A DNA stretch of 64,000 nucleotides, from assembly GCA_949152475.1 (NCBI GenBank), contig OX424563.1, positions 39,628,120 to 39,692,119 of the forward strand, read 5' to 3'. Below, one piece after another: positions 1-64,000 of this stretch (positions are counted from its first letter, which is position 1; each line of letters begins with the position of its first letter). Source of the DNA: Terebella lapidaria (lineage: Eukaryota > Annelida > Polychaeta > Terebellida > Terebellidae). The position numbers were made by a program, and so were the translations under genes. Under the pieces are notes generated by a model, which worked only from the letters and a program-made list of their open reading frames with translations, searched no databases and was not told where the DNA came from.

Positions 1-700
1 TGTGACACTCCGCTGTACGATGGACATGTGACGCTCCACCGTACGATGGACATGCGACGCTCCATCGTACGATGGACATGGGATGCTCTATCGTATGATG
101 GACTAGCGATGCTCCACCGTAAGATGGACATGTGACGCCCCACCGTACGATGGACATGCGACGCTCCATCGTACGATGGACATGGGATGCTCCACCGTAT
201 GATGGACATGTGACGCTCTACCGTACGATGGACATGCGATGCTCCACCGTACGATGGACCTGTGATGCTCCACCATACAATGGACATCTGACGCTCCACC
301 GTACGATAGACATGCGATGCTCCACCATACGATGGACATGTGACGCTCCACCGTACGATGGACATGCGACGCTCCACCGTACGATGGACATGCGATGCTC
401 CACTGTACGATGGACATGTGACGCTCCACCGTATGATGGACATGCAAGGCTCCACTGTACAATGGACATGTGACGCTCCACTATACGATGGACATGCGAT
501 GCTCCACCGTATGATGGACATGCAACGCTCCATCGTACGATGGACATGTGACGCTCCACCGTACGATGGACATGCGATGCTCCACTGTACGATGGACATG
601 TGACGCTCCACCGTACGATGGACATGTGACGCTCCACCATACGATGGACATGTGACGCTCCACTGTATGATGGACATGCGATGCTTTACTGTACAATGGA
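1..700 (+). repeat. Partial HOR unit at the left edge
   Basis: Bases 1 to about 615 match 2860 to about 3474 at an offset of 2,859 bp, which is 110 monomers less the one base lost in a 25-bp monomer between them. One visible difference is CACCGTACG at 140-148 against CACAGTACG in the other copy. Beyond about 615 the two diverge, so the unit to the left of the first marker is a mosaic. Its left end lies outside the window. Confidence 0.8.
61..76. repeat. Representative 16-bp palindromic core of the monomer
   Basis: TCCATCGTACGATGGA equals its own reverse complement. Most monomers carry C instead of T at position 5 of this core, giving a near-palindrome with one mismatched pair. The cores recur every 26 bp, separated by a 10-bp spacer such as CATGCGACGC. 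The centre CGTACG is a BsiWI site and contains the RsaI site GTAC, so either enzyme should cut unmutated monomers. The core could be a site for a dimeric DNA-binding protein or form hairpins; neither is shown by sequence alone. Confidence 0.85.
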
Positions 701-2571
701 CACGTTTTGCTCAACCGTAAGAGTGACATGCGATGCTCCACAGTACGATGGACATGGGACGCTCCATCATACGATGGAAATGTGACGCTCCACCGTACGA
801 TCGACATGCGATGCTCCACCGTATGATCGACATGTGATGCTCCACCGTACGATGGACATGGGATCCTCCATCGTACGATGGACATGCGATGCTCCACCGT
901 ATGATGGACATGTGATGCTCTACCGTACGATGGACATGTGACGCTCCACCATATGATGGACATGCAAGGCTCCACTGTACAATGGACATGTGACGCTCCA
1001 CCGTACGATGGACATGCGATGCTCCACTGTACGATGGAAATGTGACGCTCCACCGAACGATGGACATGCAATGCTCCATCGTACGATGGGCTAGCGACGT
1101 TCCACCGTAAGATGGACATGCGACGCTCCATGTACGATGGACATGTGACGCTCCACCGTACGATGGACATGCGACGCTCCACTGTATGATGGACATGCGA
1201 TGCTTTACTGTACAATGGACATGTGATGCTCCACCGTATGATGGACATGTGACGCTCCATCGTACGATGGACTAGCGAAGCTCCACCGTAAGGTGGACAT
1301 GCGACGCTCCACAGTACGTTGGACATGGGACGCTCCATCGTACGATGGACATGTGACACTCCACCGTACGATCGACATGCAATGCTTCACAGTACCATGG
1401 ACATGTGATGCTCCACCGTACGATGGACATCTAATGCTCCACCATACGATGGACATGCGATGCTCCACCGTACGATGGACATGCGATGCTCCACCGTACG
1501 ATGGACATGCGACGCTCCACCGTACGATGGACATGCGATGCTCCACTGTACGATGGACATGTGACGCTCCACCGTATGATTGACATGCGAGGCTCCACTG
1601 TACGATGGACATGTGACGCTCCACCGTATGATGGACATGGGATGCTCCACCGTAGGATGGACATGTGACGCTCCACCGTACGATGGGCATGCGATGCTCC
1701 AATGTACGATGGACATGTGATGCTCCACCGTACGATGGACATGTGACGCTCCACCGTATGATGGACATGCAAGGCTCCACTGTACAATGGACATGTGACG
1801 CTCCACCGTACAATGGACATGGGATGCTCCACCGTATGATGGACATGTGACGCTCCACCGTATGATGGACATGTGACGCTCCACCGTACGATGGACATGC
1901 GACGCTCCATCGTACGATGGACATGTGACAATCCACCGTACGATGGACATCTGACGCTCCTCTGCACGATGGACAAGCGACGCTCCACTGTACGATGGAC
2001 ATGTGATGCTCCACCGTACGATGGACATGCGACGCTCCATCGTACGATGGACTAGCGACACTCCACCGTAAGATGGACTGGCGAGGCTCCACCGTACGAT
2101 GGACATGCGACGCTCCATCGCAGGATGAACATGCGACGCTCCACCGTACGAAGGACATGCGATGCTCCACCGTACGATGGACATGCGACGCTCCACCGTA
2201 CGATGGACATGCGACGCTCCATCGTACGATAGACATGTGACACTACACCGTAAGATGGACATGCGAGGCTCCACCGTACAATAGACATGCGACGCTCCAC
2301 TGTATGAATGACATGCGATGTTTTACTGTACAATGGACACGTTACGCTCAACCGTAAGATGGACATGCGATGCTCCACAGTACGATGGACATGGGACGCT
2401 CCATCATACGATGGACATGTGATGCTCCACCATACGATCGACATGCGATGCTCCACCGTTCGATCGACATGTGATGCTCCACCGTACGATGGACATGTGA
2501 CGCTCCACCATACGATGGACATGTGATGCTCCACTGTATGATGGACATGCGATGCTTTACTGTACAATGGA
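701..2571 (+). repeat. HOR unit, 1,871 bp (72 monomers), contains block B1
   Basis: It is delimited by two copies of the marker monomer that contains CACGTTTTGCTCAACCG. Its length is 72 monomers less one base. Most of it is block B (about 885-2308), which recurs at about 32266-33689 and 43497-44920. Diagnostic variants include GCGAAGCTCC with a following AAGGTGG, and GGGCTAGCGACGTTCC. The single missing base lies in the 25-bp monomer at 1120-1144. Confidence 0.85.
1120..1144 (+). repeat. 25-bp variant monomer (block B1)
   Basis: One base is missing from the palindromic core, giving CTCCATGTACGATGG in place of CTCCATCGTACGATGG. It is one of only three non-26-bp monomers detected, and it accounts for the 1-bp shift in the marker spacing around it. 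The same variant is present at 32501-32525 and 43732-43756. Confidence 0.9.
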
Positions 2572-5500
2572 CACGTTTTGCTCAACCGTAAGAGTGACAT
2601 GCGATGCTCCACAGTACGATGGACATGGGACGCTCCATCATACGATGGAAATGTGACGCTCCACCGTACGATCGACATGCGATGCTCCACCGTATGATCG
2701 ACATGTGATGCTCCACCGTACGATGGACATGGGATCCTCCATCGTACGATGGACATGCGATGCTCCACCGTACGATCGACATGCGATGCTCCACCGTACG
2801 ATGGACATGCGATGTTCCATTGTACGATGGACATCTGATGCTCCACCATACGATGGACATGTGACACTCCGCTGTACGATGGACATGTGACGCTCCACCG
2901 TACGATGGACATGCGACGCTCCATCGTACGATGGACATGGGATGCTCTATCGTATGATGGACTAGCGATGCTCCACCGTAAGATGGACATGTGACGCCCC
3001 ACAGTACGATGGACATGCGACGCTCCATCGTACGATGGACATGGGATGCTCCACCGTATGATGGACATGTGACGCTCTACCGTACGATGGACATGCGATG
3101 CTCCACCGTACGATGGACCTGTGATGCTCCACCATACAATGGACATCTGACGCTCCACCGTACGATAGACATGCGATGCTCCACCATACGATGGACATGT
3201 GACGCTCCACCGTACGATGGACATGCGACGCTCCACCGTACGATGGACATGCGATGCTCCACTGTACGATGGACATGTGACGCTCCACCGTATGATGGAC
3301 ATGCAAGGCTCCACTGTACAATGGACATGTGACGCTCCACTATACGATGGACATGCGATGCTCCACCGTATGATGGACATGCAACGCTCCATCGTACGAT
3401 GGACATGTGACGCTCCACCGTACGATGGACATGCGATGCTCCACTGTACGATGGACATGTGACGCTCCACCGTATGATTGACATGCGACGCTATACTGTA
3501 CGATGGACATGTGACGCTCCACCGTACGATGGACATGGGATGCTCCTTCGTTCGATGGACATGTGACGCTCCACCGTACGATGGACATGGGATGCTCCAC
3601 CGTAAGATGGACATGTGACGCTCCACCGTACGATGGGCATGCGATGCTGAAATGTACGATGGACATGTGATGCTCCACCGTACGATGGACATGTGACGCT
3701 GCACCGTACGATGGTCATGCAAGGCTCCACTGTACAATGGACATGCGACGCTCCACCGTACGATGGACATGCGACGCTCCACCGTATGATGGACATGCGA
3801 CGCTCCACTGTACGATGGACATGTGACGCTCCACCGTATGATTGACATGCGAGGCTCCACCGTACGATGGACATGCGACGCTCCACCGTACGATGGACAT
3901 GCGATGCTCCACTGTACGATGGACATGTGATGCTCCACCGTATGATTGACATGCGAGACTCCACTGTACGTTGGACATGTGACGCTCCACCGTACGATGG
4001 ACATGGGATGCTCCTTCGTACGATGGACATGTGACGCTCCACCGTACGATGGACATGGGATGCTCCACCGTAGGATGGACATGTGACGCTCCACCGTATG
4101 ATGGACATGCAATGCTCCACTGTACAATGGACATGTGAAGCTCCACCGTACGATGGACATGGGATGCTCCACCGTATGATGGACATGTGACGCTCCACCG
4201 TATGATGGACCTGTGATGCTCCACCATACGATGGACATCTGACGCTCCACCGTACGATAGACATGCGATGCTCCACCATACGATGGACATGTGACGCTCC
4301 ACCGTACGATGGACACGCGACGCTCCACCGTATGATGGACATGCAACGCTCCACCGTACGATGGACATGCGATGCTCCACTGTACGATGGACATGTGACG
4401 CTCCACCGTATGATTGACATGCGACGCTATACTGTACGATGGACATGTGACGCTCCACCGTACGATGGACATGGGATGCTCCTTCGTTCGATGGACATGT
4501 GACGCTCCACCGTACGATGGACATGGGATGCTCCACCGTAAGATGGACATGTGACGCTCCACCGTACGATGGGCATGCGATGCTGAAATGTACGATGGAC
4601 ATGTGATGCTCCACCGTACGATGGACATGTGACGCTGCACCGTACGATGGTCATGCAAGGCTCCACTGTACAATGGACATGTGACGCTCCACCGTATGAT
4701 GGACATGCGACGCTCCACCGTATGATGGACATGCGACGCTCCACTGTACGATGGACATGTGACGCTCCACCGTATGATTGACATGCGAGGCTCCACCGTA
4801 CGATGGACATGCGACGCTCCACCGTACGATGGACATGCGATGCTCCACTGTACGATGGACATGTGATGCTCCACCGTATGATTGACATGCGAGACTCCAC
4901 TGTACGTTGGACATGTGACGCTCCACCGTACGATGGACATGGGATGCTCCTTCGTACGATGGACATGTGACGCTCCACCGTACGATGGACATGGGATGCT
5001 CCACCGTAGGATGGACATGTGACGCTCCACCGTATGATGGACATGCAATGCTCCACTGTACAATGGACATGTGAAGCTCCACCGTACGATGGACATGGGA
5101 TGCTCCACCGTAGGATGGACATGTGACGCTCCACCGTATGATGGACCTGTGATGCTCCACCATACGATGGACATCTGACGCTCCACCGTACGATAGACAT
5201 GCGATGCTCCACCATACGATGAACATGTGACGCTCCACCGTACGATGGACACGCGACGCTCCACCGTATGATGGACATGCAACGCTCCATCGTACGATGG
5301 ACATGTGACGCTCCACCATACGATGGACATCTGACGCTCCACCGTACGATGGACATGCGATGCTCCACTGTACGATGGACATGTGACGCTCCACCGTATG
5401 ATTGACATGCGAGGCTATACTGTACAATGGACATGTGACGCTCCACCGTACGATGGACATGGGATGCTCCTTCGTACGATGGACATGTGACGCTCCACCG

Positions 5501-6549
5501 TACGATGGACATGGGATGCTCCACCGTAGGATGGACATGTGACGCTCCACCATACGATGGGCATGCGATGCTCCAATGTACGATGGACATGTGATGCTCC
5601 AACGTACGATGGACATGTGACGCTCCACCGTACGACGGTCATGCAAGGCTCCACTGTACCATGGACATGTGACGCTCCACCGTACGATGGACATGCGACG
5701 CTCCACCGTACGATGGACATGCGACGCTCCACTGTACGATGGACATGTGACGCTCCACCGTATGATTGACATGCGAGGCTCCACCGTACGATGGACATGC
5801 GACGCTCCACCGTACGATGGACATGCGATGCTCCACTGTACGATGGACATGTGACGCTCCACCGTATGATTGACATGCGAGGCTCCACTGTACGATGGAC
5901 ATGTGACAATCCACCGTACGATGGACATCTGACGCTCCTCTGCACGATGGACAAGCGACGCTCCACTGTACGATGGACATGTGATGCTCCACCGTACGAT
6001 GGACATGCGACGCTCCATCGTACGATGGACTAGCGACACTCCACCGTAAGATGGACTGGCGAGGCTCCACCGTACGATGGACATGCGACGCTCCATCGCA
6101 GGATGAACATGCGACGCTCCACCGTACGAAGGACATGCGATGCTCCACCGTACGATGGACATGCGACGCTCCACCGTACGATGGACATGCGACGCTCCAT
6201 CGTACGATAGACATGTGACACTACACCGTAAGATGGACATGCGAGGCTCCACCGTACAATAGACATGCGACGCTCCACTGTATGAATGACATGCGATGTT
6301 TTACTGTACAATGGACACGTTACGCTCAACCATAAGATGGACATGCGATGCTCCACAGTACGATGGACATGGGACGCTCCATCATACGATGGACATGTGA
6401 TGCTCCACCATACGATCGACATGCGATGCTCCACCGTTCGATCGACATGTGATGCTCCACCGTACGATGGACATGTGACGCTCCACCATACGATGGACAT
6501 GTGATGCTCCACTGTATGATGGACATGCGATGCTTTACTGTACAATGGA
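2572..6549 (+). repeat. HOR unit, 3,978 bp (153 monomers)
   Basis: Marker-to-marker distance is exactly 153 monomers. The unit holds a 936-bp (36-monomer) tandem duplication at about 3412-5284. Its left part aligns with the 4,134-bp unit at 9072 (offset 6,500) and its right part at offset 6,656. The 156-bp length difference equals 1,092 minus 936, so both units look like one 3,042-bp core carrying different internal duplications. That last step is inference. Confidence 0.85.
3412..5284 (+). repeat. Tandem duplication of 936 bp (2 x 36 monomers)
   Basis: The segment beginning near 3412 recurs at +936 bp; rare landmarks GCTATACTG (3489 and 4425) and TGCTGAAATG (3646 and 4582) show the offset. 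The copies differ at several sites: near 3747 GCG against GTG, near 3768 TACG against TATG, and GATGGAC near 4285 against GATGAAC near 5221. It is therefore older, or more often reshuffled, than the near-identical 1,794-bp duplication further right. Ends are approximate. Confidence 0.8.
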
Positions 6550-9071
6550 CACGTTTTGCTCAACCGTAAGAGTGACATGCGATGCTCCACAGTACGATGG
6601 ACATGGGACGCTCCATCATACGATGGAAATGTGACGCTCCACCGTACGATCGACATGCGATGCTCCACCGTATGATCGACATGTGATGCTCCACCGTACG
6701 ATGGACATGGGATCCTCCATCGTACGATGGACATGCGATGCTCCACCGTACGATCGACATGCGATGCTCCACCGTACGATGGACATGCGATGTTCCATTG
6801 TACGATGGACATCTGATGCTCCACCATACGATGGACATGTGACACTCCGCTGTACGATGGACATGTGACGCTCCACCGTACGATGGACATGCGACGCTCC
6901 ATCGTACGATGGACATGGGATGCTCTATCGTATGATGGACTAGCGATGCTCCACCGTAAGATGGACATGTGACGCCCCACAGTACGATGGACATGCGACG
7001 CTCCATCGTACGATGGACATGGGATGCTCCACCGTATGATGGACATGTGACGCTCTACCGTACGATGGACATGCGATGCTCCACCGTACGATGGACCTGT
7101 GATGCTCCACCATACAATGGACATCTGACGCTCCACCGTACGATAGACATGCGATGCTCCACCATACGATGGACATGTGACGCTCCACCGTACGATGGAC
7201 ATGCGACGCTCCACCGTACGATGGACATGCGATGCTCCACTGTACGATGGACATGTGACGCTCCACCGTATGATGGACATGCAAGGCTCCACTGTACAAT
7301 GGACATGTGACGCTCCACTATACGATGGACATGCGATGCTCCACCGTATGATGGACATGCAACGCTCCATCGTACGATGGACATGTGACGCTCCACCGTA
7401 CGATGGACATGCGATGCTCCACTGTACGATGGACATGTGACGCTCCACCGTATGATTGACATGCGACGCTATACTGTACGATGGACATGTGACGCTCCAC
7501 CGTACGATGGACATGGGATGCTCCTTCGTTCGATGGACATGTGACGCTCCACCGTACGATGGACATGGGATGCTCCACCGTAAGATGGACATGTGACGCT
7601 CCACCGTACGATGGGCATGCGATGCTGAAATGTACGATGGACATGTGATGCTCCACCGTACGATGGACATGTGACGCTGCACCGTACGATGGTCATGCAA
7701 GGCTCCACTGTACAATGGACATGCGACGCTCCACCGTACGATGGACATGCGACGCTCCACCGTATGATGGACATGCGACGCTCCACTGTACGATGGACAT
7801 GTGACGCTCCACCGTATGATTGACATGCGAGGCTCCACCGTACGATGGACATGCGACGCTCCACCGTACGATGGACATGCGATGCTCCACTGTACGATGG
7901 ACATGTGATGCTCCACCGTATGATTGACATGCGAGACTCCACTGTACGTTGGACATGTGACGCTCCACCGTACGATGGACATGGGATGCTCCTTCGTACG
8001 ATGGACATGTGACGCTCCACCGTACGATGGACATGGGATGCTCCACCGTAGGATGGACATGTGACGCTCCACCGTATGATGGACATGCAATGCTCCACTG
8101 TACAATGGACATGTGAAGCTCCACCGTACGATGGACATGGGATGCTCCACCGTATGATGGACATGTGACGCTCCACCGTATGATGGACCTGTGATGCTCC
8201 ACCATACGATGGACATCTGACGCTCCACCGTACGATAGACATGCGATGCTCCACCATACGATGGACATGTGACGCTCCACCGTACGATGGACACGCGACG
8301 CTCCACCGTATGATGGACATGCAACGCTCCACCGTACGATGGACATGCGATGCTCCACTGTACGATGGACATGTGACGCTCCACCGTATGATTGACATGC
8401 GAGGCTCCACTGTACGATGGACATGTGACAATCCACCGTACGATGGACATCTGACGCTCCTCTGCACGATGGACAAGCGACGCTCCACTGTACGATGGAC
8501 ATGTGATGCTCCACCGTACGATGGACATGCGACGCTCCATCGTACGATGGACTAGCGACACTCCACCGTAAGATGGACTGGCGAGGCTCCACCGTACGAT
8601 GGACATGCGACGCTCCATCGCAGGATGAACATGCGACGCTCCACCGTACGAAGGACATGCGATGCTCCACCGTACGATGGACATGCGACGCTCCACCGTA
8701 CGATGGACATGCGACGCTCCATCGTACGATAGACATGTGACACTACACCGTAAGATGGACATGCGAGGCTCCACCGTACAATAGACATGCGACGCTCCAC
8801 TGTATGAATGACATGCGATGTTTTACTGTACAATGGACACGTTACGCTCAACCGTAAGATGGACATGCGATGCTCCACAGTACGATGGACATGGGACGCT
8901 CCATCATACGATGGACATGTGATGCTCCACCATACGATCGACATGCGATGCTCCACCGTTCGATCGACATGTGATGCTCCACCGTACGATGGACATGTGA
9001 CGCTCCACCATACGATGGACATGTGATGCTCCACTGTATGATGGACATGCGATGCTTTACTGTACAATGGA
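6550..9071 (+). repeat. HOR unit, 2,522 bp (97 monomers), copy 1
   Basis: This is the most regular higher-order unit, 97 monomers between markers. It corresponds to 15962-18483, 18484-21005, 48434-50955 and 55090-57611. Just left of the first marker, the A at 6332 (CAACCATAAG) is shared only with 15744, and other copies have G there. This links 6550 and 15962 as products of one larger duplication. Confidence 0.9.
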
Positions 9072-12000
9072 CACGTTTTGCTCAACCGTAAGAGTGACAT
9101 GCGATGCTCCACAGTACGATGGACATGGGACGCTCCATCATACGATGGAAATGTGACGCTCCACCGTACGATCGACATGCGATGCTCCACCGTATGATCG
9201 ACATGTGATGCTCCACCGTACGATGGACATGGGATCCTCCATCGTACGATGGACATGCGATGCTCCACCGTACGATCGACATGCGATGCTCCACCGTACG
9301 ATGGACATGCGATGTTCCATTGTACGATGGACATCTGATGCTCCACCATACGATGGACATGTGACACTCCGCTGTACGATGGACATGTGACGCTCCACCG
9401 TACGATGGACATGCGACGCTCCATCGTACGATGGACATGGGATGCTCTATCGTATGATGGACTAGCGATGCTCCACCGTAAGATGGACATGTGACGCCCC
9501 ACAGTACGATGGACATGCGACGCTCCATCGTACGATGGACATGGGATGCTCCACCGTATGATGGACATGTGACGCTCTACCGTACGATGGACATGCGATG
9601 CTCCACCGTACGATGGACCTGTGATGCTCCACCATACAATGGACATCTGACGCTCCACCGTACGATAGACATGCGATGCTCCACCATACGATGGACATGT
9701 GACGCTCCACCGTACGATGGACATGCGACGCTCCACCGTACGATGGACATGCGATGCTCCACTGTACGATGGACATGTGACGCTCCACCGTATGATGGAC
9801 ATGCAAGGCTCCACTGTACAATGGACATGTGACGCTCCACTATACGATGGACATGCGATGCTCCACCGTATGATGGACATGCAACGCTCCATCGTACGAT
9901 GGACATGTGACGCTCCACCGTACGATGGACATGCGATGCTCCACTGTACGATGGACATGTGACGCTCCACCGTATGATTGACATGCGACGCTATACTGTA
10001 CGATGGACATGTGACGCTCCACCGTACGATGGACATGGGATGCTCCTTCGTTCGATGGACATGTGACGCTCCACCGTACGATGGACATGGGATGCTCCAC
10101 CGTAAGATGGACATGTGACGCTCCACCGTACGATGGGCATGCGATGCTGAAATGTACGATGGACATGTGATGCTCCACCGTACGATGGACATGTGACGCT
10201 GCACCGTACGATGGTCATGCAAGGCTCCACTGTACAATGGACATGCGACGCTCCACCGTACGATGGACATGCGACGCTCCACCGTATGATGGACATGCGA
10301 CGCTCCACTGTACGATGGACATGTGACGCTCCACCGTATGATTGACATGCGAGGCTCCACCGTACGATGGACATGCGACGCTCCACCGTACGATGGACAT
10401 GCGATGCTCCACTGTACGATGGACATGTGATGATCCACCGTATGATTGACATGCGAGACTCCACTGTACGTTGGACATGTGACGCTCCACCGTACGATGG
10501 ACATGGGATGCTCCTTCGTACGATGGACATGTGACGCTCCACCGTACGATGGACATGGGATGCTCCACCGTAGGATGGACATGTGACGCTCCACCGTATG
10601 ATGGACATGCAATGCTCCACTGTACAATGGACATGTGAAGCTCCACCATACGATGGACATGGGATGCTCCACCGTATGATGGACATGTGACGCTCCACCG
10701 TATGATGGACCTGTGATGCTCCACCATACGATGGACATCTGACGCTCCACCGTACGATAGACATGCGATGCTCCACCATACGATGGACATGTGACGCTCC
10801 ACCGTACGATGGACACGCGACGCTCCACCGTATGATGGACATGCAACGCTCCATCGTACGATGGACATGTGACGCTCCACCATACGATGGACATCTGACG
10901 CTCCACCGTACAATGGACATGCGATGCTCCACTGTACGATGGACATGTGACGCTCCACCGTATGATTGACATGCGAGGCTATACTGTACAATGGACATGT
11001 GACGCTCCACCGTACGATGGACATGGGATGCTCCTTCGTACGATGGACATGTGACGCTCCACCGTACGATGGACATGGGATGCTCCACCGTAGGATGGAC
11101 ATGTGACGCTCCACCATACGATGGGCATGCGATGCTCCAATGTACGATGGACATGTGATGCTCCAACGTACGATGGACATGTGACGCTCCACCGTACGAC
11201 GGTCATGCAAGGCTCCACTGTACCATGGACATGTGACGCTCCACCGTACGATGGACATGCGACGCTCCACCGTACGATGGACATGCGACGCTCCACTGTA
11301 CGATGGACATGTGACGCTCCACCGTATGATTGACATGCGAGGCTCCACCGTACGATGGACATGCGACGCTCCACCGTACGATGGACATGCGATGCTCCAC
11401 TGTACGATGGACATGTGACGCTCCACCGTATGATTGACATGCGAGGCTCCACTGTACGATGGACATGTGACGCTCCACCGTACGATGGACATGGGATGCT
11501 CCACTGTACGATGGACATGTGATGCTCCACCGTATGATTGACATGCGAGACTCCACTGTACGTTGGACATGTGACGCTCCACCGTACGATGGACATGGGA
11601 TGCTCCTTCGTACGATGGACATGTGACGCTCCACCATACGATGGACATGGGATGCTCCACCGTAGGATGGACATGTGACGCTCCACCGTATGATGGACAT
11701 GCAATGCTCCACTGTACAATGGACATGTGAAGCTCCACCGTACGATGGACATGGGATGCTCCACCGTAGGATGGACATGTGACGCTCCACCGTATGATGG
11801 ACCTGTGATGCTCCACCATACGATGGACATCTGACGCTCCACCGTACGATAGACATGCGATGCTCCACCATACGATGAACATGTGACGCTCCACCGTACG
11901 ATGGACACGCGACGCTCCACCGTATGATGGACATGCAACGCTCCATCGTACGATGGACATGTGACGCTCCACCATACGATGGACATCTGACGCTCCACCG

Positions 12001-13205
12001 TACGATGGACATGCGATGCTCCACTGTACGATGGACATGTGACGCTCCACCGTATGATTGACATGCGAGGCTATACTGTACAATGGACATGTGACGCTCC
12101 ACCGTACGATGGACATGGGATGCTCCTTCGTACGATGGACATGTGACGCTCCACCGTACGATGGACATGGGATGCTCCACCGTAGGATGGACATGTGACG
12201 CTCCACCATACGATGGGCATGCGATGCTCCAATGTACGATGGACATGTGATGCTCCAACGTACGATGGACATGTGACGCTCCACCGTACGACGGTCATGC
12301 AAGGCTCCACTGTACCATGGACATGTGACGCTCCACCATACGATGGACATGCGACGCTCCACCGTACGATGGACATGCGACGCTCCACTGTACGATGGAC
12401 ATGTGACGCTCCACCGTATGATTGACATGCGAGGCTCCACCGTACGATGGACATGCGACGCTCCACCGTACGATGGACATGCGATGCTCCACTGTACGAT
12501 GGACATGTGACGCTCCACCGTATGATTGACATGCGAGGCTCCACTGTACGATGGACATGTGACAATCCACCGTACGATGGACATCTGACGCTCCTCTGCA
12601 CGATGGACAAGCGACGCTCCACTGTACGATGGACATGTGATGCTCCACCGTACGATGGACATGCGACGCTCCATCGTACGATGGACTAGCGACACTCCAC
12701 CGTAAGATGGACTGGCGAGGCTCCACCGTACGATGGACATGCGACGCTCCATCGCAGGATGAACATGCGACGCTCCACCGTACGAAGGACATGCGATGCT
12801 CCACCGTACGATGGACATGCGACGCTCCACCGTACGATGGACATGCGACGCTCCATCGTACGATAGACATGTGACACTACACCGTAAGATGGACATGCGA
12901 GGCTCCACCGTACAATAGACATGCGACGCTCCACTGTATGAATGACATGCGATGTTTTACTGTACAATGGACACGTTACGCTCAACCGTAAGATGGACAT
13001 GCGATGCTCCACAGTACGATGGACATGGGACGCTCCATCATACGATGGACATGTGATGCTCCACCATACGATCGACATGCGATGCTCCACCGTTCGATCG
13101 ACATGTGATGCTCCACCGTACGATGGACATGTGACGCTCCACCATACGATGGACATGTGATGCTCCACTGTATGATGGACATGCGATGCTTTACTGTACA
13201 ATGGA
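9072..13205 (+). repeat. HOR unit, 4,134 bp (159 monomers), copy 1
   Basis: It is exactly 159 monomers between markers and nearly identical to 50956-55089. It contains a 1,092-bp (42-monomer) tandem duplication at about 10403-12561. Against its partner at +41,884 bp I see only isolated single-base differences: A at 11636 where 53520 has G, A at 12338 where 54222 has G, G at 10791 where 52675 has A, A at 11179 where 53063 has C, and C at 12570 where 54454 has G. Confidence 0.88.
10403..12561 (+). repeat. Tandem duplication of 1,092 bp (2 x 42 monomers)
   Basis: Landmarks GAGGCTATACTGTACAATGG (10975 and 12067) and CGACGGTCATGC (11197 and 12289) recur at +1,092 bp. The copies differ at several places: TGATGATCC near 10430 against TGATGCTCC, GATGGAC near 10786 against GATGAAC near 11878, and CAATGG near 10911 against CGATGG near 12003. 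The same paired arrangement is present in the other 4,134-bp unit, so the duplication predates the copying of that unit. Confidence 0.8.
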
Positions 13206-15961
13206 CACGTTTTGCTCAACCGTAAGAGTGACATGCGATGCTCCACAGTACGATGGACATGGGACGCTCCATCATACGATGGAAATGTGACGCTCCACCG
13301 TACGATCGACATGCGATGCTCCACCGTATGATCGACATGTGATGCTCCACCGTACGATGGACATGGGATCCTCCATCGTACGATGGACATGCGATGCTCC
13401 ACCGTACGATCGACATGCGATGCTCCACCGTACGATGGACATGCGATGTTCCATTGTACGATGGACATCTGATGCTCCACCATACGATGGACATGTGACA
13501 CTCCGCTGTACGATGGACATGTGACGCTCCACCGTACGATGGACATGCGACGCTCCATCGTACGATGGACATGGGATGCTCTATCGTATGATGGACTAGC
13601 GATGCTCCACCGTAAGATGGACATGTGACGCCCCACAGTACGATGGACATGCGACGCTCCATCGTACGATGGACATGGGATGCTCCACCGTATGATGGAC
13701 ATGTGATGCTCTACCGTACGATGGACATGCGATGCTCCACCGTACGATGGACCTGTGATGCTCCACCATACAATGGACATCTGACGCTCCACCGTACGAT
13801 AGACATGCGATGCTCCACCATACGATGGACATGTGACGCTCCACCGTACGATGGACATGTGACGCTCCACCGTACGATGGACATGGGATGCTCCTTCGTT
13901 CGATGGACATGTGACGCTCCACCGTACGATGGACATGGGATGCTCCACCGTAAGATGGACATGTGACGCTCCACCGTACGATGGGCATGCGATGCTGAAA
14001 TGTACGATGGACATGTGATGCTCCACCGTACGATGGACATGTGACGCTGCACCGTACGATGGTCATGCAAGGCTCCACTGTACAATGGACATGTGACGCT
14101 CCACCGTATGATGGACATGCGACGCTCCACCGTATGATGGACATGCGACGCTCCACTGTACGATGGACATGTGACGCTCCACCGTATGATTGACATGCGA
14201 GGCTCCACCGTACGATGGACATGCGACGCTCCACCGTACGATGGACATGCGATGCTCCACTGTACGATGGACATGTGATGCTCCACCGTATGATTGACAT
14301 GCGAGACTCCACTGTACGTTGGACATGTGACGCTCCACCGTACGATGGACATGGGATGCTCCTTCGTACGATGGACATGTGACGCTCCACCGTACGATGG
14401 ACATGGGATGCTCCACCGTAGGATGGACATGTGACGCTCCACCGTATGATGGACATGCAATGCTCCACTGTACAATGGACATGTGAAGCTCCACCGTACG
14501 ATGGACATGGGATGCTCCACCGTAGGATGGACATGTGACGCTCCACCGTATGATGGACCTGTGATGCTCCACCATACGATGGACATCTGACGCTCCACCG
14601 TACGATAGACATGCGATGCTCCACCATACGATGAACATGTGACGCTCCACCGTACGATGGACACGCGACGCTCCACCGTATGATGGACATGCAACGCTCC
14701 ATCGTACGATGGACATGTGACGCTCCACCATACGATGGACATCTGACGCTCCACCGTACGATGGACATGCGATGCTCCACTGTACGATGGACATGTGACG
14801 CTCCACCGTATGATTGACATGCGAGGCTATACTGTACAATGGACATGTGACGCTCCACCGTACGATGGACATGGGATGCTCCTTCGTACGATGGACATGT
14901 GACGCTCCACCGTACGATGGACATGGGATGCTCCACCGTAGGATGGACATGTGACGCTCCACCATACGATGGGCATGCGATGCTCCAATGTACGATGGAC
15001 ATGTGATGCTCCAACGTACGATGGACATGTGACGCTCCACCGTACGACGGTCATGCAAGGCTCCACTGTACCATGGACATGTGACGCTCCACCGTACGAT
15101 GGACATGCGACGCTCCACCGTACGATGGACATGCGACGCTCCACTGTACGATGGACATGTGACGCTCCACCGTATGATTGACATGCGAGGCTCCACCGTA
15201 CGATGGACATGCGACGCTCCACCGTACGATGGACATGCGATGCTCCACTGTACGATGGACATGTGACGCTCCACCGTATGATTGACATGCGAGGCTCCAC
15301 TGTACGATGGACATGTGACAATCCACCGTACGATGGACATCTGACGCTCCTCTGCACGATGGACAAGCGACGCTCCACTGTACGATGGACATGTGATGCT
15401 CCACCGTACGATGGACATGCGACGCTCCATCGTACGATGGACTAGCGACACTCCACCGTAAGATGGACTGGCGAGGCTCCACCGTACGATGGACATGCGA
15501 CGCTCCATCGCAGGATGAACATGCGACGCTCCACCGTACGAAGGACATGCGATGCTCCACCGTACGATGGACATGCGACGCTCCACCGTACGATGGACAT
15601 GCGACGCTCCATCGTACGATAGACATGTGACACTACACCGTAAGATGGACATGCGAGGCTCCACCGTACAATAGACATGCGACGCTCCACTGTATGAATG
15701 ACATGCGATGTTTTACTGTACAATGGACACGTTACGCTCAACCATAAGATGGACATGCGATGCTCCACAGTACGATGGACATGGGACGCTCCATCATACG
15801 ATGGACATGTGATGCTCCACCATACGATCGACATGCGATGCTCCACCGTTCGATCGACATGTGATGCTCCACCGTACGATGGACATGTGACGCTCCACCA
15901 TACGATGGACATGTGATGCTCCACTGTATGATGGACATGCGATGCTTTACTGTACAATGGA
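13206..15961 (+). repeat. HOR unit, 2,756 bp (106 monomers), deletion derivative
   Basis: Bases 13206 to about 13858 align with 2572-3224 (offset 10,634). From about 13859 on it aligns with 4447-6549 (offset 9,412). The unit is therefore the 3,978-bp unit with 1,222 bp (47 monomers) removed, at a junction that keeps monomer phase. This is what an unequal exchange inside the 936-bp duplicated zone would give. Confidence 0.85.
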
Positions 15962-18483
15962 CACGTTTTGCTCAACCGTAAGAGTGACATGCGATGCTCC
16001 ACAGTACGATGGACATGGGACGCTCCATCATACGATGGAAATGTGACGCTCCACCGTACGATCGACATGCGATGCTCCACCGTATGATCGACATGTGATG
16101 CTCCACCGTACGATGGACATGGGATCCTCCATCGTACGATGGACATGCGATGCTCCACCGTACGATCGACATGCGATGCTCCACCGTACGATGGACATGC
16201 GATGTTCCATTGTACGATGGACATCTGATGCTCCACCATACGATGGACATGTGACACTCCGCTGTACGATGGACATGTGACGCTCCACCGTACGATGGAC
16301 ATGCGACGCTCCATCGTACGATGGACATGGGATGCTCTATCGTATGATGGACTAGCGATGCTCCACCGTAAGATGGACATGTGACGCCCCACAGTACGAT
16401 GGACATGCGACGCTCCATCGTACGATGGACATGGGATGCTCCACCGTATGATGGACATGTGACGCTCTACCGTACGATGGACATGCGATGCTCCACCGTA
16501 CGATGGACCTGTGATGCTCCACCATACAATGGACATCTGACGCTCCACCGTACGATAGACATGCGATGCTCCACCATACGATGGACATGTGACGCTCCAC
16601 CGTACGATGGACATGCGACGCTCCACCGTACGATGGACATGCGATGCTCCACTGTACGATGGACATGTGACGCTCCACCGTATGATGGACATGCAAGGCT
16701 CCACTGTACAATGGACATGTGACGCTCCACTATACGATGGACATGCGATGCTCCACCGTATGATGGACATGCAACGCTCCATCGTACGATGGACATGTGA
16801 CGCTCCACCGTACGATGGACATGCGATGCTCCACTGTACGATGGACATGTGACGCTCCACCGTATGATTGACATGCGACGCTATACTGTACGATGGACAT
16901 GTGACGCTCCACCGTACGATGGACATGGGATGCTCCTTCGTTCGATGGACATGTGACGCTCCACCGTACGATGGACATGGGATGCTCCACCGTAAGATGG
17001 ACATGTGACGCTCCACCGTACGATGGGCATGCGATGCTGAAATGTACGATGGACATGTGATGCTCCACCGTACGATGGACATGTGACGCTGCACCGTACG
17101 ATGGTCATGCAAGGCTCCACTGTACAATGGACATGCGACGCTCCACCGTACGATGGACATGCGACGCTCCACCGTATGATGGACATGCGACGCTCCACTG
17201 TACGATGGACATGTGACGCTCCACCGTATGATTGACATGCGAGGCTCCACCGTACGATGGACATGCGACGCTCCACCGTACGATGGACATGCGATGCTCC
17301 ACTGTACGATGGACATGTGATGCTCCACCGTATGATTGACATGCGAGACTCCACTGTACGTTGGACATGTGACGCTCCACCGTACGATGGACATGGGAAG
17401 CTCCTTCGTACGATGGACATGTGACGCTCCACCGTACGATGGACATGGGATGCTCCACCGTAGGATGGACATGTGACGCTCCACCGTATGATGGACATGC
17501 AATGCTCCACTGTACAATGGACATGTGAAGCTCCACCGTACGATGGACATGGGATGCTCCACCGTATGATGGACATGTGACGCTCCACCGTATGATGGAC
17601 CTGTGATGCTCCACCATACGATGGACATCTGACGCTCCACCGTACGATAGACATGCGATGCTCCACCATACGATGGACATGTGACGCTCCACCGTACGAT
17701 GGACACGCGACGCTCCACCGTATGATGGACATGCAACGCTCCACCGTACGATGGACATGCGATGCTCCACTGTACGATGGACATGTGACGCTCCACCGTA
17801 TGATTGACATGCGAGGCTCCACTGTACGATGGACATGTGACAATCCACCGTACGATGGACATCTGACGCTCCTCTGCACGATGGACAAGCGACGCTCCAC
17901 TGTACGATGGACATGTGATGCTCCACCGTACGATGGACATGCGACGCTCCATCGTACGATGGACTAGCGACACTCCACCGTAAGATGGACTGGCGAGGCT
18001 CCACCGTACGATGGACATGCGACGCTCCATCGCAGGATGAACATGCGACGCTCCACCGTACGAAGGACATGCGATGCTCCACCGTACGATGGACATGCGA
18101 CGCTCCACCGTACGATGGACATGCGACGCTCCATCGTACGATAGACATGTGACACTACACCGTAAGATGGACATGCGAGGCTCCACCGTACAATAGACAT
18201 GCGACGCTCCACTGTATGAATGACATGCGATGTTTTACTGTACAATGGACACGTTACGCTCAACCGTAAGATGGACATGCGATGCTCCACAGTACGATGG
18301 ACATGGGACGCTCCATCATACGATGGACATGTGATGCTCCACCATACGATCGACATGCGATGCTCCACCGTTCGATCGACATGTGATGCTCCACCGTACG
18401 ATGGACATGTGACGCTCCACCATACGATGGACATGTGATGCTCCACTGTATGATGGACATGCGATGCTTTACTGTACAATGGA
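15962..18483 (+). repeat. HOR unit, 2,522 bp (97 monomers), copy 2
   Basis: It matches 6550-9071 at an offset of 9,412 bp (362 monomers). A private difference is GGGAAGCTCCTTCG near 17396, where other copies read GGGATGCTCC. Together with the unit to its left it repeats the pair at 2572-9071. Confidence 0.9.
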
Positions 18484-21005
18484 CACGTTTTGCTCAACCG
18501 TAAGAGTGACATGCGATGCTCCACAGTACGATGGACATGGGACGCTCCATCATACGATGGAAATGTGACGCTCCACCGTACGATCGACATGCGATGCTCC
18601 ACCGTATGATCGACATGTGATGCTCCACCGTACGATGGACATGGGATCCTCCATCGTACGATGGACATGCGATGCTCCACCGTACGATCGACATGCGATG
18701 CTCCACCGTACGATGGACATGCGATGTTCCATTGTACGATGGACATCTGATGCTCCACCATACGATGGACATGTGACACTCCGCTGTACGATGGACATGT
18801 GACGCTCCACCGTACGATGGACATGCGACGCTCCATCGTACGATGGACATGGGATGCTCTATCGTATGATGGACTAGCGATGCTCCACCGTAAGATGGAC
18901 ATGTGACGCCCCACAGTACGATGGACATGCGACGCTCCATCGTACGATGGACATGGGATGCTCCACCGTATGATGGACATGTGATGCTCTACCGTACGAT
19001 GGACATGCGATGCTCCACCGTACGATGGACCTGTGATGCTCCACCATACAATGGACATCTGACGCTCCACCGTACGATAGACATGCGATGCTCCACCATA
19101 CGATGGACATGTGACGCTCCACCGTACGATGGACATGCGACGCTCCACCGTACGATGGACATGCGATGCTCCACTGTACGATGGACATGTGACGCTCCAC
19201 CGTATGATGGACATGCAAGGCTCCACTGTACAATGGACATGTGACGCTCCACTATACGATGGACATGCGATGCTCCACCGTATGATGGACATGCAACGCT
19301 CCATCGTACGATGGACATGTGACGCTCCACCGTACGATGGACATGCGATGCTCCACTGTACGATGGACATGTGACGCTCCACCGTATGATTGACATGCGA
19401 CGCTATACTGTACGATGGACATGTGACGCTCCACCGTACGATGGACATGGGATGCTCCTTCGTTCGATGGACATGTGACGCTCCACCGTACGATGGACAT
19501 GGGATGCTCCACCGTAAGATGGACATGTGACGCTCCACCGTACGATGGGCATGCGATGCTGAAATGTACGATGGACATGTGATGCTCCACCGTACGATGG
19601 ACATGTGACGCTGCACCGTACGATGGTCATGCAAGGCTCCACTGTACAATGGACATGCGACGCTCCACCGTACGATGGACATGCGACGCTCCACCGTATG
19701 ATGGACATGCGACGCTCCACTGTACGATGGACATGTGACGCTCCACCGTATGATTGACATGCGAGGCTCCACCGTACGATGGACATGCGACGCTCCACCG
19801 TACGATGGACATGCGATGCTCCACTGTACGATGGACATGTGACGCTCCACCGTATGATTGACATGCGAGACTCCACTGTACGTTGGACATGTGACGCTCC
19901 ACCGTACGATGGACATGGGATGCTCCTTCGTACGATGGACATGTGACGCTCCACCGTACGATGGACATGGGATGCTCCACCGTAGGATGGACATGTGACG
20001 CTCCACCGTATGATGGACATGCAATGCTCCACTGTACAATGGACATGTGAAGCTCCACCGTACGATGGACATGGGATGCTCCACCGTATGATGGACATGT
20101 GACGCTCCACCGTATGATGGACCTGTGATGCTCCACCATACGATGGACATCTGACGCTCCACCGTACGATAGACATGCGATGCTCCACCATACGATGGAC
20201 ATGTGACGCTCCACCGTACGATGGACACGCGACGCTCCACCGTATGATGGACATGCAACGCTCCACCGTACGATGGACATGCGATGCTCCACTGTACGAT
20301 GGACATGTGACGCTCCACCGTATGATTGACATGCGAGGCTCCACTGTACGATGGACATGTGACAATCCACCGTACGATGGACATCTGACGCTCCTCTGCA
20401 CGATGGACAAGCGACGCTCCACTGTACGATGGACATGTGATGCTCCACCGTACGATGGACATGCGACGCTCCATCGTACGATGGACTAGCGACACTCCAC
20501 CGTAAGATGGACTGGCGAGGCTCCACCGTACGATGGACATGCGACGCTCCATCGCAGGATGAACATGCGACGCTCCACCGTACGAAGGACATGCGATGCT
20601 CCACCATACGATGGACATGCGACGCTCCACCGTACGATGGACATGCGACGCTCCATCGTACGATAGACATGTGACACTACACCGTAAGATGGACATGCGA
20701 GGCTCCACCGTACAATAGACATGCGACGCTCCACTGTATGAATGACATGCGATGTTTTACTGTACAATGGACACGTTACGCTCAACCGTAAGATGGACAT
20801 GCGATGCTCCACAGTACGATGGACATGGGACGCTCCATCATACGATGGACATGTGATGCTCCACCATACGATCGACATGCGATGCTCCACCGTTCGATCG
20901 ACATGTGATGCTCCACCGTACGATGGACATGTGACGCTCCACCATACGATGGACATGTGATGCTCCACTGTATGATGGACATGCGATGCTTTACTGTACA
21001 ATGGA
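18484..21005 (+). repeat. HOR unit, 2,522 bp (97 monomers), copy 3
   Basis: It is directly tandem to the preceding 97-mer. Private differences include GTGACGCTCC near 19839 where its neighbours have GTGATGCTCC, and CACCATACG near 20602 where they have CACCGTACG. The second of these is a CpG transition. Confidence 0.9.
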
Positions 21006-24000
21006 CACGTTTTGCTCAACCGTAAGAGTGACATGCGATGCTCCACAGTACGATGGACATGGGACGCTCCATCATACGATGGAAATGTGACGCTCCACCG
21101 TACGATCGACATGCGATGCTCCACCGTATGATCGACATGTGATGCTCCACCGTACGATGGACATGGGATCCTCCATCGTACGATGGACATGCGATGCTCC
21201 ACCGTACGATCGACATGCGATGCTCCACCGTACGATGGACATGCGATGTTCCATTGTACGATGGACATCTGATGCTCCACCATACGATGGACATGTGACA
21301 CTCCGCTGTACGATGGACATGTGACGCTCCACCGTACGATGGACATGCGACGCTCCATCGTACGATGGACATGGGATGCTCTATCGTATGATGGACTAGC
21401 GATGCTCCACCGTAAGATGGACATGTGACGCCCCACAGTACGATGGACATGCGACGCTCCATCGTACGATGGACATGGGATGCTCCACCGTATGATGGAC
21501 ATGTGACGCTCTACCGTACGATGGACATGCGATGCTCCACCGTACGATGGACCTGTGATGCTCCACCATACAATGGACATCTGACGCTCCACCGTACGAT
21601 AGACATGCGATGCTCCACCATACGATGGACATGTGACGCTCCACCGTACGATGGACATGCGACGCTCCACCGTACGATGGACATGCGATGCTCCACTGTA
21701 CGATGGACATGTGACGCTCCACCGTATGATGGACATGCAAGGCTCCACTGTACAATGGACATGTGACGCTCCACTATACGATGGACATGCGATGCTCCAC
21801 CGTATGATGGACATGCAACGCTCCATCGTACGATGGACATGTGACGCTCCACCGTACGATGGACATGCGATGCTCCACTGTACGATGGACATGTGACGCT
21901 CCACCGTATGATTGACATGCGACGCTATACTGTACGATGGACATGTGACGCTCCACCGTACGATGGACATGGGATGCTCCTTCGTTCGATGGACATGTGA
22001 CGCTCCACCGTACGATGGACATGGGATGCTCCACCGTAAGATGGACATGTGACGCTCCACCGTACGATGGGCATGCGATGCTGAAATGTACGATGGACAT
22101 GTGATGCTCCACCGTACGATGGACATGTGACGCTGCACCGTACGATGGTCATGCAAGGCTCCACTGTACAATGGACATGCGACGCTCCACCGTACGATGG
22201 ACATGCGACGCTCCACCGTATGATGGACATGCGACGCTCCACTGTACGATGGACATGTGACGCTCCACCGTATGATTGACATGCGAGGCTCCACCGTACG
22301 ATGGACATGCGACGCTCCACCGTACGATGGACATGCGATGCTCCACTGTACGATGGACATGTGATGATCCACCGTATGATTGACATGCGAGACTCCACTG
22401 TACGTTGGACATGTGACGCTCCACCGTACGATGGACATGGGATGCTCCTTCGTACGATGGACATGTGACGCTCCACCGTACGATGGACATGGGATGCTCC
22501 ACCGTAGGATGGACATGTGACGCTCCACCGTATGATGGACATGCAATGCTCCACTGTACAATGGACATGTGAAGCTCCACCATACGATGGACATGGGATG
22601 CTCCACCGTATGATGGACATGTGACGCTCCACCGTATGATGGACCTGTGATGCTCCACCATACGATGGACATCTGACGCTCCACCGTACGATAGACATGC
22701 GATGCTCCACCATACGATGGACATGTGACGCTCCACCGTACGATGGACACGCGACGCTCCACCGTATGATGGACATGCAACGCTCCATCGTACGATGGAC
22801 ATGTGACGCTCCACCATACGATGGACATCTGACGCTCCACCGTACAATGGACATGCGATGCTCCACTGTACGATGGACATGTGACGCTCCACCGTATGAT
22901 TGACATGCGAGGCTATACTGTACAATGGACATGTGACGCTCCACCGTACGATGGACATGGGATGCTCCTTCGTACGATGGACATGTGACGCTCCACCGTA
23001 CGATGGACATGGGATGCTCCACCGTAGGATGGACATGTGACGCTCCACCATACGATGGGCATGCGATGCTCCAATGTACGATGGACATGTGATGCTCCAA
23101 CGTACGATGGACATGTGACGCTCCACCGTACGACGGTCATGCAAGGCTCCACTGTACCATGGACATGTGACGCTCCACCGTACGATGGACATGCGACGCT
23201 CCACCGTACGATGGACATGCGACGCTCCACTGTACGATGGACATGTGACGCTCCACCGTATGATTGACATGCGAGGCTCCACCGTACGATGGACATGCGA
23301 CGCTCCACCGTACGATGGACATGCGATGCTCCACTGTACGATGGACATGTGACGCTCCACCGTATGATTGACATGCGAGGCTCCACTGTACGATGGACAT
23401 GTGACGCTCCACCGTACGATGGACATGGGATGCTCCTGCATACGATGGACATGTGACGCTCCACCGTACGATGGACATGGGATGCTCCACCGTAGGATGG
23501 ACATGCGATGCTCCACTGTACGATGGACATGTGACGCTCCACCGTATGATGGACATGCAAGGCTCCACTGTACAATGGACATGTGACGCTCCACTATACG
23601 ATGGACATGCGATGTTCCACCGTATGATGGACATGCAACGCTCCATCGTACGGTGGACATGTGACGCTCCACCGTACGATGGACATGCGATGCTCCACTG
23701 TACGATGGACATGTGACGCTCCACCGTACGATGGACATGGGATGCTCCTTCGTTCGATGGACATGTGACGCTCCACCGTACGATGGACATGGGATGCTCC
23801 ACCGTAAGATGGACATGTGACGCTCCACCGTACGATGGGCATGCGATGCTGAAATGTACGATGGACATGTGATGCTCCACCGTACGATGGACATGTGACG
23901 CTCCACCGTACGATGGTCATGCAAGGCTCCACTGTACAATGGACATGCGACGCTTCACCGTACGATGGACATGCGACGCTCCACCGTATGATGGACATGC

Positions 24001-27000
24001 GACGCTCCACTGTACGATGGACATGTGACGCTCCACCGTATGATTGACATGCGAGGCTCCACCGTACGATGGACATGCGACGCTCCACCGTACGATGGAC
24101 ATGCGATGCTCCACTGTACGATGGACATGTGATGCTCCACCGTATGATTGACATGCGAGACTCCACTGTACGTTGGACATGTGACGCTCCACCGTACGAT
24201 GGACATGGGATGCTCCTTCGTACGATGGACATGTGACGCTCCACCGTACGATGGACATGGGATGCTCCACCGTAGGATGGACATGTGACGCTCCACCGTA
24301 TGATGGACATGCAATGCTCCACTGTACAATGGACATGTGAAGCTCCACCGTACGATGGACATGGGATGCTCCACCGTATGATGGACATGTGACGCTCCAC
24401 CGTATGATGGACATGTGACGCTCCACCGTACGATGGACATGCGACGCTCCATCGTACGATGGACATGCGACAATCCACCGTACGATGGACATCTGACGCT
24501 CCTCTGTACGATGGACAAGCGACGCTCCATCGCAGGATGGACATGCGACGCTCCACCGTACGAAGGACATGCGAGGCTCCACCGTACGATGGACATGCGA
24601 CGCTCCACCGTACGATGGACATGCGACGCTCCATCGTACGATGGACATGCGACGCTCCACCGTACGATGGACATGCGATGCTCCACTGTACGATGGACAT
24701 GTGACGCTCCACCGTATGATGGACATGCAAGGCTCCACTGTACAATGGACATGTGACGCTCCACTATACGATGGACATGCGATGCTCCACCGTATGATGG
24801 ACATGCAACGCTCCATCGTACGATGGACATGTGACGCTCCACCGTACGATGGACATGCGATGCTCCACTGTACGATGGACATGTGACGCTCCACCGTATG
24901 ATTGACATGCGAGGCTCCACTGTACGATGGACATGTGACGCTCCACCGTACGATGGACATGGGATGCTCCTGCATACGATGGACATGTGACGCTCCACCG
25001 TACGATGGACATGGGATGCTCCACCGTAGGATGGACATGTGACGCTCCATCGTATGATGGGCATGCGATGCTCCAATGTACGATGGACATGTGATGCTCC
25101 ACCGTACGATGGACATGTGACGCTCCACCGTATGATGGACATGCAAGGCTCCACTGTACAATGGACATGTGACGCTCCACCGTACGATGGACATGGGATG
25201 CTCCACCGTATGATGAACATGTGACGCTCCACCGTATGATGGACATGTGACGCTCCACCGTACGATGGACATGCGACGCTCCATCGTACGATGGACATGT
25301 GACAATCCACCGTACGATGGACATCTGACGCTCCTCTGCACGATGGACAAGCGACGCTCCACTGTACGATGGACATGTGATGCTCCACCGTACGATGGAC
25401 ATGCGACGCTCCATCGTACGATGGACATGTGACGCTCCACCGTACGACGGTCATGCAAGGCTCCACTGTACCATGGACATGTGACGCTCCACCGTACGAT
25501 GGACATGCGACGCTCCACCGTACGATGGACATGCGACGCTCCACTGTACGATGGACATGTGACGCTCCACCGTATGATTGACATGCGAGGCTCCACCGTA
25601 CGATGGACATGCGACGCTCCACCGTACGATGGACATGCGATGCTCCACTGTACGATGGACATGTGACGCTCCACCGTATGATTGACATGCGAGGCTCCAC
25701 TGTACGATGGACATGTGACGCTCCACCGTACGATGGACATGGGATGCTCCTGCATACGATGGACATGTGACGCTCCACCGTACGATGGACATGGGATGCT
25801 CCACCGTAGGATGGACATGCGATGCTCCACTGTACGATGGACATGTGACGCTCCACCGTATGATGGACATGCAAGGCTCCACTGTACAATGGACATGTGA
25901 CGCTCCACTATACGATGGACATGCGATGTTCCACCGTATGATGGACATGCAACGCTCCATCGTACGGTGGACATGTGACGCTCCACCGTACGATGGACAT
26001 GCGATGCTCCACTGTACGATGGACATGTGACGCTCCACCGTACGATGGACATGGGATGCTCCTTCGTTCGATGGACATGTGACGCTCCACCGTACGATGG
26101 ACATGGGATGCTCCACCGTAAGATGGACATGTGACGCTCCACCGTACGATGGGCATGCGATGCTGAAATGTACGATGGACATGTGATGCTCCACCGTACG
26201 ATGGACATGTGACGCTCCACCGTACGATGGTCATGCAAGGCTCCACTGTACAATGGACATGCGACGCTTCACCGTACGATGGACATGCGACGCTCCACCG
26301 TATGATGGACATGCGACGCTCCACTGTACGATGGACATGTGACGCTCCACCGTATGATTGACATGCGAGGCTCCACCGTACGATGGACATGCGACGCTCC
26401 ACCGTACGATGGACATGCGATGCTCCACTGTACGATGGACATGTGATGCTCCACCGTATGATTGACATGCGAGACTCCACTGTACGTTGGACATGTGACG
26501 CTCCACCGTACGATGGACATGGGATGCTCCTTCGTACGATGGACATGTGACGCTCCACCGTACGATGGACATGGGATGCTCCACCGTAGGATGGACATGT
26601 GACGCTCCACCGTATGATGGACATGCAATGCTCCACTGTACAATGGACATGTGAAGCTCCACCGTACGATGGACATGGGATGCTCCACCGTATGATGGAC
26701 ATGTGACGCTCCACCGTATGATGGACATGTGACGCTCCACCGTACGATGGACATGCGACGCTCCATCGTACGATGGACATGCGACAATCCACCGTACGAT
26801 GGACATCTGACGCTCCTCTGTACGATGGACAAGCGACGCTCCATCGCAGGATGGACATGCGACGCTCCACCGTACGAAGGACATGCGAGGCTCCACCGTA
26901 CGATGGACATGCGACGCTCCACCGTACGATGGACATGCGACGCTCCATCGTACGATGGACATGCGACGCTCCACCGTACGATGGACATGCGATGCTCCAC

Positions 27001-30000
27001 TGTACGATGGACATGTGACGCTCCACCGTATGATGGACATGCAAGGCTCCACTGTACAATGGACATGTGACGCTCCACTATACGATGGACATGCGATGCT
27101 CCACCGTATGATGGACATGCAACGCTCCATCGTACGATGGACATGTGACGCTCCACCGTACGATGGACATGCGATGCTCCACTGTACGATGGACATGTGA
27201 CGCTCCACCGTATGATTGACATGCGAGGCTCCACTGTACGATGGACATGTGACGCTCCACCGTACGATGGACATGGGATGCTCCTGCATACGATGGACAT
27301 GTGACGCTCCACCGTACGATGGACATGGGATGCTCCACCGTAGGATGGACATGTGACGCTCCATCGTATGATGGGCATGCGATGCTCCAATGTACGATGG
27401 ACATGTGATGCTCCACCGTACGATGGACATGTGACGCTCCACCGTATGATGGACATGCAAGGCTCCACTGTACAATGGACATGTGACGCTCCACCGTACG
27501 ATGGACATGGGATGCTCCACCGTATGATGAACATGTGACGCTCCACCGTATGATGGACATGTGACGCTCCACCGTACGATGGACATGCGACGCTCCATCG
27601 TACGATGGACATGTGACAATCCACCGTACGATGGACATCTGACGCTCCTCTGCACGATGGACAAGCGACGCTCCACTGTACGATGGACATGTGATGCTCC
27701 ACCGTACGATGGACATGCGACGCTCCATCGTACGATGGACATGTGATGCTCCACCGTACGATGGACATGGGATGCTCCACCGTAAGATGGACATGTGACG
27801 CTCCACCGTACGATGGGCATGCGATGCTGAAATGTACGATGGACATGTGATGCTCCACCGTACGATGGACATGTGACGCTGCACCGTACGATGGTCATGC
27901 AAGGCTCCACTGTACAATGGACATGCGACGCTCCACCGTACGATGGACATGCGACGCTCCACCGTATGATGGACATGCGACGCTCCACTGTACGATGGAC
28001 ATGTGACGCTCCACCGTATGATTGACATGCGAGGCTCCACCGTACGATGGACATGCGACGCTCCACCGTACGATGGACATGCGATGCTCCACTGTACGAT
28101 GGACATGTGATGATCCACCGTATGATTGACATGCGAGACTCCACTGTACGTTGGACATGTGACGCTCCACCGTACGATGGACATGGGATGCTCCTTCGTA
28201 CGATGGACATGTGACGCTCCACCGTACGATGGACATGGGATGCTCCACCGTAGGATGGACATGTGACGCTCCACCGTATGATGGACATGCAATGCTCCAC
28301 TGTACAATGGACATGTGAAGCTCCACCATACGATGGACATGGGATGCTCCACCGTATGATGGACATGTGACGCTCCACCGTATGATGGACCTGTGATGCT
28401 CCACCATACGATGGACATCTGACGCTCCACCGTACGATAGACATGCGATGCTCCACCATACGATGGACATGTGACGCTCCACCGTACGATGGACACGCGA
28501 CGCTCCACCGTATGATGGACATGCAACGCTCCATCGTACGATGGACATGTGACGCTCCACCATACGATGGACATCTGACGCTCCACCGTACAATGGACAT
28601 GCGATGCTCCACTGTACGATGGACATGTGACGCTCCACCGTATGATTGACATGCGAGGCTATACTGTACAATGGACATGTGACGCTCCACCGTACGATGG
28701 ACATGGGATGCTCCTTCGTACGATGGACATGTGACGCTCCACCGTACGATGGACATGGGATGCTCCACCGTAGGATGGACATGTGACGCTCCACCATACG
28801 ATGGGCATGCGATGCTCCAATGTACGATGGACATGTGATGCTCCAACGTACGATGGACATGTGACGCTCCACCGTACGACGGTCATGCAAGGCTCCACTG
28901 TACCATGGACATGTGACGCTCCACCGTACGATGGACATGCGACGCTCCACCGTACGATGGACATGCGACGCTCCACTGTACGATGGACATGTGACGCTCC
29001 ACCGTATGATTGACATGCGAGGCTCCACCGTACGATGGACATGCGACGCTCCACCGTACGATGGACATGCGATGCTCCACTGTACGATGGACATGTGACG
29101 CTCCACCGTATGATTGACATGCGAGGCTCCACTGTACGATGGACATGTGACGCTCCACCGTACGATGGACATGGGATGCTCCTGCATACGATGGACATGT
29201 GACGCTCCACCGTACGATGGACATGGGATGCTCCACCGTAGGATGGACATGCGATGCTCCACTGTACGATGGACATGTGACGCTCCACCGTATGATGGAC
29301 ATGCAAGGCTCCACTGTACAATGGACATGTGACGCTCCACTATACGATGGACATGCGATGTTCCACCGTATGATGGACATGCAACGCTCCATCGTACGGT
29401 GGACATGTGACGCTCCACCGTACGATGGACATGCGATGCTCCACTGTACGATGGACATGTGACGCTCCACCGTACGATGGACATGGGATGCTCCTTCGTT
29501 CGATGGACATGTGACGCTCCACCGTACGATGGACATGGGATGCTCCACCGTAAGATGGACATGTGACGCTCCACCGTACGATGGGCATGCGATGCTGAAA
29601 TGTACGATGGACATGTGATGCTCCACCGTACGATGGACATGTGACGCTCCACCGTACGATGGTCATGCAAGGCTCCACTGTACAATGGACATGCGACGCT
29701 TCACCGTACGATGGACATGCGACGCTCCACCGTATGATGGACATGCGACGCTCCACTGTACGATGGACATGTGACGCTCCACCGTATGATTGACATGCGA
29801 GGCTCCACCGTACGATGGACATGCGACGCTCCACCGTACGATGGACATGCGATGCTCCACTGTACGATGGACATGTGATGCTCCACCGTATGATTGACAT
29901 GCGAGACTCCACTGTACGTTGGACATGTGACGCTCCACCGTACGATGGACATGGGATGCTCCTTCGTACGATGGACATGTGACGCTCCACCGTACGATGG

Positions 30001-31795
30001 ACATGGGATGCTCCACCGTAGGATGGACATGTGACGCTCCACCGTATGATGGACATGCAATGCTCCACTGTACAATGGACATGTGAAGCTCCACCGTACG
30101 ATGGACATGGGATGCTCCACCGTATGATGGACATGTGACGCTCCACCGTATGATGGACATGTGACGCTCCACCGTACGATGGACATGCGACGCTCCATCG
30201 TACGATGGACATGCGACAATCCACCGTACGATGGACATCTGACGCTCCTCTGTACGATGGACAAGCGACGCTCCATCGCAGGATGGACATGCGACGCTCC
30301 ACCGTACGAAGGACATGCGAGGCTCCACCGTACGATGGACATGCGACGCTCCACCGTACGATGGACATGCGACGCTCCATCGTACGATGGACATGCGACG
30401 CTCCACCGTACGATGGACATGCGATGCTCCACTGTACGATGGACATGTGACGCTCCACCGTATGATGGACATGCAAGGCTCCACTGTACAATGGACATGT
30501 GACGCTCCACTATACGATGGACATGCGATGCTCCACCGTATGATGGACATGCAACGCTCCATCGTACGATGGACATGTGACGCTCCACCGTACGATGGAC
30601 ATGCGATGCTCCACTGTACGATGGACATGTGACGCTCCACCGTATGATTGACATGCGAGGCTCCACTGTACGATGGACATGTGACGCTCCACCGTACGAT
30701 GGACATGGGATGCTCCTGCATACGATGGACATGTGACGCTCCACCGTACGATGGACATGGGATGCTCCACCGTAGGATGGACATGTGACGCTCCATCGTA
30801 TGATGGGCATGCGATGCTCCAATGTACGATGGACATGTGATGCTCCACCGTACGATGGACATGTGACGCTCCACCGTATGATGGACATGCAAGGCTCCAC
30901 TGTACAATGGACATGTGACGCTCCACCGTACGATGGACATGGGATGCTCCACCGTATGATGAACATGTGACGCTCCACCGTATGATGGACATGTGACGCT
31001 CCACCGTACGATGGACATGCGACGCTCCATCGTACGATGGACATGTGACAATCCACCGTACGATGGACATCTGACGCTCCTCTGCACGATGGACAAGCGA
31101 CGCTCCACTGTACGATGGACATGTGATGCTCCACCGTACGATGGACATGCGACGCTCCATCGTACGATGGACATGTGATGCTCCACCGTACGATGGACAT
31201 GCGACGCTCCATCGTACGATGGACTAGCGACACTCCACCGTAAGATGGACATGCGACGCTCCACCGTACGATGGACATGCGACGCTCCATCGCAGGATGG
31301 ACATGCGACGCTCCACCGTACGAAGGACATGCGATGCTCCACCGTACGATGGACATGCGACGCTCCATCGCAGGATGGACATGCGACGCTCCGCCATACG
31401 AAGGACATGCGATGCTCCACCGTACGATGGACATGCGACGCTCCATCGTACGATAGACATGTGACACTCCACCGTAAGATGGACATGCGAGGCTCCACCG
31501 TACAATAGACATGCGACGCTCCACTGTATGATGGACATGCGATGCTTTACTGTACAATGGACACGTTACGCTCAACTGTAAGATGGACATGCGATGCTCC
31601 ACAGTACGATGGACATGGGACGCTCCATCATACGATGGACATGTGATGCTCCACCATACGATCGACATGCGATGCTCCACCGTACGATCGACATGTGATG
31701 CTCCACCGTACGATGGACATGTGACGCTCCACCATACGATGGACATGTGACGCTCCACTGTATGATGGTCATGCGATGCTTTACTGTACAATGGA
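21006..31795 (+). repeat. Compound HOR unit, 10,790 bp (415 monomers)
   Basis: No marker monomer occurs for 415 monomers. The unit opens like the 97-mer and 159-mer units (to about 23.1 kb). It then carries a 2,314-bp segment twice in tandem (about 23111-27738). From about 27752 to 31170 it repeats 22006-25424 at an offset of 5,746 bp. The last 600 bp are different material, including a diverged 78-bp (three-monomer) repeat with CGCAGG at 31291 and 31369. Confidence 0.82.
23111..27738 (+). repeat. Tandem duplication of 2,314 bp (2 x 89 monomers)
   Basis: Rare landmarks recur at exactly +2,314 bp: CGACGGTCATGC (23131 and 25445), CATCGTACGGTGG (23646 and 25960) and CTCCTGCATACG (23433 and 25747). 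I noticed no base difference between the two copies, which points to a recent event. A third copy of most of the segment lies within 27752-31170, and further copies at about 59717-64000. Ends are approximate. Confidence 0.85.
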
Positions 31796-33952
31796 CACGT
31801 TTTGCTCAACCGTAAGAGTGACATGCGATGCTCCACAGTACGATGGACATGGGACGCTCCATCATACGATGGAAATGTGATGCTCCACCGTACGATCGAC
31901 ATGCGATGCTCCACCGTATGATCGACATGTGATGCTCCACCGTACGATGGACATGGGATCCTCCATCGTACGATGGACATGCGATGCTCCACCGTACGAT
32001 CGACATGCGATGCTCCACCGTACGATGGACATGCGATGTTCCATTGTACGATGGACATCTGATGCTCCACCATACGATGGACATGTGACACTCCGCTGTA
32101 CGATGGACATGTGACGCTCCACTGTACGATGGACATGCGATGCTCCATCGTACGATGGACATGGGATGCTCTATCGTATGATGGACTAGCGATGCTCCAC
32201 CATAAGATGGACATGTGACGTCCCACCGTACGATGGACATGCGACGCTCCATCGTACGATGGACATGGGATGCTCCACCGTATGATGGACATGTGATGCT
32301 CTACCGTACGATGGACATGTGACGCTCCACCATATGATGGACATGCAAGGCTCCACTGTACAATGGACATGTGACGCTCCACCGTACGATGGACATGCGA
32401 TGCTCCACTGTACGATGGAAATGTGACGCTCCACCGAACGATGGACATGCAACGCTCCATCGTACGATGGGCTAGCGACGTTCCACCGTAAGATGGACAT
32501 GCGACGCTCCATGTGCGATGGACATGTGACGCTCCACCGTACGATGGACATGCGACGCTCCACTGTATGATGGACATGCGATGCTTTACTGTACAATGGA
32601 CAAGTGATGCTCCACCGTATGATGGACATGTGACGCTCCATCGTACGATGGACTAGCGAAGCTCCACCGTAAGGTGGACATGCGACGCTCCACAGTACGT
32701 TGGACATGGGACGCTCCATCGTACGATGGACATGTGACACTCCACCGTACGATCGACATGCAATGCTTCACAGTACCATGGACATGTGATGCTCCACTAT
32801 ACGATGGACATCTAATGCTCCACCATACGATGGACATGCGATGCTCCACCGTACGATGGACATGTGATGCTCCACCGTACGATGGACATGCGACGCTCCA
32901 CCGTACGATGGACATGCGATGCTCCACTGTACGATGGACATGTGACGCTCCACCGTATGATTGACATGCGAGGCTCCACTGTACGATGGACATGTGACGC
33001 TCCACCGTACGATGGACATGGGATGCTCCACCGTAGGATGGACATGTGACGCTCCACCGTACGATGGGCATGCGATGCTCCAATGTACGATGGACATGTG
33101 ATGCTCCACCGTACGATGGACATGTGACGCTCCACCGTATGATGGACATGCAAGGCTCCACTGTACAATGGACATGTGACGCTCCACCGTACGATGGACA
33201 TGGGATGCTCCACCGTATGATGGACATGTGACGCTCCACCGTATGATGGACATGTGACGCTCCACCGTACGATGGACATGCGACGCTCCATCGTACGATG
33301 GACATGTGACAATCCACCGTACGATGGACATCTGACGCTCCTCTGCACGATGGACAAGCGACGCTCCACTGTACGATGGACATGTGATGCTCCACCGTAC
33401 GATGGACATGCGACGCTCCATCGTACGATGGACTAGCGACACTCCACCGTAAGATGGACTGGCGAGGCTCCACCGTATGATGGACATGCGACGCTCCATC
33501 GCAGGATGAACATGCGACGCTCCACCGTACGAAGGACATGCGATGCTCCACCGTACGATGGACATGCGACGCTCCACCGTACGATGGACATGCGACGCTC
33601 CATCGTACGATAGACATGTGACACTACACCGTAAGATGGACATGCGAGGCTCCACCGTACAATAGACATGCGACGCTCCACTGTATGAATGACATGCGAT
33701 GTTTTACTGTACAATGGACACGTTACGCTCAACCGTAAGATGGACATGCGATGCTCCACAGTACGATGGACATGGGACGCTCCATCATACGATGGACATG
33801 TGATGCTCCACCATACGATCGACATGCGATGCTCCACCGTTCGATCGACATGTGATGCTCCACCGTACGATGGACATGTGACGCTCCACCATACGATGGA
33901 CATGTGATGCTCCACTGTATGATGGACATGCGATGCTTTACTGTACAATGGA
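31796..33952 (+). repeat. HOR unit, 2,157 bp (83 monomers), contains block B2
   Basis: Its length is 83 monomers less one base, because of the 25-bp monomer at 32501-32525. Block B (about 32266-33689) matches 885-2308 at an offset of 31,381 bp. It differs by occasional single bases, for example ACAAGTGATG near 32600 where B1 has ACATGTGATG. Confidence 0.85.
32501..32525 (+). repeat. 25-bp variant monomer (block B2)
   Basis: It has the same one-base loss in the core as at 1120-1144, with a further A-to-G change (CATGTGCGATGG). The shared lesion shows that the three B blocks descend from one ancestor, and the extra change is private to this copy. Confidence 0.88.
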
Positions 33953-36900
33953 CACGTTTTGCTCAACCGTAAGAGTGACATGCGATGCTCCACAGTACGA
34001 TGGACATGGGACGCTCCATCATACGATGGAAATGTGACGCTCCACCGTACGATCGACATGCGATGCTCCACCGTATGATCGACATGTGATGCTCCACCGT
34101 ACGATGGACATGGGATCCTCCATCGTACGATGGACATGCGATGCTCCACCGTACGATCGACATGCGATGCTCCACCGTACGATGGACATGCGATGTTCCA
34201 TTGTACGATGGACATCTGATGCTCCACCATACGATGCACATGTGACACTCCGCTGTACGATGGACATGTGACGCTCCACCGTACGATGGACATGCGACGC
34301 TCCATCGTACGATGGACATGGGATGCTCTATCGTATGATGGACTAGCGATGCTCCACCGTAAGATGGACATGTGACGCCCCACAGTACGATGGACATGCG
34401 ACGCTCCATCGTACGATGGACATGGGATGCTCCACCGTATGATGGACATGTGACGCTCTACCGTACGATGGACATGCGATGCTCCACCGTACGATGGACC
34501 TGTGATGCTCCACCATACAATGGACATCTGACGCTCCACCGTACGATAGACATGCGATGCTCCACCATACGATGGACATGTGACGCTCCACCGTACGATG
34601 GACATGCGACGCTCCACGGTACGATGGACATGCGATGCTCCACTGTACGATGGACATGTGACGCTCCACCGTATGATTGACATGCGACGCTATACTGTAC
34701 GATGGACATGTGACGCTCCACCGTACGATGGACATGGGATGCTCCTTCGTTCGATGGACATGTGACGCTCCACCGTACGATGGACATGGGATGCTCCACC
34801 GTAAGATGGACATGTGACGCTCCACCGTACGATGGGCATGCGATGCTGAAATGTACGATGGACATGTGATGCTCCACCGTACGATGGACATGTGACGCTG
34901 CACCGTACGATGGTCATGCACGGCTCCACTGTACAATGGACATGCGACGCTCCACCGTACGATGGACATGCGACGCTCCACCGTACGATGGACATGCGAC
35001 GCTCCACTGTACGATGGACATGTGACGCTCCACCGTATGATTGACATGCGAGGCTCCACCGTACGATGGACATGCGACGCTCCACCGTACGATGGACATG
35101 CGATGCTCCACCGTACGATGGACATGCGATGCTCCACTGTACGATGGACATGTGATGCTCCACCGTATGATTGACATGCGAGACTCCACTGTACGTTGGA
35201 CATGTGACGCTCCACCGTACGATGGACATGGGATGCTCCTTCGTACGATGGACATGTGACGCTCCACCGTACGATGGACATGGGATGCTCCACCGTAGGA
35301 TGGACATGTGACGCTCCACCGTATGATGGACATGCAATGCTCCACTGTACAATGGACATGTGAAGCTCCACCGTACGATGGACATGGGATGCTCCACCGT
35401 ATGATGGACATGTGACGCTCCACCGTATGATGGACCTGTGATGCTCCACCATACGATGGACATCTGACGCTCCACCGTACGATAGACATGCGATGCTCCA
35501 CCATACGATGGACATGTGACGCTCCACTGTACGATGGACATGTGACGCTCCACCATATGATGGCCATGCAAGGCTCCACTGTACAATGGACATGTGACGC
35601 TCCACCGTACGATGGACACGCGACGCTCCACCGTATGATGGACATGCAACGCTCCATCGTACGATGGACATGTGACGCTCCACCATACGATGGACATCTG
35701 ACGCTCCACCGTACGATGGACATGCGATGCTCCACTGTACGATGGACATGTGACGCTCCACCGTATGATTGACATGCGAGGCTATACTGTACAATGGACA
35801 TGTGACGCTCCACCGTACGATGGACATGGGATGCTCCTTCGTACGATGGACATGTGACGCTCCACCGTACGATGGACATGGGATGCTCCACCGTAGGATG
35901 GACATGTGACGCTCCACCATACGATGGGCATGCGATGCTCCAATGTACGATGGACATGTGATGCTCCAACGTACGATGGACATGTGACGCTCCACCGTAC
36001 GACGGTCATGCAAGGCTCCACTGTACCATGGACATGTGACGCTCCACCGTACGATGGACATGCGACGCTCCACCGTATGATGGACATGCGACGCTCCACT
36101 GTACGATGGACATGTGACGCTCCACCGTATGATTGACATGCGAGGCTCCACCGTACGATGGACATGCGATGCTCCACCGTACGATGGACATGCGATGCTC
36201 CACTGTACGATGGACATGTGACGCTCCACCGTATGATTGACATGCGAGGCTCCACTGTACGATGGACATGTGACGCTCCACCGTACGATGGACATGGGAT
36301 GCTCCTGCATACGATGGACATGTGACGCTCCACCGTACGATGGACATGGGATGCTCCACCGTAGGATGGACATGTGACGCTCCACCGTACGATGGACATG
36401 CGACGCTCCACGGTACGATGGACATGCGATGCTCCACTGTACGATGGACATGTGACGCTCCACCGTATGATTGACATGCGACGCTATACTGTACGATGGA
36501 CATGTGACGCTCCACCGTACGATGGACATGGGATGCTCCTTCGTTCGATGGACATGTGACGCTCCACCGTACGATGGACATGGGATGCTCCACCGTAAGA
36601 TGGACATGTGACGCTCCACCGTACGATGGGCATGCGATGCTGAAATGTACGATGGACATGTGATGCTCCACCGTACGATGGACATGTGACGCTGCACCGT
36701 ACGATGGTCATGCACGGCTCCACTGTACAATGGACATGCGACGCTCCACCGTACGATGGACATGCGACGCTCCACCGTACGATGGACATGCGACGCTCCA
36801 CTGTACGATGGACATGTGACGCTCCACCGTATGATTGACATGCGAGGCTCCACCGTACGATGGACATGCGACGCTCCACCGTACGATGGACATGCGATGC

Positions 36901-39542
36901 TCCACCGTACGATGGACATGCGATGCTCCACTGTACGATGGACATGTGATGCTCCACCGTATGATTGACATGCGAGACTCCACTGTACGTTGGACATGTG
37001 ACGCTCCACCGTACGATGGACATGGGATGCTCCTTCGTACGATGGACATGTGACGCTCCACCGTACGATGGACATGGGATGCTCCACCGTAGGATGGACA
37101 TGTGACGCTCCACCGTATGATGGACATGCAATGCTCCACTGTACAATGGACATGTGAAGCTCCACCGTACGATGGACATGGGATGCTCCACCGTATGATG
37201 GACATGTGACGCTCCACCGTATGATGGACCTGTGATGCTCCACCATACGATGGACATCTGACGCTCCACCGTACGATAGACATGCGATGCCCCACCATAC
37301 GATGGACATGTGACGCTCCACTGTACGATGGACATGTGACGCTCCACCATATGATGGCCATGCAAGGCTCCACTGTACAATGGACATGTGACGCTCCACC
37401 GTACGATGGACACGCGACGCTCCACCGTATGATGGACATGCAACGCTCCATCGTACGATGGACATGTGACGCTCCACCATACGATGGACATCTGACGCTC
37501 CACCGTACGATGGACATGCGATGCTCCACTGTACGATGGACATGTGACGCTCCACCGTATGATTGACATGCGAGGCTATACTGTACAATGGACATGTGAC
37601 GCTCCACCGTACGATGGACATGGGATGCTCCTTCGTACGATGGACATGTGACGCTCCACCGTACGATGGACATGGGATGCTCCACCGTAGGATGGACATG
37701 TGACGCTCCACCATACGATGGGCATGCGATGCTCCAATGTACGATGGACATGTGATGCTCCAACGTACGATGGACATGTGACGCTCCACCGTACGACGGT
37801 CATGCAAGGCTCCACTGTACCATGGACATGTGACGCTCCACCGTACGATGGACATGCGACGCTCCACCGTATGATGGACATGCGACGCTCCACTGTACGA
37901 TGGACATGTGACGCTCCACCGTATGATTGACATGCGAGGCTCCACCGTACGATGGACATGCGATGCTCCACCGTACGATGGACATGCGATGCTCCACTGT
38001 ACGATGGACATGTGACGCTCCACCGTATGATTGACATGCGAGGCTCTACTGTACGATGGACATGTGACGCTCCACCGTACGATGGACATGGGATGCTCCT
38101 GCATACGATGGACATGTGACGCTCCACCGTACGATGGACATGGGATGCTCCACCGTAGGATGGACATGTGACGCTCCACCGTACGATGGGCATGCGATGC
38201 TCCAATGTACGATGGACATGTGATGCTCCACCGTACGATGGACATGTGACGCTCCACCGTATGATGGACATGCAAGGCTCCACTGTACAATGGACATGTG
38301 ACGCTCCACCGTACGATGGACATGGGATGCTGCACCGTATGATGAACATGTGACGCTCCACCGTATGATGGACATGTGACGCTCCACCGTACGATGGACA
38401 TGCGACGCTCCATCGTACGATGGACATGTGACAATCCACCGTACGATGGACATCTGAAGCTCCTCTGCACGATGGACAAGCGACGCTCCACTGTACGATG
38501 GACATGTGATGCTCCACCGTACGATGGACATGCGACGCTCCATCGTACGATGGACATGTGATGCTCCACCGTACGATGGACATGCGACGCTCCATCGTAC
38601 GATGGACTAGCGACACTCCACCGTAAGATGGACATGCGACGCTCCACCGTACGATGGACATGGGACGCTCCATCATACGATGGACATGTGATGCTCCACC
38701 ATACGATCGACATGCGATGCTCCACCGTATGATCGACATGTGATGCTCCACCGTACGATGGACATGTGACGCTCCACCGTACGATGGACATGGGATGCTC
38801 CACCGTATGATGGACATGTGACGCTCCACCGTATGATGGACATGTGACGCTCCACCGTACGATGGACATGCGACGCTCCATCGTACGATGGACATGTGAC
38901 AATCCACCGTACGATGGACATCTGACGCTCCTCTGCACGATGGACAAGCGACGCTCCACTGTACGATGGACATGTGATGCTCCACCATACGATGGACATG
39001 CGACGCTCCATCGTACGATGGACTAGCGACACTCCACCGTAAGATGGACTGGCGAGGCTCCACCGTATGATGGACATGCGACGCTCCATCGCAGGATGAA
39101 CATGCGACGCTCCACCGTACGAAGGACATGCGATGCTCCACCGTACGATGGACATGCGACGCTCCACCGTACGATGGACATGCGACGCTCCATCGTACGA
39201 TAGACATGTGACACTACACCGTAAGATGGACATGCGAGGCTCCACCGTACAATAGACATGCGACGCTCCACTGTATGAATGACATGCGATGTTTTACTGT
39301 ACAATGGACACGTTACGCTCAACCGTAAGATGGACATGCGATGCTCCACAGTACGATGGACATGGGACGCTCCATCATACGATGGACATGTGATGCTCCA
39401 CCATACGATCGACATGCGATGCTCCACCGTTCGATCGACATGTGATGCTCCACCGTACGATGGACATGTGACGCTCCACCATACGATGGACATGTGATGC
39501 TCCACTGTATGATGGACATGCGATGCTTTACTGTACAATGGA
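33953..39542 (+). repeat. Compound HOR unit, 5,590 bp (215 monomers)
   Basis: It is exactly 215 monomers between markers. It contains a near-perfect 1,794-bp tandem duplication (about 34572-38159), followed by segments related to block B and to the 21-31 kb unit. Its first part matches the next unit at an offset of 5,590 bp. Its last 2 kb (from about 37576) matches 46467 onward at an offset of 8,891 bp. Confidence 0.83.
34572..38159 (+). repeat. Tandem duplication of 1,794 bp (2 x 69 monomers)
   Basis: Copy 1 is about 34572-36365 and copy 2 about 36366-38159. Landmarks CCACGGTACG (34614 and 36408) and TGCACGGCTCC (34918 and 36712) set the offset. I noticed only a few differences, including GCGATGCTCC near 35490 against GCGATGCCCC near 37284 and GGCTCCACTG near 36248 against GGCTCTACTG near 38042. 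This is among the youngest large events in the window. Confidence 0.87.
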
Positions 39543-42500
39543 CACGTTTTGCTCAACCGTAAGAGTGACATGCGATGCTCCACAGTACGATGGACATGGG
39601 ACGCTCCATCATACGATGGAAATGTGACGCTCCACCGTACGATCGACATGCGATGCTCCACCGTATGATCGACATGTGATGCTCCACCGTACGATGGACA
39701 TGGGATCCTCCATCGTACGATGGACATGCGATGCTCCACTGTACGATCGACATGCGATGCTCCACCGTACGATGGACATGCGATGTTCCATTGTACGATG
39801 GACATCTGATGCTCCACCATACGATGGACATGTGACACTCCGCTGTACGATGGACATGTGACGCTCCACCGTACGATGGACATGCGACGCTCCATCGTAC
39901 GATGGACATGGGATGCTCTATCGTATGATGGACTAGCGATGCTCCACCGTAAGATGGACATGTGACGCCCCACAGTACGATGGACATGCGACGCTCCATC
40001 GTACGATGGACATGGGATGCTCCACCGTATGATGGACATGTGACGCTCTACCGTACGATGGACATGCGATGCTCCACCGTACGATGGACCTGTGATGCTC
40101 CACCATACAATGGACATCTGACGCTCCACCGTACGATAGACATGCGATGCTCCACCATACGATGGACATGTGACGCTCCACCGTACGATGGACATGCGAC
40201 GCTCCACGGTACGATGGACATGCGATGCTCCACTGTACGATGGGCATGTGACGCTCCACCGTATGATTGACATGCGACGCTATACTGTACGATGGACATG
40301 TGACGCTCCACCGTACGATGGACATGGGATGCTCCTTCGTTCGATGGACATGTGACGCTCCACCGTACGATGGACATGGGATGATCCACCGTAAGATGGA
40401 CATGTGACGCTCCACCGTACGATGGGCATGCGATGCTGAAATGTACGATGGACATGTGATGCTCCACCGTACGATGGACATGTGACGCTGCACCGTACGA
40501 TGGTCATGCACGGCTCCACTGTACAATGGACATGCGACGCTCCACCGTACGATGGACATGCGACGCTCCACCGTATGATGGACATGCGACGCTCCACTGT
40601 ACGATGGACATGTGACGCTCCACCGTATGATTGACATGCGAGGCTCCACCGTACGATGGACATGCGACGCTCCACCGTACGATGGACATGCGATGCTCCA
40701 CTGTACGATGGACATGTGATGCTCCACCGTATGATTGACATGCGAGACTCCACTGTACGTTGGACATGTGACGCTCCACCGTACGATGGACATGGGATGC
40801 TCCTTCGTACGATGGACATGTGACGCTCCACCGTACGATGGACATGGGATGCTCCACCGTAGGATGGACATGTGACGCTCCACCGTATGATGGACATGCA
40901 ATGCTCCACTGTACAATGGACATGTGAAGCTCCACCGTACGATGGACATGGGATGCTCCACCGTATGATGGACATGTGACGCTCCACCGTATGATGGACC
41001 TGTGATGCTCCACCATACGATGGACATCTGACGCTCCACCGTACGATAGACATGCGATGCTCCACCATACGATGGACATGTGACGCTCCACTGTACGATG
41101 GACATGTGACGCTCCACCATATGATGGCCATGCAAGGCTCCACTGTACAATGGACATGTGACGCTCCACCGTACGATGGACACGCGACGCTCCACCGTAC
41201 GATGGACATGCGACGCTCCACCGTACGATGGACATGCGACGCTCCACCGTACGATGGACATGTGACGCTCCACCGTACGATGGACATGCGATGCTCCACT
41301 GTACGATGGACATGTGATGCTCCAACGTACGATGGACATGTGACGCTCCACCGTACGACGGTCATGCAAGGCTCCACTGTACCATGGACATGTGACGCTC
41401 CACCGTACGATGGACATGCGACGCTCCACCGTATGATGGACATGCGACGCTCCACTGTACGATGGACATGTGACGCTCCACCGTATGATTGACATGCGAG
41501 GCTCCACCGTACGATGGACATGCGATGCTCCACCGTACGATGGACATGCGATGCTCCACTGTACGATGGACATCTGACGCTCCACCGTACGATGGACATG
41601 CGATGCTCCACTGTACGATGGACATGTGACGCTCCACCGTATGATTGACATGCGAGGCTATACTGTACAATGGACATGTGACGCTCCACCGTACGATGGA
41701 CATGGGATGCTCCTTCGTACGATGGACATGTGACGCTCCACCGTACGATGGACATGGGATGCTCCACCGTAGGATGGACATGTGACGCTCCACCATACGA
41801 TGGGCATGCGATGCTCCAATGTACGATGGACATGTGATGCTCCAACGTACGATGGACATGTGACGCTCCACCGTACGACGGTCATGCAAGGCTCCACTGT
41901 ACCATGGACATGTGACGCTCCACCGTACGATGGACATGCGACGCTCCACCGTATGATGGACATGCGACGCTCCACTGTACGATGGACATGTGACGCTCCA
42001 CCGTATGATTGACATGCGAGGCTCCACCGTACGATGGACATGCGATGCTCCACCGTACGATGGACATGCGATGCTCCACTGTACGATGGACATGTGACGC
42101 TCCACCGTATGATTGACATGCGAGGCTCCACTGTACGATGGACATGTGACGCTCCACCGTACGATGGACATGGGATGCTCCTGCATACGATGGACATGTG
42201 ACGCTCCACCGTACGATGGACATGGGATGCTCCACCGTAGGATGGACATGTGACGCTCCACCGTACGATGGGCATGCGATGCTCCAATGTACGATGGACA
42301 TGTGATGCTCCACCGTACGATGGACATGTGACGCTCCACCGTATGATGGACATGCAAGGCTCCACTGTACAATGGACATGTGACGCTCCACCGTACGATG
42401 GACATGGGATGCTCCACCGTATGATGAACATGTGACGCTCCACCGTATGATGGACATGTGACGCTCCTCCGTACGATGGACATGCGACGCTCCATCGTAC

Positions 42501-42896
42501 GATGGACATGTGACAATCCACCGTACGATGGACATCTGAAGCTCCTCTGCACGATGGACAAGCGACGCTCCACTGTACGATGGACATGTGATGCTCCACC
42601 GTACGATGGACATGCGACGCTCCATCGTACGATGGACATGTGATGCTCCACCGTACGATGGACATGCGACGCTCCATCGTACGATGGACTAGCGACACTC
42701 CACCGTACGATGGACATGGGACGCTCCATCATACGATGGACATGTGATGCTCCACCATACGATCGACATGCGATGCTCCACCGTATGATCGACATGTGAT
42801 GCTCCACCGTACGATGGACATGTGACGCTCCACCATACGATGGACATGTGACGCTCCACTGTATGATGGTCATGCGATGCTTTACTGTACAATGGA
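39543..42896 (+). repeat. HOR unit, 3,354 bp (129 monomers), mosaic
   Basis: The left part matches 33953 onward at an offset of 5,590 bp. Within it, a segment of about 275 bp around CGACGGTCATGC occurs at about 41300-41575 and again at about 41820-42095, an offset of 520 bp (20 monomers). The material between those copies is different, so this is a partial duplication or template switch rather than a simple tandem copy. Confidence 0.8.
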
Positions 42897-45183
42897 CACG
42901 TTTTGCTCAACCGTAAGAGTGACATGCGATGCTCCACAGTACGATGGACATGGGACGCTCCATCATACGATGGAAATGTGACGCTCCACCGTACGATCGA
43001 CATGCGATGCTCCACCGTATGATCGACATGTGATGCTCCACCGTACGATGGACATGGGATCCTCCATCGTACGATGGACATGCGATGCTCCACCGTACGA
43101 TCGACATGCGATGCTCCACCGTACGATGGACATGCGATGTTCCATTGTACGATGGACATCTGATGCTCAACCATACGATGGACATGTGACACTCCGCTGT
43201 ACGATGGAAATGTGACGCTCCACTGTACGATGGACATGCGATGCTCCATCGTACGATGGACATGGGATGCTCTATCGTATGATGGACTAGCGATGCTCCA
43301 CCATAAGATGGACATGTGACGCCCCACCGTACGATGGACATGCGACGCTCCATCGTACGATGGACATGGGATGCTCCACCGTATGATGGACATGTGACGC
43401 TCTACCGTACGATGGACATGCGATGCTCCACCGTACGATGGACCTGTGATACTCCACCATACAATGGACATCTGACGCTCCACCGTATGATAGACATGCG
43501 ATGCTCCACCATACGATGGACATGTGATGCTCCACTGTACGATGGACATGTGACGCTCCACCCTATGATGGACATGCAAGGCTCCACTGTACAATGGACA
43601 TGTGACGCTCCACCGTACGATGGACATGCGATGCTCCACTGTACGATGGAAATGTGACGCTCCACCGAACGATGGACATGCAATGCTCCATCGTACGATG
43701 GGCTAGCGACGTTCCACCGTAAGATGGACATGCGACGCTCCATGTACGATGGACATGTGACGCTCCACCGTACGATGGACATGCGACGCTCCACTGTATG
43801 ATGGACATGCGATGCTTTACTGTACAATGGACATGTGATGCTCCACCGTATGATGGACATGTAACGCTCCATCGTACGATGGACTAGCGAAGCTCCACCG
43901 TAAGGTGGACATGCGACGCTCCACAGTACGTTGGACATGGGACGCTCCATCGTACGATGGACATGTGACACTCCACCGTACGATCGACATGCAATGCTTC
44001 ACAGTACCATGGACATGTGATGCTCCACCGTACGATGGACATCTAATGCTCCACCATACGATGGACATGCGATGCTCCACCGTACGATGGACATGTGATG
44101 CTCCACCGTACGATGGACATGCGACGCTCCACCGTACGATGGACATGCGATGCTCCACTGTACGATGGACATGTGACGCTCCACCGTATGATTGACATGC
44201 GAGGCTCCACTGTACGATGGACATGTGACGCTCCACCGTACGATGGACATGGGATGCTCCACCGTAGGATGGACATGTGACGCTCCACCGTACGATGGGC
44301 ATGCGATGCTCCAATGTACGATGGACATGTGATGCTCCACCGTACGATGGACATGGGACGCTCCACCGTATGATGGACATGCAAGGCTCCACTGTACAAT
44401 GGACATGTGACTCTCCACCGTACGATGGACATGGGATGCTCCACCGTATGATGGACATGTGACGCTCCACCGTATGATGGACATGTGACGCTCCACCGTA
44501 CGATGGACATGCGACGCTCCATCGTACGATGGACATGTGACAATCCACCGTACGATGGACATCTGACGCTCCTCTGCACGATGGACAAGCGACGCTCCAC
44601 TGTACGATGGACATGTGATGCTCCACCGTACGATGGACATGCGACGCTCCATCGTACGATGGACTAGCGACACTCCACCGTAAGATGGACATGCGAGGCT
44701 CCACCGTACGATGGACATGCGACGCTCCATCGCAGGATGAACATGCGACGCTCCACCGTACGAAGCACATGCGATGCTCCACCGTACGATGGACATGCGA
44801 CGCTCCACCGTACGATGGACATGCGACGCTCCATCGTACGATAGACATGTGACACTACACCGTAAGATGGACATGCGAGGCTCCACCGTACAATAGACAT
44901 GCGACGCTCCACTGTATGATGGACATGCGATGCTTTACTGTACAATGGACACGTTACGCTCAACCGTAAGATGGACATGCGATGCTCCACAGTACGATGG
45001 ACATGGGACGCTCCATCATACGATGGACATGTGATGCTCCACCATACGATCGACATGCGATGCTCCACCGTTCGATCGACATGTGATGCTCCACCGTACG
45101 ATGGACATGTGACGCTCCACCATACGATGGACATGTGACGCTCCACTGTATGATGGACATGCGATGCTTTACTGTACAATGGA
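42897..45183 (+). repeat. HOR unit, 2,287 bp (88 monomers), contains block B3
   Basis: Its length is 88 monomers less one base, explained by the 25-bp monomer at 43732-43756. Block B3 (about 43497-44920) matches B1 at an offset of 42,612 bp and B2 at 11,231 bp. Private differences include CCACCCTATGATGG near 43557 and CATGTAACGC near 43858. Confidence 0.85.
43732..43756 (+). repeat. 25-bp variant monomer (block B3)
   Basis: It is the third and last 25-bp monomer found, with the same core deletion as at 1120-1144. It marks the third B block and accounts for the last 1-bp shift in the marker spacing. Confidence 0.9.
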
Positions 45184-48100
45184 CACGTTTTGCTCAACCG
45201 TAAGAGTGAAATGCGATGCTCCACAGTACGATGGACATGGGACGCTCCATCATACGATGGAAATGTGACGCTCCACCGTACGATCGACATGCGATGCTCC
45301 ACCGTATGATCGACATGTGATGCTCCACCGTACGATGGACATGGGATCCTCCATCGTACGATGGACATGCGATGCTCCACCGTACGATCGACATGCGATG
45401 CTCCACCGTACGATGGACATGCGATGTTCCATTGTACGATGGACATCTGATGCTCCACCATACGATGGACATGTGACACTCCGCTGTACGATGGACATGT
45501 GACGCTCCACCGTACGATGGACATGCGACGCTCCATCGTACGATGGACATGGGATGCTCTATCGTATGATGGACTAGCGATGCTCCACCGTAAGATGGAC
45601 ATGTGACGCCCCACCGTACGATGGACATGCGACGCTCCATCGTACGATGGACATGGGATGCTCCACCGTATGATGGACATGTGACGCTCTACCGTACGAT
45701 GGACATGCGATGCTCCACCGTACGATGGACCTGTGATGCTCCACCATACAATGGACATCTGACGCTCCACCGTACGATAGACATGCGATGCTCCACCATA
45801 CGATGGACATGTGACGCTCCACCGTACGATGGACATGCGACGCTCCACCGTACGATGGACATGCGATGCTCCACTGTACGATGGACATGTGACGCTCCAC
45901 CGTATGATGGACATGCAAGGCTCCACTGTACAATGGACATGTGACGCTCCACTATACGATGGACATGCGATGCTCCACCGTATGATGGACATGCAACGCT
46001 CCATCGTACGGTGGACATGTGACGCTCCACCGTACGATGGACATGCGATGCTCCACTGTACGATGGACATGTGACGCTCCACCGTACGATGGACATGGGA
46101 TGCTCCTTCGTTCGATGGACATGTGACGCTCCACCGTACGATGGACATGGGATGCTCCACCGTAAGATGGACATGTGACGCTCCACCGTACGATGGGCAT
46201 GCGATGCTGAAATGTACGATGGACATGTGATGCTCCACCGTACGATGGACATGTGACGCTCCACCGTACGATGGTCATGCACGGCTCCACTGTACAATGG
46301 ACATGCGACGCTTCACCGTACGATGGACATGCGACGCTCCACCGTATGATGGACATGCGACGCTCCACTGTACGATGGACATGTGACGCTCCACCGTATG
46401 ATTGACATGCGAGGCTATACTGTACAATGGACATGTGACGCTCCACCGTATGATTGACATGCGAGGCTATACTGTACAATGGACATGTGACGCTCCACCG
46501 TACGATGGACATGGGATGCTCCTTCGTACGATGGACATGTGACGCTCTACCGTACGATGGACATGGGATGCTCCACCGTAGGATGGACATGTGACGCTCC
46601 ACCATACGATGGGCATGCGATGCTCCAATGTACGATGGACATGTGATGCTCCAACGTACGATGGACATGTGACGCTCCACCGTACGACGGTCATGCAAGG
46701 CTCCACTGTACCATGGACATGTGACGCTCCACCGTACGATGGACATGCGACGCTCCACCGTATGATGGACATGCGACGCTCCACTGTACGATGGACATGT
46801 GACGCTCCACCGTATGATTGACATGCGAGGCTCCACCGTACGATGGACATGCGATGCTCCACCGTACGATGGACATGCGATGCTCCACTGTACGATGGAC
46901 ATGTGACGCTCCACCGTATGATTGACATGCGAGGCTCCACTGTACGATGGACATGTGACGCTCCACCGTACGATGGACATGGGATGCTCCTGCATACGAT
47001 GGACATGTGACGCTCCACCGTACGATGGACATGGGATGCTCCACCGTAGGATGGACATGTGACGCTCCACCGTACGATGGGCATGCGATGCTCCAATGTA
47101 CGATGGACATGTGATGCTCCACCGTACGATGGACATGTGACGCTCCACCGTATGATGGACATGCAAGGCTCCACTGTACAATGGACATGTGACGCTCCAC
47201 CGTACGATGGACATGGGATGCTGCACCGTATGATGAACATGTGACGCTCCACCGTATGATGGACATGTGACGCTCCACCGTACGATGGACATGCGACGCT
47301 CCATCGTACGATGGACATGTGACAATCCACCGTACGATGGACATCTGAAGCTCCTCTGCACGATGGACAAGCGACGCTCCACTGTACGATGGACATGTGA
47401 TGCTCCACCGTACGATGGACATGCGACGCTCCATCGTACGATGGACATGTGATGCTCCACCGTACGATGGACATGCGACGCTCCATCGTACGATGGACTA
47501 GCGACACTCCACCGTAAGATGGACATGCGACGCTCCACCGTACGATGGACATGGGACGCTCCATCATACGATGGACATGTGATGCTCCACCATACGATCG
47601 ACATGCGATGCTCCACCGTATGATCGACATGTGATGCTCCACCGTACGATGGACATGTGACGCTCCACCGTACGATGGACATGGGATGCTCCACCGTATG
47701 ATGGACATGTGACGCTCCACCGTATGATGGACATGTGACGCTCCACCGTACGATGGACATGCGACGCTCCATCGTACGATGGACATGTGACAATCCACCG
47801 TACGATGGACATCTGACGCTCCTCTGCACGATGGACAAGCGACGCTCCACTGTACGATGGACATGTGATGCTCCACCATACGATGGACATGCGACGCTCC
47901 ATCGTACGATGGACTAGCGACACTCCACCGTAAGATGGACTGGCGAGGCTCCACCGTATGATGGACATGCGACGCTCCATCGCAGGATGAACATGCGACG
48001 CTCCACCGTACGAAGGACATGCGATGCTCCACCGTACGATGGACATGCGACGCTCCACCGTACGATGGACATGCGACGCTCCATCGTACGATAGACATGT

Positions 48101-48433
48101 GACACTACACCGTAAGATGGACATGCGAGGCTCCACCGTACAATAGACATGCGACGCTCCACTGTATGAATGACATGCGATGTTTTACTGTACAATGGAC
48201 ACGTTACGCTCAACCGTAAGATGGACATGCGATGCTCCACAGTACGATGGACATGGGACGCTCCATCATACGATGGACATGTGATGCTCCACCATACGAT
48301 CGACATGCGATGCTCCACCGTTCGATCGACATGTGATGCTCCACCGTACGATGGACATGTGACGCTCCACCATACGATGGACATGTGATGCTCCACTGTA
48401 TGATGGACATGCGATGCTTTACTGTACAATGGA
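45184..48433 (+). repeat. HOR unit, 3,250 bp (125 monomers), hybrid
   Basis: The left part, to about 46.3 kb, resembles the start of the 97-mer and then the 23.6-kb type; it shares CATCGTACGGTGG, here near 46002. From about 46467 it matches 37576 onward at an offset of 8,891 bp. It includes a perfect 52-bp dimer duplication at 46383-46486. Just after this unit the sequence switches to the type seen at 6.5-13 kb. Confidence 0.82.
46383..46486 (+). repeat. Perfect tandem duplication of a monomer pair (2 x 52 bp)
   Basis: Bases 46383-46434 and 46435-46486 are identical. Each holds a TATGATTGAC monomer followed by a GAGGCTATACTG monomer. Elsewhere this pair appears once per block. It is the smallest clear duplication in the window and shows that short, two-monomer steps also occur. 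Confidence 0.88.
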
Positions 48434-50955
48434 CACGTTTTGCTCAACCGTAAGAGTGACATGCGATGCTCCACAGTACGATGGACATGGGACGCTCCAT
48501 CATACGATGGAAATGTGACGCTCCACCGTACGATCGACATGCGATGCTCCACCGTATGATCGACATGTGATGCTCCACCGTACGATGGACATGGGATCCT
48601 CCATCGTACGATGGACATGCGATGCTCCACCGTACGATCGACATGCGATGCTCCACCGTACGATGGACATGCGATGTTCCATTGTACGATGGACATCTGA
48701 TGCTCCACCATACGATGGACATGTGACACTCCGCTGTACGATGGACATGTGACGCTCCACCGTACGATGGACATGCGACGCTCCATCGTACGATGGACAT
48801 GGGATGCTCTATCGTATGATGGACTAGCGATGCTCCACCGTAAGATGGACATGTGACGCCCCACAGTACGATGGACATGCGACGCTCCATCGTACGATGG
48901 ACATGGGATGCTCCACCGTATGATGGACATGTGACGCTCTACCGTACGATGGACATGCGATGCTCCACCGTACGATGGACCTGTGATGCTCCACCATACA
49001 ATGGACATCTGACGCTCCACCGTACGATAGACATGCGATGCTCCACCATACGATGGACATGTGACGCTCCACCGTACGATGGACATGCGACGCTCCACCG
49101 TACGATGGACATGCGATGCTCCACTGTACGATGGACATGTGACGCTCCACCGTATGATGGACATGCAAGGCTCCACTGTACAATGGACATGTGACGCTCC
49201 ACTATACGATGGACATGCGATGCTCCACCGTATGATGGACATGCAACGCTCCATCGTACGATGGACATGTGACGCTCCACCGTACGATGGACATGCGATG
49301 CTCCACTGTACGATGGACATGTGACGCTCCACCGTATGATTGACATGCGACGCTATACTGTACGATGGACATGTGACGCTCCACCGTACGATGGACATGG
49401 GATGCTCCTTCGTTCGATGGACATGTGACGCTCCACCGTACGATGGACATGGGATGCTCCACCGTAAGATGGACATGTGACGCTCCACCGTACGATGGGC
49501 ATGCGATGCTGAAATGTACGATGGACATGTGATGCTCCACCGTACGATGGACATGTGACGCTGCACCGTACGATGGTCATGCAAGGCTCCACTGTACAAT
49601 GGACATGCGACGCTCCACCGTACGATGGACATGCGACGCTCCACCGTATGATGGACATGCGACGCTCCACTGTACGATGGACATGTGACGCTCCACCGTA
49701 TGATTGACATGCGAGGCTCCACCGTACGATGGACATGCGACGCTCCACCGTACGATGGACATGCGATGCTCCACTGTACGATGGACATGTGATGCTCCAC
49801 CGTATGATTGACATGCGAGACTCCACTGTACGTTGGACATGTGACGCTCCACCGTACGATGGACATGGGATGCTCCTTCGTACGATGGACATGTGACGCT
49901 CCACCGTACGATGGACATGGGATGCTCCACCGTAGGATGGACATGTGACGCTCCACCGTATGATGGACATGCAATGCTCCACTGTACAATGGACATGTGA
50001 AGCTCCACCGTACGATGGACATGGGATGCTCCACCGTATGATGGACATGTGACGCTCCACCGTATGATGGACCTGTGATGCTCCACCATACGATGGACAT
50101 CTGACGCTCCACCGTACGATAGACATGCGATGCTCCACCATACGATGGACATGTGACGCTCCACCGTACGATGGACACGCGACGCTCCACCGTATGATGG
50201 ACATGCAACGCTCCACCGTACGATGGACATGCGATGCTCCACTGTACGATGGACATGTGACGCTCCACCGTATGATTGACATGCGAGGCTCCACTGTACG
50301 ATGGACATGTGACAATCCACCGTACGATGGACATCTGACGCTCCTCTGCACGATGGACAAGCGACGCTCCACTGTACGATGGACATGTGATGCTCCACCG
50401 TACGATGGACATGCGACGCTCCATCGTACGATGGACTAGCGACACTCCACCGTAAGATGGACTGGCGAGGCTCCACCGTACGATGGACATGCGACGCTCC
50501 ATCGCAGGATGAACATGCGACGCTCCACCGTACGAAGGACATGCGATGCTCCACCGTACGATGGACATGCGACGCTCCACCGTACGATGGACATGCGACG
50601 CTCCATCGTACGATAGACATGTGACACTACACCGTAAGATGGACATGCGAGGCTCCACCGTACAATAGACATGCGACGCTCCACTGTATGAATGACATGC
50701 GATGTTTTACTGTACAATGGACACGTTACGCTCAACCGTAAGATGGACATGCGATGCTCCACAGTACGATGGACATGGGACGCTCCATCATACGATGGAC
50801 ATGTGATGCTCCACCATACGATCGACATGCGATGCTCCACCGTTCGATCGACATGTGATGCTCCACCGTACGATGGACATGTGACGCTCCACCATACGAT
50901 GGACATGTGATGCTCCACTGTATGATGGACATGCGATGCTTTACTGTACAATGGA
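48434..50955 (+). repeat. HOR unit, 2,522 bp (97 monomers), copy 4
   Basis: It matches 6550-9071 at an offset of 41,884 bp (1,611 monomers less the two bases lost in B2 and B3). I noticed no internal difference. It begins the second superblock, which runs to the window edge. Confidence 0.9.
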
Positions 50956-53900
50956 CACGTTTTGCTCAACCGTAAGAGTGACATGCGATGCTCCACAGTA
51001 CGATGGACATGGGACGCTCCATCATACGATGGAAATGTGACGCTCCACCGTACGATCGACATGCGATGCTCCACCGTATGATCGACATGTGATGCTCCAC
51101 CGTACGATGGACATGGGATCCTCCATCGTACGATGGACATGCGATGCTCCACCGTACGATCGACATGCGATGCTCCACCGTACGATGGACATGCGATGTT
51201 CCATTGTACGATGGACATCTGATGCTCCACCATACGATGGACATGTGACACTCCGCTGTACGATGGACATGTGACGCTCCACCGTACGATGGACATGCGA
51301 CGCTCCATCGTACGATGGACATGGGATGCTCTATCGTATGATGGACTAGCGATGCTCCACCGTAAGATGGACATGTGACGCCCCACAGTACGATGGACAT
51401 GCGACGCTCCATCGTACGATGGACATGGGATGCTCCACCGTATGATGGACATGTGACGCTCTACCGTACGATGGACATGCGATGCTCCACCGTACGATGG
51501 ACCTGTGATGCTCCACCATACAATGGACATCTGACGCTCCACCGTACGATAGACATGCGATGCTCCACCATACGATGGACATGTGACGCTCCACCGTACG
51601 ATGGACATGCGACGCTCCACCGTACGATGGACATGCGATGCTCCACTGTACGATGGACATGTGACGCTCCACCGTATGATGGACATGCAAGGCTCCACTG
51701 TACAATGGACATGTGACGCTCCACTATACGATGGACATGCGATGCTCCACCGTATGATGGACATGCAACGCTCCATCGTACGATGGACATGTGACGCTCC
51801 ACCGTACGATGGACATGCGATGCTCCACTGTACGATGGACATGTGACGCTCCACCGTATGATTGACATGCGACGCTATACTGTACGATGGACATGTGACG
51901 CTCCACCGTACGATGGACATGGGATGCTCCTTCGTTCGATGGACATGTGACGCTCCACCGTACGATGGACATGGGATGCTCCACCGTAAGATGGACATGT
52001 GACGCTCCACCGTACGATGGGCATGCGATGCTGAAATGTACGATGGACATGTGATGCTCCACCGTACGATGGACATGTGACGCTGCACCGTACGATGGTC
52101 ATGCAAGGCTCCACTGTACAATGGACATGCGACGCTCCACCGTACGATGGACATGCGACGCTCCACCGTATGATGGACATGCGACGCTCCACTGTACGAT
52201 GGACATGTGACGCTCCACCGTATGATTGACATGCGAGGCTCCACCGTACGATGGACATGCGACGCTCCACCGTACGATGGACATGCGATGCTCCACTGTA
52301 CGATGGACATGTGATGATCCACCGTATGATTGACATGCGAGACTCCACTGTACGTTGGACATGTGACGCTCCACCGTACGATGGACATGGGATGCTCCTT
52401 CGTACGATGGACATGTGACGCTCCACCGTACGATGGACATGGGATGCTCCACCGTAGGATGGACATGTGACGCTCCACCGTATGATGGACATGCAATGCT
52501 CCACTGTACAATGGACATGTGAAGCTCCACCATACGATGGACATGGGATGCTCCACCGTATGATGGACATGTGACGCTCCACCGTATGATGGACCTGTGA
52601 TGCTCCACCATACGATGGACATCTGACGCTCCACCGTACGATAGACATGCGATGCTCCACCATACGATGGACATATGACGCTCCACCGTACGATGGACAC
52701 GCGACGCTCCACCGTATGATGGACATGCAACGCTCCATCGTACGATGGACATGTGACGCTCCACCATACGATGGACATCTGACGCTCCACCGTACAATGG
52801 ACATGCGATGCTCCACTGTACGATGGACATGTGACGCTCCACCGTATGATTGACATGCGAGGCTATACTGTACAATGGACATGTGACGCTCCACCGTACG
52901 ATGGACATGGGATGCTCCTTCGTACGATGGACATGTGACGCTCCACCGTACGATGGACATGGGATGCTCCACCGTAGGATGGACATGTGACGCTCCACCA
53001 TACGATGGGCATGCGATGCTCCAATGTACGATGGACATGTGATGCTCCAACGTACGATGGACCTGTGACGCTCCACCGTACGACGGTCATGCAAGGCTCC
53101 ACTGTACCATGGACATGTGACGCTCCACCGTACGATGGACATGCGACGCTCCACCGTACGATGGACATGCGACGCTCCACTGTACGATGGACATGTGACG
53201 CTCCACCGTATGATTGACATGCGAGGCTCCACCGTACGATGGACATGCGACGCTCCACCGTACGATGGACATGCGATGCTCCACTGTACGATGGACATGT
53301 GACGCTCCACCGTATGATTGACATGCGAGGCTCCACTGTACGATGGACATGTGACGCTCCACCGTACGATGGACATGGGATGCTCCACTGTACGATGGAC
53401 ATGTGATGCTCCACCGTATGATTGACATGCGAGACTCCACTGTACGTTGGACATGTGACGCTCCACCGTACGATGGACATGGGATGCTCCTTCGTACGAT
53501 GGACATGTGACGCTCCACCGTACGATGGACATGGGATGCTCCACCGTAGGATGGACATGTGACGCTCCACCGTATGATGGACATGCAATGCTCCACTGTA
53601 CAATGGACATGTGAAGCTCCACCGTACGATGGACATGGGATGCTCCACCGTAGGATGGACATGTGACGCTCCACCGTATGATGGACCTGTGATGCTCCAC
53701 CATACGATGGACATCTGACGCTCCACCGTACGATAGACATGCGATGCTCCACCATACGATGAACATGTGACGCTCCACCGTACGATGGACACGCGACGCT
53801 CCACCGTATGATGGACATGCAACGCTCCATCGTACGATGGACATGTGACGCTCCACCATACGATGGACATCTGACGCTCCACCGTACGATGGACATGCGA

Positions 53901-55089
53901 TGCTCCACTGTACGATGGACATGTGACGCTCCACCGTATGATTGACATGCGAGGCTATACTGTACAATGGACATGTGACGCTCCACCGTACGATGGACAT
54001 GGGATGCTCCTTCGTACGATGGACATGTGACGCTCCACCGTACGATGGACATGGGATGCTCCACCGTAGGATGGACATGTGACGCTCCACCATACGATGG
54101 GCATGCGATGCTCCAATGTACGATGGACATGTGATGCTCCAACGTACGATGGACATGTGACGCTCCACCGTACGACGGTCATGCAAGGCTCCACTGTACC
54201 ATGGACATGTGACGCTCCACCGTACGATGGACATGCGACGCTCCACCGTACGATGGACATGCGACGCTCCACTGTACGATGGACATGTGACGCTCCACCG
54301 TATGATTGACATGCGAGGCTCCACCGTACGATGGACATGCGACGCTCCACCGTACGATGGACATGCGATGCTCCACTGTACGATGGACATGTGACGCTCC
54401 ACCGTATGATTGACATGCGAGGCTCCACTGTACGATGGACATGTGACAATCCAGCGTACGATGGACATCTGACGCTCCTCTGCACGATGGACAAGCGACG
54501 CTCCACTGTACGATGGACATGTGATGCTCCACCGTACGATGGACATGCGACGCTCCATCGTACGATGGACTAGCGACACTCCACCGTAAGATGGACTGGC
54601 GAGGCTCCACCGTACGATGGACATGCGACGCTCCATCGCAGGATGAACATGCGACGCTCCACCGTACGAAGGACATGCGATGCTCCACCGTACGATGGAC
54701 ATGCGACGCTCCACCGTACGATGGACATGCGACGCTCCATCGTACGATAGACATGTGACACTACACCGTAAGATGGACATGCGAGGCTCCACCGTACAAT
54801 AGACATGCGACGCTCCACTGTATGAATGACATGCGATGTTTTACTGTACAATGGACACGTTACGCTCAACCGTAAGATGGACATGCGATGCTCCACAGTA
54901 CGATGGACATGGGACGCTCCATCATACGATGGACATGTGATGCTCCACCATACGATCGACATGCGATGCTCCACCGTTCGATCGACATGTGATGCTCCAC
55001 CGTACGATGGACATGTGACGCTCCACCATACGATGGACATGTGATGCTCCACTGTATGATGGACATGCGATGCTTTACTGTACAATGGA
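50956..55089 (+). repeat. HOR unit, 4,134 bp (159 monomers), copy 2
   Basis: It matches 9072-13205 at an offset of 41,884 bp, including the 1,092-bp internal duplication (here about 52287-54445). Differences seen are A at 52675, C at 53063 and G at 54454, plus two sites (53520 and 54222) where this copy keeps G and the partner has A. Five differences in about 4.1 kb is a minimum count. Confidence 0.88.
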
Positions 55090-57611
55090 CACGTTTTGCT
55101 CAACCGTAAGAGTGACATGCGATGCTCCACAGTACGATGGACATGGGACGCTCCATCATACGATGGAAATGTGACGCTCCACCGTACGATCGACATGCGA
55201 TGCTCCACCGTATGATCGACATGTGATGCTCCACCGTACGATGGACATGGGATCCTCCATCGTACGATGGACATGCGATGCTCCACCGTACGATCGACAT
55301 GCGATGCTCCACCGTACGATGGACATGCGATGTTCCATTGTACGATGGACATCTGATGCTCCACCATACGATGGACATGTGACACTCCGCTGTACGATGG
55401 ACATGTGACGCTCCACCGTACGATGGACATGCGACGCTCCATCGTACGATGGACATGGGATGCTCTATCGTATGATGGACTAGCGATGCTCCACCGTAAG
55501 ATGGACATGTGACGCCCCACAGTACGATGGACATGCGACGCTCCATCGTACGATGGACATGGGATGCTCCACCGTATGATGGACATGTGACGCTCTACCG
55601 TACGATGGACATGCGATGCTCCACCGTACGATGGACCTGTGATGCTCCACCATACAATGGACATCTGACGCTCCACCGTACGATAGACATGCGATGCTCC
55701 ACCATACGATGGACATGTGACGCTCCACCGTACGATGGACATGCGACGCTCCACCGTACGATGGACATGCGATGCTCCACTGTACGATGGACATGTGACG
55801 CTCCACCGTATGATGGACATGCAAGGCTCCACTGTACAATGGACATGTGACGCTCCACTATACGATGGACATGCGATGCTCCACCGTATGATGGACATGC
55901 AACGCTCCATCGTACGATGGACATGTGACGCTCCACCGTACGATGGACATGCGATGCTCCACTGTACGATGGACATGTGACGCTCCACCGTATGATTGAC
56001 ATGCGACGCTATACTGTACGATGGACATGTGACGCTCCACCGTACGATGGACATGGGATGCTCCTTCGTTCGATGGACATGTGACGCTCCACCGTACGAT
56101 GGACATGGGATGCTCCACCGTAAGATGGACATGTGACGCTCCACCGTACGATGGGCATGCGATGCTGAAATGTACGATGGACATGTGATGCTCCACCGTA
56201 CGATGGACATGTGACGCTGCACCGTACGATGGTCATGCAAGGCTCCACTGTACAATGGACATGCGACGCTCCACCGTACGATGGACATGCGACGCTCCAC
56301 CGTATGATGGACATGCGACGCTCCACTGTACGATGGACATGTGACGCTCCACCGTATGATTGACATGCGAGGCTCCACCGTACGATGGACATGCGACGCT
56401 CCACCGTACGATGGACATGCGATGCTCCACTGTACGATGGACATGTGATGCTCCACCGTATGATTGACATGCGAGACTCCACTGTACGTTGGACATGTGA
56501 CGCTCCACCGTACGATGGACATGGGATGCTCCTTCGTACGATGGACATGTGACGCTCCACCGTACGATGGACATGGGATGCTCCACCGTAGGATGGACAT
56601 GTGACGCTCCACCGTATGATGGACATGCAATGCTCCACTGTACAATGGACATGTGAAGCTCCACCGTACGATGGACATGGGATGCTCCACCGTATGATGG
56701 ACATGTGACGCTCCACCGTATGATGGACCTGTGATGCTCCACCATACGATGGACATCTGACGCTCCACCGTACGATAGACATGCGATGCTCCACCATACG
56801 ATGGACATGTGACGCTCCACCGTACGATGGACACGCGACGCTCCACCGTATGATGGACATGCAACGCTCCACCGTACGATGGACATGCGATGCTCCACTG
56901 TACGATGGACATGTGACGCTCCACCGTATGATTGACATGCGAGGCTCCACTGTACGATGGACATGTGACAATCCACCGTACGATGGACATCTGACGCTCC
57001 TCTGCACGATGGACAAGCGACGCTCCACTGTACGATGGACATGTGATGCTCCACCGTACGATGGACATGCGACGCTCCATCGTACGATGGACTAGCGACA
57101 CTCCACCGTAAGATGGACTGGCGAGGCTCCACCGTACGATGGACATGCGACGCTCCATCGCAGGATGAACATGCGACGCTCCACCGTACGAAGGACATGC
57201 GATGCTCCACCGTACGATGGACATGCGACGCTCCACCGTACGATGGACATGCGACGCTCCATCGTACGATAGACATGTGACACTACACCGTAAGATGGAC
57301 ATGCGAGGCTCCACCGTACAATAGACATGCGACGCTCCACTGTATGAATGACATGCGATGTTTTACTGTACAATGGACACGTTACGCTCAACCGTAAGAT
57401 GGACATGCGATGCTCCACAGTACGATGGACATGGGACGCTCCATCATACGATGGACATGTGATGCTCCACCATACGATCGACATGCGATGCTCCACCGTT
57501 CGATCGACATGTGATGCTCCACCGTACGATGGACATGTGACGCTCCACCATACGATGGACATGTGATGCTCCACTGTATGATGGACATGCGATGCTTTAC
57601 TGTACAATGGA
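55090..57611 (+). repeat. HOR unit, 2,522 bp (97 monomers), copy 5
   Basis: It corresponds to 18484-21005 at an offset of 36,606 bp. Relative to the left superblock, the 106-mer and 97-mer that would precede it (5,278 bp) are absent. It lacks the private changes of 18484-21005 near 19841 and 20603, so those arose after the two superblocks separated or were lost here. Confidence 0.9.
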
Positions 57612-60600
57612 CACGTTTTGCTCAACCGTAAGAGTGACATGCGATGCTCCACAGTACGATGGACATGGGACGCTCCATCATACGATGGAAATGTGACGCT
57701 CCACCGTACGATCGACATGCGATGCTCCACCGTATGATCGACATGTGATGCTCCACCGTACGATGGACATGGGATCCTCCATCGTACGATGGACATGCGA
57801 TGCTCCACCGTACGATCGACATGCGATGCTCCACCGTACGATGGACATGCGATGTTCCATTGTACGATGGACATCTGATGCTCCACCATACGATGGACAT
57901 GTGACACTCCGCTGTACGATGGACATGTGACGCTCCACCGTACGATGGACATGCGACGCTCCATCGTACGATGGACATGGGATGCTCTATCGTATGATGG
58001 ACTAGCGATGCTCCACCGTAAGATGGACATGTGACGCCCCACAGTACGATGGACATGCGACGCTCCATCGTACGATGGACATGGGATGCTCCACCGTATG
58101 ATGGACATGTGACGCTCTACCGTACGATGGACATGCGATGCTCCACCGTACGATGGACCTGTGATGCTCCACCATACAATGGACATCTGACGCTCCACCG
58201 TACGATAGACATGCGATGCTCCACCATACGATGGACATGTGACGCTCCACCGTACGATGGACATGCGACGCTCCACCGTACGATGGACATGCGATGCTCC
58301 ACTGTACGATGGACATGTGACGCTCCACCGTATGATGGACATGCAAGGCTCCACTGTACAATGGACATGTGACGCTCCACTATACGATGGACATGCGATG
58401 CTCCACCGTATGATGGACATGCAACGCTCCATCGTACGATGGACATGTGACGCTCCACCGTACGATGGACATGCGATGCTCCACTGTACGATGGACATGT
58501 GACGCTCCACCGTATGATTGACATGCGACGCTATACTGTACGATGGACATGTGACGCTCCACCGTACGATGGACATGGGATGCTCCTTCGTTCGATGGAC
58601 ATGTGACGCTCCACCGTACGATGGACATGGGATGCTCCACCGTAAGATGGACATGTGACGCTCCACCGTACGATGGGCATGCGATGCTGAAATGTACGAT
58701 GGACATGTGATGCTCCACCGTACGATGGACATGTGACGCTGCACCGTACGATGGTCATGCAAGGCTCCACTGTACAATGGACATGCGACGCTCCACCGTA
58801 CGATGGACATGCGACGCTCCACCGTATGATGGACATGCGACGCTCCACTGTACGATGGACATGTGACGCTCCACCGTATGATTGACATGCGAGGCTCCAC
58901 CGTACGATGGACATGCGACGCTCCACCGTACGATGGACATGCGATGCTCCACTGTACGATGGACATGTGATGATCCACCGTATGATTGACATGCGAGACT
59001 CCACTGTACGTTGGACATGTGACGCTCCACCGTACGATGGACATGGGATGCTCCTTCGTACGATGGACATGTGACGCTCCACCGTACGATGGACATGGGA
59101 TGCTCCACCGTAGGATGGACATGTGACGCTCCACCGTATGATGGACATGCAATGCTCCACTGTACAATGGACATGTGAAGCTCCACCATACGATGGACAT
59201 GGGATGCTCCACCGTATGATGGACATGTGACGCTCCACCGTATGATGGACCTGTGATGCTCCACCATACGATGGACATCTGACGCTCCACCGTACGATAG
59301 ACATGCGATGCTCCACCATACGATGGACATGTGACGCTCCACCGTACGATGGACACGCGACGCTCCACCGTATGATGGACATGCAACGCTCCATCGTACG
59401 ATGGACATGTGACGCTCCACCATACGATGGACATCTGACGCTCCACCGTACAATGGACATGCGATGCTCCACTGTACGATGGACATGTGACGCTCCACCG
59501 TATGATTGACATGCGAGGCTATACTGTACAATGGACATGTGACGCTCCACCGTACGATGGACATGGGATGCTCCTTCGTACGATGGACATGTGACGCTCC
59601 ACCGTACGATGGACATGGGATGCTCCACCGTAGGATGGACATGTGACGCTCCACCATACGATGGGCATGCGATGCTCCAATGTACGATGGACATGTGATG
59701 CTCCAACGTACGATGGACATGTGACGCTCCACCGTACGACGGTCATGCAAGGCTCCACTGTACCATGGACATGTGACGCTCCACCGTACGATGGACATGC
59801 GACGCTCCACCGTACGATGGACATGCGACGCTCCACTGTACGATGGACATGTGACGCTCCACCGTATGATTGACATGCGAGGCTCCACCGTACGATGGAC
59901 ATGCGACGCTCCACCGTACGATGGACATGCGATGCTCCACTGTACGATGGACATGTGACGCTCCACCGTATGATTGACATGCGAGGCTCCACTGTACGAT
60001 GGACATGTGACGCTCCACCGTACGATGGACATGGGATGCTCCTGCATACGATGGACATGTGACGCTCCACCGTACGATGGACATGGGATGCTCCACCGTA
60101 GGATGGACATGCGATGCTCCACTGTACGATGGACATGTGACGCTCCACCGTATGATGGACATGCAAGGCTCCACTGTACAATGGACATGTGACGCTCCAC
60201 TATACGATGGACATGCGATGTTCCACCGTATGATGGACATGCAACGCTCCATCGTACGGTGGACATGTGACGCTCCACCGTACGATGGACATGCGATGCT
60301 CCACTGTACGATGGACATGTGACGCTCCACCGTACGATGGACATGGGATGCTCCTTCGTTCGATGGACATGTGACGCTCCACCGTACGATGGACATGGGA
60401 TGCTCCACCGTAAGATGGACATGTGACGCTCCACCGTACGATGGGCATGCGATGCTGAAATGTACGATGGACATGTGATGCTCCACCGTACGATGGACAT
60501 GTGACGCTCCACCGTACGATGGTCATGCAAGGCTCCACTGTACAATGGACATGCGACGCTTCACCGTACGATGGACATGCGACGCTCCACCGTATGATGG

Positions 60601-63600
60601 ACATGCGACGCTCCACTGTACGATGGACATGTGACGCTCCACCGTATGATTGACATGCGAGGCTCCACCGTACGATGGACATGCGACGCTCCACCGTACG
60701 ATGGACATGCGATGCTCCACTGTACGATGGACATGTGATGCTCCACCGTATGATTGACATGCGAGACTCCACTGTACGTTGGACATGTGACGCTCCACCG
60801 TACGATGGACATGGGATGCTCCTTCGTACGATGGACATGTGACGCTCCACCGTACGATGGACATGGGATGCTCCACCGTAGGATGGACATGTGACGCTCC
60901 ACCGTATGATGGACATGCAATGCTCCACTGTACAATGGACATGTGAAGCTCCACCGTACGATGGACATGGGATGCTCCACCGTATGATGGACATGTGACG
61001 CTCCACCGTATGATGGACATGTGACGCTCCACCGTACGATGGACATGCGACGCTCCATCGTACGATGGACATGCGACGCTCCATCGTACGATGGACATGC
61101 GACAATCCACCGTACGATGGACATCTGACGCTCCTCTGTACGATGGACAAGCGACGCTCCATCGCAGGATGGACATGCGACGCTCCACCGTACGAAGGAC
61201 ATGTGAGGCTCCACCGTACGATGGACATGCGACGCTCCACCGTACGATGGACATGCGACGCTCCATCGTACGATGGACATGCGACGCTCCACCGTACGAT
61301 GGACATGCGATGCTCCACTGTACGATGGACATGTGACGCTCCACCGTATGATGGACATGCAAGGCTCCACTGTACAATGGACATGTGACGCTCCACTATA
61401 CGATGGACATGCGATGCTCCACCGTATGATGGACATGCAACGCTCCATCGTACGATGGACATGTGACGCTCCACCGTACGATGGACATGCGATGCTCCAC
61501 TGTACGATGGACATGTGACGCTCCACCGTATGATTGACATGCGAGGCTCCACTGTACGATGGACATGTGACGCTCCACCGTACGATGGACATGGGATGCT
61601 CCTGCATACGATGGACATGTGACGCTCCACCGTACGATGGACATGGGATGCTCCACCGTAGGATGGACATGTGACGCTCCATCGTATGATGGGCATGCGA
61701 TGCTCCAATGTACGATGGACATGTGATGCTCCACCGTACGATGGACATGTGACGCTCCACCGTATGATGGACATGCAAGGCTCCACTGTACAATGGACAT
61801 GTGACGCTCCACCGTACGATGGACATGGGATGCTCCACCGTATGATGAACATGTGACGCTCCACCGTATGATGGACATGTGACGCTCCACCGTACGATGG
61901 ACATGCGACGCTCCATCGTACGATGGACATGTGACAATCCACCGTACGATGGACATCTGACGCTCCTCTGCACGATGGACAAGCGACGCTCCACTGTACG
62001 ATGGACATGTGATGCTCCACCGTACGATGGACATGCGACGCTCCATCGTACGATGGACATGTGATGCTCCACCGTACGATGGACATGGGATGCTCCACCG
62101 TAAGATGGACATGTGACGCTCCACCGTACGATGGGCATGCGATGCTGAAATGTACGATGGACATGTGATGCTCCACCGTACGATGGACATGTGACGCTGC
62201 ACCGTACGATGGTCATGCAAGGCTCCACTGTACAATGGACATGCGACGCTCCACCGTACGATGGACATGCGACGCTCCACCGTATGATGGACATGCGACG
62301 CTCCACTGTACGATGGACATGTGACGCTCCACCGTATGATTGACATGCGAGGCTCCACCGTACGATGGACATGCGACGCTCCACCGTACGATGGACATGC
62401 GATGCTCCACTGTACGATGGACATGTGATGATCCACCGTATGATTGACATGCGAGACTCCACTGTACGTTGGACATGTGACGCTCCACCGTACGATGGAC
62501 ATGGGATGCTCCTTCGTACGATGGACATGTGACGCTCCACCGTACGATGGACATGGGATGCTCCACCGTAGGATGGACATGTGACGCTCCACCGTATGAT
62601 GGACATGCAATGCTCCACTGTACAATGGACATGTGAAGCTCCACCATACGATGGACATGGGATGCTCCACCGTATGATGGACATGTGACGCTCCACCGTA
62701 TGATGGACCTGTGATGCTCCACCATACGATGGACATCTGACGCTCCACCGTACGATAGACATGCGATGCTCCACCATACGATGGACATGTGACGCTCCAC
62801 CGTACGATGGACACGCGACGCTCCACCGTATGATGGACATGCAACGCTCCATCGTACGATGGACATGTGACGCTCCACCATACGATGGACATCTGACGCT
62901 CCACCGTACAATGGACATGCGATGCTCCACTGTACGATGGACATGTGACGCTCCACCGTATGATTGACATGCGAGGCTATACTGTACAATGGACATGTGA
63001 CGCTCCACCGTACGATGGACATGGGATGCTCCTTCGTACGATGGACATGTGACGCTCCACCGTACGATGGACATGGGATGCTCCACCGTAGGATGGACAT
63101 GTGACGCTCCACCATACGATGGGCATGCGATGCTCCAATGTACGATGGACATGTGATGCTCCAACGTACGATGGACATGTGACGCTCCACCGTACGACGG
63201 TCATGCAAGGCTCCACTGTACCATGGACATGTGACGCTCCACCGTACGATGGACATGCGACGCTCCACCGTACGATGGACATGCGACGCTCCACTGTACG
63301 ATGGACATGTGACGCTCCACCGTATGATTGACATGCGAGGCTCCACCGTACGATGGACATGCGACGCTCCACCGTACGATGGACATGCGATGCTCCACTG
63401 TACGATGGACATGTGACGCTCCACCGTATGATTGACATGCGAGGCTCCACTGTACGATGGACATGTGACGCTCCACCGTACGATGGACATGGGATGCTCC
63501 TGCATACGATGGACATGTGACGCTCCACCGTACGATGGACATGGGATGCTCCACCGTAGGATGGACATGCGATGCTCCACTGTACGATGGACATGTGACG

Positions 63601-64000
63601 CTCCACCGTATGATGGACATGCAAGGCTCCACTGTACAATGGACATGTGACGCTCCACTATACGATGGACATGCGATGTTCCACCGTATGATGGACATGC
63701 AACGCTCCATCGTACGGTGGACATGTGACGCTCCACCGTACGATGGACATGCGATGCTCCACTGTACGATGGACATGTGACGCTCCACCGTACGATGGAC
63801 ATGGGATGCTCCTTCGTTCGATGGACATGTGACGCTCCACCGTACGATGGACATGGGATGCTCCACCGTAAGATGGACATGTGACGCTCCACCGTACGAT
63901 GGGCATGCGATGCTGAAATGTACGATGGACATGTGATGCTCCACCGTACGATGGACATGTGACGCTCCACCGTACGATGGTCATGCAAGGCTCCACTGTA
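57612..64000 (+). repeat. Compound HOR unit, partial at the right edge
   Basis: Bases 57612 to about 61069 match 21006-24463 (offset 36,606). After one added monomer near 61055-61090, the rest matches about 26777-29682 (offset 34,318). One copy of the 2,314-bp segment is therefore missing here. The first part of the 22.0-kb type recurs at 62054 onward. The unit continues beyond the window. Confidence 0.85.

What the first reader, a model, noticed from the sequence alone, without database searches (positions are those of the whole stretch)
48434..64000. 15.6-kb superblock duplicated from 6550-29682, with exact whole-monomer indels
Relative to the left copy, the right copy lacks 5,278 bp (203 monomers: the units at 13206-18483) and 2,314 bp (89 monomers: one copy of a tandem pair), and gains one 26-bp monomer. 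The arithmetic closes exactly: 23,132 - 5,278 - 2,314 + 26 = 15,566. Five single-base differences were noticed over the first 6.66 kb, all inside the 159-mer unit. This records a recent long-range copy followed by in-register losses or gains, preserved well enough to reconstruct.
Basis: seen in the sequence. Interest (0 to 1): 0.75.

Follow-up and report, generated by a model that had tools for sequence, protein, structure and literature searches.

The report
Nested duplications in worm satellite DNA

Summary
Confirmed, with corrections. The window is one 26-bp satellite array. The match is larger than claimed: it starts at 5890/47774 and runs past the window to 38854/73172 (19 mismatches in 25,399 bp). 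It is not a lone copy: a third lies at window-scale 84130-113809 and a partial fourth at 123194-126911. The source is chromosome 9 of the polychaete Terebella lapidaria, in a field of about 3.2 Mb near one chromosome end. The long repeats are local: about 18.5 kb of the chromosome 3 array shares no exact stretch over 88 bp. Best reading: ordinary higher-order-repeat satellite turnover by in-register tandem duplication and deletion, with three size levels (26 bp; 1.8-6.2 kb; 25-33 kb). Loss or gain is not settled. Two side results deserve a test: differences concentrate in CpG columns, and length-changing mutations are rare.

The parts
1..64000 (+). 26-bp satellite, consensus GACATGCGACGCTCCACCGTACGATG, about 2,461 monomers
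   Evidence: wraparound alignment; period-26 identity 0.79-0.86 in every 1-kb bin
5890..38854 (+). superblock copy 1 (left copy), aligned to 47774-73172 with 19 mismatches in 25,399 bp
47774..64000 (+). superblock copy 2 (right copy); continues beyond the window to window-scale 73172
13206..18483 (+). 5,278 bp (203 monomers) present in copy 1 and absent in copy 2; the break can be placed at equal cost at 1,403 positions (54341-55743 in copy 2)
61058..61077 (+). junction of the 2,288-bp (88-monomer) difference, 19-20 bp of exact homology; copy 3 shows the same junction
23101..27746 (+). tandem pair of an 89-monomer (2,314-bp) unit in copy 1, 0 mismatches over 2,332 bp
5802..10853 (+). two tandem 97-monomer (2,522-bp) higher-order units; diagonal match 2,530 bp with 3 mismatches
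15214..22787 (+). three further tandem 97-monomer units (starting 15214, 17736, 20258)
50208..52737 (+). 97-monomer unit in copy 2
54342..59393 (+). two tandem 97-monomer units in copy 2; diagonal match 2,530 bp with 3 mismatches
34571..38189 (+). tandem pair of a 69-monomer (1,794-bp) unit, 2 mismatches over 1,825 bp
32609..38854 (+). 239-monomer (6,214-bp) unit, one copy here; just beyond the window it forms a tandem run of about three (from 66927, 73141 and 79355)
38855..47773 (+). tail between copies 1 and 2; it recurs in copy 3 (26741-42707 vs 91426-107392, 13 mismatches; 42698-49098 vs 107409-113809, 2 mismatches)
1130..1130 (+). one-base deletion at consensus column 16; same lineage at 32511 and 43742

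Best explanation
This is higher-order-repeat satellite DNA. A 26-bp monomer array on chromosome 9 of Terebella lapidaria has been rebuilt by repeated tandem duplication and deletion of blocks aligned in the 26-bp register. New units (69, 89, 97, 145, 239 monomers) were born by joining monomers that are about 85% alike, with 8-32 bp of exact identity at the joint. Copy number then changed by exchange between near-identical units (the 5,278-bp step, over a zone of 1.4 kb). Blocks of 25-33 kb were themselves copied, so that at least three long copies now stand close together. Shown: register of the steps, sizes, identities, local restriction, near-equal distance of three copies. Inferred: unequal sister-chromatid exchange or break-induced replication as the enzymatic route; no coding role; no selection for this arrangement.
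For: Three collinear copies: copy 1-2, 19 mismatches in 25,399 bp; copy 2-3, 11 in 19,410; copy 1-3, 22 in 29,075. Private differences 5/3/5 over 12,114 bp and 4/0/3 over 6,717 bp, near a star. The steps between copies 1 and 2 (5,278; 2,288) and the tandem steps (6,214; 3,770; 2,522; 2,314; 1,794) are multiples of 26. Local restriction: a 60-mer of the 97-monomer unit occurs 13 times genome-wide, all at C9:39.630-39.789 Mb; in 8 of 8 overlapping loci from C3 (about 18.5 kb) the longest exact match is 82-88 bp, and in five 9.5-10 kb pieces of C9 outside the stretch it is 1,462 bp (nearest piece), 214, 139, 138 and 75 bp. Six joints have 8, 18, 31, 32, 21 and 19 bp of exact homology against null medians of 8-9 (combined one-sided P 0.019). 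A neutral duplication/deletion simulation comes close to the observed repeat cover.
Against: Observed cover by repeats of at least 1 kb (0.92) and 2.5 kb (0.81) lies above all 12 simulated runs, and I chose the simulation's block sizes. Jumps between distant sources are often not multiples of 26, because one-base and 12-bp phase changes lie between them. Individually only one of six joints passes P 0.05 (0.040; the others 0.057 to 0.579), and I picked the joints by hand. The enzymatic route is not distinguished. Reads were not examined, so an assembly error is not excluded.
Confidence: 0.87

Rival explanations
1. Assembly artefact: one copy, or the copy number, is an error of the HiFi assembly (retained second haplotype, or a wrong path through near-identical repeats).
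For: HiFi yield is 22.32 Gb from 2.37 million reads, so about 9.4 kb per read, 34-fold; copies 1 and 2 differ at only about 1 site per 1.3 kb.
Against: The longest exact repeat in 174 kb is 5,628 bp, below the mean read length; the three copies have private differences and different whole-unit steps; the fetched stretch holds no N.
Confidence: 0.08
2. Copied blocks were inserted by rolling-circle amplification of extrachromosomal circles rather than made by unequal exchange or break-induced replication.
For: Some units stand in short tandem runs of almost identical copies (about 3 x 6,214 bp and 3 x 3,770 bp).
Against: The copies that I verified stand next to each other on C9. The C71 hit of the superblock 60-mer proved to be array without the superblock. 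Two minus-strand hits at C9:40.00 and 40.06 Mb were not verified, so inserted copies there are not excluded.
Confidence: 0.1
3. The array is kept in this form by selection, for example as a centromere of chromosomes 3 and 9.
For: Megabase-scale field near one end of C9 and an array near one end of C3; length-changing mutations are rare.
Against: No chromatin data. A 60-mer common to both arrays was found on C3 and C9 only (35 of 35 places), which speaks against a centromere repeat of all 16 chromosomes, though diverged relatives elsewhere were not sought. A neutral simulation comes close.
Confidence: 0.15

Closest known systems
Higher-order-repeat satellite DNA (type case: primate alpha satellite)
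   Same: diverged monomers (84.8% alike) inside near-identical multi-monomer units, local homogenisation, whole-unit copy-number differences
   Different: monomer of 26 bp instead of 171 bp; units of 69-239 monomers; a further level of 25-33 kb superblocks; centromere function not tested
Short-monomer complex satellites such as the bovine 1.7-series (recalled, from no call)
   Same: short diverged monomers in kilobase-scale units
   Different: not compared here by sequence; the hierarchy here reaches 25-33 kb
Smith's unequal-crossover model of repeated DNA (passages seen in PMC8122249)
   Same: predicts that unselected DNA becomes periodic by out-of-register sister exchange
   Different: a general model; it does not specify the joint homology of 8-32 bp seen here

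Membership tests
Higher-order-repeat satellite DNA | long head-to-tail array of one monomer | tested here: met
   64 kb and 174 kb read as one 26-bp array; the array is in 15 of 19 spot samples of C9 and in 7 of 7 between 38.3 and 38.9 Mb
Higher-order-repeat satellite DNA | multi-monomer units far more alike than their monomers | tested here: met
   random monomer pairs 84.8% alike; 97-monomer units differ at 3-5 sites in 2,530 bp
Higher-order-repeat satellite DNA | array-specific units (local homogenisation) | tested here: met
Centromeric satellite | CENP-A chromatin on the array | not testable with these tools
   no chromatin data
Segmental duplication of non-tandem sequence | copied block holds non-tandem sequence | tested here: not met
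   the whole block within the window is 26-bp array
Protein-coding repeat gene | one long reading frame through the monomers | tested here: inconclusive
   40 frames of 416-1,538 aa with bacterial starts, all on the minus strand, many overlapping, none near the length of the array; the consensus has no stop on that strand (read by eye), which is enough to give them; no RNA data were examined

The most novel reading that the evidence does not exclude
The array is a germline-methylated, length-guarded satellite: its variation comes mainly from CpG decay, and something (selection on 26-bp spacing, or a recombination filter) removes monomers of the wrong length, so that almost only whole-monomer changes survive while blocks of up to 33 kb turn over.
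Probability: 0.2. Interest if true: 0.5.

Novelty: new member of a known kind. Interest (0 to 1): 0.3.

Why it matters
It is a fully sequenced, three-level example of satellite turnover in an annelid. The superblocks are young enough (about 0.06-0.08% different) that duplications, whole-unit steps and single-base changes can be told apart, so joint homology, CpG decay and register can be measured rather than modelled. It also shows how a two-copy reading from one window misses further copies just outside. I found no paper on this array: Terebella with satellite DNA gave 0 papers, and polychaete with satellite DNA and chromosome-level genome gave 0, in an open library that lacks most subscription journals.

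Tried and rejected
Coding reading: the long minus-strand frames are judged a by-product of a stop-free consensus; no RNA was examined. Superblock copy on C71: a 60-mer hit, but the 8 kb around it shows no diagonal of 800 bp or more and paints only in short, diverged pieces; that 60-mer is therefore not fully specific, and its two minus-strand hits at C9:40.00 and 40.06 Mb were not verified. Long exact homology at the joints was expected and not found: painted switches have median exact homology of 25.5 bp and 11 bp in two stretches, against 8 bp for random in-register pairs; I kept only the modest result. A pattern of three joined monomer variants found nothing. The first genome search by DNA gave no scored result. 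ARAGORN found no tRNA in the mitochondrial pieces. A broader paper search held 310 papers; I saw the 15 listed, none of them on annelids by title.

Full report
WHERE IT IS. The window is G000:C9:39628120-39692119 of a genome of 761.6 Mb in 438 contigs. The mitochondrial contig C438 (15,973 bp) carries, in order, nad4L, nad4, rRNA, nad1, nad3, nad2, cox1, and then cox3, nad6, cob, atp6, nad5 (frames, named by eye; rRNA); the cox1 reads well with the invertebrate mitochondrial code. This is the usual annelid order (recalled). C1 has 100,833,644 bp, C7 43,950,887 bp and C9 41,542,525 bp. These equal the longest scaffold, the scaffold N50 and chromosome 9 (41.54 Mb) in the genome note of Terebella lapidaria, wtTerLapi1.1 (PMC11364976; part 1 of 3 of the text read).

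THE ARRAY. The whole window is one 26-bp satellite, about 2,461 monomers. Spot samples show it from 38.3 Mb into the last 10 kb of C9, interrupted by a 158-bp A+T-rich satellite (seen at 39.544-39.550 and between 39.852 and 39.900 Mb) and by changes of strand. A second array lies on C3, with hits at 2.7-4.3 Mb. A 60-mer common to both was found 35 times in the genome, 19 on C3 and 16 on C9. The unplaced contig C71 also carries the array. The list of exact consensus monomers (1,973 forward, 1,013 reverse) showed only its first 100 places, all on C3.

THE CLAIM CHECKED. The five mismatches in 6550-13205 are there, and the total for 48434-64000 is 9 in 15,567 bp. The copying alignment chooses three segments with the same two steps at switch costs 4 and 8; at cost 2 it prefers a four-segment path with 5 mismatches. 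The second difference is one step of 2,288 bp with 19-20 bp of exact homology. In 5 shuffles of the monomers no run over 78 bp repeated.

WHAT THE WINDOW HID. I fetched the neighbouring stretches and read 174 kb without a gap, window-scale -19999 to 154000. The match goes on to 38854/73172: 25,399 bp aligned, 19 mismatches. A third copy runs 84130-113809: 19,410 bp collinear with copy 2 (11 mismatches) and 29,075 bp aligned with copy 1 (22 mismatches). A partial fourth copy lies at 123194-126911, with 5, 4 and 7 mismatches in 3,718 bp against copies 1, 2 and 3. Unit numbers differ: the 239-monomer unit (6,214 bp) forms a tandem run of about three at the end of copy 2 and occurs once in copies 1 and 3. 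Over 12,114 three-way aligned sites the private differences are 5, 3 and 5; over 6,717 further sites 4, 0 and 3. This is what three copies that separated at nearly the same time would show.

LOCAL GROWTH. A 60-mer of the 97-monomer unit occurs 13 times genome-wide, all at C9:39.630-39.789 Mb. A superblock 60-mer occurs 7 times: four in the fetched stretch (copies 1 to 3 and the partial fourth), two on the other strand at C9:40.00 and 40.06 Mb (not verified), and one on C71 that is not a superblock. In the 8 overlapping loci from C3 (about 18.5 kb) the longest exact match with the 174 kb is 82-88 bp. In five 9.5-10 kb pieces of C9 outside the stretch it is 1,462 bp for the nearest (39.56-39.57 Mb), and 214, 139, 138 and 75 bp for the others; three further 10-kb pieces, mostly 158-bp satellite, were not compared. 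Short samples near the stretch match fully or nearly so (401 of 401 bp at 39.600 Mb, 373 of 401 at 39.800 Mb); the 14 short C9 samples further away share 46-121 bp of 301-401.

HOW IT WORKS. Units are born where two blocks of monomers, about 85% alike, are joined in register. Six such joints have 8, 18, 31, 32, 21 and 19 bp of exact homology; random joints of the same period in diverged background have medians of 8 or 9 bp, and the combined one-sided test gives P 0.019, with single P values from 0.040 to 0.579. I picked these six by hand from the diagonals, so this is a modest result. Later changes use the long near-identical units. In one search, where any earlier source was allowed, many jumps are not multiples of 26; phase changes by one base or 12 bases lie between those sources. 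A simulation of neutral in-register duplication and deletion, with block sizes chosen by me, gave for 60 to 300 events (9 runs) a cover of 0.71-0.91, 0.51-0.78, 0.29-0.77 and 0-0.45 by repeats of at least 1, 2.5, 5 and 10 kb, and a longest repeat of 8-29 kb. Observed are 0.92, 0.81, 0.68 and 0.40, and 19.4 kb. The first two values lie just above all 12 runs, so the fit is close but not complete.

SIDE RESULTS. In 174 kb, 6,678 of 6,692 monomers have 26 bp. The 14 others trace to three lineages by their context: a 1-bp deletion (10 copies), a 1-bp insertion (2 copies), and one junction lacking 12 bp, which breaks two monomers. There are 218 distinct 26-bp monomers. In the window alone the column table holds 60 base states beyond the consensus, against one length-changing lineage. 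With a ratio of one indel to about eight substitutions (recalled) some seven would be expected; homogenisation makes this count rough. Of 17,305 differences from the consensus, 12,195 fall in the 8 CpG columns of 26, and 9,918 of these are C-to-T or G-to-A. Columns 6 and 9 are nearly evenly split, so the direction of change is not proven there. Of 49 differences between superblock pairs (not independent), 25 are CpG-type transitions. In annelids a mosaic methylation pattern is ancestral, and transposon methylation occurs in some lineages only (passages of PMC11292947); methylation of this satellite is a guess that can be tested.

AGAINST KNOWN SYSTEMS. Higher-order repeats were found in 76 of 171 species with Sanger data, rarely with three or more monomers because of read length (passages of PMC4053949). 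Smith's model of periodicity by unequal exchange is often cited (passages of PMC8122249). This array meets the tested features of the class. The size of the upper level is notable; the kind is known.

VERDICT. It is ordinary satellite turnover with an unusually clear history, not a unique duplication.

Noticed in passing
C9:39544000-39550400 (L057, L013), 39852000-39900400 (L059, L060, L020): A 158-bp, 35% GC satellite, 98.7% identical from unit to unit in L060, interrupts the 26-bp field. One exact 41-mer of it occurs 798 times in the genome; the first 100 places listed are all on C9, so none on C1-C8 if the list runs in contig order.
   Followed up: partly
C9:39800400-39850000 and L059:1-190: The 26-bp array changes strand between 39.80 Mb (+) and 39.85 Mb (-), next to a 75-bp repeat and the 158-bp satellite; C3 also carries hits on both strands.
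   Followed up: partly
L028 (end of C9), L040 (start of C12), L059 (C9:39.85 Mb): Related 75-bp repeats (period; L028 by eye) stand at the end of C9, at the start of C12 on the opposite strand, and inside C9; repeats of 70-71 bp stand at the starts of C2, C5, C6 and C11. No end piece that could be read held more than one TTAGGG per strand.
   Followed up: no
C417:44633-46450 (L043, L044): A second, very different cox1 (TGA=W) on a 61-kb contig, its two matches about 460 bp apart; perhaps the mitochondrial genome of a ciliate or other protist living with the worm (inference, recalled likeness only).
   Followed up: no
1-64000, minus strand: 40 open frames of 416-1,538 aa, all on the minus strand; the consensus has no stop codon there (by eye). 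No RNA data examined.
   Followed up: partly
window-scale -3974 (in L064): The one joint in 174 kb that breaks the 26-bp register by more than one base: 12 bp missing.
   Followed up: no
C9:1-2000 and C10:1-2000: Both pieces begin and end in N and behave as N throughout: gaps, or withheld.
   Followed up: no
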